Shown: positions 1-64,000 of the stretch, piece by piece
How the letters are laid out: each line of letters opens with the position of its first letter
Numbering within the stretch: position 1 is the first letter of the stretch
The notes under the pieces: generated by a model
The model's database searches: none
What the model was told of the DNA's origin: nothing
What the model saw: the letters and a program-made list of their open reading frames with translations, nothing else
Source: Mermis nigrescens
Lineage: Eukaryota > Nematoda > Enoplea > Mermithida > Mermithidae
Direction of reading: 5' to 3'
Length of the DNA: 64,000 nt
Assembly: GCA_036768485.1 (NCBI GenBank)
Contig: JAVLUZ010000813.1
Coordinates: forward strand, 186,001-250,000
Program-made: the position numbers and the translations under genes

Positions 1-287
1 GTTCCTAAGCCCTTTCTGATGATTATGCTCGGTTTTAACTCTAAACAATATTGTTTGTACCAAAGGAAGAATGTGCACGGTCGATTGTTTTTGTTGATTC
101 GGATAATTCATTAGCCATCATATGTAGATCACGACAACAATGATTCTAGGGTCAAAATTTTCTTTTAGGGTGGTCAAAGACAGATTCAGAACATCATCCG
201 ACAATTTGAAACGCTAGCATTTTTTAGACATCGAAAGTCGTTATCAAAAATTTTGACCAGTTTTTGCATGATTTTAGGCTATAACAG

Positions 288-3200
288 GTTCGCAAGCACG
301 TTAGCATCTACCTATAATGTACTTGGGTAAGCATAAAAAGTGGCTCTCCCTAGAATTTTTGGGACACTCCGGAGAGGTTCTGGAGGTAGATAATTAATAA
401 TATTGCACAGACTTTTTACACTCAATAGTCAGTTTGAATTGAGCGTGCAATATTTTGGCATAGCGATTACACCGATTTTTGGTGGTTTTTCTGCCCTGTA
501 CACATTTCAGTGGGCATGCCTTATGCAACTTTAAGGTATGTACATAATTGTAGGTGATAAAATTCTCTAGATATAATTTTTTTAGAATTTCGCATCAGTT
601 CTTAAGTGGGAGTATAAAGAGTGTGAAAATCTGGGGTGTAAAACACATTTTGTTAGCGTTTTTATCTTCTTAGTGTCTGCCATATCTTCAGTGAGTCGGG
701 AAAAATCTTTGTTATAGATAAGTACTACGTTTAAAGAGCTACACGTTGAATTTGCCCGCTTTAGATATGGAGGTGTATGAATTAAATTTTAGGATGAAAA
801 ACGTTTTATTTCTTTTTTCGACTGTCATGTCTTCTGCTTATGAATCAAATCATGCGAACTATTCTAAAAGTAAAGTACGTCTCTAGGGGAACACGCCGCA
901 TTTGGTCGCGTTTTCTAAAACTCAACACTAAATCAATTTTGAGATACAAAGTCCCAGTTTGGATCTTGAAAAGAAAGTTTGGACAATTATTTTGTCTACA
1001 CTGCCGACTTCCAAATAATATAGAAATAGTAAACGTCTTAAGAGTTACACATTGCAGTACATTGAATGCGTTTTTTTATGCTCAATATTGAGTTAGTTTT
1101 GAAGGTATCAAGTTCTCTGATTGAGAAACACGTTTCTGTGTCAATTTTCCCATTATCTCTTACTGTTATCAGTCGAGACATGATCTTAAGTCAAGGAGTG
1201 CTTTCTGCCGGATTCAAACTCAATAAAGGTGTAAAGTATATACATTAAAAATTAATTCTGCTTCCAGAGTGTTGCTGAGGATTTTCTTTCTTAAAAATTT
1301 TATTCAGAACATCAGGATTACGATTGAGATTTTAGAGATTCTTTACACTCAACAGTTATGTAAACCTTAATCAGGAGCTCGACTCTCGAACTCTCCGTAA
1401 CAATAAAAATTACGAACCTGACTGCAATTTTGTTCAGACTAAGAAGTTGTTTGAAGTTTACACAGAGTGTTAATTGTAGATCCGAGAGATTGTACAAGGT
1501 AAGTTTTTTACAAAGTGTTTTCCGTAACATCGAATTAACGAATATAATTTTTTGATTCTCTCTGACTCAATGGTCGGGCAAAGTTTACGCTGAAAATTCA
1601 TTTTTGTCTCAAAACATAGATACTTAATTTTTTGAAGTGTACTCGTCCCATCAGGACAATGAATTATGTTAGAATTGTTTGTTTACTATGTGCATGCTGA
1701 TGTGGAGGAAAAAATCGTGTTTTTCGCTTATTTAACTATTGCGCTTCATCCGGATAAGTTACCATCACTTTGAACTTGAACCTGTTTTACAATCGGTTTA
1801 CACGAACTCAGAAAATTGAAATCCATGCACTAGGTTTCGTGAAATAGATTATAATCGTCACACGAGCGGGAAAAAGAGGCGAAAAACTCCAATAAACCGA
1901 GCGAGAAGACATGATTCGCGGCACAGTGATCAATGAAATCCGATGAGCTTTTCATTTAAAATTTTAATTACGTAACACGACGCCTACACGTTTATTGTAT
2001 TCCGGTCTTGTCGAGCAAGTGTTATTTAAAACGGTTCGTTCATTAATCAAAATTTGTATGTTATTAAAATTAGTTGTAAATATACGTGGGCAGCAAGAAA
2101 ATTCTATGGGGGTGCAAGATTTTTTTGAAGGTCGAAAAATGGCCTTAAAAATGGTGGTATGGCGATAAAAACACCATTTTTCGACGTTTCTCATCAAGCA
2201 CTATCCATTGGCATCAAAAAATTGCGAAAAAAACGAAAAAAATTTTCAAAAATTGAATTCTGGGGGTGGGGGGTATTCGATTTCTGGGGGTTATTTTGGT
2301 TTCTGGGGGGTGCATACCCCAAACCCCCACGCCCAGGTGTGGTTGTAAGTGAACCTGCCCGTTTGCCGGGTATAAATATCCGTGTTAACGTGCAGTGATT
2401 CAGTCAGGTAACCGGCGTTTACTAATTAAATTACTACAATGTGGAACCACGCCGCATTCGTTCATTTTTACGTACTTTCCTTGAATACTCATTCGAGTAC
2501 ATTATTTAATATAGATACGCACTTCGATCTTTAGACATTAGATTGTGATAGCAATTGATCATATCAGAGTTAATACACATGCAAGCACATCTTCATCCAC
2601 CTGTGTAGTTTCGGGACACAAATAGTCCGAGAGTCTCCCCAATTTTTGACATTCGTTAAGTGCATCCGGCAGACACTAGAGGAGATTTTGCACTCTTTTG
2701 AGCTAATAAGCCCTAATTTTTTGGACGCTTCGCTTCTTATTTATGTTTATATGACATTGTTTGATATAATTAGAATTGAATTTGATTTTTTTAAATTTTT
2801 CTTCTCCAATGTGTAGATCTTGTTGAGAAAAGCTCAGGAACACTATCCTTTTTGTCTATCCATGACTAGTTTCCGAGATATCCAACTTCAAAATTTTCGC
2901 CCTCCCCACTCAAAAAAAAATCAGAAGGCGCTACGCCCTTGTATTTCAGACCGAGTTTTTGTTGACAAGGGCTAGAAAAACTGCAGAACAGATCAAAGAT
3001 AATAATAATAGATAGTAGATAATAATACTATTCTAAAATTGCCTATGATATTCTTGGGTACCCCAACATAGCAAAATACGTCTTAGAGGTGCAGTTTTTT
3101 ATAAGATAGATTATAAAAAAATCGATGCAGCTTTTTTTTTGTTCACACTCAATACCGTATTTGCAATATGCATGTAAAGTTTTGACGTCATAACATAAAG

Positions 3201-5200
3201 CGAATTTTGATGGTTTTTTCCACGGCTTGTGAACAATTCAATATTAAAGCCTCAAACAATTTATTGGGTTTGAAGTGTAGAGGATAGGAATGCTCCAGAT
3301 GATACTTTTATTTTTTCGAATTTCGCATTAGTTCTCGAATGGGAGTGTAAACAGTTTGAAAATCAGGGGGTGAAAAACACATTTTGGTCGATTTTTTAAC
3401 TTGTTTATGTCTTCTAACAACTCCAATTGAGTCCGAAGAAATGTTTTATGATAGAAATGTGCTACGGCGTAGGAGCTACTTTCTGCTTATGAGCAAACAT
3501 TTGTACACTTAATAAGGAGTTGGATCTAGGGGTCTAAACTACACACTCTAGTGCATGGTGTAAAAACAGGTTTTGTCTGAGATTTCTTTGTCAACTTCTT
3601 CAATTGTGAGCCGGGGTTTATTGGATGGAATATAAATAAAGTTCATTCTAATGGCTATACGTCACAGCAAATCGCGTGTAAAAAATATAATATTGAATTA
3701 CTTACGGAGGTGTAAAGTTCGGAAATTAGGGGTGTAACAGTGGGCGAAAAAACAAGTTTTTTTTCATTTTTTGATTGATCAATATATCAAATATTTTGCG
3801 GAACACAGGTATTCCACTCACAAGCGTACCACATGGGGAGTAAGGGTCAAATCTTTAGAGTTTACAATATGGTGGATGGTGGAAAAATACGTTTTTATCG
3901 ATTTTCTTGTTCGCCACTTTCTCCGTTTAAAGTCGGTATAGGTCGGATAAGATGAAAAAAGTACTTTTTGAAGGTAATACGTCACAGCAAATTGCGTTCA
4001 TTCACATCAATATTGATCTTTTTAGGAGGCGTAACGTCAAAAATTTGGTGTATTAAACGTGTTTCTGTCTTTTTTCTGCCAGATTCTCCGATTATGAGTC
4101 TGTACATAATCTGAAGTCAAAACACGTACCAGAAATCAAACGTGATACGCCTATTGGTTGCGTTTGTTTACTCTCAACAGTGGTGTAAAGCTGATTACAT
4201 CTGATATCAATTTATTTTCAGACTATTATGGAGACTTAATTTTTTCATAAATGTTGATCGTAACATCAGAGTAATATCATATATACTAATCCAACAAAAA
4301 TTTTCTTTACTGTCGGCAGATGTGTAAATTTTACAGTGCTAAGTGACTATAGTTCTAAATCTTTGCAGAAGCTTAATTCTTTTCAAAATGCTCTACGTAA
4401 TGTCAGAATAACGAATCTGACTGTGAGTTTTCTCTAAAGCCAGCAGTTGTGTAGATTTTGCACTATTCATTTATTGTTAATGTGTTAAGTTTACACTACA
4501 AATTTATTTTACTATAAGAGCGTTGCAAAACGTAAATCTTTTTCAAAATATGTTCCCTAAAGTCAGGAGTACGAATCGGACTATATGCTTTTTTTGCATT
4601 TACTAGTTGTGTAAAATTTACATTGAAAATTGACTTTAGTTTTAGAGAGTCGCAGAAGTGTAATTTTTCCAAAATGTTCCATGTAACGTCAGTATAACGA
4701 ATCTGGAGTGTAAGTGTCCTTTACACCCAATATTTGCGTAAAATTTTATGCTGAAAACCTTGGATCTGTTCAAATAAGGTAAGGTTGTATTCGCTTAAAA
4801 AGATGATGCTGATGTTCAGGAGAATACTGTTTTCCGCGTTCTTGGACTGTTTATTATTGTGGCATGTTGCCGTATGTGTTTACAAACTGATTTATTAAAA
4901 TATGCTAATGGCACTAGCAAAGAAAAATGCTGAGATAGAACAAAAAAGACGATATGCTTGGAATTACGGATTATTAAGGATGTAAAAGGAGGGGACTAGG
5001 AAAAAGCCTAAAGTCGCAAAATCTGTTCAAAATAAGAGTTCCTCTATGCAACGCGAAAAATCGAAGTATGCATATTCTACGGCCTCTGGAAAAATGTAAC
5101 CTTCTTTTATAAATTTTCAATGCTTCACACAACAGTGTATAAACATAATCTAAAATGTATGTTCTTTGTAAATTACTTGCAAGTTGCAACGCTGACTTGT
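288..5200. repeat. TTTACAC-rich dispersed repeat family, copy 1
   Basis: The stretch is made of degenerate sub-repeats built round GTGTAAAG and TTTACACTC words. Blocks of it match the copy at 8.65-12.0 kb in the same orientation and the copy at 54.3-56.6 kb in inverse orientation. Examples are the block near 3310-3490 (matching about 8975-9160) and the block at 4780-5090 (matching about 11595-11910). The left end near 310-340 keeps a decayed form of the ACCTATAATRTACTTGG sequence that follows the terminal hairpin in the other copies. A short inverted-repeat element is inserted at 2082-2340. I see no gene; the ORFs inside are short and not conserved between copies. The class of element is unknown. 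Confidence 0.6.
2082..2340 (+). mobile_element. Short inverted-repeat element (family M), copy a
   Basis: A 259-bp non-coding element that starts ATACGTGGGC and ends GCCCAGGTGT, which gives 10-bp imperfect terminal inverted repeats. The flanks AGTTGTAAAT (2072-2081) and GGTTGTAAGT (2341-2350) match at 8 of 10 positions and look like an aged 10-bp target duplication. Other copies lie at 13862-14112, 45222-45476, 50659-50932 and 58402-58694. The long target duplication fits non-autonomous Mutator-like elements better than hAT elements (8 bp). That class assignment is inferred from duplication length only. Confidence 0.75.
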
Positions 5201-5809
5201 TTCGTATCGTGATTGATAGAGAACTAACTGCAATTGTTTTTAGAGTGTTTTATTTTGTTGTCATGAGCATACTGGCATGCAAGTGTTCATACCTGTAGTG
5301 TTATTCTGATATACTAAAAATAAATTGTGGTATGATTTTGGTAGGCACTTGCTGGACTATCAATACCATATTTTAATTTTCAGAGTTCTAGTATGCATCT
5401 TATTCTTATCGTATTAAAACTCTGAAAATGTGAAAATATTTTGAGATAATTTTGGTATAAGTCATAAAGTAAGCACTTTTTCCTTCTTTCGATCTATATG
5501 TACCTTACCTACTTATTTTGTACCCATGATGCAGTAGGTATTTTCCATGTCATATTATCATGTGGAGATAAATACGTAAATATGTAGGTGTAGGTACTTA
5601 TGTACGTATACCAAGCCGAGCCACCCTTATACATATAGTCCGTTGAGTTTTGTGTACACCTGCGCTAATCGTGTATACATACTTGGATACAATTGGCGCA
5701 GCGTAGTATGTGTGAAGTAACATCTGTCTGTTGATAATTGCGTAACATACAGTGAGTTCGGATAGATCATCTGGAAGATCTCAGAACATTAGGTAGGTTA
5801 CCACAAGGA
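5201..5809. other. Intergenic, no gene seen
   Basis: AT-rich sequence with several TAGGTA / GTACCTA words (about 5490-5620) and no ORF or RNA gene that I can support. The last 8 bases, CACAAGGA at 5802-5809, are the left target duplication of the next element. Confidence 0.6.
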
Positions 5810-5993
5810 CAGGGGCGAATTTAGGGGGATGGGCGGCCCCCCCCCATTGGCCTAAAATAGTGCGCAAAATTAAGGATTTTTGAGCGATTTTTAGCGATTT
5901 TTGGGTTAAAGCAGCTAATTTTTCCGCCCAATTCAGGGTTCCGCCCCCATAGGGGTACCGCACCCCCATAGGAAAATCCTGGATCCGCCACTG
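5810..5993 (-). mobile_element. 184-bp hAT-type non-autonomous element
   Basis: On the minus strand the element begins CAGTGGCGGATCCAGGATT. On the plus strand it begins CAGGGGCGAATTTAGG, giving imperfect inverted ends. It is flanked by an exact 8-bp duplication, CACAAGGA, at 5802-5809 and 5994-6001. The CAGTGGCGGATCCAG terminus and 8-bp duplication are typical of hAT-derived short elements in many animals. It carries poly-C / poly-G tracts and no transposase. Confidence 0.8.
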
Positions 5994-6617
5994 CACAAGG
6001 ATTTTTAACTTTTGCGTCTAAAAATGTACCTAATGCTCGTGTCTTTCTATTCCACAAAACCTTGTGCGCTGAAGTGTAATTGTTGCTTCCGATTAAGTGG
6101 TACATCGTTGCGAATGAGAGATAATCGTTCAAAAAATATCGATAACTCGCATACCTAGAATTTTGACTTTGAAATTGAATAAAGGAGTCTCAAAATATGC
6201 ATATTATATTACAGTGCATTGATATGTATGCATTTCATTCCCCAACTATTGTGCTTACATAGGTACCTACTTTGACATAATTGCAGAAAATACATAATAG
6301 GTATACATTTGCCTTACCTACCAAAAACATAATACCAAGTATCAAAAATATGTCATATTTTAAATAAAAGTTACTTAAATGACAAAGAAGTGGTTTCGAG
6401 CATAGTCAGTTGTGTACATAGAAAAAAATCTGACCGAGCAGAATGCAAAACTGAGTTAGAAAAATTGTGTGACCAACCAGAACTGAAAAAAGTATATGTT
6501 ATAACGTTACAGTAAAACTTTACACGCTCTTAACACACAGGGTAGAAGTGCAAAAAAATTAAAAATGGCTACCACGAATTTTTTTTATTATCCATCTAAA
6601 AAAGCCGCACAATACAG
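5994..6617. other. Intergenic, no gene seen
   Basis: AT-rich sequence without a supportable gene. It includes the right duplication of the preceding hAT-type element (5994-6001) and the left duplication CAATACAG (6610-6617) of the following element. Confidence 0.55.
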
Positions 6618-7106
6618 GGCCCAACCCGTAAATCCTACTAATGAAAAAGATAGGGAGAAAGAAAAAGCATGATAAGCATAGGTAACCACACACGGAGCAT
6701 GGACCATTACAATCATAAGTAACAACACCCGGAGCCTGGGAGATACGGTTGAAACGGCGAAACCGTGATACGCATAGGTAACCACACTCGGAGTCCGGGA
6801 GAAACGGGAGAAACGGCGAAACCATGATAAGCATAGGTAACCACACCGGGAGCCTGGGAGAAACGGGAGAAACGGCGAAACCATAAGTATAGGTAACCAC
6901 ACCCGGAGACCGGGAGAAACGGGAGAAACGGCGAAACCATGATAAGCATAGGTAACCACACCCGGAGAAACGTTTATCCCGGGAGAAACGTTTCTCCCAC
7001 CGGGGAAAATTTTGATGGGAGAAACGTTTCTCCCTCCGGGGGAAATTTCGATGGGAGAAACGTTTCTCTCACCGGGGAAACACTAGTAGGATTTACGGGT
7101 TGGCCC
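6618..7106 (+). mobile_element. hAT-type element (family H), intact copy
   Basis: A 489-bp element with terminal inverted repeats of about 22 bp: it starts GGCCCAACCCGTAAATCC, and its right end is the inverse apart from one position. An exact 8-bp duplication, CAATACAG, flanks it (6610-6617 and 7107-7114). The interior holds a minisatellite of roughly 55-60-bp units, each containing GATAAGCATAGGTAACC and GGGAGAAACGGGAGAAACGG. Three units of an 18-bp palindrome, GGGAGAAACGTTTCTCCC, follow. There is no transposase; the ORFs read through the minisatellite in several frames. A second copy (16197-31229) is split by the LTR retrotransposon. Confidence 0.85.
6980..7078. repeat. 36-bp array of 18-bp palindromes
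   Basis: Three units start near 6980, 7016 and 7052, each beginning with GGGAGAAACGTTTCTCCC (the third has one change), followed by a CCGGGG-AAATTT spacer. The first two palindromes are perfect. The same array recurs at about 31086-31200 in the split copy of the element. Subterminal palindromes of this kind could bind a transposase or form hairpins; no function is shown. Confidence 0.85.
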
Positions 7107-7114
7107 CAATACAG

Positions 7115-7355
7115 AAATGTCCCAGTGTAGATACGGGGTGGACATAAAGTTCGCGCATCGTTGTGATAAACATAGAAAAAAGAAGGCTGGGTATTCCTGA
7201 GTTCCTATGCAGGAGCAGTAGTTCGACTGGACAGCTTGGCACATCCTGGATGACTTGTCATAGTGTGTTTCCTTGCAATATTGTAAACGATTTTGGGTTT
7301 AATCTGACGAGATACTGCAAATATGGATCAACACAGAACGCTTGTGCGGTCCAGG
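7115..7355. other. Short non-coding stretch
   Basis: Unique-looking sequence between the hAT-type element and the minisatellite. No gene is supported. Confidence 0.4.
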
Positions 7356-7534
7356 ACGTTTCGGCGACGCCGTTTTGGCGACGCCGTTTTGGCGACGCCG
7401 GTTTGGCGACGCCATTTTGGCGACGGCCGTTTTAACGACGGCCGTTTTGGCGCCGGCCGTTTTGGCGCCGGCCGTTTTGGCGCCGGCCGTTTTGGCGCCG
7501 GCCGTTTTGGCGCCGGCCGTTTTGGCGCCGGGCT
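7356..7534 (+). repeat. GC-rich 15-bp minisatellite, copy 1
   Basis: Tandem units of 15 bp. The right half consists of near-perfect GGCGCCGGCCGTTTT repeats, and the left half of variants with GACG in place of GCCG. Because the unit is a multiple of three, several frames stay open and give artefactual repeat proteins (KRPAP, AGRFG, APAVL). The same unit occurs inverted at 14697-15010, and the AAAATTTT flank on the GGCGCC side is shared, so both are copies of one repeat locus. Confidence 0.9.
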
Positions 7535-8630
7535 TAAAATTTTCCTCAAAATTGCTGGAAATTAATGAGAAACTGTACAATAACTTATTTTTAACGCTCA
7601 CAGAAGTAATGTTATCATTTTAATAAGATGTTGAATCAGTTTTACAGAATCAGAGCAGAAATTTTTCGCAGACCTATGTAATTACTTGTACATATGTAAA
7701 TTTATTCATATGCATGCATGCACGCACCTATAGTTCTGTTTCATTTATTGGAGAGCTTGTTAAACGAATTTAGTTCTCATAAATTAGGCTACAAAAGTGA
7801 TATATAAGCATGACGCAGACTTGCCTCTTAGCAATGTCAAAAAGTCATCATACGACTCGATATATGTACTGTAATCTTTCCTCTCTCATTAGTTTAAAAC
7901 ACTTTTAGAAGCCAGTTTAAACTTTTATAAAAGCTCTAGAACAAAATGAAACCGACTACACATTGCATAATCTGTTACATTTTAGCTTTGAGGATCTTTG
8001 AAAAATTGAAAATGACTACAAAACTAACTTTAAGCTGATACTCATAAAAAGTAGAATTGATTCAGAAATTAGAATGCCCAGGGCAAGGTTAAGGATCATG
8101 TAACGTGTAGTACCTACTATACATAGATAGCGAATCGGATGAAACGCTTTACGTCGATTGGCTGGATTATTGTTGTCTACTTTCGAATCACTATTGTAGA
8201 AAGAGTCTAAAGAATTTTGAAACAGACCATTAAAAAGTCCAATGGATTTTAAAACAGACACCAAACCAATCGCTCGCATAACTACACTGTAAAAAAATCG
8301 TTGTACATGCACAATAAACTTGTGTCCAATCTACAAATCTGTTCCATGGACACAAAAATATTGTGTAGGTACTTGACAATCCGGATGTCTATTTATCCAA
8401 CACAACTTTTTTGTGTTCTGCCTACAAGCTATGATGCATATTGATTAGGCTCAGATTGACGTGCATATGACCGCTTATAGCTGAAAACATGATTCATTGT
8501 AACCAGTACTAAGATAGATGGAAGGACGAAGGGGTAGGTAAATACCTACCTTCATACTCTCAGTTGTGATGGAATGAAAGGTGGTGAATGCAGTTGGAGC
8601 ACACTTTGTCAGTTCGTGTGTTATGCGTTT
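7535..8630. other. Intergenic, no gene seen
   Basis: AT-rich sequence. The part at about 8285-8415 has a TACACTGTAAAAAAATCGTTG end and TGTTGTG words that resemble, in inverse orientation, sequence at about 13505-13700. This may be another short transposable element family, but no target duplication was found. Confidence 0.45.
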
Positions 8631-8639
8631 TCCAATTCT

Positions 8640-11600
8640 TGATTAAATATCATAGGTAGCGCGTTAGCGCGTACCTATAATATACTTGGGTACCCCCAAC
8701 ACCTGGGCACCCCCCTACAGCTATAACGGGACACTTCTGGAACGTGCGGTTTTTTTAAAAGAAAGATAATAAAAAAATTCGCTGCCCGTGTTTTTTTGTT
8801 TTTCTTGAAACTCAAAATTGACTGTGTAAAGAAGGTGTAAAGTTTTTGTGTAACGGTATAACATAGGACAAATTTTGGGACCTTTTTACTGCGGCATGTG
8901 GACAACTGAGTATTGATGACTCGAAGGATTGAACAGAATAGGATAATAGAGGGATGAATTCTACAGATGACACTTTTTTTGTTTTTGAAATTCGCATTAT
9001 TTATCGAACGGCAGTGTAAAGAGTGCGAAAATCTGGGGGTGAAAAAGCACTTTTTGGTCGAGTTTTCAACCTTCCTATGTCCGATACTAACTCCGGTTAT
9101 GAGGTTTTTAAAATGTTTTCTGACAGAAATGTAGAGCGGATCAAGGGCTACATTCTGCATATAAGCAAAGTCTTCTATGCTCTATGGTGAGTTAGATCCT
9201 GGGGTTTAAAGTTTACACTCTAGTGGATGGTGTAAAAAAACGGATTTTAACTAAGATTTCTCTGCCAAATTTTTCCGCTTATGAGTCAGTGCAAATCGAA
9301 GACAGCATTAATAAAGTGCCTCACAGGGGCTAAACATCGCAGCAAACCGCATTTAAAAAAACGCAATATTGATTTATTTATGGGGGTGTAAAGTTCGAAA
9401 TCAGAGGTAAAAAATGGGCGAAAAAACACGTTTTTTCCGAAGTTTGATTGATAAATCATGCCAAATAATTTTTGCAACAGAATTTTGGCACACAGGAATG
9501 TACTACGATTTAAAAGCTACAAATTGTACCAAACCGAATTTCTTTAAACTCAATGGGGAGTTCGGTACGGAATTTTAAAGTTTACAGTGTTCTAAATGAT
9601 GGAAAATAAGTTTTTGTTGCGTTTTTTGTTCGCCACTTTCTCCGTCCAGAAGTCGGGATAAGTCTAATAGAATAAAAATAAAGTGCTTTATATCGGGTGC
9701 ATGTCAAAGCAAATTGTCTATACATTAATATTTAGCGAGTGTAAAGTCAAAAATTTGGAGTTTAAAATGCGTTTCTGTCTTGTTTTTTCTACCTGCTTCT
9801 CCGGTTACGAGTCAGGGACACGTTTATCAAGTCTAGAAATGGACCAGGAACCAAATTTGATATGCCAGTCTGGCGCATATGTTTACACTCTACGGTGTTG
9901 TAAAGTAGTTTACACTAATTGTTAGTTTGCCCATAGAACATTATGTAGACTTAATTTTTTTATAAATATTAATCGTAATATCGGAACAATATCAAAATTA
10001 CGAATCTGACTAAAATCTTCTTTACACTAGGTGTTTACATGAAGTTTACACTACATATGTATTTATCTTCGTTTTTGAGTTTTGAGCATTCCAGAAACCT
10101 AATTTTTTCTTGGAGTCTAGAAGTTTTCAAAGGATCAAATGTGAGACGTCACGTAGGCGCGTTTGTTTACATCCAACAGTGATGTAAAGTAGTTTACACT
10201 CATTGTTTATATGTCCTCAGACCATTGTAGAGACATAATTTTTTCATGAATGTTGATCATAATATCCGAGTAATTTTTTACACTGCATTTAGCCTTTGTT
10301 CTAGAGCATTGCAAAAACCGAAATTTTTCCTGAGATATAAAAATTTACAGGAATGAAATATATACGTCAGTTGGGCGCGCTTGCTTACACTCAGCAGTAT
10401 TGCAAAGTGGTTTAAACCTAATGTTTATTGTCTTTAAAACACTATGGAGACTCATTTTTCCATAAACGTTGAAAGAAATATCGGAGCAATATCAAAATTA
10501 CGAATCCGACTAAAATATTCTTTACGCTATGTGTTTGTGTAAAGTTTACGTTACGTGTTAACCTTAATTCGATAGACTTGCAGAGACTTTGTAACTGAAG
10601 TCAAGAAATTTTCAAGGATTCATATGTGAGACATCAACTAAGTGAGTTTGTTTACCCTCAAAAGTAATCTAAAGTGATTTAAAAATTATGTTCGAGTGTC
10701 CTTAGATCATTGAAGAGATGTAATTTTGTCTTAAATGGGTTGCATTAAAGTTAAATCTTTCTTAGTCGTGTTTATAATATGTTTCACAAAATCTTGCACA
10801 TGGAGAGCTATCGTTTAATTGATGTAAATTGCCTGCAAAAGTGGTTTAAAATGAACCAGCAATCACACTACTGTGCACAGAAGTCGTGAAAGATATGCAG
10901 CTTTATTGTAATCATGTACATTAATAAGCCGTAAACTGTTAGTATTCTCTACACCTAGTAGTTGTGTAAAGTTTGCACTATTCATTTGTTGTTAATATGT
11001 AGTCTATACTACAAATTTATTCTACTACCAAATCAAAGAGTTAGTGTTCCTTACATTTGATATTTGCGTGAAGTTTTTGAATTTTTGCCGGAAAACTTTG
11101 CCTTCTAATTTACCAACATCCCGCCTTTTCCATTTTCTTGAAGTTTAAAATCTTTTATAATTCTCTTAATAATTTAATGGTAGGTTTTAACTTTAAGTTT
11201 CTCTTGGTTTACAACTCTCGCTTAGCAAGCTCATTTTTCAAAACTTTTTCATAGTGATCAGATTAGTCGCGCTTAGTTTGGAATTGGTGGACGGTCGTTA
11301 TTTTGTTACTCGGCTTAAATAAACCAAGTGACTATCTTTTGATTATTTTCTTTATCGCAAATTCAAACACCCAATTTTCAATTTGAAAATTAATCCAATT
11401 TTCAATTTGAAAATTGAAAATTGGGCGTTTTCAATTTCAAAAGTCACAACACATTGTGCTTGTGCATTGATTGAGTGAGGATTTGCAATGTGAATTCGTT
11501 GGTTAAATTTTTGTGCTTGATTATAAGTGAACTGCACATTGAGAAGAAATAACTTAATGCAGTTTTAATTTGAAAATGGATGGTGTCAATAAGGTTGTCT

Positions 11601-12060
11601 TGTTTAAAAAGGATAATGCTGACGTTAAGAACAATATTGTTTTCCGCGTTCTTGGACTGTTGTCATTATTGCGGCATGTTACTGATTGTGTTTACTGACT
11701 GATGTACTCAAATCACGCTAATTAAAAGTAGTGTACTAGCAAAGAAAAATGCTCCGATGGAACAAAAAAGATGAATATACTTGGAATTGTGGATTATTAT
11801 GGATGTAAAAGGAGGGGACTAGGAAAAATCTACCTAAAGTCGGAAAATCTGCTAAAAATCACACTTTCTCTAAGCAACGCAAAAAATCGATGTATATTCT
11901 GCGGCCTCTAAAAAAGTGTATTTTTTAAATAATGTTCGAAGTTTCAGATAAGAGTGTATAAACGAAATCTATCAAGGTTACTTTTTTAAATTGCTGGCAC
12001 CTGATTGATAGAAAACTAAGAGGTATTGTATTTAAAGTTGTTTTATTTTATGAGCATTAT
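8640..12060. repeat. TTTACAC-rich dispersed repeat family, copy 2
   Basis: The left boundary is a hairpin at about 8652-8676 with arms TAGGTAGCGCG and CGCGTACCTA, followed by TAATATACTTGGG. The same order is seen, inverted, at 56616-56640. The body repeats GTGTAAA / TTTACAC words and matches copy 1 block by block, including the segment at 11595-11910. No ORF is conserved between copies. The right boundary is unclear because an inverted repeat at 11734-12498 overlaps it. Confidence 0.6.
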
Positions 12061-12498
12061 AGCAAGCAAAGCAGGAGCCGATTGATTAGTGCACACAATC
12101 GTTTCGGGCATGCTAGTGTATCTACATTAAGTCTGTTTCAAGTCAACTTACGCGTTTCCTACTGTTTTAAACCAACCATGTCTTCACTTGTCTTCGATGT
12201 TTGCTATTTCATTCAATTGGCTTGGAAGACTGTTAGTTTACTTAATATCATTTCCATAGCTACTGCATAGCTAACGTGCTGCTGTTTCAATCATTGTTAT
12301 GGTTTAATATTTATTTTAATCTGTTGGCCGCAGAATATACATCGATTTTTTGCGTTGCTTAGAGAAAGTGTGATTTTTAGCAGATTTTCCGACTTTAGGT
12401 AGATTTTTCCTAGTCCCCTCCTTTTACATCCATAATAATCCACAATTCCAAGTATATTCATCTTTTTTGTTCCATCGGAGCATTTTTCTTTGCTAGTA
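11734..12498. repeat. 173-bp perfect inverted repeat with 419-bp spacer
   Basis: The arm at 11734-11906 and the arm at 12326-12498 are reverse complements with no mismatch that I can find on reading both in full. The left arm belongs to the dispersed repeat: a diverged version lies at about 4914-5090. The right arm is therefore a recent inverted duplication. The spacer at 11907-12325 holds a 62-codon ORF that I do not consider a gene. Transcription through it would give a long double-stranded RNA stem. Confidence 0.9.
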
Positions 12499-13861
12499 TA
12501 TATATATTTTCAGAGATTGATAATACTGGCAGTGTAATATATTTATATTACCTATATATTTACTCAACTTCAATATGAGTGTGGCTGTATTCAGCTCAAA
12601 TTGATCGGATCTTGTTATGTATGCTTTTGTTGCCTTATTCTGTTTTACTATTCAAGTGATTTTATATGCACTGCTTGATTTGTTCTTAAGGCAAGCTTAT
12701 TTTAATGACCTTTTTACAACTGCGAATGTTCTTACTCATGATTCCTCTTCACTAGCAGCTGTCGGGCTTTGATAACATTTTTTCAACGCTGCATGCTGAA
12801 TAAGATTCTGGCATATTGACTTTCTTTATCCTGAACCGACTGGAAGACATATTTGTATGTCAAAAGTGACTCTTAAAAATGGAAGATATCCTTCAATCTA
12901 TTCTACGCACTAATCGCTTTTCATTCCCAATTGATGTTTAGTGAAATTCTGATAGCATAAGCAATTTTTCAGGCAAAATTTCATAAATTTTGGGAATTTT
13001 TGGAAAAATGATGTAAAATTATTACGCTTAAAGTAGACATTGAAAAGTTGACAAAAATTATTATTTCAAATGTTGATATTGGATTTTTGCGACTATTTTC
13101 AGAGCATGAGAAAAACTTAGACTGCGGTTCTCTAAAAAAAAATCTTGAAACATTTACGACTTTATTTTTTCTTACAATCTGCTGCTCTTTATTTTGAATT
13201 ATATTACATTACTTAAATTTGGTGTCGTAATGTAAGTTTTTGTGCATTTTCTCTTGATCGTTATTGTTTTGTGTGAATACCTAGTGAATTTTTGCTCAAT
13301 ATTTGTTATTTCGAATGTGGCATTATATGCCCGATGTCAAAATTCATTAGTCAGTTCTTTTAGCCAAGAAGATACGAATTTGGTTCAGAAAACTGACTAG
13401 TGCATTTTTTCATTCCTCTTGCTTGCGTTATACCTATCATCAAATGTGTGTTATTTAGCGTCTAAATAAAGCTTTCAGATTGGGGCCCAAAAATCGATAT
13501 TCTGGAGGCTTGAAAGTTGTGTTGGATCTACAGAACAAATTACGTTGGCTCGACACAATAATATTTTGTTGTATAGATTGCTTTCTTATGTAGCACCTAC
13601 AGAATATTGTTGTGTAACCAAGACATATAAAAGTTGTGGCAGCCAATTACTCACAACTTTTTTGTGTAATTACAACATTTTTTTAACAGTGTATGGATAT
13701 GTAAAGTGCTGTGGTGCATACGTACATAAGTACATACCCAACTACCTATACATATAATCATGCATAGACAGCACCAAAATTTCTGGTGGTCCGCTGGGTC
13801 GAAATCGCCAAAATTGCAATACGAAGCACCAAAAATTTAATTCTGGGGGTCCAGCCAGAGC
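12499..13861. other. Intergenic, no gene seen
   Basis: AT-rich sequence, with a short TATA run next to the inverted repeat. The part at about 13505-13700 is related, in inverse orientation, to about 8285-8415. Nothing else could be supported. Confidence 0.45.
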
Positions 13862-14112
13862 GTATCGGGGTGTGGGTATGCACTCCCCAGAAGGCAAAAT
13901 ACCCAACGAAAAATGGCAAAAACCCAGCTACACTCCCCAGAATTTCATTTTTAAATTTTTTTGCTTTTTTTCGGTTTTTTTGATGCCAATCGATAGAGCT
14001 CGACGAGAAACGTTCAAAAATGGTGTTTTTTCGCCATAGCACCATTTTTAGGGCCAATATTTGACTTTGAAATAATTTCGCACCCCCCTGACCTTTAGAG
14101 CCGCCCACCTAC
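13862..14112 (-). mobile_element. Short inverted-repeat element (family M), copy b
   Basis: This copy, in inverse orientation to copy a, ends GCCCACCTAC. It is followed by GGTCCAGAGC (14113-14122). The left flank, 13848-13861, reads GGTCCAGCCAGAGC, the same target with four extra bases. Its left terminal repeat is decayed. The interior shows the family sequence, such as the GATGCCAAT and CGATAGAGCT blocks. Confidence 0.65.
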
Positions 14113-14696
14113 GGTCCAGAGCACCAACGCCCATTCGTGATAACTACCTATGTATATATATATATATATGTTTAATAGGTACCTACCACCTATTATGAAA
14201 GCGTAGTGTGTGAAATATGGAACAGGCTCCTGTGCTCACATTATTCCAACAGTTTACAGTCAATTTGAGCACGTACATAAAGCTGAGGCGAATTAACACT
14301 AATTTTTGACGCTTAATATCATCAATCACGCAATATCCATTGGCTTATACCCCCAAACCCCCAAGCCCATCTTGTATGTAGATCAGTCGTTAGCCTCATA
14401 ATTCCTCAAATTTTTCCGTTGCGCCGGATAATGAATATTAATGACATTTGCTTACTTTTTGCATTTTTTGCTCACCAAATATGTATAGTCTGTTTCACAT
14501 AACTTTGTGCTTTTACGTTCACGATTCTAAGTTGTTGTATACCAGAATTTCACGCACCAAGTTATGTGAAACAGACTATAGATATGCATGTGTATGTTAG
14601 CTCTCAAACAATTCAATAGCAGAAGCAGCTATGTATTTCAGCATATATAGAATGCTAAAACAGTATTTTTTAAGAAATTTCGAAGAAAAATTTTAA
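14113..14696. other. Intergenic, with a TATATA run
   Basis: A (TA)n run lies near 14155-14170. A pair of related words, AGTCTGTTTCACATAACTT (about 14487) and its inverse near 14560-14578, suggests a small foldback of about 90 bp. No gene is seen. Confidence 0.45.
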
Positions 14697-15012
14697 TTCG
14701 GCGCCAAAATGGCTGTTGCCAAAACGGCCCGTCGCCAAAACGGCTGTCGCCAAAACGGCCGCTGCCAAAAGCGGCCGTCGCCAAAACGGCCGTTAAGCCA
14801 AAACGGCCGTCGCCAAAACGGCCGCTCGCCAAAACGGCCGTTGCCAAAACGGCCGACGCCAAAACCGCCGTGGCCGCCAAAACGGCTCGAAGCGCCAAAA
14901 CCGCCATCGTCCGACGGCCGGCGCCAAAACGGCCGAGAGCCAAAACGGCCGTCGCCTAAAGCGGGCGTCGTTAAAGCGGGCGTCGCCTAAAGCGGGCGTC
15001 CGCCAAAACGCC
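14697..15012 (-). repeat. GC-rich 15-bp minisatellite, copy 2
   Basis: About twenty units of the CCAAAACGGCCGTCG type, the inverse of the array at 7356-7534. Unit phase is less regular, with 14-19 bp spacings. The GGCGCC plus AAAATTTT junction at its left end matches the right end of copy 1. Open frames through it (KRPSP, ATAVL) come from the unit length and are not genes. Confidence 0.85.
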
Positions 15013-15017
15013 CCATT

Positions 15018-16118
15018 TCCGCGCTTGTGCACGGTATCTACATTGATTTTTCTAAAGCTTTCGACACTGTAGTTCACTTTTTTAAATTTTTTTATAAAAT
15101 GGAAACTTTTTGGATTTTCTGGAGATTTATTGAGTTGGTTGACTTGTTTTTTGAAGGCGATAGGAATCTCACAGGGTTGTTATTGACGGTCAGTTTTCGA
15201 GGCGAAAAAATCTGTCACTAGTGGTGTTCCTCAGGGCAGTATACTTGGCCCCGATTCTTTTCGTTTTATTCATAAATGACATTAGCGACCGCTTAAATGG
15301 CAAAGTTTGTTTTTTTGCCGATGATGTCAAGCTTTCATAATTTATCTAGCAATCACACCCAACTCCAAGATGATATCAGCTAAACTCGTTAGTTTCTGGT
15401 CCAAGTGGATTGGCAGTTAAAAATTGCTACTGAAAAATGCTACGCTAAGTTATATAGGTTTTGGAAATCCCAAGCATTCTTATAGAATTTCTGACCTGAC
15501 TGTAGAACAGAGTGTAAATTCTGTAAAGGATTTGGGCGTTTACGTATCAAGTAAACTTGATTTTAATTTCCACTATAATGATATAACGCGTAGAGCTTAT
15601 GCTAGGGCTATGCTAATATCGAAATCATTTGCTTCTAAAAAAATAAACTAAATATGTCTAGGGCTTTTACTGTTTACGTCGGACCGCTTCCTTAGCGAGT
15701 ATTGCCGGCACTGTTTGGAATCCATACCGTAAGACCCATGTTTCAATGATCGAAAATGTTCAAAGGAAATTTACACGGAAAATTATTGGATTTCAGGGAC
15801 TTTCTTATGCTGAAGAGACTCAGTTCCTTAGAATTGGATAGCCTGGAGATTTGCAGATTGCGTAGTGATCTGTGTATGATGTATCAGATATTGAGTGGTA
15901 CATAGATGCGTTTTGCAGCAAGCCGACTTTTACTTTTTGTGAAAACAGCACGCGTGCTCAAAATTCAATGAAATGTGAATGCACTCCTTTTCGGCTTGAT
16001 GCTCGTTGGGTATGATTTATCCAATAGGTGGATTCAAGTATGGAATTCCCTCCCTGAAGCTGTTGTAAGATCTCCTAGTGTTGCTTCCCTCCGTGAATAG
16101 TTGAAAAAGTTGATCTAA
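15018..16118 (+). pseudogene. Decayed LINE reverse transcriptase fragment
   Basis: The fragment is truncated on the left inside the reverse transcriptase. It begins with the RT motif YIDFSKAFDTV at about 15039 and continues with SGVPQGSILGP near 15217 and FFADDVKLS near 15315, which holds the catalytic FADD. The C-terminal part follows, with IGFGNPKHSY near 15451 and VQRKFTRKIIGF near 15760. At least four frameshifts and several stops break it. It resembles the intact LINE at 32677-36345 in order and motifs, but is too different to be the same element. The junction with the minisatellite at about 15012 is abrupt. Confidence 0.85.
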
Positions 16119-16196
16119 CGGGGTATTTGCTAGGGGGCGTGTTCTAAGTGCATAATTTATTTAGCCAGTGCGACCATGCGTCTTTTGCACTAATCT

Positions 16197-16664
16197 GGCC
16201 CAACCCGTAAATCCTACTAATGAAAAAGATAGGGAGAAGAGAAAGCATGATGAGCAAAGGTGGCCTACACACGGAGCCTGGACCATGACAATCATTAGTA
16301 ACAACACCCAGAGCCTGGGAGAAGCTACGAGGAGAAACGGCAAGAAACCGTGATACGCATAGTGGCAACCACACCCGGAGTCTGGGAGAAACGGGAGAAA
16401 CAGCGAAACTATGATAAGCATCAGGTAACCACACCCGGAGACTGAAAGAAACGGGAGAAACGGCAGAAACCTTGATAAGCATAGGTAACCATACCCGGGA
16501 GCCTGGGAGAAACGGCAAAACCATGACAAAAGCATAGGCACCCTCACACGCAGGAGCCTGGGAGAAGCGGGAGAAATGGTGAAACGGTGATAAGTATAGG
16601 TAACCACACCCGGAGACTGGGAGAAATGGGAGAAACGGCAAGAGCCATGGTAAGCATCACATAG
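16197..16664 (+). mobile_element. hAT-type element (family H), left half, split by LTR element
   Basis: It starts with GGCCCAACCCGTAAATCC after the duplication ACTAATCT (16189-16196) and carries the same minisatellite as the copy at 6618-7106. It stops at 16664, where the LTR begins. The right half resumes at 31052-31229 and is followed by ACTAATCT (31230-31237). The exact 8-bp duplication across 15 kb shows that the LTR retrotransposon landed inside an already inserted hAT-type element. Confidence 0.9.
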
Positions 16665-17723
16665 TGTAAATGTAGGGGCCTGCGTCTACAAGAGCGACAC
16701 AGACCGGCCTAACATTACCTTCGAGATTTACCTAGGTACGTAGGTACTTAAGTCTACGCTTAGCGCTGGCCCCGATCGCGCAGCCCTGGATAGCTTTCGA
16801 TCTTTGGACCCTTAGAGACCTTACGGCTTCGATCCCCTCAGCCCTAATATTGCTGGCCGCTTTTAGTCGGGTGATCTCAGCAGCTACGCCCTAAGACCTA
16901 AGGCTACCTACCTAGTCTCGGTATTTGCCGCGGAGGTCAGTTGACCTATCTCAAGCTCAAGTTGAATATTTAACTTATTTTCCAATCAGTGCCTATTTCA
17001 GAAAGCTTTTTGGTTCCTAGTACGTGTAGCACAATAGACTATGAAAACAACAACATCGAGCTCTAACCTGATCAATCATCCTTAAAAATTAGATAATATT
17101 TTTGATCAATTTTTGGTTTGAGAAATAAATTAAGATTTCCAAATAGACATAAGTAAACATATGGGATTTACCTATCCGTCCACTCGGATGAGTTGCAATC
17201 CTCGACGTAGGAGTGGCCGACCTAACCCTCGGTATATCCGAAAACCCCTGGGTAGGCTTTTCTCTATTTTATTTCGACGAAGAATTCACGGCCTGGTTGC
17301 CGGACAACAACAATAAAGCAAAAAGAAAACGAAAACGTACGTGACTATACAATCGTACGACGGCCAACGAGATTGCCAACACACACTCAAAGCAACTCTA
17401 AGTACATTGGCCTCAAGAGACCATTACAGTAAAATAAACGAAGATCAAATTAACGTAATACTGAATCACTTTTATCTCAGATCGAATGTTCTCGATTAAC
17501 ATAAGCGGTATGCATTAAACAATTACTATTATCATACACTTAACTCTATGCTACCGGACAAGTATCTTAATGTTTTTTATTATTGAAAATTGGGGAAATA
17601 ATGGGAAGACCGAAGGCATAGCCCACAGTGCACTATCGTAGATAGCTACTAGTATTGGCTATGTTATGGCTATCGCGAACTGCTAAGGCAAGTTCGCCTA
17701 CACGTGTAACTCTCGCAGTTACA
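16665..17723 (-). repeat. 3' LTR of the Ty3/gypsy element
   Basis: 1059 bp, starting TGTAAATGTAGGGG and ending GTTACA on the plus strand, so both ends show the TG...CA rule. It aligns along its whole length with 30010-31051. Differences include scattered substitutions and short indels, the largest near 17380-17400. It contains several TAGGTAC words. Short ORFs inside LTR sequence are not genes. Confidence 0.93.
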
Positions 17724-17732
17724 CTCCCCCAC
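17724..17732 (-). promoter_or_regulatory. Polypurine tract
   Basis: On the minus strand the sequence GTGGGGGAG lies directly before the start of the 3' LTR. This is the expected place and composition for the plus-strand primer of reverse transcription. Confidence 0.7.
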
Positions 17733-18528
17733 GTATAGAAAAAAATTAGAAACGAAGTGGAGAATTTTTTCGGGGGTATACCAACGCCACTAGCGTCTAC
17801 AACGCTTCTACAACTCGGCACTCCGGCGTTCGCAACGCCTCTACTCTGGCGTCCGCAACGCCTCATCCTGAGCGAACGTGAAAAACGAAAATAAAAGAAC
17901 AAAAAAATAACAAATAACGATAACAAATAACGGTCAACGCATGACCTCGTTCGCACTCAGGAAACTCTCTGAGCAACACTCTCAATGGCGCTAGGTATAA
18001 CTATATTGTTGCCCGAGTAATGATGAACTCCGGTCTTGGACAGCATTGCATAATATTTGATCATGCTGTCCAATTAGCCTCCTTCAGTCCCCGGGTAATG
18101 AGAAAAATTTTGAGTTGAAAAAGTTTTAAGATTGGGTATAAATTAACCCCTTGTCCGTTAAAGAGTTAAGGTACCATAATAGTAACACCGCTAATTGAGC
18201 AAAAGAAAAATTAAGACACGGAATGATTAGGCAAGATTATGCTGAGCAAAATTAAAGTCACTGACGAGTTAAAACAAGAGGTAACGATAAAAACGAGAAA
18301 AAATGGCAAATTATGCTAGATAATGGGGAAAATACGAGCACCGTCAAAGAAAAATTTACAGCAAGAAAGAAAAAATGACAAGAGAAAAATTTACACAGAG
18401 AATAAATGATACGTGAAGTCCTGGGATCCACATCAGGACGAAAAACGAAAAAAATGACGAAAAAGCTGCTGGTCGAATTTGACGCCGATCGCAGAGTTCC
18501 AAAAAGTTCTGTACGTCGAACTTGTGAA
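17733..18528 (-). other. 3' untranslated part of LTR element
   Basis: About 800 bp between the last coding frame and the polypurine tract. Two small minus-strand ORFs (18258-18563 and 17633-17956) contain F/L/V-rich stretches, but these follow from T-rich DNA. I see no signal peptide, fusion peptide, cysteine pattern or glycosylation cluster that would support an envelope protein. Confidence 0.55.
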
Positions 18529-19104
18529 TTAATATCGATCCTGATAATTGGCCTTTGAGCCATGCGGTTTTCCGCGACGTCGTTGACGTTGAAAATAATC
18601 GCGATCCGATTTGGGTTCGCGACGCGTATTCAAACGCTCGCGATATTGGTATGGCGATTGCCTATGCCCGTACATATGTTGGCGTAAGCGTCGATGTGGA
18701 TCGACTGGTCGATCGTCGTCCTCAAAATCGTCGTCGTCCTCGTAGTCGTCCGCGTAACGACGCGGTATAGATTGCACCGGAGTAAATAATTGCTCCGGCG
18801 TAAAACCATAAGTTTGTTCACGTGAAGATTCGCGTGGACGCTGTTGTTGATTGCGTAACAGGCCACGGTTTAGGCAAAAGTGGACCTGGTCGAGGTTGTG
18901 GCTGATAGACCCCGGTGGCTGATTGACCTTGTTCCAACGGTGAGCGATACGACTGATCCCATTGCGGACGTTGACGGGATTGTGACCGGCCCTGATGAGT
19001 TCCGCGGTTTGACTGAGGCTGACGGCGATATTCATAAGGCTGCTGCTGTCGCGAGCGCGACAGATGACCAGCATCGGCCTGTGAATACGCCTCGGAACGC
19101 TCAC
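18529..19104 (-). CDS. LTR element third ORF, C-terminal segment (frameshifted)
   Basis: Only the part after about 18860 reads as real sequence. It continues the protein of the upstream frame (18818-20185) after a frameshift near 18840-18880. The segment is rich in R, Q, D and P, with an acidic run of alternating D and E (YEDDDDFEDDD) and a basic end (FQRQRRRGKPHG). It has no recognised domain. Low complexity and charge suggest a disordered nucleic-acid-binding tail, by inference only. The frame ends in a stop at 18529. Confidence 0.5.
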   Translation of the reverse strand: MSVPRRIHRPMLVICRARDSSSLMNIAVSLSQTAELIRAGHNPVNVRNGISRIAHRWNKVNQPPGSISHNLDQVHFCLNRGLLRNQQQRPRESSREQTYGFTPEQLFTPVQSIPRRYADDYEDDDDFEDDDRPVDPHRRLRQHMYGHRQSPYQYRERLNTRREPKSDRDYFQRQRRRGKPHGSKANYQDRY

Positions 19105-20185
19105 GCGATTCCGTAAATTGTTGCTGCTGCCGCGGTTGGGTCTGCGGTCGTGTGTGTTGCTGTATATGTGGTTTTACTTGTGTCTGCTGTTGTACTTGTG
19201 ATTGTGAGCGATGATGCGTTTGAGCATAGCGTTGCCGGGATGATTGCGGTTCTTGCCGCCTAGATCCCTTTTGGCCTAAATGCGCTCTTAATTTAGCTGC
19301 AACTTCAGCTTGAACAAGTCTTCTGACTCGTTGCTTTTCCAAATTTTTTAACCGACGCAAAGTGTGCTCGGATTTTGAATCGTAAAATCGATTCAATTTA
19401 GCCTTATGTTTGTCTTCTGACATATGACAAACTTCTGATGATTCAGCGAGAGAACCGGCGGCGCGTAATCTCATCGCACGCCTTGGCATTTCTGTCGCCA
19501 AATTTTCACAATCGCGTTGCTCGATCGTCATGCGTGCTCTACGCATTTCAATCTGTGCCTCCAGAGAGAGATCGACTTTGGGCATATCAAGGCTTGCTGA
19601 GGATCCGCTTGGGTCCTGCGAGGATGCCTGCCGTCTCTCTTTTCGAATTTTCTCTAACTCACCTTGAATTCGGTGTTTGAGGTAAAACACAGATTTTTGT
19701 TGACCTCGGAAACGGTCAAATTGAACCGGCACTTCAAGTGGCGGGTCGGTTGCTAACCGAATTTGCCGAATCATGTTATGTAAAACATGTGGACTTTTGA
19801 TTCGTGCCGTTAACTCCGGGAATTCCGGGAAAGCCTCACTTGGCGAAGGTGTATAAGATTCACCAAGGAAAGCTACGCGCAACATACGACGTAGCTGCTC
19901 CACCATGCGCCAGCCTATCGCGGCATTGCCGTAGGCATACGCAAAGTAGTGGAACTTCCTGTCCAAAAATTCCAAAAGCACTGTAGCGCGCATGACGTCT
20001 ATTGTAGAGAAGATCGTCATGTGTCGATACTTTGAATCGTATAACGATTGAAATTCTCGAAAGGTATCGAAAATATCGACCATCTGACGCGTCGATATTA
20101 AGATTGGCGCTAGGTGATCAGGCGCTGGAGACATCCTGTGCGGATAGAACTCTGGAAGAACCTGATGTGCAACGCCATCAATCAC
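18818..20185 (-). CDS. LTR element third ORF, Q/R-rich segment
   Basis: An open frame of about 455 codons with no ATG at its upstream end (the first codon of the run is GTG). It is most simply the continuation of the frame ending at 20187 after a frameshift. The first 160 residues are ordinary, partly hydrophobic and look folded. Then come a K/R/E-rich probable helical stretch and, in the last 150 residues, a Q-, R- and S-rich low-complexity region of the RNA-binding type. I do not recognise the family. Position after integrase and inside the LTRs makes it part of the element, not a host gene. Confidence 0.6.
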   Translation of the reverse strand: MIDGVAHQVLPEFYPHRMSPAPDHLAPILISTRQMVDIFDTFREFQSLYDSKYRHMTIFSTIDVMRATVLLEFLDRKFHYFAYAYGNAAIGWRMVEQLRRMLRVAFLGESYTPSPSEAFPEFPELTARIKSPHVLHNMIRQIRLATDPPLEVPVQFDRFRGQQKSVFYLKHRIQGELEKIRKERRQASSQDPSGSSASLDMPKVDLSLEAQIEMRRARMTIEQRDCENLATEMPRRAMRLRAAGSLAESSEVCHMSEDKHKAKLNRFYDSKSEHTLRRLKNLEKQRVRRLVQAEVAAKLRAHLGQKGSRRQEPQSSRQRYAQTHHRSQSQVQQQTQVKPHIQQHTRPQTQPRQQQQFTESRERSEAYSQADAGHLSRSRQQQPYEYRRQPQSNRGTHQGRSQSRQRPQWDQSYRSPLEQGQSATGVYQPQPRPGPLLPKPWPVTQSTTASTRIFT

Positions 20186-20186
20186 C

Positions 20187-21209
20187 TCACTCGGTGCGTC
20201 TGAGGTGTGGGTGCACTACCAAATACTGTAGCGGAACTTCGTACAGCATCATTCCGGTTGTAATAAAGAACCGTATGCGCACAAAATATTGGTCTGGGTA
20301 AAACAATCGGTTAAAAACGCTCATTTTGCTGATAAATTGAGGTGCGGGCGCACAATTGACATCAGCCAAAGGCTGTGCAATTGTAGACCACACTAAAGGA
20401 CGCGAGGGTGTGTCAGTCGTAGCCGCGTAATGCAGATGTGCTGCGTACACCCAGTCGAAATGCACTTGGGCACTTTCGACCAACTGGTCGTACAGACGCG
20501 TTCCAGCGACTTCACCCAGATAAGAGCGTAACTCGTGCAATACGTCAGGCGCAATATAGCACGGTGCTTCACGCGTCATGGTCTCCATCATGGTGAAAAA
20601 GTGTTGCACATAGCGCGAGCAATTTTGCACTCTCGTGCTTTCTTCCGCGGAAATACGTTCGCGAATGGCTTGAATATGCGCAGGTACTGCGACTTCTAGA
20701 TTCGATGGTTGGTTTTGGATAGCCTGTGGTTGGATATTCGCCACAGTACTCGACACTCCTGTCATGGCCATAGGAGCCGTGAAACAAGTAGTAAGTGCTA
20801 CTGAGCTCGACACGCCTTGTGGCGCGGAATGGGACGCGACTTGCGTGTACAACGCTACTTGCGGTACTTCATGTGCGAGTAATGTGCGTTGTGGTAGCGG
20901 CGGAAAGCCTATAATCTCTGTCATGATAACATCGGGCTCAGATTGTCGCTCTACCCAATCCGGCTGAGAAGTCGGTAAAGGTATGAGCGAACTGATGCCC
21001 AAGGGTGCCTGCTGGTCCGCCGCAAGCGATTGTGAGACAATCGGTTGCGAAACGGTAGTAGCCTCTTTTCGAGCCATTGCCGCGCGTGTGGTACGCGGTG
21101 GCAACAAGTTTGCTTGTCTTTCCGCCTCAGCGTCAGATAACGCCATCACTAAGCGTTTAGGAGATAAATCGTTGTCCTCAGTGGAGATAGATGGTTCTAT
21201 TTCAACCAT
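20187..21209 (-). CDS. LTR element third ORF, middle segment
   Basis: An ORF of 340 codons with an ATG at its start, but probably the continuation of the exonuclease-bearing frame across frameshifts near 21200-21380. The first 190 residues are P/S/T/Q-rich and look disordered. The last 150 look folded, with several aromatic residues (VHFDWVYAAHLHYAA). No family is recognised. It ends 2 bp before the next open frame, and that frame carries on without an ATG, which points to one long ancestral ORF. Confidence 0.6.
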   Translation of the reverse strand: MVEIEPSISTEDNDLSPKRLVMALSDAEAERQANLLPPRTTRAAMARKEATTVSQPIVSQSLAADQQAPLGISSLIPLPTSQPDWVERQSEPDVIMTEIIGFPPLPQRTLLAHEVPQVALYTQVASHSAPQGVSSSVALTTCFTAPMAMTGVSSTVANIQPQAIQNQPSNLEVAVPAHIQAIRERISAEESTRVQNCSRYVQHFFTMMETMTREAPCYIAPDVLHELRSYLGEVAGTRLYDQLVESAQVHFDWVYAAHLHYAATTDTPSRPLVWSTIAQPLADVNCAPAPQFISKMSVFNRLFYPDQYFVRIRFFITTGMMLYEVPLQYLVVHPHLRRTE

Positions 21210-21296
21210 GGGCGAATCGTAAGGAATATCGGTGTCTGCGAAGAAATCGCAGAAGCTGGGGTACTCGAGCTAGTTGGTTTGGACTTAGGTTCGGTA

Positions 21297-22694
21297 TCAG
21301 GTGCATTGGACCGGGCCCAAAACTGAGTCGGCAACGGCCTGCAAACCCTGAACTTGTAGGTCAGGATTGTTGAACACATTAGCGTGAGCCAACGCTTCCG
21401 TTACAGAGGCAACGGTGGTGGCTGCAGCTATAGCTGCTGGCGGTTGCGGAGCTGGACCATAAAAGTCCTCAACTGTGATTAACTCTCCGCCATCAGAATC
21501 AACTTCGACTTCAGTCGCCGTGCTGGTCAACTGACCCCGTGGTGGTTTGCAAGATGACAACGGTATACGCACTCTGGCTTTCGGGCCGCTAGCTTTAACG
21601 TGCCCTTCATCGCCTTTAAACGAAATTGGCATAGGCTGTCTATCGTTGGTAATGTGATTATTTTGCGAGCAGCCTTCTATCAATATGAAGACATTGATAG
21701 TTATCAAGGCATCCATCGCTAAATAATGTTGCATATCCCGAGTTAGGGGTAAACTCCATGCCTGTCCAAAATTATCTGGCGCGGTAGGATCAATAGCCAT
21801 GTCGAAGAAGAATTCAGCCAAGCGCTTTAACGTGTGTGAATGCGCTGTGATACGTAAATGACGAGTAAACGCTCTCGCCAAGGGCTGAATATCGATAAAA
21901 TTTGCACTAAACGGATCTTTCCAGTGCAGTTTGTTGCGAATCTCTGCGTCAGGAATCGCCAAAATTTCCTCAAAAGTTGGTCCGTAAACATAAAAATACG
22001 CAAGTCGGTCTTGCGTAGGGTCATAACAAACCATATATACGTTTGGTAAACGCGTTTCGAGCAGCTGGTGAAGCCCAAATGGAGGTTGTGGGAACTTCAC
22101 AAGGTCCCAGCAGAACACATGACCGTTCGCGCTCGCAACTTGGACGTAGCGTACGAATGGGCCATGGAGGTCCTGATAGGTGGGACATAGCTGCTTAAAA
22201 CGCAGATCCCAGGTCTTATAACCTCTGCCTCTTCGGTCATTAACAAATTCGGAATCGTAGCCTAAGAATAACGTGTCATTGGTCATGTTAGATGGCTGAA
22301 TCAAAGCCAAAATGGCCCCAAAAGACTCCTGGTCGGTGGTGATTAAAACAGTGGGTAGAAGTCTCTTCTTTGGTACACGTGGGGTAGCCAAAGGAAATCT
22401 ACCAAATCTGTTCTCCCACCAGAGCTCTTGGTCGTTAATACGTTTACTATGATTTGTGGCTATATGTGTGGGTTTATGTGCTATTATTTTTGCGGTAAAT
22501 GCCTCTAAACCGCCAACACGACTATGGTCATTTTGTGGCAGCGGGTCTGGTACAACCAACCCCCGCTCCAAAGCCATATTGGTCAAAGCCGAACGAAACT
22601 CATCTAGGGACGCGGGATCACGCCCCTCAAATTTGCATCGGCGACCAGCTGCCTCCAGCAATGCCTCCTTGCTTGGGGTACCTTGTGCAGCCAT
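21297..22694 (-). CDS. LTR element ORF with DEDDy 3'-5' exonuclease domain
   Basis: A 465-codon ORF whose start (ATG at 22694) overlaps the last 90 bp of the integrase frame. Residues about 140-340 show the order and residues of a DEDDy 3'-5' exonuclease (RNase D, WRN, Mut-7 and EXD families). Motif I is LGYDSEF with D147 and E149, motif II is YDPTQDRL with D229, and motif III is QHYLAMDAL with Y324 and D328. The strand FIDIQPLA before motif III also fits the fold. Such enzymes remove nucleotides from RNA or DNA 3' ends using two metal ions held by the acidic residues. All four acids and the tyrosine are present, so the domain could be active. The C-terminal 120 residues are low complexity. 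I know of no standard Ty3/gypsy gene of this kind; capture from a host is an inference. Confidence 0.85.
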   Translation of the reverse strand: MAAQGTPSKEALLEAAGRRCKFEGRDPASLDEFRSALTNMALERGLVVPDPLPQNDHSRVGGLEAFTAKIIAHKPTHIATNHSKRINDQELWWENRFGRFPLATPRVPKKRLLPTVLITTDQESFGAILALIQPSNMTNDTLFLGYDSEFVNDRRGRGYKTWDLRFKQLCPTYQDLHGPFVRYVQVASANGHVFCWDLVKFPQPPFGLHQLLETRLPNVYMVCYDPTQDRLAYFYVYGPTFEEILAIPDAEIRNKLHWKDPFSANFIDIQPLARAFTRHLRITAHSHTLKRLAEFFFDMAIDPTAPDNFGQAWSLPLTRDMQHYLAMDALITINVFILIEGCSQNNHITNDRQPMPISFKGDEGHVKASGPKARVRIPLSSCKPPRGQLTSTATEVEVDSDGGELITVEDFYGPAPQPPAAIAAATTVASVTEALAHANVFNNPDLQVQGLQAVADSVLGPVQCT

Positions 22695-24055
22695 GGGTCT
22701 GCAAAAGGGAAAACGTTAGATAATGGTACGGCATGTGCTGTTTTAGAGCCATTTAATAAACGTATAGGCGCGCAGTCCTTAGCTTTTTGTTCCCTGCCCG
22801 GTAAGTCCTCAAAACTTATGACTACTGCCGGGGCAAGAGGGCGATGTGGTAATTTTACCAACACAAAATTGCCAGGAACGTACGCGTGTTTTTCCACAAT
22901 CAAATCAGAATAAGGAAGTTTAGGCTCAGGCAGAAGTCTATTCCTGTGAACGAGATGAGTGATGAGAGGATTATAGACATATGCGATTTTCGCAGTTTCA
23001 GGCGTAGGTAAGTCGATAATTCTATATGGTCCCACACGTTTGGGTGATAGTTTACCGATTTTGGGTTGAATGACTGAGGTATTATTAAGATAGACTATAT
23101 CCGAGAGATTAAAATTTGTGTGCGTTACGGACTTGTCATATTGTGATTTTTGCTGCTTACGCGCTTGAGTTAGATTTTGAGACGCAATTTCATGTAGATC
23201 TTGCAAAGTCAGCTTTAAATCAATGACGTATTTTTCCGCAACAGATGGTAAATTCGGATTTATCACGAAGTCATTTATGAGTAAAGTGTCAAGTGGAAAT
23301 GCTGGTTCGCGACCATAAAGCATTTCGAAAGGAGATATGTTCGTTGATGATTGAGGAGTCGCACGATATGCAAATAATGCGAAAGGTAGAAATTGTTCCC
23401 AATCATACTGGGATCGTGCGCTCAGCTTAGACAAACCATCAATCAAAGTACGATTATAACGTTCCACCAACCCATCACACTGGGGGTGATATGGGGTTGT
23501 AAATATTTTTTGAACGTTTAATAGTTTACAAACTTCCGAAATTAGGGTAGATGTAAAGTTTGACCCCTGATCTGTCAAAAATTTCTTGGGAACTCCATAA
23601 CGTGGTATAATTTCTCTTAGCAATAAATTTGCGATAGTTGTTGCTTTTATGTCAGAAACAGCAAAAGCTTCCACGTATTTTGTAAAATAATCCATAAAAA
23701 CTACAATTTGGTCGTTTCCGGAGGGGGATCGCGGCATATGCAAACAATCGCACGCAATGAGTTCAAAGGGCGCGGATACTTTGATTGGTTGCAACGGAAC
23801 GGATGTGGAATTTAATGCGACCTTACGTTGTAAGCACACATCACAATTCCTACACCATGCGATCACATCATTTTCCATGCGCGGCCACCAATAACGCATT
23901 TGTATGGCGGGCAAGATTTTGCGCGATGAAAAATGAGCTCCGAAAATAGAGTCATGAAATTCCGTTAATATAAAGCGACGCAAAGATTTGGGTATGACTA
24001 TTTGATGAACGACAGTTGGTGAACGCTTAGGTTGGAATCTGACAAAAAAGTACAT
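22604..24055 (-). CDS. Integrase of the Ty3/gypsy element
   Basis: A 483-codon frame. The N-terminal zinc-binding module has H34, H41, C71 and C74 in the usual HHCC spacing. The catalytic core has D103 (ACDCLH), D162 (TDQGSNF) and E198 (LVERYNR), a D,D-35-E triad. A GPY/F-type module follows, with GPYRI at 342-346. The last 90 residues contain GNFVLVKLPHRPLAPAVV (395-412), which resembles the start of a PWWP/Tudor-like barrel; this is tentative. The ATG at 24055 is probably not the natural start: the frame joins the RT frame through a run of six T near 24040, where one base has been lost or gained. Integrase inserts the reverse-transcribed DNA into chromosomes. Confidence 0.92.
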   Translation of the reverse strand: MYFFVRFQPKRSPTVVHQIVIPKSLRRFILTEFHDSIFGAHFSSRKILPAIQMRYWWPRMENDVIAWCRNCDVCLQRKVALNSTSVPLQPIKVSAPFELIACDCLHMPRSPSGNDQIVVFMDYFTKYVEAFAVSDIKATTIANLLLREIIPRYGVPKKFLTDQGSNFTSTLISEVCKLLNVQKIFTTPYHPQCDGLVERYNRTLIDGLSKLSARSQYDWEQFLPFALFAYRATPQSSTNISPFEMLYGREPAFPLDTLLINDFVINPNLPSVAEKYVIDLKLTLQDLHEIASQNLTQARKQQKSQYDKSVTHTNFNLSDIVYLNNTSVIQPKIGKLSPKRVGPYRIIDLPTPETAKIAYVYNPLITHLVHRNRLLPEPKLPYSDLIVEKHAYVPGNFVLVKLPHRPLAPAVVISFEDLPGREQKAKDCAPIRLLNGSKTAHAVPLSNVFPFADPWLHKVPQARRHCWRQLVADANLRGVIPRP

Positions 24056-26399
24056 CGTTTACGAGAAAAAATTCATCACGATATTTTTTCGTTGTTAAGT
24101 CATTCAATGCGATGCGAATTTTATGCAATTCGTCATCTGCACGTTGCTCAGCGAGTAAACGCGCAGGTGTTAGCATTTCCGCTTTTTCAGCATCGGTAAG
24201 TAACAGGCGTTCGCAAAATGTAGGTGGTTTAGTATTAGTAGGATCGGTTTGCGCAGTAGGATTATTATTTTGCGCATTTGGATGATTAATTGGTGCAGTA
24301 GGCGCGTTATCGCGCGATCGGTCAGGTGGAACCGATTCATCATCTGACTCAGAGTCTTCCGATTCTAAATTTGCGATGTTAACGACATTTTTGCGCTCGA
24401 GTTTATATTTTCGTTCTGCATGATCATATTTAGGATGTCGTGAAAGAAGATCAGCTGCGCAGTTATATGCACCAGGAACATAAACAATGTCATATTCGTA
24501 TTCTTGTAACTTGAGACCCCAACGGCGTAATCGACTCGATGGGTCTTTAACGTTTACTAGCCAGGTTAATGCTTGATGATCAGTTTCGACAATAAATTTT
24601 TTACCGTAAAGATAATGTCGATAATGCTTGATGGCCCACACCACCGCTAGTGCTTCTTTTTCCGAAGTAGCATAGTTACATTTGGCAGAATTTAGCACGC
24701 GACTAGCGTAGCTAAGAATAAAACGATTTTTGGATGGTAAATGTTTTTGCGTCAAAATAGCACCTAACGCATAGTTACTTGCGTCAGTTGTTAAAATAAA
24801 TTGGTGCTCATCGTCGAATTTTGGTAGTTGCAAAATAGGTGGGGACGTAAATGCTTTCTTCAGAAGCTCAAAGGCGGTTTGGTGTTCGGCCTTCCAGCAA
24901 AATTCGACATCTTTACGAAGAAGATGGAATAACGGTTTAGCGATTTTAGCAAGATCTTTAACGAATTTCTTAAACCATTGGACTAAGCCAAGGAATTTCT
25001 GTAAGGATTTAACGGTTTTTGGTACGGGAAACGAGATTAAATCTGCGACTTTGGACATGTCAGGAGCGATGCCCATTGCACTGATGCTGTGGCCAAGAAA
25101 TTTTACCTCTGCATGCGCAAGATGGCATTTATCAGGCTTTACACGTAAGTTTGCCTTTTTAAGAGCAATAAAGACATTTTCAAGATCTTTTAAATGTTCT
25201 TTGAAAGTACGAGAAAAAATAATTATGTCATCGATGTAAACGAGACAAGATTTCCAATTTAGACCTGCGAGCACAAGCTCCATTAGTCTTTGGAAATCTG
25301 CGGGCGCATTCTTTAAACCAAAAGGTAAAACTTCAAATTCGTAATGACCAACAGGACATATAAATGCAGTTTTTTCGCGAGATTTATTATCGAGTGGAAT
25401 TTGCCAGTATCCAGATTTTAAATCTAGTGTGCTAAAATATGCAGCATTGCCTAAAGTATCAAAATAATCGTCTAATTGTGGAAGAGGATAAACTTGCGTT
25501 TTAGTAACGTCATTTAACCGTCGATAATCGACAACTGGCCTAAGGGAACCGTCCTTTTTTCCTATGAGAAATAATGGACTTGCCCATGGGCTAGTTGTAG
25601 GTCGAATAATTTTATCCGCAAGCATTTCATTTATAATTTTCTGCATAGATTCTCGTCTAGAATGTTCAACACGATAAGTTTTTCCAACAACGGGCGGATT
25701 ATCCCCTGTGTCAATATGATGTTTCATCAAGGGGGTACGTCCGAGAGGTTCGTTTTTTAATGCAAAAATTGAGTCGTATTTTAAACATAGTTCACGAATT
25801 TGTTGCTGTTGTCTAGAATCAACGGCGGAGCCGTTTAAAGCTTTATTTATTGATGCAAAAAGTTCTGGTGTCCTATCATCAAAAGATGAAACATGTGACA
25901 CAACTTCGGCATCAGAGGTTAAAGAACCTATTATTTCACCAGAGTCAATGCGAATTGGCGCTTTAGAGATGTTACAAACGCGAACAGGTATTAAAGGTTG
26001 TGAAGCATCGACTATAGACGGAGCAACAAAAAGTGAAGTTTTTTCCATAAAATCGGGATTTGGTTCGAATAATGCGAAATCAAAATTGCAAGAACCGTGA
26101 CTTATATAGCCAGGTGTAATTAATTCATGCCTAGGTTGTATTATAACAGGCTCAGGTAACGAAACATGCACACACACAACACCAGAGGTAGTTGCGTTGG
26201 GTTTCGCGCGAAATTGCAATTTTTCATGAGATGAGAGTAAATTAATCTTTATGCCGTTTATAAAAGCACAGCGCTCAATAGGATTAACCCACATGAGTGC
26301 GGATTCGCAAAAATCATATCCTAAGAGCATGTCTTCCGGCAAGTGATCAATTATAGATACTGAGGTAGAAATAGATTGTTCCGCGATGGTTAAAGTCAT
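24027..26399 (-). CDS. Reverse transcriptase-RNase H of the Ty3/gypsy element
   Basis: A 790-codon frame. Residues 1-30 (ending LLGYDFC) are the C-terminal end of the protease domain, cut off by a frameshift from the frame at 26407-26770. The RT spans about 220-450: LDLKSGYWQI, FGLKNAP and the catalytic YIDD at 388-391 are present. RNase H follows at about 535-650, with TTDASNYALG, SEKEALAVVW and ETDHQALTWL. The end is an acidic and N/P-rich linker before integrase. The natural start is upstream, in the protease frame. It copies the element RNA into DNA and degrades the RNA strand. Confidence 0.93.
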   Translation of the reverse strand: MTLTIAEQSISTSVSIIDHLPEDMLLGYDFCESALMWVNPIERCAFINGIKINLLSSHEKLQFRAKPNATTSGVVCVHVSLPEPVIIQPRHELITPGYISHGSCNFDFALFEPNPDFMEKTSLFVAPSIVDASQPLIPVRVCNISKAPIRIDSGEIIGSLTSDAEVVSHVSSFDDRTPELFASINKALNGSAVDSRQQQQIRELCLKYDSIFALKNEPLGRTPLMKHHIDTGDNPPVVGKTYRVEHSRRESMQKIINEMLADKIIRPTTSPWASPLFLIGKKDGSLRPVVDYRRLNDVTKTQVYPLPQLDDYFDTLGNAAYFSTLDLKSGYWQIPLDNKSREKTAFICPVGHYEFEVLPFGLKNAPADFQRLMELVLAGLNWKSCLVYIDDIIIFSRTFKEHLKDLENVFIALKKANLRVKPDKCHLAHAEVKFLGHSISAMGIAPDMSKVADLISFPVPKTVKSLQKFLGLVQWFKKFVKDLAKIAKPLFHLLRKDVEFCWKAEHQTAFELLKKAFTSPPILQLPKFDDEHQFILTTDASNYALGAILTQKHLPSKNRFILSYASRVLNSAKCNYATSEKEALAVVWAIKHYRHYLYGKKFIVETDHQALTWLVNVKDPSSRLRRWGLKLQEYEYDIVYVPGAYNCAADLLSRHPKYDHAERKYKLERKNVVNIANLESEDSESDDESVPPDRSRDNAPTAPINHPNAQNNNPTAQTDPTNTKPPTFCERLLLTDAEKAEMLTPARLLAEQRADDELHKIRIALNDLTTKKYRDEFFLVNDVLFCQIPT

Positions 26400-26406
26400 G
26401 TTTACT

Positions 26407-26770
26407 CTATAACGAACTGACTGCAGTGATTTCGCCTACACCATGTACGACTTGTGAGACTTGTTTAGGTGGTAAATTAAAACCAAGACGTAAGAATGCA
26501 GACGTGGTCATCATGGTGACCTGTGAACCCGTATCTATGAGAGCAGGTACGTCAACGCCATGAACTTTAACGAGAATGGTGGGTAAATTTGTCCCAGCAT
26601 GGCTTACAATAGGAATATTAGGATCTAAAGTCTTAGATGGAGGTAGATTAATTTTTTCGTAAGTTGCGAGACGACGTTGTAAACGTTCGTACTCTTCGAG
26701 AAATTCTTGTGACGCGAATAGATTAGGACGCAGCGCTAGATTCTGGCCCTTTCGCAGTAACCGTGTTTAC
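26407..26770 (-). CDS. Protease of the Ty3/gypsy element (frame-separated)
   Basis: This frame has no ATG and reads through the aspartic protease active site ALIDTGSQVT (DTG codons at 26527-26535). It ends in TAG at 26407-26409. The protease domain then continues in the next frame, which starts at 26399 (LLGYDF is the conserved C-terminal motif), so one base has shifted near 26410. On its left it overlaps the true gag frame (26723-26923), where a normal gag-pol frame change could occur. The enzyme would cleave the Gag and Pol polyproteins as a dimer. Confidence 0.8.
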
Positions 26771-29424
26771 ATCATGAGGAGATGTAAGGGTTGGCTGCGG
26801 TGGGGGCACATTCATGGTGGGTTGGTTATCTGCGGTATATGTGACATACGGGCGATTAAAATTGTTATCGCTGCGGTAGTTCGAGTTATAGTATGTCCCA
26901 CGCTGTTCATTTGGGAATTGCACAAAAGGTGTATTTTGGCGCGGTTGATTATTATAACGATTATCGTAACGCGAATTTGGATAATTAGCACGCGAATTTT
27001 GGTAATAATCATTACGATTTTGCCTAAAATTCGATCGTGATTGCTTTGATTCAAAGCGATTATCATTATTCGCATAGTTAGATGAACGATGTTGACTAGA
27101 GTTACGATATCGTGATTGAGATCGATGTCTATTTTGCGAATTTGAACGCGATGGCGAACGATTTTGACGCGAAAAGAACGCAATTGGCTGCGATTGCGAG
27201 CCATAGAATTATTATTTCGATCAGCTTGGGTATTATGATTAGCATTATTAGACGTTTCTTGCCTTTGCCGCGTGAAACATTCCTCATAAATGTGACCTAT
27301 GCGCTTGCAAAAGGTGCAATATTTACGAGAAGAACTTTCTGGTTTCTCAGCACGCGAGGAGCGATGAAACGTTCTATGACGCGAACGATTTGCATCATTT
27401 TGATTAGATGCACGAGGAGTATCTTTAGGTACTGCACTGCCTACTGGAGCAGCTGTTACCGATACGTAAGGCGTTACTGCCTTTTTATCCTCAAATTCTT
27501 TGTTAGCAAATTCAGCGCTTAGCGCATTGTCCAAAAATTCAGCTAATGATGCTCTAGGTTTTTTGTGATATGCCTCTTTCGAAATGTGTGGTAATAAACC
27601 TTCTTTTAATTGATGTCGCATTAAATTATTGAAATGTGGCGAGTCAACTTCAAGATAAGGATCAGATTTAATTAACTCTTCGCGAAGCGAGAGATAATAA
27701 GCTTTAACCGATTCGTTAGGCTGCTGTTTGTGTGACAAAAAACGATTAAAGAGCGCACCGGTGTCCATTGGACAAAATTCGGTTATTAGCGCTTGTTTCG
27801 TTTTTGAATATGATTGTTGTATATCAGCAGGTAACGAACGGTATAAACGCATAGCATAAGGATCAAGAAATCCAGTTGCAAATTTTAGACGATCAGCTTT
27901 GTCAATATCATAGGTATTGGCAAGTGATTCGAATTCTGCAAAATATGCTTTTATATCCGTTTTATCGCCATCAAAAAATTTTTTATTAGCAATTGCAATT
28001 TGCATTTGTGTCAAAAATGGTCCGCGATTCAAGGAATCAGCGAGACGTGATTCACCACGCGAGCTGTCAGATGAAGAACCTGAACTATAACGATGACGTC
28101 GTCTGCGCGATCTGCTTTTGCGACGCGAGCGACGACTGCGCGGGCGATCATAGCTATTAGATGAGCTTTCGTCAGAAAATTTGACATGTTTTCTCCTACT
28201 AGATGATTCAGGTAGAGGTGCAGATTCATTTTGCAAATGTGCAGATTCGTTGTTAATGCCAGATAAATTTATGTCAACTGGTTGCATTTCGATATTAGAA
28301 GAATGCAAAATAGGATTATTAGGTGGTATTTCCACATTTATGGGATTAGGTACATAGTTATTTGGTAATATTTCGCCTTGAGGTGGAAAATACTGCAGCG
28401 GTGGTGGATTCAATTGCTGCTGCGAATTCGTAGTAGAAGGATTAGGTACGAAAGAAGGCGCATTACGATTTAAAGGCAGCAAAGGCCGAGATCGCGACGT
28501 CTGCGAAATCGGTACCGACGGCTGCGAAATCGTAGGTATGTTATCCGAAAAACCCGAGTTTTGCACTGGTTGCAAACCCGTGTTTATAGGATTCTGTGAT
28601 AAATTAGATATCTCAGGCGCGCGATTTGTACAATTTTGAATGATATTTTCAGGAACAGTTTCCGAAGGTGAGCGTGAATTTGATGCGCTGTTGCCAGTGG
28701 ACAACAGTGAAGATGCACGATGCGTACTTTGCGCACGATTCGCACTTTGCGCATTAAATTCAGAAAAATTTGCGCTATCGATTGAGTGGTTAACGCGCTC
28801 AGATGAATTATTCTCTATGCGATTCAAAACTGGTTGGGGTTTAAGCATAGTGCTTAGCTCCAGACGCAGTTTACGCATTTCATCCGCATTTTCCTTTTTA
28901 TCTTGATCAACGCGCGTAGAAAGGTCCGAAAATTGCAAATGAATAGCTTGTAATGCTTTTAAAATAAGATCATTAGTCACATTAGCATTAGCACGCTCTT
29001 TGTCGGCATTTATGCTGTGACTATGAACACTTTCTACGTCAGAATCGAGATTTTCGCGCTCCGAACTGGTTTCAGGATTATTTGCCGTATTAATAGTAGT
29101 CGTATTATCAATCATTGTATGATTTGATGAATTATCGATATTGGGATCCGATCTAGTTATCGAAGTTTGATTAATGCGCGATCGCATGGTACTCAATAAC
29201 AGTTCATCTTCGGACTGTGTATTGCTCGCGGCATTTAGTGACGCGGGTAATTTATCATTATTCGCCTTACTAGTTACGTCTCTCGTAATTGTGTCATTAC
29301 TCGCAGAATTACACGCGCTATTAGAGTCAACAGGCGCGGTAGGTAATTGGCGAGCTGAAGTAGGTGGCGTAGAAGGTTTTTTCAATTTAGCGGGCGGTGT
29401 CCGCAAAACCTTTTTTCCTGCCAT
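26723..29424 (-). CDS. Gag of the Ty3/gypsy element
   Basis: An ORF of 870 codons starts at 29424. The first 430 residues are S/N/P/Q-rich and partly R/S-rich. A conserved Gag-like region follows at about 490-660, including DIKAYFAEFE and KQQPNESVKAYYLSLREEL. A single CCHC zinc knuckle has C703, C706, H711 and C716. After about residue 740 (near 27180) the reading frame becomes hydrophobic nonsense. The neighbouring frame gives an R/S/N-rich tail that runs on to 26723, so a frameshift near 27170-27195 breaks the gene. Gag forms the particle and binds the RNA. Confidence 0.85.
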
Positions 29425-29994
29425 TTTTAGGTATCAAAAATGTCGAAAAATATGGCCTTGGGTAAAAATAAATTTCAGTACGTCGAAATTTTGTCCAAAA
29501 TAAATGTTTCGAATTTGGCCTTTGTCGATCCGAAAAACAGGTTTTTCCACGTAAATAGTATTTCCTTACGTGAAGTAAGATATACCTGACGTGAAATGAT
29601 CGAAAACAGGTAGGACTAAGCCTAAAGCGCAAGAAAGTGTACGTGGTTAGAAAAACAGGTAGGTAAGAACCTAAATGACGGAATTTCGTCGTCAGAAGAG
29701 AAAAATGATAAATCGTCGCCTGAGGGTCGACGTTTATAGAAAAATGCAAGCGTGAGAGCTGCCTTCGTCGATAGAGATCCGACGGAAATAGAAAAATAAC
29801 GATGGCTTTACCACGATACACAAAATCTTTACCACGGACGCTTACTTAAATTGCGCACTGCCACGATCGCGGTCGATACAACAACAAAGGTGAACGAAAT
29901 GTTACACATTTTTAGATGGCCAAAATGATAAATTTTTGGATCGAAAAATAATTTTACGATGATTGATCAGTTCGGCTGTAGCTAGCAGCCTAAA
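29425..29994 (-). other. Gag leader of the LTR element
   Basis: About 570 bp between the primer binding site and gag. No ORF is convincing. It should contain the packaging signal, but I cannot identify it by eye. Confidence 0.5.
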
Positions 29995-30009
29995 GGAGGG
30001 AACGTCCAA
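29995..30009 (-). promoter_or_regulatory. Primer binding site candidate
   Basis: Directly after the 5' LTR the minus strand reads TTGGACGTTCCCTCC. The TGG at the LTR edge is the complement of a tRNA CCA end. I cannot assign the tRNA without a comparison to tRNA 3' ends of the host. Confidence 0.6.
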
Positions 30010-31051
30010 TGTAAATGTAGGGGCCTGCGTCTACAAGAGCGACACAGACCGGCCTAACATTACCTTCGAGATTTACCTAGGTACGTAGGTACTTAAGTCT
30101 ACGCTTAGCGCTGGCCCCGATCGCGCAGCCCTGGATAGCTTTCGATCTTTGGACCCTTACAGACCTTACGGCTTCGATCCCCTCAGCCCTAATATTGCTG
30201 GCTGCTTCTTGTCGGGTGATCTCAGCAGCTACGCCCTAAGACCTAAGGCTACCTACCTAGTCTCGGTATTTGCCGCGGAGGTCAGTTGACCTATCTCAAG
30301 CTCAAGTTGAATATTTAACTTATTTTCCAATCAGTGCCTTGTTCAGAAAGGTTTTTGGTTCCTAATACGTGTAGCACAATAGACTATGAAAACAACAACA
30401 TCGAGCTCTAACCTGATCAATCATCTTTAAAAATTAGATAATATTTTTGATCAATTTTTGGCTTGAGAAATAAATTAAGATTTCCAAATAGCATAAGTAA
30501 ACATATGGGATTTACCTATCCGTCCACTCAGATGAGTTGCAATCCTCGACGTAGGAGTGGCCGACCTAACCCTCGGTATATCCGAAAACCCCTGGGTAGG
30601 CTTTTCTCTATTTTATTTCGACGAAGAATTCACGGCCTGGTTGCCGGACAACAACAATAAAGCAAAAAGAAAACAAAAACGTACGGACTATACAACCGTA
30701 CGACGGCCAACGAGACTGCCAACAACACTAACTACATTGGCCTCAAGAGACCATTACAGTAAAATAAACAAAGATCAAATTAACGTAATACTGATATCAC
30801 TTTTATCTCAGATCGAATGTTCTCGATTACACAAGCGGTATGCATTAAACAATTACTATTATCATACACTTAACTCTATGCTACCGGACAAGTATCTTAA
30901 TGTTTTTTATTATTGAAAATTGGGGAAATAATGGGAAGACCGAAGGCATAGCCCACAGTGCACTATCGTAGATAGCTACTAGTATTGGCTATGTTATGGC
31001 TATCGCGAACTGCTAAGGCAAGTTCGCCTACACGTGTAACTCGCGGTTACA
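30010..31051 (-). repeat. 5' LTR of the Ty3/gypsy element
   Basis: 1042 bp, TGTAAATG...GGTTACA on the plus strand, matching 16665-17723 throughout. It should hold the promoter and polyadenylation signals, read leftwards. The difference from the other LTR, about 2% by eye, is the age signal of this insertion. Confidence 0.93.
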
Positions 31052-31229
31052 ATGAGGTAACCACACCCGGAAAAATGTTTCTCTCGGGAGAAACGTTTCT
31101 CCCAACGGGAAAATTTTGGCGGGAGAAACGTTTCTCCCAGGATAAATGTTTCTCCCTCCAGGGGAAATTTTGATGGGAGAAACGTTTCTCCCACCGGGGG
31201 AAACACTAGTAGGATTTACGGGTTGGCCC
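31052..31229 (+). mobile_element. hAT-type element (family H), right half
   Basis: It contains GGTAACCACACCCGG, then GGGAGAAACGTTTCTCCC palindromes as in 6980-7078, and ends in ACGGGTTGGCCC. The duplication ACTAATCT follows at 31230-31237. It belongs with 16197-16664. Confidence 0.9.
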
Positions 31230-31237
31230 ACTAATCT

Positions 31238-32676
31238 CGTATAAATGTACCTACTTTAATTAATAATTTCTTGCTTTTAGAATATGTGATTTTGTATGAT
31301 GATTCATGTCGAATGTTTATTTATAATTGTATTGCATTGTATATTAATGTTTCTTTTCTTATTGTGTTCTTTTTTTGTGCGACGAAAATAAAATATTTGT
31401 ATTGTATTTGTATTGTGAAATGTGGAAACCATCTCGTGAAAGTATCTCTTCAGACGGCACTTACTTCTTAGACAAAATTATGTCCTTTTATCCTCAACGA
31501 AGCTTCTGAGAATTTCAAGAAAGACATAAATGCAATATGCCAGAAGCTCCGTTTTGTGAGCTGAATTTATGTGATTAAGCTTAATGTAAGCACGGTACAT
31601 CCTTTATCTAATATAAAGGCAATTTATAAATATTTCTTAAAAACTGTAGTTATAGAATTTCGAGAATGTGTTCCTCAGTATTGCCATTTGCCAACCTAGA
31701 GATGAAAGTTCGGCGCACCCACCGACAACCCGACCCGACCCGAAAACTGGATACGCAGGTTGGGTCGGGTCCGGCAGAATGCAGAACTCCTCGGGTAACG
31801 GGTTGAGGGGTGCGGGTTGAGATATTTCAGAAAAGATTACGTATTTGCAAACATTTCTACTCAATAGAAATTAAAAGGTATGCTGAATATTTTTGCGCTC
31901 TGTACAGATTGCGTCTTAAAAAACTTCTCAGTATGACGACAATTGACAACAAGAGAAGACAAGTCTACAAAAGATCCGCATATCATGCGTTCTAAGAATT
32001 TTAGTATTCTGCAATGGAAATGTCACGCGCTTCACGCCAGTCTATTTTATCTATCCAGCTAATTTTAGGACCATGATTCGGATGATTTTGTAAAAACTTT
32101 AACGTTAAAATTAGAGATTTCAGTGCTTTTTTTGCAAAATTTTCCCGGAATTCTGCCCTGAACCCCGCTCGAGTTTGCATAAGCGCTCGACCCCGGATCC
32201 CCCAGCCGCCAAAAGCGAAGTTCCGTTATATCTCTCTCTAATCTAAGGTCCTTCCCGCGGCCGCAGACCCTTAGCCTCAAAAGAGGTTATCCGTTAAATT
32301 CTCTTTAATCTAAGGTCCTAACCACATATTAAAACTGACAGTAATTAGTTGCAGTCATGTGCAAATCAGTGATCGGACCGCGGGTACTTTGGACCCCTCG
32401 ACCGAGGCCGAGACCTTGGGTAATGCCGAGGGTCAAGATTATATACCTATACCCATAAATAGTACTCTTAGAATATTTTGTATGCACATGAGCTAGAGAA
32501 TAATCGTAATGTTAAACACTTTATTGAATGTCAAACAATTCATTCATATTTTAAATAAATATATTTTACCCTCGTTATTAAGGAGCGTGGCGACTAATCG
32601 AGCTGAAGAGCCGCAATGCGTTACTTCTAATTAATTTGATCAATATTTCAACTCTACATACCTACATATTTCGACC
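31238..32676. other. Intergenic and LINE 5' region
   Basis: No gene is seen. Around 31690-31830 a C/G hexamer-like palindromic segment pairs CCCGACCCGACCC with GGGTCGGGT. About 32085-32330 is a dispersed repeat related to 40684-40822, 41384-41518 and 52430-52560. About 32365 resembles the end of a CAGTGATC-type hAT element. The LINE 5' untranslated region presumably lies in the last few hundred bases; its exact start is not visible. Confidence 0.5.
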
Positions 32677-33552
32677 ATGGGTAAAAAAAATGGCGTACCG
32701 AAGATCACGGATACCAGCCTACGTTCTAAGTCACCATCTCGAAGGTCCAACTTTGATTTACTTGATGATACGAACGATAATTCTTGTGATTGTATCATTT
32801 GCTACAAGTTAGTTTCTGATGACGACACTGCCTTATTATGCGATTTTTGCGACCGTTGGGGTCATACTTCTTGTTTGAAAGTTAATGATCATGATTATGA
32901 AACTTATTCAAAGCCCGATTCCACTTTCTATTGTTTCCACTGTAAACCAATTGTGAAAAAATATTTGCATATTGAACGTCGCTTAGATGATTTTGCTACT
33001 AAGCTTGCCGATTTAGAAAAGAAAGTTGATCGTCTTGAACATTCTCGAAATTCTCCTACCAATTATGATAAAAACGAACTATCTGCTCTGATTAATGATG
33101 CTATCGAAAGAGATTCTAAGAAATGTAATGCTGTTCTGTTTAACTTGCCTTTATCGAACAGTGTTGAGGACATTGATCAGGTCAAACGGCTAATCGATTC
33201 TCATTCTGATGGTCACGATCTAGTATCATCTGATGTTACACGCGTCTTTCGTGATGGTCCCATTCACGAAAACCGCGTCCAGTTTGTCAAAGTTTGCCTA
33301 GCGTCGGTTCAGGCAAGGCATCGCTTCGTTTCCTTGATCAATAAGACAGTCCGCGTTAAATCCAAAGACCAACTTTCGCGTTTGCGGTGCCGTCCTGATT
33401 TATCATTCCTTCAAAGAAAACGTCAACGCGAACTGGTTTCCGAGCTCAACGATCGTAAATCTCGAGGTGAAGAAGGTCTTTTTATCGATTTTCGCGCCGA
33501 TTGTGTTAAATGCAAACCGAACCGTAATATTAATAACCAACTCTTCACCTAG
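32677..33552 (+). CDS. LINE ORF1 protein with PHD finger
   Basis: 291 codons, starting at an ATG in good context (ACCATGG). A C4HC3 PHD-type zinc finger has C39, C42, C55, C58, H63, C66, C86 and C89. A coiled coil follows at about 93-118 (LDDFATKLADLEKKVDRLEH). A C-terminal RNA-binding-like region at about 130-280 includes NAVLFNLPLS. PHD fingers occur in ORF1 proteins of CR1-type LINEs, so this is the RNA-binding chaperone subunit of the element. The stop is TAG at 33550-33552, and ORF2 continues in the same frame. There are no breaks. Confidence 0.9.
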   Translation: MGKKNGVPKITDTSLRSKSPSRRSNFDLLDDTNDNSCDCIICYKLVSDDDTALLCDFCDRWGHTSCLKVNDHDYETYSKPDSTFYCFHCKPIVKKYLHIERRLDDFATKLADLEKKVDRLEHSRNSPTNYDKNELSALINDAIERDSKKCNAVLFNLPLSNSVEDIDQVKRLIDSHSDGHDLVSSDVTRVFRDGPIHENRVQFVKVCLASVQARHRFVSLINKTVRVKSKDQLSRLRCRPDLSFLQRKRQRELVSELNDRKSRGEEGLFIDFRADCVKCKPNRNINNQLFT

Positions 33553-33576
33553 GTAGTCGCGCCCCTTTCTCGTACT

Positions 33577-36345
33577 TTGCGTTTAAAAGTTCTGTATTTC
33601 AATTCAAGAAGTTTGTTAAATAAGCTAGGTGATTTAAAACTGTTACTAAATAGCAAACAGTTTGAAATAATACTTTGTTGTGAATCTTGGCTTTATCCTG
33701 AAATTCCAGATAGTCTACTTTGCAGTTCAAATAATTACCAAATTATTCGATGTGATCGGTTAAATAAACGTGGGGGTGGACTTATAGTTTTTGCTAATAA
33801 TAATCTACATATTAAACACATCAAAATTCCTATCAATTTTCCTGCCTGTGAAATTTTAATTTTTGATTTATGCAATACTGATTTCAAAACTAGATTTATT
33901 CTAGCTTATCGTCCTCCTACTTATGATATTATGTATGCTGAAAGTCTTTGTAATTCTATTGAATGGGCTTCTAATGTACCTTATCCTTTATTAATTGTTG
34001 GTGATTTTAATCTTCCTAAAATTAATTGGGTCTCCAACACCTTTCCTTCTGATCCCATCAATACTTTATTTTATGACACCTTCTGTACAACTGGTTTGGA
34101 GCAACTAATCCGTAGTCCAACTCACGATAATAATATATTAGATTTGCTTTTTTCACTTAATCAAGCCATTAACGTGAAGATATCACCTCCTTTTTCTGTT
34201 AGTGATCATAATTCTATTGCTTTCGAAATTCAAGGGTACGAAGAGACAAATCACATGCCCTCTTGTTTAAATTTTCGAAAAGCCAATTACGAGTTAATTT
34301 CTATGCGATTAGCCACTGTTTCTTGGCCCGATTTATTTAATCAGTGTACTTCGGCAGATGATATGTATAATGTTTTTGTTTCAGTTCTTCAAACTATTAG
34401 TTCTGATCTAATACCTAAAAAAGTACATAGAAATTTTAAGAAAGTATTTCCTAAACACATCCGTAAGTTATATTTAAAAAAACTTAAATTATGGAAAAAT
34501 TACAAAAAGTTCAAAACTCGAATAAATCGAACTATCTATTCTAGTTTCTGCAAATCTATAAAAAGAGAAACCAAAAATTTTTACGCTAAAGAAGAATTAG
34601 AAGTTTTAAAATCAGGCGATATCCGTAACTTTTACAATTTTGTTAATTCTCGTTTAAAAATCAGGAAAAGTTCATTTCCCCTGACTTTATCTAATGGTAT
34701 TGAATTAGATGACGATCATGTAAAAGCTAATCATTTTAACTCATATTTTGCCTCTGTTTTCACTGTTGATGATCAAAATCTTCCTGTTTTTCAGGCTCGT
34801 ACTTTTTCTTCGTTAGCAGAAATGAATTTCGATGTAGACACCGTTTACAGAGCTATTCGCGAATCTAAACCAAGTACTGCATGTGGCCCTGATGGCCTAT
34901 GCTCATTTTTTATTAAAAAACTAAGTTATTTGCTTTCTCCTCCTCTTGCTTCTATCTTTGAAACTTCTTTTCGATCAGGTTCAATTCCAAAATTGTGGTA
35001 TCAAGCAAACGTAATTCCAGTTTTCAAAAATAAAGGTGATTCTGCTTGTGTAGAAAATTATCGTCCGATTTCGTTGTGTTGCTCTCCTTGTAAAATTATG
35101 GAAAAAATTGTTAATAAAAAGATTCTGGATTACTTAAATATAAATAATTTACTTTCTCCTCTCCAATTTGGATTTTTAAAAGGTCGATCATGTGAAATGC
35201 AATTGCTAAAGTGTAAAAACGAATGGGCAAAATTTATTGATAGAAAATCTACTGTAGATGTAATTTTTATCGACTTTAAAAAAGCTTTCGATTCTTTATC
35301 GCACACAAAATTACTTCATAAACTTTCTGCATATGGTCTAAATGGTTTTCTTTTCAACTGGCTTAAATCTTTTTTATCCTCTCGATCTCAGTGCGTTGTT
35401 GTTAATAGTTCTTTTTCAGATAGCTTTAATGTAACTAGCGGCGTCCCGCAAGGGAGCGTGATAGGGCCAACCCTTTTTCTGATTTACATTAATGATTTAT
35501 GTGATAATATGAGTAGTCGTATTCGGTTATTTGCTGACGATGTTAAAATGTATAATTTGTCCTCTTCTAAAACTATACTTCAAAACGACCTTAATAAGCT
35601 TTATACATGGTCGCGTGAATGGCAGCTTCAGATATCTATTGATAAATGCTCAGTTTTGTACATGGGTTATAATAATCCTAAACATCAATATTTTATTGGA
35701 AATCAACTTTTACCTTCTGATTCTGACTGTGTCCGCGATTTAGGTGTTCTAATGTCTCAAAATTTGAAATTTCAGCAGCACTATCATGAAGTGATTAAAA
35801 AAGCTTCTCAGCGATCCAGTCTGATACTGAAGTTATTCTTCTCTCGTGATCATAAAATTTTGTCTCGTGCTTTTGTTGTATATGTTCGTCCGCTTTTAGA
35901 GTACTGCTGTACCGTTTGGAGTCCTTATCGTATTCGAGATATTGATCGTATCGAGCGAGTTCAGCGCAAGTTTACCCGTTGTATTTTTGGTTTTAACAGT
36001 GGTTTGTCATATAATGATCGTTTAAAAAGTCTGTCGTTAGAACGTCTCGAAATACGCCGTATTCGTTTTGCTTTATCCTTTTACTATCAGATTATTAATG
36101 GAAAATCACACATTCTCTGTGACGAGTTTTTCGCATTTAATCGCAACTATACTCGCTCTGTCAATAACCTTAAACTGACTGTTCCAGTAGCTCGTTCAGA
36201 TATTCTCAAGTATGATTTCAGTCATAGATATGTGAATCTGTGGAATTCACTTCCAGTTGATGTTGTAAATTCACCTAGTTTAGAAATTTTTAAACGCAAA
36301 CTAAATGCTTTTGATTTTTCTGTTCATCTGAAGGGGCACGTGTAA
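33577..36345 (+). CDS. LINE ORF2: endonuclease-reverse transcriptase
   Basis: 922 codons from a TTG at 33577; the frame is open from the ORF1 stop at 33553 and has no ATG until residue 119. The apurinic-type endonuclease has E36 (CCESWL), GDFN at 142-145 and SDHN at 209-212. The reverse transcriptase has IFIDFKKAFDS, SGVPQGSVIGP and the catalytic FADD at 652-655. The C-terminal region has a VQRKFTRCIFGF motif. There is no RNase H. Motif order fits the CR1/Jockey group. The frame shares its phase with ORF1, so a readthrough product is possible. It nicks DNA and copies the LINE RNA at the target. Confidence 0.93.
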   Translation: MRLKVLYFNSRSLLNKLGDLKLLLNSKQFEIILCCESWLYPEIPDSLLCSSNNYQIIRCDRLNKRGGGLIVFANNNLHIKHIKIPINFPACEILIFDLCNTDFKTRFILAYRPPTYDIMYAESLCNSIEWASNVPYPLLIVGDFNLPKINWVSNTFPSDPINTLFYDTFCTTGLEQLIRSPTHDNNILDLLFSLNQAINVKISPPFSVSDHNSIAFEIQGYEETNHMPSCLNFRKANYELISMRLATVSWPDLFNQCTSADDMYNVFVSVLQTISSDLIPKKVHRNFKKVFPKHIRKLYLKKLKLWKNYKKFKTRINRTIYSSFCKSIKRETKNFYAKEELEVLKSGDIRNFYNFVNSRLKIRKSSFPLTLSNGIELDDDHVKANHFNSYFASVFTVDDQNLPVFQARTFSSLAEMNFDVDTVYRAIRESKPSTACGPDGLCSFFIKKLSYLLSPPLASIFETSFRSGSIPKLWYQANVIPVFKNKGDSACVENYRPISLCCSPCKIMEKIVNKKILDYLNINNLLSPLQFGFLKGRSCEMQLLKCKNEWAKFIDRKSTVDVIFIDFKKAFDSLSHTKLLHKLSAYGLNGFLFNWLKSFLSSRSQCVVVNSSFSDSFNVTSGVPQGSVIGPTLFLIYINDLCDNMSSRIRLFADDVKMYNLSSSKTILQNDLNKLYTWSREWQLQISIDKCSVLYMGYNNPKHQYFIGNQLLPSDSDCVRDLGVLMSQNLKFQQHYHEVIKKASQRSSLILKLFFSRDHKILSRAFVVYVRPLLEYCCTVWSPYRIRDIDRIERVQRKFTRCIFGFNSGLSYNDRLKSLSLERLEIRRIRFALSFYYQIINGKSHILCDEFFAFNRNYTRSVNNLKLTVPVARSDILKYDFSHRYVNLWNSLPVDVVNSPSLEIFKRKLNAFDFSVHLKGHV

Positions 36346-36492
36346 GTTTTCACGTTCGTGACTGCGTGTCCCGTTGCTGACGTTTTAGTCATATATCGTT
36401 TTATCATATCTTTGTATCGTACGCTGTGTCTTTATTTTTACCATGTCTTGTACGTTTTGCAATAAATCTTTGTTGTTGTTGTTGTTGTTGTT
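36346..36492 (+). other. LINE 3' untranslated region with (TTG)n end
   Basis: About 115 bp follow the ORF2 stop, then AATAAA at 36461-36466 and a (TTG)n tail at about 36470-36491. A short microsatellite end is usual for LINEs that do not end in poly-A. No target duplication could be paired by eye. Confidence 0.8.
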
Positions 36493-38040
36493 AGTAGATC
36501 AAATGTGTGAAGGATTTATTAAATAAAGTCAGCTGCATTAAAGCATCTTTAATTTAACAAGTTGCCGTTGAAGACTTGGAAAAGTTAATAAAAAATATGG
36601 CTGAACAAGCACTCAAAAAGTTTTATTACTATAAATAAGAAAACAGTGTCACAGTAATAAACGAACAAATGAAATAAGTTATGTAAAGACAGAACTGCAG
36701 CCATTATTGTGCTCGCTTTTGCAATAATGCATGTTTGAACACGCTTTTTCAGTCATCCAGTTCTAGTGTGGTAGGTAATATGACGGAAACTGCACTGTAA
36801 TTACCGATCATAGTTTCCCAAGGTCCAGAGTTGAGGGAGAGGTGAAATCCCTAAATGGGGACCAGTAAATTAAGTAGTGTATTATTATTTAGCGGACACT
36901 ATTTTTGTACGAGCTTCTTTGTGCATGCACAAAGATCTCCGAGAGGTCTTTGTATGCGCGAACAAATTTTTGTAGATATACACACATTTTTGCATACTGC
37001 CAGTGTGTCACCTGCAACCGGAATGCATTGTTTACAATGTTTTTTGCGCAAGATACCTTTGTATATGTACAAAGATGGTATCCAAAAGTCTATGAACAGT
37101 TTTGTACATGCAAATTTTTGTGTACTATAATACAGTATAATAGCGATTTTAGCGTGGTATAACAGGTTTTTTCGACCTTTGGTAGTGTAACTTAGCTAAT
37201 TTATGGGTTTCTGAATATTTGATATTTTTCCATTCTAAATGCAAATTCTATCATTTTAGAGATACATAGGACGGACAATTACTAATCCGAAAATGTTTCT
37301 GGAATTTCACACCTTTTTACAGTTTTTTTCCAAAAATCTTTGTACATGTACAAAGACGGTCCTGAAAAGTCTTTGTATTTCGGGAAAAATCTTTGCTAAA
37401 TAAATACAAAAAACCGTGGTCCTAAATGTGATAATTCGGCCTGAATTTAGTTGATACCGGAATTTTCATGAGCTTTTGATGAAATTTACACATAAAACTC
37501 CACTGAGAAAGCTAAAACAACTTGTACTACAAAATCAGAAATATTACAGACATTGTAATATGCCAATTTAATCTTGTAATAAGCACCACTGCGCTTATAA
37601 ATCCAATGCAATATCGGGATAAATTAGTCAATTTTATCTTTGAACGGCAAAAAAGTGCAAAGTTATTAAATAGTACTTATTTTTGCATAAAATTTTGAAA
37701 AACAATATAAATAGATACATAAGATATTTGAATCTGCATAAAGATGACTAGATTACACAAAAATTGATTTTAAAGTGTTTAATGCTCCTGCTTCAATCCA
37801 AATACAGTATATTAGCGATATTTAATGCGATGCGCCAAAAATTTTTCGAAATTTCCTGAAAAATAGTGAAAAACAATAAAATTATTATCACTTTGTCCCA
37901 TAAAGTATATTAACATTGTATAAAAATGGCTCCAGAAAATAAATGCACGAGCCGAAATAGATTTTTGGCGAAAACCTTCTTTTTTTGCCATTTTTAGGTG
38001 CGTTTTTGCGATTTACGGCCAAAAATTAATGGCCATTCAT
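36493..38040. other. Non-coding stretch with 18-bp palindromes
   Basis: Three palindromes of the CTTTGTACATGTACAAAG type lie at 36917-36934, 37057-37074 and 37338-37355, each followed by a related AGAYGGTNNNNAAAAGTCT sequence. The remainder is AT-rich. No gene is supported. Confidence 0.6.
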
Positions 38041-38841
38041 TACCCTCCCCCTAAAAATGGCCGAAAACCATACTTGTAACAGGGGGCTTCGGGAAATTCT
38101 CCACCCACCCAGGGTTAGACGTCCTCCCCACAACCACCCTCAACATCAGATAATTTTGACCTACCCTCCCAATTTTTGCCAAAAACTTGCGCTTTATTGG
38201 CTATTTTTGGGTGTTTTTGCCATTTTTGACCTAGAATTGCAGTCACTAAGTCCCCCTTTTTCTAAAAATGGCCAGGAACTCCTACCCGAAATTTCCAGCC
38301 GTTACATGTATGCCGAGGAGCCCCTTTCCGGAAATTTTGAGCTGTTACATGCATTGTTTTATAGCGAGTTTGTCTATTTACTCTCGCTTGCTTAAATTCA
38401 AAAACACTGAATCACTTCGTGAAATTCTAATAGTTAGGTGCACTTTTGCCATACTAAAAATTGAGTTCAAAAATATCCGAACAGGTTTTCACCAGAAATC
38501 GCCTGACAGTGACTTGAGTCTTGTACCCTGTAGGGGGTTATACCCCTTCCTCACCCCCTATGAGGAATGTGTGCTTCCAATCCATATAGCGAGCATGAGA
38601 ATTTAAGACTTAGTCATCATATGAATAATCAATTGGCACTTTGCTGTATGTATACTTGGTGTAACTGGGTATGCGCCTAAAACCATAAGAAAAGTCTATA
38701 GGTAAAAAACAGCCTGTGTACTTCAGATGCATTCTAAATAATTAATATATTAGTGGTCATTTAACCTCCCCCTAAAAGTTGCCGCAAACCATACGTGTAA
38801 CAGGGGGCTTTGGGGATTCCCCACCCACCCAGGATTAGACA
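38041..38841. repeat. Dispersed repeat pair, ACAGGGGGCTT block
   Basis: The block at about 38048-38120 (AAAAATGGCCGAAAACCAT ... CACCCACCCAGG) recurs at about 38770-38840 in the same orientation with modest divergence. Sequence between them is AT-rich with C runs. No gene is seen. Confidence 0.55.
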
Positions 38842-38892
38842 GGTTAAAATCAAATTTGAATATATTAAACTTATTCAAATTTGATTTTAACC
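38842..38892. repeat. Perfect 20-bp hairpin
   Basis: GGTTAAAATCAAATTTGAAT (38842-38861) and its exact inverse (38873-38892) are separated by 11 bases. Beyond it, 38896-39013 is rich in GAGGC / GCCTC words and ends CGGTCTGATCACTG, like the end of a CAGTGATC-type hAT element. Confidence 0.85.
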
Positions 38893-39003
38893 CTTGGCGC
38901 CTCTGCACTTTTCAGCTTCGCCCTTGGCATCGAGGCCGAGGCTCCAAAAACACGCCAAGCCTCCAAAAACTGTAGAGCCTCTAAGCTGAGGCGGAAGCCT
39001 CGG

Positions 39004-39495
39004 TCTGATCACTGCTGCAAATAACAGCACACAATGTAAAATTATTTGCAGTCAAAAACCAGCGGCCTTGACTGCTAATAAGATTGGACACATTTCAGTG
39101 TTATTTGCCAGTCAAAAATCATCAGCCTAGACTGCAAATAAGATCGGACCCACTTTAAAATTATATATTTGCAGTAAAAAACCAGCGACCTTGACTGCAA
39201 ATAATATAAGAGTGTACTAAATAATTTGCACTCCTAGGTCACTGGTTACTGCAAATAATATTCAACAGTGTCCGACCTTATTTGCAGTCTAGGCTGCTGG
39301 TTTGACTGCAAGTAATATTGCACTGTATCCGATCTTATTTGAAGTCTAGGCCACTGGTTTTTGGCTGTAAGTAATTTTACATTGTGTGCTACATTATTTG
39401 CAGTTGACTGCAAATAATTACTGCCGTTTTTGACTGCAAATAATATTACATTGTGTGATTCATTATTTGCTGTTGACTGCAAATAATTACTGCCA
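39004..39495. repeat. Palindromic array of about 60-bp units
   Basis: The repeated unit contains TTATTTGCAGTCAAAAACC, a GCCTAGACTGCAAATAAG block and GATCGGACACAGTG. Units left of about 39225 run in one orientation and units right of it in the other, so the whole array is a long imperfect inverted repeat with an extra unit on the right. Every unit is itself bounded by TTATTTGCAGT and ACTGCAAATAA. It is non-coding. Confidence 0.8.
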
Positions 39496-40683
39496 TTAAT
39501 ACTTGCAAAGTGTGAAGCATTAAGAAATTTCCGATGAAAAATTTTTTCCCTTGCATTTTAATAGTTGCAGAATGACGCGAAAAGTCAAAGAAGGGATTAT
39601 TTCATACATTGGATGCATTTTTATACGTGTTCATCGACTTTAAGGGTAAAGAATTTTCAGACAATTTTCGGACTCCCCCTGAGAAAAATCCTGGCTACGC
39701 CTATGCTTAACTGCATAAATGGGGTTTTTTGAAAAGCCTGCAAGGGTTTTTCGACGAGTCGCCTATTTTTTGTACAGATGTGTGAGTTTTTGTGTGAGAA
39801 ATTTTTGGGGTTTCTTAAATTTTTGAGTTGGCAACACTGGTGCTCCTTAGCACCATAGATGCACAGCATGGCCGATCTTGGGGGTCAGCCATCTGGGGGG
39901 GGGCAAAATTAAGCTGTTTTGGACCAAAATGACCTCAGAAGTGGTATAAGCGCCAAAATAGAATTAAAACAACGTTACTACACAGTTTCTGGTCAATCTG
40001 AAGCACTTTTGAAGAAAATGTTCAAATTTCATTCGTTTTGGCCTCTATTCTACCTCATTTTCTCCACAAAATTTTTCATTTTTCCATTCTAGGGGAGGGG
40101 GGTCAGGACCCCATCAACCCCCCTCCATGTGCATGTCTGGTCAGGACCCCCAAAACCCCCGCATGCGTGTCTGCTTAACACTCTCTGCCTGTACAGGCTG
40201 GGAGTTCTTGTCTGCTTTGCCATCCGGCTCAATTCCCGGATAAATATGGGAAAAGCCGTAGGTGGGGTGGGGCCCTCCTTGGCCGAAAAAAGTTTTGAAA
40301 GGTAAAATACCTAATGCGCGGGAAGATGGAAAAATTGAATGTCTTTGACCAAAATTTATGGCGCTGCGCGCCAGATGTGATGCACACATGCACACTAGGG
40401 GAGGGAGAGGTAGGGGTATCCAACGTACAAGAAGTTTTTGAGAAGCATCCTCAGACATAGGCGTAGCCAGTATTTTTCCAGGAGGGGAGTCAGAAAATTT
40501 TCCATTTTAAAAGCCGATAAAAACATATAAAAATGCACTCTAAGTGTTAAATAATGCCTTTTTCGGACTTTCCGCATCGTCCCACAACAATTAAATACAA
40601 AGAAAACATTTTCTTGCTGAAAAGTTTTCAGTTAATCTTCCACACTTTGCAAGTTTTAATACGCGGGTAGGACCTTAGATCAG
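39496..40683. other. Intergenic with ends of short repeats
   Basis: Two GGCGTAGCCAG termini point away from each other: one ends at about 39702 on the minus strand and one starts at about 40457 on the plus strand. They look like ends of two different short transposable elements. No gene is supported. Confidence 0.45.
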
Positions 40684-41518
40684 GGAGAATTTAACGGAAA
40701 ACCTCTCTTTTGGGGCTGGGTGGGTCTGAGATGGCGCGCTCAAGCACATTCAGCGGGGTCCGGGGCAGAGCCCCCTTAAAATTTTGCTTACAAGCATGGT
40801 GATCTTGAATTTCTAACGTTAAAATTTTCAATAAATTATCCGAAACTTATACGAAGCGCGGAAATTTCCTGATATTTCCATGCCAGAATGATTAAAAAAT
40901 TCTTAGAACGCATGAGATGCGAGTCTTTTGTATGCTGCAATCTGTACAAAGCTCACGAATTTTCTGCAGTTTTTTTAAATTTCTATTGACTTAAAATGTT
41001 GGCAAATGGTTAATCTTCTCATGGTGACAAACACTTTGTAGCTCTGTGTTGCCTGCCATTAAGTTAAGATAAAGGGACACGTTCCCCCTCCCGAATTGAA
41101 ATTTGAGATTGATTTTTTCCTTTACTCTCCCTTTGCATATCTAAAATTTTCGCGCTTTATGTCTAATTTCACAATTGTCAATTATTATGCATGTAGTCCC
41201 AAACGCGTTATTAAAACACTTCATATCCAATCTTTAGGTTGGGTTTACGCAGAAAATGAGATCCTTGCAGGAAGTGAGAATGATAGACAGTTTTTGGTTA
41301 TGTTAAAAAATTTTAGTGATAAAATTTGACTAATTTGAGATGGATACCAGGACCAAAATTAAGCTGATTTTATACAAATTTTAACGTTACCTACGATTCA
41401 ACTTCAAGGTGCTCTCACAAAATTTTCCAGGGCTCTGCTCCGGACCCCGATTGGGTGCGCTTGAGCGCGCCACCTCAGACCCTTAGCCCTGTAAATGAGG
41501 TTATCTCTTGTATTCTCA
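40684..41518. repeat. Inverted repeat around TCCGGACCCC / GAGCGCGCC block
   Basis: About 40684-40822 and about 41384-41518 are diverged reverse complements, sharing GGTCTGAGATGGCGCGCTC and GGGGTCCGGGGCAGAGCCC. The spacer of about 560 bp has no clear gene. Related single blocks occur at about 32085-32330 and 52430-52560, so this is a dispersed family. Confidence 0.65.
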
Positions 41519-41689
41519 CCACATTAACGGTATCTGTGTAGCAAAATTTACAAAACATGCATCCCTATTGGTCGTAGAACATCTTTTTTTAATTCTTTCT
41601 TTAGGTCCCCTTATGTCTCTTTTAAACAACTTTTGGTCGGGCCTGTCTTCCCCCCTGAAACAAAATGCTCGGATATGGACCTGGGTGTG

Positions 41690-43445
41690 GGTTAAATCCG
41701 GAAGATGGAAATGGGAAAATAGAAAATGGGCAAAATCTAGAAATGGAAAATATAAGTGGAAAAATGTAAAGTGGGTGAAACCCAGAAATGAAAAATGGAA
41801 AAAACCCAGAAATGGAAAATAGGAAAATGGCTGAAAGCTGGAAAATGAAAAATGGAAAAACGGGTAAATCCGGAAAATGGAAAATGGAAACGAAAAACGG
41901 AAATTTTTATTTAGTTTCGAATTTTTTTACTAAAAATGGTTCTTTTTGGAAAGATTAAGCTAAAATCTTGGGTTTTCATGTATTTTAGTAAAAGTTTCAT
42001 ATCCATGGCTAGATGGAAAATCACCGACAAATCGAAAAATGTGTAAAACCTGGAGAATAGAAATAATGAAAACGGTAGAAAAATTTTTTTCCAGTTTATA
42101 ATTTTTATATAACAAGTTGTTCTTTTATGATATTTTAAGATGAAATCGGGGGTATTTTGATTTCTTTAATTAAAATTTCGTATCCATGGCCAGGATGAAA
42201 AATTGCTAAAAAATGGAAAACGCGGTAAAATCCGGAAAATGGAAGGAAAATGGAATCGGAAAATGGAAAATTTTCTATTTCGAATTTTTTTTTCTGAAAA
42301 TGGTTCTTCACGAAAGATTGAGCTAAAATCGTGGATATTTTGATGTTTGAGTTGAAATATCATGTTCGTGGCCAAAACGGAAAATCGTCGGAAATTGAGT
42401 ACAAACGAGTAATAACCGGAGAATGGAAATGGAAAATTTTTCATTTCTGTTTCTCAATTTCAGACCTGAAGAACCATTCTCAATGAAAAAAAAATCAGAA
42501 AAAATTAAAACGGAAGAAAAAAATTTCAATTTTATAATTTTCATATAAAAAGTGGTTCTTTTAAGATATTTTAAGCTGAAATCGGTAGTATTTTGATGTC
42601 TTTAATTAAAATTTTGTATTGATGGCCAGGATGAAAAATCGCCGGAATATGGAAATGTGGTAGAATCCGGAAAATGGAAGGAAAATGGAAACGGAAAATT
42701 GGAAATCTTCTATTTCCGAATTTTTTCTACTGAAAATGGTTCTTCACGAAAGATTGAGCTAAAATCGTGGATATTTTGATATTTTGAGTTGAAGTATCAT
42801 GTTTGTGGCCAAGACGGAAAATCGTCGGAAATGAAGTACAAACGAGTAATAACCGGAATATGGAAATGGAAAATTTTTCATTTCTGTTTCTCAATTTATA
42901 TACGGACCGGAAGAACCATTCTCAATGAAAAAAATCGGAAATGGGATATTTTCCATTTTGGCCACGGATACGAAATTTCAACTAATGACATCAAAATATC
43001 CACGATTTTAGCTTAATGTTTCATAAAAGAATCATTTTCAGTGAAAAAATTCGAAAGTGGAATATTTTCCATTTTCGGTTTCCATTTTCCGCGTTTTACC
43101 CATTTTTCCATTTTCCGGCGATATTGTATCTTGGCCGTGGATACGAACTTTCAATCAAAGATCAAAATATCCCCGATTTCAGCTTAAACTTTCATAATAG
43201 AACCATTTTAGTGAGAAAATTCAAAAATGGAAAATTTCATTTTTTCCATATCAATTTTCCATTTTCCGGATATTTCGATTTTCCGGCTTCTGCCCATTTT
43301 TTCCATTTTCCATTCTCAGGTTTTACCCATTTTCCATTTTTTCATTTCCATTTTCCATTTTCGGATTTTACTCATTTTCCCTTTCTGGATTTTCCCCATT
43401 TCCCATTTTCCATTTCCGATTCCGGAGTTTACCGTTTCCCGAATT
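41690..43445. repeat. GGAAAATGGAAA array with duplicated ~437-bp unit
   Basis: The left half is purine-rich on the plus strand (AAAATGGAAA words) and the right half pyrimidine-rich (TTTTCCATTTTCC). Two direct copies of a unit of about 437 bp (42110-42545 and 42546-42980) share GATTGAGCTAAAATCGTGG and ACGGAAAATCGTCGGAAAT blocks. The right part holds inverted versions of the same blocks. ORFs rich in W/K/N or F/H/P are products of the repeat. Confidence 0.8.
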
Positions 43446-45221
43446 AATTACAAAATTTACCATCAAATACATAAGAAAATAGTCATTTAGCCCCACCCCC
43501 AAGAAAAGTCGGTTTACCCTCCTTCAAGAGCTTTTGACCGTGTGCACGCATGATGTGATGTGTCTGTTTTCCATAATTTTGGCCCATCCGAGAATTTCAA
43601 TTTTTTCCGTCGAATTTGGGATTTTTTCACTTTTCCCGATTTTTTAATATTATGATTAATTTTTGAGGGTTTTTCGCCTGGTGTCAGTATGGATGCGCAA
43701 GCAACATTCAAGGATTATCTAGTTTAAGTCAACCAAATAAAGCTTCCTATAAAAATAGGAAAAAATGGAATCAAAAATTGAAAAAAAATTCCAAATTTTC
43801 GAAAAACAGGTCTTTGATAAAAAATGACTCGGTTGTGATCATTGTATGAGAAAGAATTTAACCATATAAGATCAAATTTCGAAAACTACACAACTGCCCT
43901 TATAGCCTTTTTGGTAGCAAAAGACTTTGTTTGAAAACTTCGATATTTATGATTTTTATGGATAAAGCTTATTGAAAAAGGTCGAAAAATGCGGTTTTTT
44001 GCGAACAATCCTGAATTTTTTGATATACGAACCAATTTATTTTATTCCGCCACCTTGGCCGAATCCTGAACATGGGTTTGAATATGGGTATTCAATTTCA
44101 GAAATGGGGAATGCTGTAATGATAGAAACTGCAGAATACGGTTCGGACAAAACTTCCTGATTTGCTGCTTGCTTACTTGACTTAAAATGTATTTTTGGTA
44201 GTTCTGCCCGCAGTAGGTAATAGTTAGAGCCGTTCAGTGACCTAGCCACTGAGGAGTGGGGGGGCTGGGGCGAAGTGGGTATTCTCCCTAGAAAAATTTT
44301 TAAATTTTCAGAAATGGAATAATGTAGTTAAGGCTGTACGTAAGTATTGCGACGATTTTTTGAGAACGACATCAAAAAAGTTTATTCCCGACTTTCGAGC
44401 CACTGAGCTCCCAAATTTTCGGCGCCATCGGCAGGTTGGCCATTTTTAAACGCTTCTGGTCGTTTAAAGTTGAATGTAAGCGGAAAATTATTGCGTCTCG
44501 CTCGGATTATATTTCGTAGCTTGTGAAGTTGAAGCGTTTTTTAGTCATTCTGGCATAGGTTCAGAAAATAACGCATGAAATACAAAATTTCGAAATTAAG
44601 CGAACTGAATTTATGCATTAAAAATCTTAATTTCTGCGCTTCGCGCGATTTTCTAAAAGCTCTAGAAATAAATTGTTAATTTGTGCGTTTAAGCGTTCCT
44701 TAATTCTTTCTAGTCTAAGAACGCCAGAAAACTTTGGCGCTTCGTGCGGAAATTGACCACGTAGAGCTCAAAGTAGCAGATCGCAGACGTAGATATGATT
44801 TCGGTTCGGAGGGGAAACGCATATAACTTTGTCAGGATTAATTTGCCTTGCAAAACATAAACATGCTGATACAAGCCTTATCCTTAGTACAAAAACGGCG
44901 CATTGGAAAGTTTGATTACTGTAGCTCGACTGGATCGGCTACAAGTCGCTAAGGGAGGGGGAGTTCTACCATAAGATTCGGAAAAATTTCTGGAAAATCT
45001 TTGTACCCTGTGCATACGTGTAACGGCTTGAAAATTTGGTTGGGGATTCTCCTGATCATTTTTAGAATACTCAAAAATGAAAGTTTTTACCGAAAATGGG
45101 TCAAAAAATTTTGACTCAGGGCATACATATTACGACTCGAAATTTGAGGGGGTCCCCGGATATTTGGTGGGAAATTCAATTTTTTCCAAAAATTCTGGCT
45201 TTGGGGGGTGGGGTGACGACC
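43446..45221. other. Intergenic, no gene seen
   Basis: AT-rich with scattered C or G runs. Weak copies of dispersed repeats lie at about 44230-44280 and 45015-45060 (ACGTGTAACGGCTTGAAAAT, repeated near 47320). Nothing here supports a gene. Confidence 0.45.
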
Positions 45222-45476
45222 ACACCTGGGCGTGGGGGGTTGGGGGTATGCACCCCCCAGAAACAAAATACCCCCAGAAATCAAAATACCCCCCCAGAAA
45301 TCAAATTTTGAAAATTTTTTCGTCTTTTTTCGCAATTTTTTGATGCCAATGGATAGTGCTTGATGAGAAACGTCGAAAAATGGTGTTTTTATCGCCATAC
45401 CACCGTTTTTAAGGCCATTTTTCGACCTTCAAAAAAATCTTGCACTCCCCCCAGAATTTTCTTGCTGCCCACGTAT
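45222..45476 (-). mobile_element. Short inverted-repeat element (family M), copy c
   Basis: 255 bp. The ends are ACACCTGGGC and GCCCACGTAT. The flanks are exact 10-bp duplications, GGTGACGACC, at 45212-45221 and 45477-45486. The interior is close to copies a and e, so it is one of the younger insertions. Confidence 0.85.
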
Positions 45477-45486
45477 GGTGACGACC

Positions 45487-48411
45487 GAATTTGGGTGGGG
45501 GATCCCCCATCCCTCGTCTTACACGTATGCTCTTGGGGATAGGGAGGGCGTCCAAATTAAGGTGGGGTCCCCCTGAATCCTTCCTCTTACACGTATGCCC
45601 CTGTGCTACCTGCTGGCTTTGCGTTTGTTTTTTGTTTTCTATAGTCAGAATTTTTAAATTGCTCGTAATGAGTTTAAAAGCAGATTTATGTGATCAAGCG
45701 GCACTATTTAACCAGTTTTGCGTTTTTCAGTCATTTCTGCATTTGTGTTCATAAAAGTTGTAAAAATTAAGTGATTCGGCAAACAAATGCTGCACTCTTA
45801 ACATGCGTTTTGGGGATTCAGCCTTGAACAATTTTTAAAAGTGCCATTCTTGGGCTTTAAAACCGTAAGTACATGTCAAAAACACTGTTCTTTGACGTTT
45901 TAGACGAAGCTCGTCCTTTCCAGGAGATAAAAACAAAAAATCATAAAAATTTGGAAACAAGTTTGAATGGTTTAGCAGTTATTCTGCGGTGAGTCAAGCC
46001 CATGCATGATCTTGGAAGGGTTTGAGGGCTACCCCTCAGAAATTTTTCACTCACCTCAAATTCGCGATTTTCCGGAAGTTTCCGAAAAATTCGATAAAAA
46101 CGTGCTGGCTTAAGCGATTTTAGCTACTCATCTGATCAAACGTGTTAAATTTTCGGTGTTTCGCGCCATATACTCATTTTAAACTATATTTCGTCCAATT
46201 TGATCGATTTTTTTAAATTTTTTCTATTGAAACTTTTTGATGTTTCTACGCTTTAGAAAGATGTAGTATCGTCAGAAACGCCGAAAAACGATGTTTTCGA
46301 CGCGTATTTTCGGGCTCAAAAGAGATAGTTGAAAATTTCAACCCTTTTAGAATTCTTACGTTGCGCACATCTGGTCAAGCCCCCCAAGAATGCGTATGAT
46401 TTTTACTTTTTGGAACTCAATTTCCTAACCTTTTCGAAGACGAAGAATGAAAAAACGTAGAGTTTAATTTTAAATTTTGAAAATAAAAAATTGCTACGTT
46501 TTTATCCGCTAAAGCTCAATTTTGAAAATTTCTGTAGACACGCACTTCGGGAAATTGTACCGGTAAAACGTATTAACGCATTTGTCCTTCAAAGCTTGAT
46601 TTTTGTATTTTTCTGAAAAGAAATGCAGAAAATGTTATATGAAAAACTGAAATAGGCATTAAAAACCTAGGGGGACCAAAGGATGAATTTAAGAAGACGT
46701 TTTCTGAATTTTTCTATCCAGATGATTTAAATATGGTGAGAACTCAAGGGACACCCTCTCCCATAAGGCCGGGGCATTTGACGAAGGGGAGTAAATGAAA
46801 AAATCATTCTAAGATTTCATTTCATGGGGGCCACGTGCCCTCCCTATCCGCCCCCGGATGCGTTATTGAGTGCACTTAAGGGTGATTAGGGGGCTCGTCC
46901 TTTTAATTCGCTCAACATAGTCGGTGCCACGAAGAGTGGATTATGTATTTTGTGATGACTTTCGGCCACCGTTTATCGTAATTTCGAAATTTTTCGGGCT
47001 TTTCGCCTCGGACAATATCTATTTAATAAATTTATTTACTTTTTAATGGCCTGAAATTACTAAAATTAATTAATTTATTTACTTTTCCGCCAGGCCAGGT
47101 AATTTTTTTGTTTCTACCGACGAAAGCTTTCATGACTCTTGCTTGAAACGATTTCTAAAGCATGAACAACTATGATGGAATGATCCTCTCCCATTTTGAG
47201 CATAAATTGTCTTTGAAAATTTCGCGTCAAATGTTTTAATCGACATCCTATATTACTCGGAGTGCTCGAATAGGAAATAAAACAGTTGTTTAAGTATTTA
47301 TGCATTCATCTACCTAAACACGTAACGGCTTGAAATTTTGGGAGGAGGGTCCTCGGCACGCAGGAGCGTAGGGAGTGGCGAGAGTGGGTATCCCTCCTTC
47401 AGATTTTGAAAAATCGGGTACCGTCAGGTGAATTTGGTGAAACATAGGTTGCTGCTGGAAAAAATTTGGATTCTATAGTGAAAAAATATAGGTCAGTTAA
47501 CCAAAAGTTCGTTCAATCTGATCAGTTTACTGCAATAGTTTAAGTTTTTCCATAGACTTACACTTTTGCAAATGTTTGTCACATACGTAATAGTGAATTA
47601 TTTCATCTAACGCGTTGTTAAAAATAAGCATTATTTTAAGAATACATTTTAAAATTGAATTCATCTACCTCCTGACTTCAAATATGACATTTTAATACGC
47701 TTAAGTAGGTAACATCAATAAATTTTTAAATGAAAACGCCTTGCTTACCGTGTGGCTGTTTTTGAATTTCACCCCCTTTGGCCACTCCTACCTCGCCCAC
47801 CTATGGTCCCCCGGCTATTTTTAGGGACAAGGGCGGGGGAGGTGGTGAATGATCTCCAATTTTTGGCCAAAAAAGCCAAAAAACGGTCAAAAAATCGCTA
47901 GTTTTTCAAAAAAATTCCAAAAATAAGGTATGGGTTGCGCAGGACCAACTTGTAACATAACGTTCCGGATGAACCTATTTGTTCAGTCTTTAAATTTACT
48001 AGCTATCAATGAATGAACTGGTCTTTGTCAAACATTTTTTTGAAAATGACTTCAAATGTATGTCCTTCGCAGCAATTAAAATAGAGCAGAATTTTTAATT
48101 AATTTGGAGATTTCAAAGTGAATAGGTGTGCGTATCGAGACTAAAATAAAATGATTAAATGCTTTTGTTTCCGTCGTAATGTCGTTTCCGTTTGAATCCT
48201 TTTGATTGCGGCGGATTCGAGCGTGTTTAAACAGCTTTGTTTATATTAACGAGGTCTACTTTTTAAACGGATTGTTACGCCTCATTAAATGCGAACAGAT
48301 TTCAGTTCAACGAATAAAGCGAGATTTATTATAAAGTCGAGCGAATGGAAGCGGCGTCATTTGACAATAGTGTAAACTTTGCGTTAAGTTCGAAATGCGT
48401 GATTATTTTTA
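45487..48411. other. Intergenic, no gene seen
   Basis: Almost 3 kb of AT-rich sequence with short C/G runs and a few repeats. One is ACGTAACGGCTTGAAATTTTG at about 47322, matching about 45025. The longest ORFs are below 90 codons and contain no recognisable motif. Confidence 0.45.
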
Positions 48412-49050
48412 AGCCTGATTTATACTTCACGCGAACCGCGCCGCAAAGGGGTTTTGCGGCCACAGTATACCCAAAAATTAGTCGACCCTGCGCGAATATT
48501 CTGCGGCAAAATCCGCTTGCCGCGCCGCGTCGTGCATTTATACTTCACGCGGCGAGCTCGCCGCGTGGACAAAAATCCAGCGACAAGGTGGCACCTCACT
48601 GTCGCCTCGCAGCCGCTTCGCGCAATGCGTTTATACTTCCTGCGAACTGCCGCAGAACCAGGACGCTGAGTTCTCCTATTGCGCAAATCGATACCTCATT
48701 AAAATTCAAAATGATTCGACGTCGACACTCGGCTCGAAACCTCATTAGCATTCGCTAGAGCAACGGGCTTTTTGACTTTTGCGGCGCGGCGAAAAAATGG
48801 CCGAAAAAGCTAAAAATAACAATTTTGACGTAGTGTAAATTGGAAAACGGCGAAAAAATCTAGACTTTTGCGAATCAGTCCGCGGCGCGGCGGCCGCGTG
48901 AAGTATAGATCAAATTGCAACGGCGAATAATTTATCCGGCTGCCGCGCGGCAGCCCGAAGTATAAATGGGTTTGCGCGGAATTTCTGCGGCAGCCGTTGC
49001 GGCAATTTCTCGCCGCTTCGATCGCCGCATGAAGTATAAATCAGCTTTAT
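48412..49050. mobile_element. GC-rich inverted-repeat element with TTTATACTTC ends
   Basis: The left end CTGATTTATACTTCACGCG (about 48416) and the right end CGCATGAAGTATAAATCAG (about 49027) are inverse repeats with one mismatch. Several internal ATACTTC / GAAGTATA words lie next to GC-rich palindromes. One of these, at 48546-48567, is a perfect 22-bp palindrome with half-site CACGCGGCGAG. No target duplication is evident. ORFs here reflect the GC-rich repeats. Confidence 0.7.
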
Positions 49051-50648
49051 TGTATAAAAACGAAACCTCATCCTTTGATTTTAGTTTTATGCTGAGCCTG
49101 ATTTTTCCATTAATTTCCAGAATATATGTAGGCGCCTATACTTTTTTCGTACCCTCAGGCGCGCAATCGAGGATGGGGCTGCGGGGAACAGTCCCTTCTC
49201 CTAAATTTTGAAAGTACCATATTTTTTTCAACGAATTTAAAACAGAAAGTTAGGGCGGACATCGCGGCGGTACTGTAATTTTCCTTCAGAATAAAAGATT
49301 TTTATGCGATTTTTAACGCGCAAGAAAAGGCGTTGTTCGCTAGCCTTGCCGACGTTTTGCGAAATTTTCCTAAAATAGAACGTCAACGCGAAAAGCGGCG
49401 CAATGGTCCTCAATATTTATTTATCATTTTATTACGCGGCCGAATAATGGATGATCCGTCGAATGCGCGACTCCCTCGTTTTGTTTTTTATTTATCTTAC
49501 CCTATACGCCGCTCGCTTAATCGTTCTTTCGGAATGCGGGGAGATAATGCATTTTTTCGCTTATACGCCATCATCCTACCCCGTAATTTTCTTCATTTTA
49601 CCTAAAACTGGATTCGGGGTGCTTTTTTTGTTCAAGAAAAATACCCATCCTCAAAGATGATACGACGCGCCTCGGGAAATTTATTCATTCGACCGTTGAT
49701 TACCGGCAATCGCTTCGATCTTGTCTCTTGTTCGGCTCATTTTCCTCCCAAAAAACTTCAATTAATTTGTGGCGCCCGTGGAACTCGCGTAAACAAATTA
49801 AAACTTTACATTTTCATTCCCGTACGCGCAAAATTGTTGTTTTGTTTATATTTTGTTGACGGTTGTTCAAAAAGATTATATCGGTTTGTTCCTCGATCCT
49901 CTTGTTTCGTAGTCCCGGTTTGTAGCATCGATTTGCATATTTCATATTCGAAATCCGCGCAATAAAGTTGCTTCCCATGGATACCATTGCGTTGCGTCCA
50001 TCTTGCAATATTATTAGTAGTATAGCCTGGCTCTGGCTTGGCGTTTCTTCGAGCTTTAGTTCCCGTAATAAAGGCCGCTCGTGCGTAAGCTTACCTTTTT
50101 TGTACAACATTCGTTGTTATTGCTTACAAGGACAACATGGCTTTTCTTTGCCGTGCTGTACGAATATGTCGGCTTCTTTTCATTTTTTTCAGTACGCTTT
50201 TTTGAAGAAAAAGTTATCCGAGTCATTGTATATTTCAACTATTCGTTTTGCGCGTACGATTTAAGCTGCGAAAATAATCGATTTACTATTCGTGTTGCTG
50301 TAGCTTATTCTTATAATCTAACGAGGACCAGTCTGATTTCTACCTATGTAGACTTTATATTTTCCCGATTATTGATTGATTTTTCAATATTTTTCATCTC
50401 AATGTTTAATTAATTAATTATTCAGTTCCTCAATTGCAATAATTAAGTTACACCATTAAGATCTTCGAAAAAGAATTTAAGAATTTACAAGCTTTTCGCG
50501 TGATATAATTTTGGGTGGAAGACAGCTTAATTTTTGAGCTTTTCATCTCGGCTAAAATTAGCGTAATCCCATTCTCTTGAAAAATTATTTAATTTTTTCT
50601 CCATAGATTATATGTTTTTTTCTAATTTCAGTAGGAGGTTGAAAGACT
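49051..50648. other. Unassigned stretch
   Basis: Sequence with somewhat more balanced composition than the surroundings. ORFs of 60-110 codons occur in several frames on both strands, but none has a recognisable motif or a codon pattern that I can defend. It could hold exons of a host gene; I found no splice-consistent series. Confidence 0.35.
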
Positions 50649-50658
50649 GACGAGGACC

Positions 50659-50932
50659 ATACGTGGGCAGCAAGAAAATTCTGGGGGATGGGGGGTTGCA
50701 AGATTTTTCAAAGGTCAAAAAATTGCTTTAAAAAATGGTGGTATGGCGAAGGAACACCATTTTTCGACGTTTCTCATCGAACACTATCCATTGGCATCAA
50801 AACATTGCGAAAAAAACGAAAAAAATTCTAAAAAAATTGAATTCTGGGGGGTATTTTGATTTCTAGGGGTATGTTTTGGTTTCTCGAGGGAGGGGTGCAT
50901 ACCCCCAAACCCCCTCCCCCACGCCCAGGTGT
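50659..50932 (+). mobile_element. Short inverted-repeat element (family M), copy e
   Basis: 274 bp, from ATACGTGGGC to GCCCAGGTGT. The flanks GACGAGGACC (50649-50658) and GGCGAGGACT (50933-50942) match at 8 of 10 positions. Confidence 0.8.
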
Positions 50933-50942
50933 GGCGAGGACT

Positions 50943-51453
50943 TTCTGAAATTCATCCGTTGTTCTGCTCATTTAAATTAAATTTTCTTTCGTAAACGACA
51001 GGTGTACGATCAATTGTTGAAATGAGAGTCTTTCTGTTTCCGTATCATTTTCTGCTTTCGAAAATTTGTGAAGTGGTTCTTTAGATCATCTCTAGCCATT
51101 TGATTACGCTGAATTAATATTTACTCGTTCTTGTTTGACTTATTCAATGCTCCTCTTAATTTCTCTTGCATATTGATTGCCCACAAAAAGCTTAAGTAAG
51201 AAACTTCTAGTAGATAGGCATCATATTTTTTAAAGAAAAGTTGCGTCTTCACGGGAAATTTGGCAAGCAAGTTTCAAAGCGGACCAAAATGCACATTTAT
51301 AAGCAGGCACGTAGCTGGCCTTTTGAATCTAATGGGGAAACTAAAATTTTGAAGTCAAATGTCTCAACAAATAGTAGACTACCGATAAAAATAATGACAC
51401 TTTAGAGCGTTTCTCAGCGAGCTCTAATTATTGAACAAGGAATAAGTTTAAAT
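50943..51453. other. Intergenic, no gene seen
   Basis: AT-rich with no gene. The last 8 bases GTTTAAAT (51446-51453) are the target duplication of the hAT element that follows. Confidence 0.5.
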
Positions 51454-51468
51454 CAGTGATCGTACGGG

Positions 51469-51500
<32 letters not shown>

Positions 51501-53205
51501 AAAACCCCGGCCTAAACCCCGACCCCGACCCCCGACCGGGGGCATGATTTTTCGAGTCGGGGGTGAAATATAGCATTTTATTTGTTGGTACATATGTAGA
51601 AGAATTTTATAAATGGCAAATAAATTCGGAACAAGGACGATTCATTCACCAACAAAATTAATATGTTAAGCTCGACACTCGCGATATTTCATAAAAAGTA
51701 CACCTGGTCGCCATGTTGTTAAGACGTACATACATGTTCGCATATTTTCCATTATGAAGTGCGCCGAAATTTCTGCGGAATCACAGGCGTAGCCGGAGGG
51801 GAATGGAGGCACATGCCCCCGGAATTTTTCAGAAATTACGTTGATTTTTCTGGCGCAATGTGTCCAGAACATTGAGCTTAAAAGGACACAAACGTCAAAA
51901 TTTTCTGGCGCTTCGCGCCGAGTCATTATTATTTATTGTTATTACAGATCCAATGAATTTAAAAGCTTGAATCTGTTAAAATAATCCAGCACTTCGCAGC
52001 ACTTTAGTGATTTAATGCACTATTAGTTCATTGAATGAAACTGCACATGCTTGTTGAACATAATAGTGAAAGTGCGAAAATGTTTGCGTACCAATTACCA
52101 ATTTATCTTTCTTTACAAGGACATAATTCTATTTTAAATGAAAGGAAAGGCCAAATTTTCTTGTTTTTGCGCATTTTCTATTTTCTGAACTAGTTAATAT
52201 GAAGGTAAGAAGGCAACAAAAGGGCCTGAAAATGGTAAGAACAAAATTCTCATTGATACATCTTTCAGTGACTTATTGGTTGAGACCCGTTGCTGCGCTA
52301 CATACTTAGCAGAGGTCGAAAAACGCATTTCAGCTCAAAAGTTTTGTGCAGTGTAGGTGTTCATTAATTCTAAGTTTTTTGGACTTAATTCAGTACCGAG
52401 ATTTTGCCAATTTGCGAAAATTTTAAGTTTACTAATTAAAAATTAGAGTGCCTTTTTACAAAATTTTTCGGGGGTTCTGCTCTGGACCTCACTGGTGGCG
52501 CTTGAGCGCGCCACCCCAGACCCCCAGCCGTACAATCTCGTTCTACATGTTGAAAGAGATTTTTAGGAGGACAGAAAAGGTAAAAGGATTAGGAATTTTT
52601 AAAAATTTTGGCGCTTCGCGCCGCAATTGGTTTATCTGTTCTGTATGATTTGAGCGGTATAAATTGAGATTAAAGAGTGAAAACGTCAAAATTTTCTTGC
52701 ACTTAGCACCGCCGATTATTGTCTTAGGGTGGTAAAATATGACTGAATATCTTGATTCTTTGCGCCACTTATGATTTCCGAACTGTTTGTCAATAAAAAG
52801 GCGTAGATTCTACATTAATACGGTAAAAATTTCGAAAATTTTTCGGCGCTTCGCGCCATTGGCTCCTCTACAATCAGTGCGCCATAGAAAACCGTTATGA
52901 AAAAACTGTGGAAGAATACGGAAAAGCGAGAGTGGTTAGTGATTAAAATTGAAAATAATGCTGAATTGCTAAAACCATGCTTGAACTTGGAACGAAAATA
53001 AAATGTTGAACATAACCAGCTTTATTAGTATGCTCCACAAACAAGTGAAGGTATCGTTTTTATCCTTTTCAAATTGGTATGTAATCATGCAATGTTAATT
53101 GTTAATCTACAACCCCGACCCAAACCCCGATCCGGAAAACCGGGGTTTTTCATGCCCGACCCCGATCCCGATCGGGGGTGAAGATCTGACCCCGTACGAT
53201 CACTG
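51454..53205. mobile_element. 1.75-kb hAT element without visible transposase
   Basis: Perfect 16-bp terminal inverted repeats CAGTGATCGTACGGGG are flanked by an exact 8-bp duplication GTTTAAAT (51446-51453 and 53206-53213). Just inside each end lie CCCCGA / GACCCC hexamer runs (about 51470-51540 and 53110-53180). The interior has three GGCGCTTCGCGCC hairpins (about 51908, 52610 and 52847) and a dispersed-repeat block at 52430-52560. No ORF longer than 90 codons occurs, so it depends on a transposase made elsewhere. Confidence 0.9.
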
Positions 53206-53213
53206 GTTTAAAT

Positions 53214-54300
53214 TAATAAAAAACTTCCAATTTTTTCCTTTGGGAACCCTAACAAAAAATATTCGTATTTCCAAAATTTTGGGGGTACTAGTCCCCACTT
53301 TCCATCACAGCTACATGACTGTTTATAAGGATTTATGAAACCGTTTTTCCGTCGCATACGCTACCTAACCTTCGATTAAGAATGTAGATTAGCATTGAAA
53401 TGTTTTCTAATATAATTATTAGGTACTGGGGCTTATGCCCTTTGCTCACATTTAACCCTGCAGACTTTAAAGCAAAGATAAGATACATTTTCATTAACCC
53501 ATTTCTAGTAAATTCATTTCGAATAATGGTGCATGCTAATGACGAAATGCATAGGTATATGTAGCAGGTAGAAATCCCTCTCCCGCCGAGAGTCAATCGT
53601 GCCTCCGGTAGGCTAAGATTTCCCCGTTTCGATTTTTATGCAAAAATCTATGCTAATTGTCATTTTTATGTGCTTTTTTGCGAAGTATTAGAAGCCTATT
53701 ACCCCATCTCCATCATCAAAAATGGCTGACTACCCTAGTCTCAAAATTTTGAGGTTACGACGTCTGACGTGATAACTTATTGAACGAGGTATCACGACAA
53801 AACGTCCTCAAAAAACGTCCCCACGAAATGTTCCCAGCAAAATGTCCCTTATGACAAAACGTACCTGACCCTGCACATTTTGTATACATTAAATAATCAA
53901 GATAAATAAAAAGTACCTACCTGTCAAAATATTGGTCATCATTTTTGTCATTTTTCCAGAGTTTATATACTTGTTTGATATTGTAATGTAACATGTAATA
54001 CTTTGTTCAGATAAATGCAAAGCTGAATTGTCGTACAGAATGTTTTTTATTTTATTAATAATTTCATGTTTTTCTTTCCCAGCAATAACGAAGACGATTT
54101 TAGCTATTTTTCCTCTCCAATTCATGCTAGGGAGTGCATTAGCACCGCGAACGCCTGGTCAATGCAGGAGTGGAATTTTTTTAAATTTCCATTGCTTATT
54201 AACACTTATGGATGTAATCAGCGCCTTAATTTCCGTCACTCCGCTCTTTTTTAGGTTTGAGTACAGCTGGCAGGCATTGTAGTCTTAGCCACACATGGAA
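53214..54300. other. Intergenic, no gene seen
   Basis: AT-rich. A short run of ACGTCC / ATGTCCC-like words occurs at about 53795-53870. No gene is supported. Confidence 0.45.
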
Positions 54301-56645
54301 ATGGGGGGATTCGTAATTCTGATATTACTGTGATATTACGATCAACATTTATGAAAAAATTAAGCCAACAGAATGGACCGAGGACAAATAAATATCAGAT
54401 GTAAACCACTTTACATCACTGTTGAGTGCAAACAGACTGGCGTATCACATTTGGACTTGAGATTATGTCCAGACTCATAACCCAGAACTTGGCAGAAAAA
54501 ACAAGGCAGAAACACATTAAACTCCCCCATTTTTTGACTTTACATTTACCGAAAAAGCTGATGTAAACAAACGCAATTCGCTGTGACGCGTACCTCTTAG
54601 AAAGTACTTTATTTTTATCCCATTCGACCTCGCCCGACTTCTGAACAGAGAAAGTGGCAAACAAAAAATGGACAAACCTGTATTTTCCATTGTCCACCAC
54701 ATTGTAAACTTTAAAAATCTGAACCTAACGCCCCATTGGGTGTAAATAAATTCGGTTAGGGCCAGTTTGCAGCCCTTTGATTGTAGTACGCTTGTATGTG
54801 CCAAACTTATGTTCCGCAAAATATTTGATATGATTTACCATCAAAATACGAAAAAAACCCGTTTTTTTCGGCCATTTTACGCCACAGATTTCGAACTTTA
54901 CACCCCATAATTAACTCAATGTTACGTTTTTTTGAACGCGGCTTGCTTCGATGTGTAGCCCTTAAAAGTTACCTTATTTCTATTTTATTCAATTCGTCCA
55001 AACTCATAACCGGAAATATTGGCTGAGAAATCTCGGACATAATCTGTTTTTTACTCATCCACTAGAGCGTAAAGTTTAAATCCCTGGTACTAATTGCCTA
55101 TTGATTGTAGAAAAGTTTGCTGGCAAGTACAGGATAGCCCTTATTCCGTAGTACATTTCTGTCAGAAAAAATTTCTCAAATCTCATAACCGGAGTTGTTG
55201 GCAGGCATAAACAAGTCGAAAACTCGACTGGAATGTGCCTTTTTACCCCCAGATTTTCGCACTCTTTACACTCCCATTCGAGAACTAAGGCGAAACTCAA
55301 AAAACAAAAAGTGTCTGCTGCAGAACAGAAATAGATGAATAAGTCAAATGAAATGCATGGTTTTGCCAGAAGAATTAAAAAAAGGAAAAAAGGCAGCATT
55401 CAGAAGATTCGAACCCATTAGTCTCTTTCTGAATCTGCATACGGGAACGGATGCTTAACCCACTGCGCCAACTCGACATATCGCCGGATTTTAATACTTA
55501 GTTAATAATTGAGAAATATTCGTCATTCTACTATAGTTTATGAATAGTGCATTTATGAGAATAAAAATAATTATTTATTAAAGACGAGTCAAAAACCTCT
55601 GAAATAAGAAAAATCTGATCAAACAATATGCAATACGAAGTTATCTATCGGCATTAGAAAATGGATGTAGGTAAAATTCAAAGTTCACCTCTTCATATCT
55701 CAACAAACAGTGGCTTTAGAAAAGTTTGAAGGTCAGATTCGTTATTCTGACTTTACGGAGAACATTTTTTAAAAAATTCATAATCCACGATGCTCTGGAC
55801 GAAAAAAAATTTCTCATTGTAAAGTTTACACCTACACTTATAACGCAATATTGATTGTAAAGAAACAAAATAAATTTTGCTGTGTAGCGCTTAGGACGAG
55901 GCACATTTTAAAGATAATTACCACGTTCTGTCTATTAAGTGGAGAATATGGCAGGAAAAACAACATTTTTTTGTCCCAGACTCTTTACAATAAATCGCCT
56001 CTAAATTTGAAAATATTACTTTTTCGAACAAAATTAAAAATACTTCCCTAGATTTTATAACTGTCTACCTTTTAAAACCAATCAGACTGCATAGAATCTA
56101 AAAATGAGTTAGATATGCTTCTGCACATGAAAACAGTAAAAAACCGTCTACTCTACACAATATTGCGTTAAAAGAGAAAAAATTGTTATTCGAGATTTTG
56201 TGACCCTCTACATTATAAAACCAATTGGACTGCACGCAAACCAAAATTGCGTTAGATAAGCTGAAAACAAGCAAAGAGTAAAAAACCCGTATACTTTACA
56301 TTGTTATGCAACAACCATTTAGTGTAAAGAAATTTTAAGGTCAGATTCGTAATCTACAGCTTGGGGGCAACATTTTAATAAAAAAATTGGCCCTCCGCGA
56401 ATTATTTGATTTTTCGCATTACACTTTACACACTCATTGCTAGCTCGGTATAGAGTGTAAACAAAAAAAGACCGGCATCGAAATTTTTAATTATCAATCG
56501 ATTAAAAAAAACCGCACCTCCCAGATGTGTGCCGTTATAGCTGTGAAGGGGGGACACAAATTTCGCAAAATTTCGCACTCGCTGTGAAAAACATATAAGA
56601 AAAAAGGATGGCCAAGTATATTATAGGTAGCGCTATCGCGCTACC
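54301..56645. repeat. TTTACAC-rich dispersed repeat family, copy 3 (inverted)
   Basis: This is the inverse of blocks in copies 1 and 2; for example about 55070-55310 is the inverse of about 8975-9170. It ends at the right in a hairpin at about 56617-56640 with perfect 10-bp arms TAGGTAGCGC around TATC. The hairpin lies only 35 bp beyond the splice donor of an Ig exon. No gene is seen. A tRNA-like segment sits inside at 55403-55479. Confidence 0.65.
55403..55479 (-). ncRNA. tRNA-like segment (pol III promoter boxes), SINE head or decayed tRNA
   Basis: On the minus strand an A box, TGGCGCAGTGGG (55459-55470), is followed 42 bases later by a B box, GGGTTCGAATC (55406-55416). The spacing is right for an RNA polymerase III internal promoter. 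The expected acceptor stem does not pair, so this is more likely a tRNA-derived SINE or pseudogene than a working tRNA. Confidence 0.6.
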
Positions 56646-56674
56646 TATGATGAAGATGTCCAACTAAATCTAAC

Positions 56675-57677
56675 CTATTGCTTGTACGAAAAAATCGCGA
56701 GCAGCTTCGCCCGCTTTATTTTTAGCTTTACACGTGAAACGCATTTTGTCCAAATTGATCACTTCCGGTATTTGCAAAATCTGATTATTTTCGCTAAATA
56801 TGAAATCTGAAGTTGTTTCAGCATTTACATCAACGCCGTCTATTTGCCACGTGACCTGCGATGAAAAAACATTTGTGATGCAAGATATACACAAAATAAA
56901 AAAGGAATAATAAGATAAAAAACATTTAGTACCTGAGGATGAGGATTGCCAAATACTAGGCACTTCAAAGTCACAGGCTGCTTATGAATGACATCTACAT
57001 GGCTAGAATATTGCGAGTCTCTGAAGGTCGGAGTTACTAAACAAGTCAGCATAGTAAATAAAAGATTAATCAGTTGAGAATTTTAAAATGTTCCGCGCCT
57101 GAAAAGCTTACCTAAAACACTCAGGTAAATATTTTTGTGACTTTCGCCCGCCTGATTTCTGACGATGCAAGTGTAGATTCCTTCGTTGACTAAATCAGCC
57201 TTTCTAATGTATAATTTTTTGCCCTCGAGGGCCATTTGCACGTTTGCAGCTGTTTTTTGAACTTCTGCATCTTCCTGGAATGATTGCAATTGAATGAATT
57301 AGTTCGAAGAGCAAATTTTTTAGGGTAAGTCAATTCAAATTCCTTAAAAGCAAATAGGCGAACAATCAGTAAGAACAAAATTTATTTTGCTTGACGCTTT
57401 TTCTATGTCGAAAAAGGCGACATTTAACAAAATTTCTTTGAATATAAAGAACTGAAACTGTAGCAGCTCTCGTTTTCTGACCTGTTTCTGCTTATTTTAC
57501 GATGAGTGTTATTAACATGGTTTCACAAAAAATTTAATTTTCATAGAAAAAAATTTGCTTTTACTTTGATCCATGTGATTCTCGATGGAAAGTAGTCGTT
57601 TTTTGGCGAACAGTTCAAAGTAGCGAGTGAACCAAGAGACACTTCAACGACTTGGTCTCCATCAAGCACTGGGGTGG
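56675..57677 (-). CDS. Ig I-set domain protein, four internal exons
   Basis: Four exons read on the minus strand with consistent GT-AG sites and phases: 57565-57677, 57112-57274, 56933-57036 and 56675-56855. Exons 1+2 make one complete I-set domain (NC in TLNCSPKN, W in ITWIK, then GIYTCIVRNQAGE). Exons 3+4 make a second (TLKCLVFGNPHPQ, VTWQIDG, FTCKAKNKAGEA). Each domain is split by a phase-0 intron before the tryptophan, and domains join at phase-1 introns, the pattern known for hemicentin, titin and similar adhesion or matrix proteins. The first exon lacks 5' context and the last ends in a donor, so the gene runs on in both directions. I found no further exons; neighbouring DNA is repeats. 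The exact protein cannot be named. Confidence 0.88.
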
Positions 57678-58391
57678 CTGAAATTGAGTATATTTTGACA
57701 CAATGCCCCAAAATTCAAAGATGCACCAACTACACATAGCTTTGGAAGGGGAAAAAGACTTTGGGGCTTGCACTAAGATACAATGATCTAACGTTATTTC
57801 GGGGTGAACGATAGCGATTCTGAATTTAACTGAATACTGAAACGCAAACGATAGGATTTGGTCAGAAACAGTACAAAATAATACTGTAATGTCTTTATTA
57901 AATTTTCCGATATTCCTCAAATTCATGAATATTGACTCTCTACATGCATTTGAAAGTGAATGTCAGAGTGTAATTGCCACATTCTTAAATGATCACCGGA
58001 AGAGATTTTATTTTTTGTATTATCGCTCTACGATTTTATTTCGCATTTTCAAATCAATATTTCGAATCAGAAATACGCGAGGGGTGATGGGTCTGGATCT
58101 ACAGAATGAAAATAATTCGGGGAATTTTCTTGGAAAAATAGAGTAGAATGAAGGCCGAAAATAAAGAAAATCAAAAAATTCTATTAATTTGTTCTGAGCA
58201 GCCAGACAGAGAGCTTCTTTGAGCCAAAATGGCCTCAAAAACTGATATAAACGCTAAAATAGCATAAAACTATGTTAGGAGTTACTGATCCTTTTAGAGC
58301 ACTTTTGCGAGCAAAAATTCTATTCCAACTTATTTCTGGCCTTCGTTTTGCCACATTTCCACGATAAAATTTCTAATTTTTCCATTCTGCG
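57678..58391. other. Probable intron of the Ig gene, no exon seen
   Basis: AT-rich sequence upstream of the first visible Ig exon. I looked for a splice-compatible Ig exon on the minus strand and found none. Confidence 0.4.
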
Positions 58392-58401
58392 GGTCTCAAC
58401 C

Positions 58402-58694
58402 ACACATGGGCGTGAGGGGTTTGGGGGTATGCACCCCCAGAAGTTGAAATACCCCCCCCAGAAATCAAAATACCCCCCCCCCAGAAATCAAAATAACCCC
58501 CAGAAAAATTTTTTTACTTTTTTAGCAATTTTTTGATGCCATTGGATAGAGCTTGATGAGAAACGTCGAAAAATGGTGTTTTTTTGCCATACGACCACTT
58601 TTAAGACCATTTTTTGACCTTTGAAAATTTTTTCACCCCCCCCCCCAGAAATTTTTTCACCCCTCCTCCCAGAATTTCGGTGCTGCCCACCTAT
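58402..58694 (-). mobile_element. Short inverted-repeat element (family M), copy d
   Basis: 293 bp, from ACACATGGGC to GCCCACCTAT, flanked by exact 10-bp duplications GGTCTCAACC (58392-58401 and 58695-58704). It has extra runs of C compared with the other copies, seen as repeated CCCCCAGAAAT units. Confidence 0.85.
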
Positions 58695-58704
58695 GGTCTC
58701 AACC

Positions 58705-60435
58705 CGCAAACCGCACTACCCCCAATCCATGTGCATGTCAGAAAGCCCATCATTGTTGCTTGTTGGCTTTTCACTTTGTTGCGCTTTGTATTTATTATGG
58801 TTTTCATAAACTTAAGCACTGCTGCGATTTAAGCCTTCCCATTGTTATTTCTGGTAAAGAAAAAAGCAAAATCCAAAGCCTTCAGAAGATTTGCATAATA
58901 TAGAAAAGTGTCAATCATAAAATTTTTATAAAACCTGAATTAGCGAAAGCTTAAAAAGTTGGCCATTCTTTTTTATACACTCATCACTTTTCCAGTTGTA
59001 ACGACAATTTTCGCAGCAATTTTTTATATTGGTCGAAAATCAGCCGCGAGATCTTACATTATTTTAATTAAAACGCTCAGCGTTCTGACCTATATTTTCC
59101 CAGCGGCTGCTAATTGAAGCTAGCAGCTTTAGCGAATAAATGCGCGAACTCGGAATTACGATGACGTCAAAAATTTGTGATAGAATGGAAGCAAGAGTGG
59201 AAAGCGTTTGAATGTCTGTCGTTCCATACGTTTGAGCTACACTTATGTTTATTGTGTCTTTTCGTTTTACCCAACCTTCTCCGTTTTAGCTAATGCATAA
59301 ACATAGCACGAGAGAAAGCAGTAGTAGCCAAGACGACGAAATTTTCTCAGTTCGCTGGCTCGGAAAATTACGATTCGGCTTCATCTCGATCGATAGCGAG
59401 CAAAAAAGCTAGCATTGTCTAATGCTTAACATGTTGGCCGCATGCTTGCGTCGTTACTAGGGCGACCAATTTATCATCAGCAGCTTGTTTGATCAATGAA
59501 GTGTGCAAGCTGTCCTATTATGCATTAATAATAACGCACATTTTGGAAAACCGTGTCGATATAGCACGTCAATGTCTGCGTATAAAATCGCACAAGTAGC
59601 GAACTGTATTGATGAACCTCTGAAACAGGTTTTCGAGTCATTTCAGCCTTCCTTGGTTTGTAAGAACGAACGCTGCTCAGCTATCCTGTTTGCCCGAACT
59701 AAAATCCGGTTTGTCGGAAATTTTTGTGAAATAAATTGCGAGGCTAGGCGCATTATTCTTCGGCCGCCCTACGATGACTACAAATTATTTTTCTAATTCT
59801 TATTCTAAACTGAGTGTACCTTTACTTGGTTTCTCGAAATTTGAGCTTTCTGTTATGTAGTCTTTTGCTTGCATAGGCATATGTACATGTTTTTTTCGAA
59901 AATGCTGTTAGCGAGTCTTGAACAATAGCTTCTTTTGACGCTCTCACGTCTAGTATGCTTTAAGATCGTAGTCTTTAGCTAGCGATTCAGAATCGCAATG
60001 ATGTTTACTTAGGTTGATAGAGATTGTATCCTAAAATGGATGTGTATTGAAGTTCAATCGATCCGGTGACATTGTTGAGTGCTCTATCAGGTGGAAGATC
60101 GAGATAAAGCGATTTGATAGCCTGTTGTCATATTAGTAAATTCCCTTTTAGTCTTAGGGTTCTTAAAATAATTATCTAGAAAGTAGCCTCAGATGAAATT
60201 CGTAGGTTGAAGCAACCTTTAACAACTTGAAATGTCTTTCATCCACAATAACTTCATTTTTCCGCATTCAACTCTGTTTTTTGTCCTACGTTTGTTCCGA
60301 AATTTTTTATCAATGCCGGTTCGGATTGAAAAACTATTTCACTTTTCTAGTAGACTGTAATCTTTATGCAAGAAAAGGATAGATGAATCGTAATAAAATT
60401 TATATTCATTTAGGAGAAATAATTTATTAAAAATC
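58705..60435. other. Upstream region of the four-transmembrane gene
   Basis: Mostly non-repetitive sequence. A 97-codon ORF at 59503-59796 has no recognised motif and may be chance. A full CRE-like site TGACGTCA lies at 59162-59169. TTTAG at about 60408-60412 could be a splice acceptor just before the ATG at 60436, so a 5' untranslated exon may lie in this region. None of these is established. Confidence 0.35.
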
Positions 60436-63400
60436 ATGACAAAATTGGACGTCAATTTGTCAAAGAAGCCCGAGTCCGATAATCAAAAAACGACAGAAAC
60501 GGAAAATCTTCAGTCGATCAATCTCAATGGAAGTCCCGAAAATCGAGACGACTTCGATGCTAATCGAGCTACTCCGATAATACTAGTCGGCGAGATGGAT
60601 TTAATTGGTCAAACGAACTGCAATAAAGGTCCAAACTTTGGAGGGCAAGGTCATCCGTGGGAAAATTTCAATTGGCTTACTTTAAGACGTATAGCGATCA
60701 GTCAAATGGTTTTGTCCATGGTCAGTAACTTCTCCATAATTTTTTGAAACTACTTTCTTGCTTTTGCACTAAAATTTGCATAATTCGAAGTTTCGTACAC
60801 AGGTAGCTTGCATCACTGTCGTTATTACAATGTTTATCGGTGGCATGAATAGCTATAAGTTTTCTCAATTCATGATGGCCATCTACTTGCTGATTACCGG
60901 TCAGAGCGGACTGAGAGCGTAAGCATTTAAAATTCATAAATATTATTCTCAGCTCAATTTTTGATGTATCTCTCCTTTAAATTTGTTATTTTTCTACAAT
61001 TCGTATCGAAGGTAGTTTTGTTTTTTGCAGTTCGGCGAAATCTTACAAGCATTTGATCTTCTACACTATTATGAGTTCATTACAGTGGATGATTAACATG
61101 TTGGTACTGGGCTGCTTAACTTTCGCGGTTTATGAGGCGCCCTATAACGCCTACAGCATGCGTCACACCATTCGGGGTAAATATAAATATATCACTAAAA
61201 TACTCGTGTGTTTGAATGCTTAAATCAGAAATCTGATCATCGCATTTGCAAAGCGAGCGATGTCATATAATTAGATCAGCAAACATTTGCATCCATAATG
61301 TAACTCAAAAAAAGCATGTTTCTCCATGCGATTCGTGCAAATAATTGACGACTATTAGTCATTCAGTTCTATTCAGTAATGTTCAAATTCACGCAGCATT
61401 CCATTGGGCTTGCGCTAATTGGCAATTAGCTTGAAGTTTTCTATTCAGTGAAATTGTGACGCGTTTAACTAAACTTTACGTTAAGCGGAATGAAATTTAT
61501 GTATGGATGAGCAACATTTCAAATAAATTACTGCGATTGCAAACAATACACGGATGCAAGACTTTTTAAGAATTGAATTCCATGACGCGTTCATTTACTA
61601 AAAATAGGATAATCGAACAATTTCCGATTCAAAGATTTTTCAACTATTTCAAAATAAACGATTGTGCTTTGATGTTTTTACCCTTTTTGACATTTGAAAA
61701 TTTTCCGCTTCTTATGCCTAAATTTAAATTTGTTTTCAGCTGACACCAAAAAGTATAAGAATACTCGTATAAGCAGGTATGAAGGGACAAGCAGTCGTTT
61801 TCTGTATTTTCTGCGTATCCTTCTTTCAATATTTCATTCGAATTTCACGAGTCCACTGAGAACACTAGTATTCTATCAAAGCGTGCTATGAAAATTTGAA
61901 AATTCTCGATTAATTCAAGTCACCTTAGAATAATAACCTTAGTGTAACGAAAAAAGATTGAGTACAATAGAAATTTTCAACTGCAGATTCTAACACTGCA
62001 AAAGTGGGGAAACTAAAACTATATTATCATTTTGGTATATTTTGTTATATTTCGCTTTTGCAGAAGAATTGGTAAAATGCCGATCACAATAAAGCGGAGA
62101 AGAAAGAAAGTAGATTTGACTGACTGTCTAAGCATTTGTAATCTTCATATACATAGTATTTGCATCATGCTTGCATCTAACACGGCTCTCAGACAGTTTA
62201 GAGTACGCTTAGCAGCTCGAAATTTCGTTGGAAGTTTGCAGGCGATAAGGAAAATAGGATAGCGAACTTCTTGCTTTTAATATACAATTTCAAAAAATAA
62301 AAAAACTAAATGCTAAAAATATATAATTAACGAAAAAATTTAAATTTGTGTAAAAAAGTTGAAAAATTTTCCTCCTATTCTTGAATACGAAGACTTATTT
62401 AATTTTTCTTGTTGGATATCATAGCTAGCAGAGCAATAGTTGAAAGGCCTAATGAATAGGGTTCTCCAAACCCTTTGTTGAATTAGCGTTATCGTTGAAT
62501 GTTACACAATATATACGAAATAAACGCTGTAGTACAAATATAGTCTAAACGCTAAGACAGTAAATAAATGATTTTACCTCCGACCACTTCTGTAAGACAA
62601 AATTCAATTTTTATACATTTCTTGGTTTTTATTTCGCACTTAGGTAATTTATGTAGTAAACCCAGACTGCCACAGTACTAGCGAGTGCTTAATAATTAGT
62701 TAAAGCTCGTACGAAAATGAGTTTATAGGTATGAAAAATAAGATCTCTCGAATTGTCTGGTCCGCACATTTCGACTTCGTTTGTTAATTGTAAAATATGC
62801 AGTTGTGAAGTGGCTTAGCAATACAAAACATTGTTAAACAAAAGCAATGTTTTAGCTATCGAATTCGAGGACCACAGCACTGGCGTGATTATTTTAGTGA
62901 CCGAAATAATTGGGAGCGCGGCTATGATTGGCACGATTGTTACTGGCTTATTAGGTTTGACTGCATGTTGCCGCGGATTTGGCGTTTTGCTGGCCAATTT
63001 TGAAAAGTTCATGCAATCGGTAATACATTTATTGAGTCACACCAATTGGGATTTCTATTTAATATAGTTTTCTGTGTGGAAATTCTCATACATGCGACCA
63101 ATGAGCTTAACTACCCTTATGACTTTTAACAACCAAATTTTAAAATCCTGTTCAAATTGATATTTGGTTAATGCTAGATATTATTCAACCGATGAAATAA
63201 AACCATAAATAATTCTAAAAATATAAACAAAGATGAATAGTAAATAGACAGAAATAGATAAATAGAAAAAGCATTAAAATAGACAGAAAGCTATTCTCGC
63301 TTTCCCTGGAAAACGTCAAATATAAATGCAAAATGCTTCATCTACGCCAAAATAGTTTGGGGTTTTGCCAGATTTTTCTTGAATTTATTTTTTGTGATCT

Positions 63401-63744
63401 AGTTATTGGGTAAATTTGTTAGGTACGAATTTATTTGGTCAAACTTAATGCAAACAAGAAAGGGTGTTAAGCTTATCAAAAATTCACAGTGTCACGGTTA
63501 CTATGGAAATCTATAAATTTTTGACTTAGTCTGCTTAGAAAAATCGCTGGAAAATCTTCAATTTGTTATCTGAGGTTCACGTAATGCCAAAGAATGACGT
63601 TTTTTCGACTCTTAAATTCAACAACAATAAAAAACCAATATGTAAAGTGATAAAGCTTATGGTGATTCAGCACGCTTATAGGAAATGACAACAAACAATA
63701 TTCGTTTTCAGTGTGGCGGTCTACGAAGAACGCTACATTTTTAG
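60436..63744 (+). CDS. Four-transmembrane protein, five exons
   Basis: The exons are 60436-60720, 60803-60918, 61031-61176, 62856-63019 and 63712-63744, giving 247 codons plus stop with matching phases. Donors are GTCAGT, GTAAGC, GTAAAT and GTAATA; acceptors are ACACAG, TTGCAG, TTTTAG and TTTCAG. The protein has an 85-residue polar N-terminus and four hydrophobic segments at about 86-110, 113-133, 141-168 and 191-216. The segment 2-3 loop is short and basic (RASAKSYKH), and the 3-4 loop about 20 residues. A cysteine pair (ACC) ends segment 4. Topology is like MARVEL, MS4A or other tetraspan proteins, but no family signature is clear, and it lacks the CCG motif of tetraspanins. The last exon is small and the least certain; no polyadenylation signal is obvious. 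Confidence 0.78.
61177..62855 (+). other. Intron 3 of the four-transmembrane gene
   Basis: 1.68 kb, the largest intron but one disputed end aside. It contains short ORFs only and no repeat of the families seen elsewhere in the window, in contrast to the repeat-filled DNA to the left. Confidence 0.6.
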
Positions 63745-64000
63745 GCTTTTGTTATTTCTTTAAAACAATTATAGCTCAAGCTCATTAAGTTATTAATCGG
63801 CATGTAATTATTTTAGGCAAATTGCACAAAAGACAAGCTTTTAAATTTTATTTGAATCATTTTCTTGAACATTATAATAACGTATACATTTGCAAATAAG
63901 CAAGCACGTATCTCTGAGGGGAATGGGTGGAGGGATTCGGACCCCCAAATTGAGAAAAATCGGAAAAATAGGACTTTGAAACGTCGTTTTGTGCTATTTT
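63745..64000. other. Right edge, partial repeat
   Basis: Downstream of the four-transmembrane gene. About 63900-63960 holds a GGGGAATGGGTGGAGGG / CGGACCCCC segment that looks like the start of another short repeat cut by the window end. Confidence 0.4.

Follow-up and report, generated by a model that had tools for sequence, protein, structure and literature searches.

Does a reading frame lodged inside a Ty3/gypsy retrotransposon of Mermis nigrescens encode a 3'-5' exonuclease, and does that protein belong to the element? We addressed this for an ORF found in a 64,000-nucleotide stretch of genomic DNA (the window, to which all positions refer). From the comparisons below, the ORF very probably forms the N-terminal portion of a third gene (ORF3), located at the env position in a Ty3/gypsy family of many copies, and encodes a DEDDy exonuclease that has all of its catalytic residues and stands nearest to the WRN, Egalitarian, EXD2 and Mut-7 side of the exonuclease family.

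The element is 14.4 kb long and lies, with all of its features, on the minus strand. It is bounded by a 5' LTR of 1042 bp (TGTAAC...TTTACA; 30010..31051) and a 3' LTR of 1059 bp (16665..17723), which differ by 1.8% substitutions (19 over 1041 aligned columns); a purine-rich tract, ACGTGGGGGAG (17724..17734), adjoins the 3' LTR and resembles a polypurine tract, a role assigned by its sequence. The gag frame (26812..29433) was recognized from a codon-score plot and a match to Pfam Retrotrans_gag at 8.6e-5 (23.1 bits, cut-off 24.1), and is continued in a different frame (26723..27208) by a stretch that follows the codon-score plot, appears basic and nucleocapsid-like by eye and matched no Pfam family. 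There follow an aspartic protease with a DTGS motif (26407..26766; Asp_protease_2, 5.4e-7), reverse transcriptase (RT) with RNase H (24027..26435; RVT_1, 3.6e-36; RT_RNaseH, 2.2e-35) and integrase (22604..24058; Integrase_H2C2, 1.2e-19; rve, 4.9e-12), the last in a frame that differs here from that of RT; pol of the window copy is divided between two frames near 24,03x-24,06x, a point at which 17 of 30 other loci stay open, with no stop.

Two LTRs, gag and the order protease-RT-RNase H-integrase identify the element as Ty3/gypsy. Between its flanks (ACCTCAT and CTATG) no clean repeat was found as a target-site duplication. Minisatellites with GGGAGAAACG-like units lie on both sides of the element (16302-16657 and 31072-31193), so that a duplication may have decayed or been rearranged there, and since the other Ty3/gypsy features are present, its lack was not taken to exclude the assignment. 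Elsewhere, the window holds a LINE-type element (32635-36345) that is oppositely oriented and lies some 1.6 kb past the LTR element, with a PHD-finger ORF1 (Pfam PHD, 1.9e-6) and an endonuclease-RT ORF2 (RVT_1, 9.8e-35); GCCAAAACGGCCGTC-type units in tandem, spaced mostly 15-16 bp apart (14688-15013); and an ORF that resembles an exon, encodes an I-set immunoglobulin domain (56670-56981; Pfam, 2.7e-7) and may belong to a host gene. Neither Rfam nor tRNA scans gave any hit in the whole window. The assembly report gives a size of 524 Mb, 867 scaffolds, a repeat content of 84% and a heterozygosity of 6.6%, and also records that mRNA-seq reads were produced (PMC10989877).

The original prediction placed a 465-codon ORF between the LTRs, oriented like the element and with its start overlapping the integrase frame; both the ORF list and the genomic copies agree with this (21297..22694, the first 91 nt overlapping integrase), and D147xE149, D229 and Y324xxxD328 were located exactly where they had been claimed. 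The exonuclease domain itself spans residues 112-345 (21660..22361), as delimited by motifs, Pfam, the joint profile described below and conservation. These 465 codons are a truncated view of the gene, closed by a stop in the window copy: by codon-score plot, ORF3 continues in the same frame beyond two stops (20187..21269), probably further in another frame (18818..20215, Gln-rich and charged by eye) and possibly to an end in the third frame (18529..19173), the last two pieces without any Pfam match. Among the 91 best-scoring genomic copies, 19 have an open frame of 1390-1397 residues at ORF3, including 7 codons that precede the ATG, and at 14 of the 30 loci it was still open where the extracted flank ended. 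Pfam envelope families found no match in the ORF3 pieces of the window copy.

Membership in the DEDD clan, which the original prediction had read from the motifs, held when homologous ORFs and a joint profile were brought in, but the window ORF taken alone stayed below the Pfam cut-off: PF01612, the sole Pfam family matched by the ORF and by the excised domain at E<=10, was hit at E = 0.13 with the full ORF and 0.045 with residues 100-350 (12.5-14 bits; cut-off 23.6). Of 26 genomic copies, the window's own included, 24 matched PF01612 at E<=1 (best 0.015), and no other family was matched. Searches of the PDB with the window ORF or a profile of its close copies yielded no DEDD protein, and hhalign with the close copies alone gave a probability of 0.9; when an RNase D profile from enterobacteria was used, the best 12 rows listed were all shuffled sequences, the domain being absent from these 12, and hhalign returned nothing. 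In a large protein database the full ORF found no match at E<=0.001 among 8000 candidates, and for residues 112-345 the 425 candidates included no match at E<=10. No relative was recovered from IMG/VR scans using the ORF and RT as queries, and no NCBIfam match with the ORF; a PHROGs search gave a single weak match to a family of unknown function. AlphaFold, supplied with the single sequence without an alignment, returned a pLDDT of 34.

In the genome (523,963,438 bases, 860 contigs), PF01612 matched 79 times at E<=1, and 46 of these matches were over the cut-off. Three of the 46 form one spliced locus (C728), whose best piece matched EXOSC10/Rrp6 at 1e-32; a further one (L116) could be assigned to neither group, and many of the others are long ORFs present in repeats. 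Capture of a host gene, the origin suggested by the original prediction, is so far a candidate: Rrp6/EXOSC10 is the only host DEDD gene that was identified in the genome, whereas the joint profile points to WRN, Egalitarian, EXD2 and Mut-7. When a copy of the window family (L083) was compared by blastp with a database of 30 extracted ORFs (L112-L141, two of them pieces of the Rrp6 gene), 27 matched at E<=10 and 23 at E<0.001, the best at 1.7e-9. Five of the distant ORFs so matched were submitted to Pfam, and all hit PF01612 above the cut-off (3.6e-10 to 3.6e-5; 24.1-40.4 bits).

A joint alignment of 16 sequences, 4 from the window family and 12 from distant families, left D229, Y324, A326 and D328 invariant and D147 and E149 conserved in at least 90%; two of the 12 distant ORFs (L121 and L125) aligned without one ExoI motif residue. 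The profile built from it matched WRN at 1e-11, Egalitarian at 1.4e-7, EXD2 at 1.1e-6 and a Mut-7 homologue at 1.2e-6 in the PDB, and hhalign against five PDB DEDD proteins gave a probability of 97.4. Tests with close copies fail where the joint profile succeeds; the distant families thus supply the bridge to the DEDD clan. That the motifs occur by chance in a protein unrelated to DEDD exonucleases, such as a degenerate envelope, would accord with the low direct Pfam score and the lack of matches among the scored candidates of the large database, but is scarcely credible and was rejected in view of the blastp homologues, their PF01612 matches above the cut-off, the reach of the joint profile to WRN and the hhalign result. 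As judged from these alignments, what the Ty3/gypsy element contains is a DEDDy-type 3'-5' exonuclease domain.

The domain recurs throughout the family. A search of the genome scored 91 exonuclease copies from 2616 candidates, of which 5 have in-frame stops; this list is the best-scoring part, and is therefore biased towards intact copies. A corresponding search for RT scored 57 copies from 5370 candidates, and the exonuclease domain lies about 1.34 kb downstream of every one of them (57/57), in keeping with the expectation that other copies of the element would carry the ORF. In 23 of the 57 a scored exonuclease copy begins 1335-1345 nt downstream; at the other 34 the exonuclease is encoded at the matching spot without exception (34/34), in some cases split between frames. 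Given the reported heterozygosity of 6.6%, and since five of 30 loci duplicate the sequence of another locus, part of the copies could represent the two haplotypes of a single insertion.

Related gypsy families also bear the ORF: an integrase-like ORF was seen by eye upstream of the exonuclease ORF at 15 of 19 loci, and RT plus integrase were present in all four upstream stretches examined (4/4), with RT-ORF pieces of more than 300 residues showing 32-57% identity to the RT of the window. In two exonuclease-bearing families the integrase ends in a PWWP domain (L127:2-1135 and L121:3-974; Pfam, 1.5e-11 and 9e-14), which is a histone-reading tail and not a chromodomain. The corresponding tail of the window integrase (22697..22882), aligned to four related-family integrases including the two with a Pfam PWWP, is PWWP-like, diverged and shortened, and has no Pfam PWWP match of its own; one literature search found no report of an integrase PWWP tail.

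Substitution patterns gave a second line of evidence on the same 30 copies, 25 of which are distinct. D229, Y324 and D328 are present in all 30, D147 in 28 and E149 in 29, the deviant copies having N147 (2/30) or A149 (1/30). Pooled pairwise over the 25 distinct copies, dN/dS in residues 112-345 was 0.082 (jackknife SE 0.005), against 0.38, 0.24 and 0.28 in ORF3 residues 1-30, 31-111 and 346-462, respectively, and 0.050 in integrase. The integrase value comes from 13 distinct copies, 17 having been reduced by removal of identical rows and of L100 (out of register, 68% identity), with which it becomes 0.218 (SE 0.17, 14 copies); because integrase was measured solely in the open-frame copies (17/30), a low value is favoured. 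Constraint on the exonuclease is accordingly near that on integrase and far above that on the rest of ORF3 as measured. The proposal that the acids were kept by selection on the domain thus agrees with both the residue counts and the dN/dS.

A passenger gene fragment, captured once and of no function to the element, would be consistent with the window copy, whose pol and ORF3 are interrupted by stops and frame breaks, but this most improbable reading was rejected in view of the domain at the same place behind 57/57 scored RT copies, its dN/dS of 0.08 and its presence in related gypsy families. Instead, comparative sequence evidence indicates that the predicted exonuclease gene is a real, conserved and selected component of the gypsy family.

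The histories of ORF3 and pol seem to differ. In the same 13 copies (from L082-L111), dS is 0.42 in the exonuclease and 0.17 in the adjacent integrase, and identity to the window is 98-99% for the scored RT copies and 84-96% for the scored exonuclease copies. Our guess is that recombination between lineages with different ORF3s lies behind this mismatch.

What the exonuclease would act on is a matter for graded proposals; countering silencing, trimming the element's own nucleic acids, proofreading and binding RNA are all possible roles. One of these dispenses with catalysis: the DEDD fold might bind RNA without cutting it, like Egalitarian, Maelstrom and EXD1, and serve RNA transport or packaging. 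Egalitarian, an inactive DEDD protein, is indeed among the top PDB matches of the joint profile (1.4e-7, as above); inactive relatives, however, usually lose their acids, whereas here nearly all 30 copies, and the majority of the distant families, retain the tyrosine along with all four acids. Maelstrom and EXD1 are described as members of the DEDD group that are inactive but still bind RNA (PMC5408684). On balance we regard binding without cleavage as improbable.

An active exonuclease, the reading that we prefer, would trim 3' ends in trans, a step proposed with less assurance than the identity of the domain. Ranked likeliest, though still on the doubtful side of even, is that its target would be RNA 3' ends in silencing directed at the element; ranked second, and slightly more tentative, are 3' ends of RNA or cDNA that the element itself produces. 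By analogy with ExoN in nidoviruses, the enzyme might also provide trans-acting 3'-5' proofreading or end-trimming of reverse-transcription products, which we think improbable as well. If true, proofreading could help to account for an element of 14.4 kb in which the best-scoring RT copies share 98-99% identity and ORF3 is variable; we know of no earlier retroelement with a proofreading nuclease of its own.

Expression of ORF3 was considered from signals around its start. Just upstream of the ATG lies a putative 3' splice acceptor, TTTTCCCTTTTGCAG (22699..22713), separated from it by ACCC (4 nt); it is the sole occurrence of [TC]10NCAG in the element, where TTTTNCAG occurs twice, and TTTTGCAG-ACCC-ATG is present in 30/30 copies. 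Some related families, L114 and L127 for example, have pyrimidine-rich YAG sites upstream of the ATG, which are less distinct in others. The donors GTAAGT, GTGAGT and GTATGT are absent from the 5' LTR and leader, in which weaker matches occur (GTAAG at 4 places, AGGTA at 6); for want of a textbook donor, trans-splicing or a weaker donor would be required. The conserved TTTTGCAG suggests that ORF3 would be translated from a spliced subgenomic mRNA, whether cis-spliced or SL trans-spliced, with its acceptor just upstream of the ATG. An mRNA made through its own acceptor would make ORF3 a separate auxiliary protein and not a domain of Pol.

A rival reading is a Gag-Pol-ORF3 fusion that would be packaged with Pol and arise where integrase and ORF3 overlap, through a -1 frameshift. 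The integrase frame extends 91 nt beyond the ORF3 ATG in 30/30 copies, and upstream of the ATG the frame of ORF3 has 7 open codons, preceded by a stop at -24 to -22 (30/30), so that a frameshift there is possible; dS is also low (0.073) in ORF3 codons 1-30, which overlap integrase. Yet only 20 of 30 copies have TTTCCCT, a slippery-like heptamer, in the frame of integrase, as against 30 of 30 for TTTTGCAG, and CCC sites are poor frameshift sites. We consider the fusion unlikely, and favour the spliced subgenomic mRNA.

Among known DEDD proteins, WRN is the top PDB match of the joint profile, with the ExoII and ExoIII regions aligning; it is a helicase-linked host repair protein, whereas no helicase was found in the Mermis element. 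Egalitarian, EXD2 and Mut-7, likewise matched by the joint profile (1.4e-7 to 1.2e-6), are host genes. Relative to E. coli RNase D, the motifs of the retroelement domain are spaced further apart in the alignment. One source treats a DnaQ-like exonuclease as a well-known accessory domain of LTR transposons (PMC6338049). Closest in layout are the bdelloid rotifer LTR retrotransposons Juno and Vesta, for which, along with Athena/Terminon, DEDDy ORF3s were described in 2017 (PMC5408684); this kind of ORF is thus already known. In Juno and Vesta, too, an RNase D-like exonuclease ORF stands downstream of pol, several element lineages have one, and the DEDDy ORF of the Mermis element occupies the same ORF3 position. 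The rotifer motif is given there as DEED (PMC5408684), whereas that of Mermis is DEDDy, and the Mermis element is further set apart, in a comparison made by description, by a dN/dS of 0.08, a long ORF3 overlapping integrase, an N-terminal exonuclease and an acceptor-like signal.

A literature search of titles and abstracts, covering few subscription papers, found no exonuclease ORF of this kind in nematodes. A comparable arrangement in a nematode LTR element is that of CERV, a protein of Cer1 in C. elegans, which has its C-terminal half encoded at the env position and is made from a spliced mRNA with TTTCAG or TTGCAG at an exon 5 acceptor (PMC10309623); the acceptor-like signal of the Mermis ORF3 resembles these CERV acceptors (PMC10309623). 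What is new here is the nematode host, Mermis nigrescens, together with the long ORF3, the evidence of selection and the putative splice signal. With the domain behind 57/57 scored RT copies, constraint close to that on integrase and a clear hypothesis of expression, such a family makes the use by a retroelement of its own 3'-5' exonuclease, and the target of that enzyme, directly testable.
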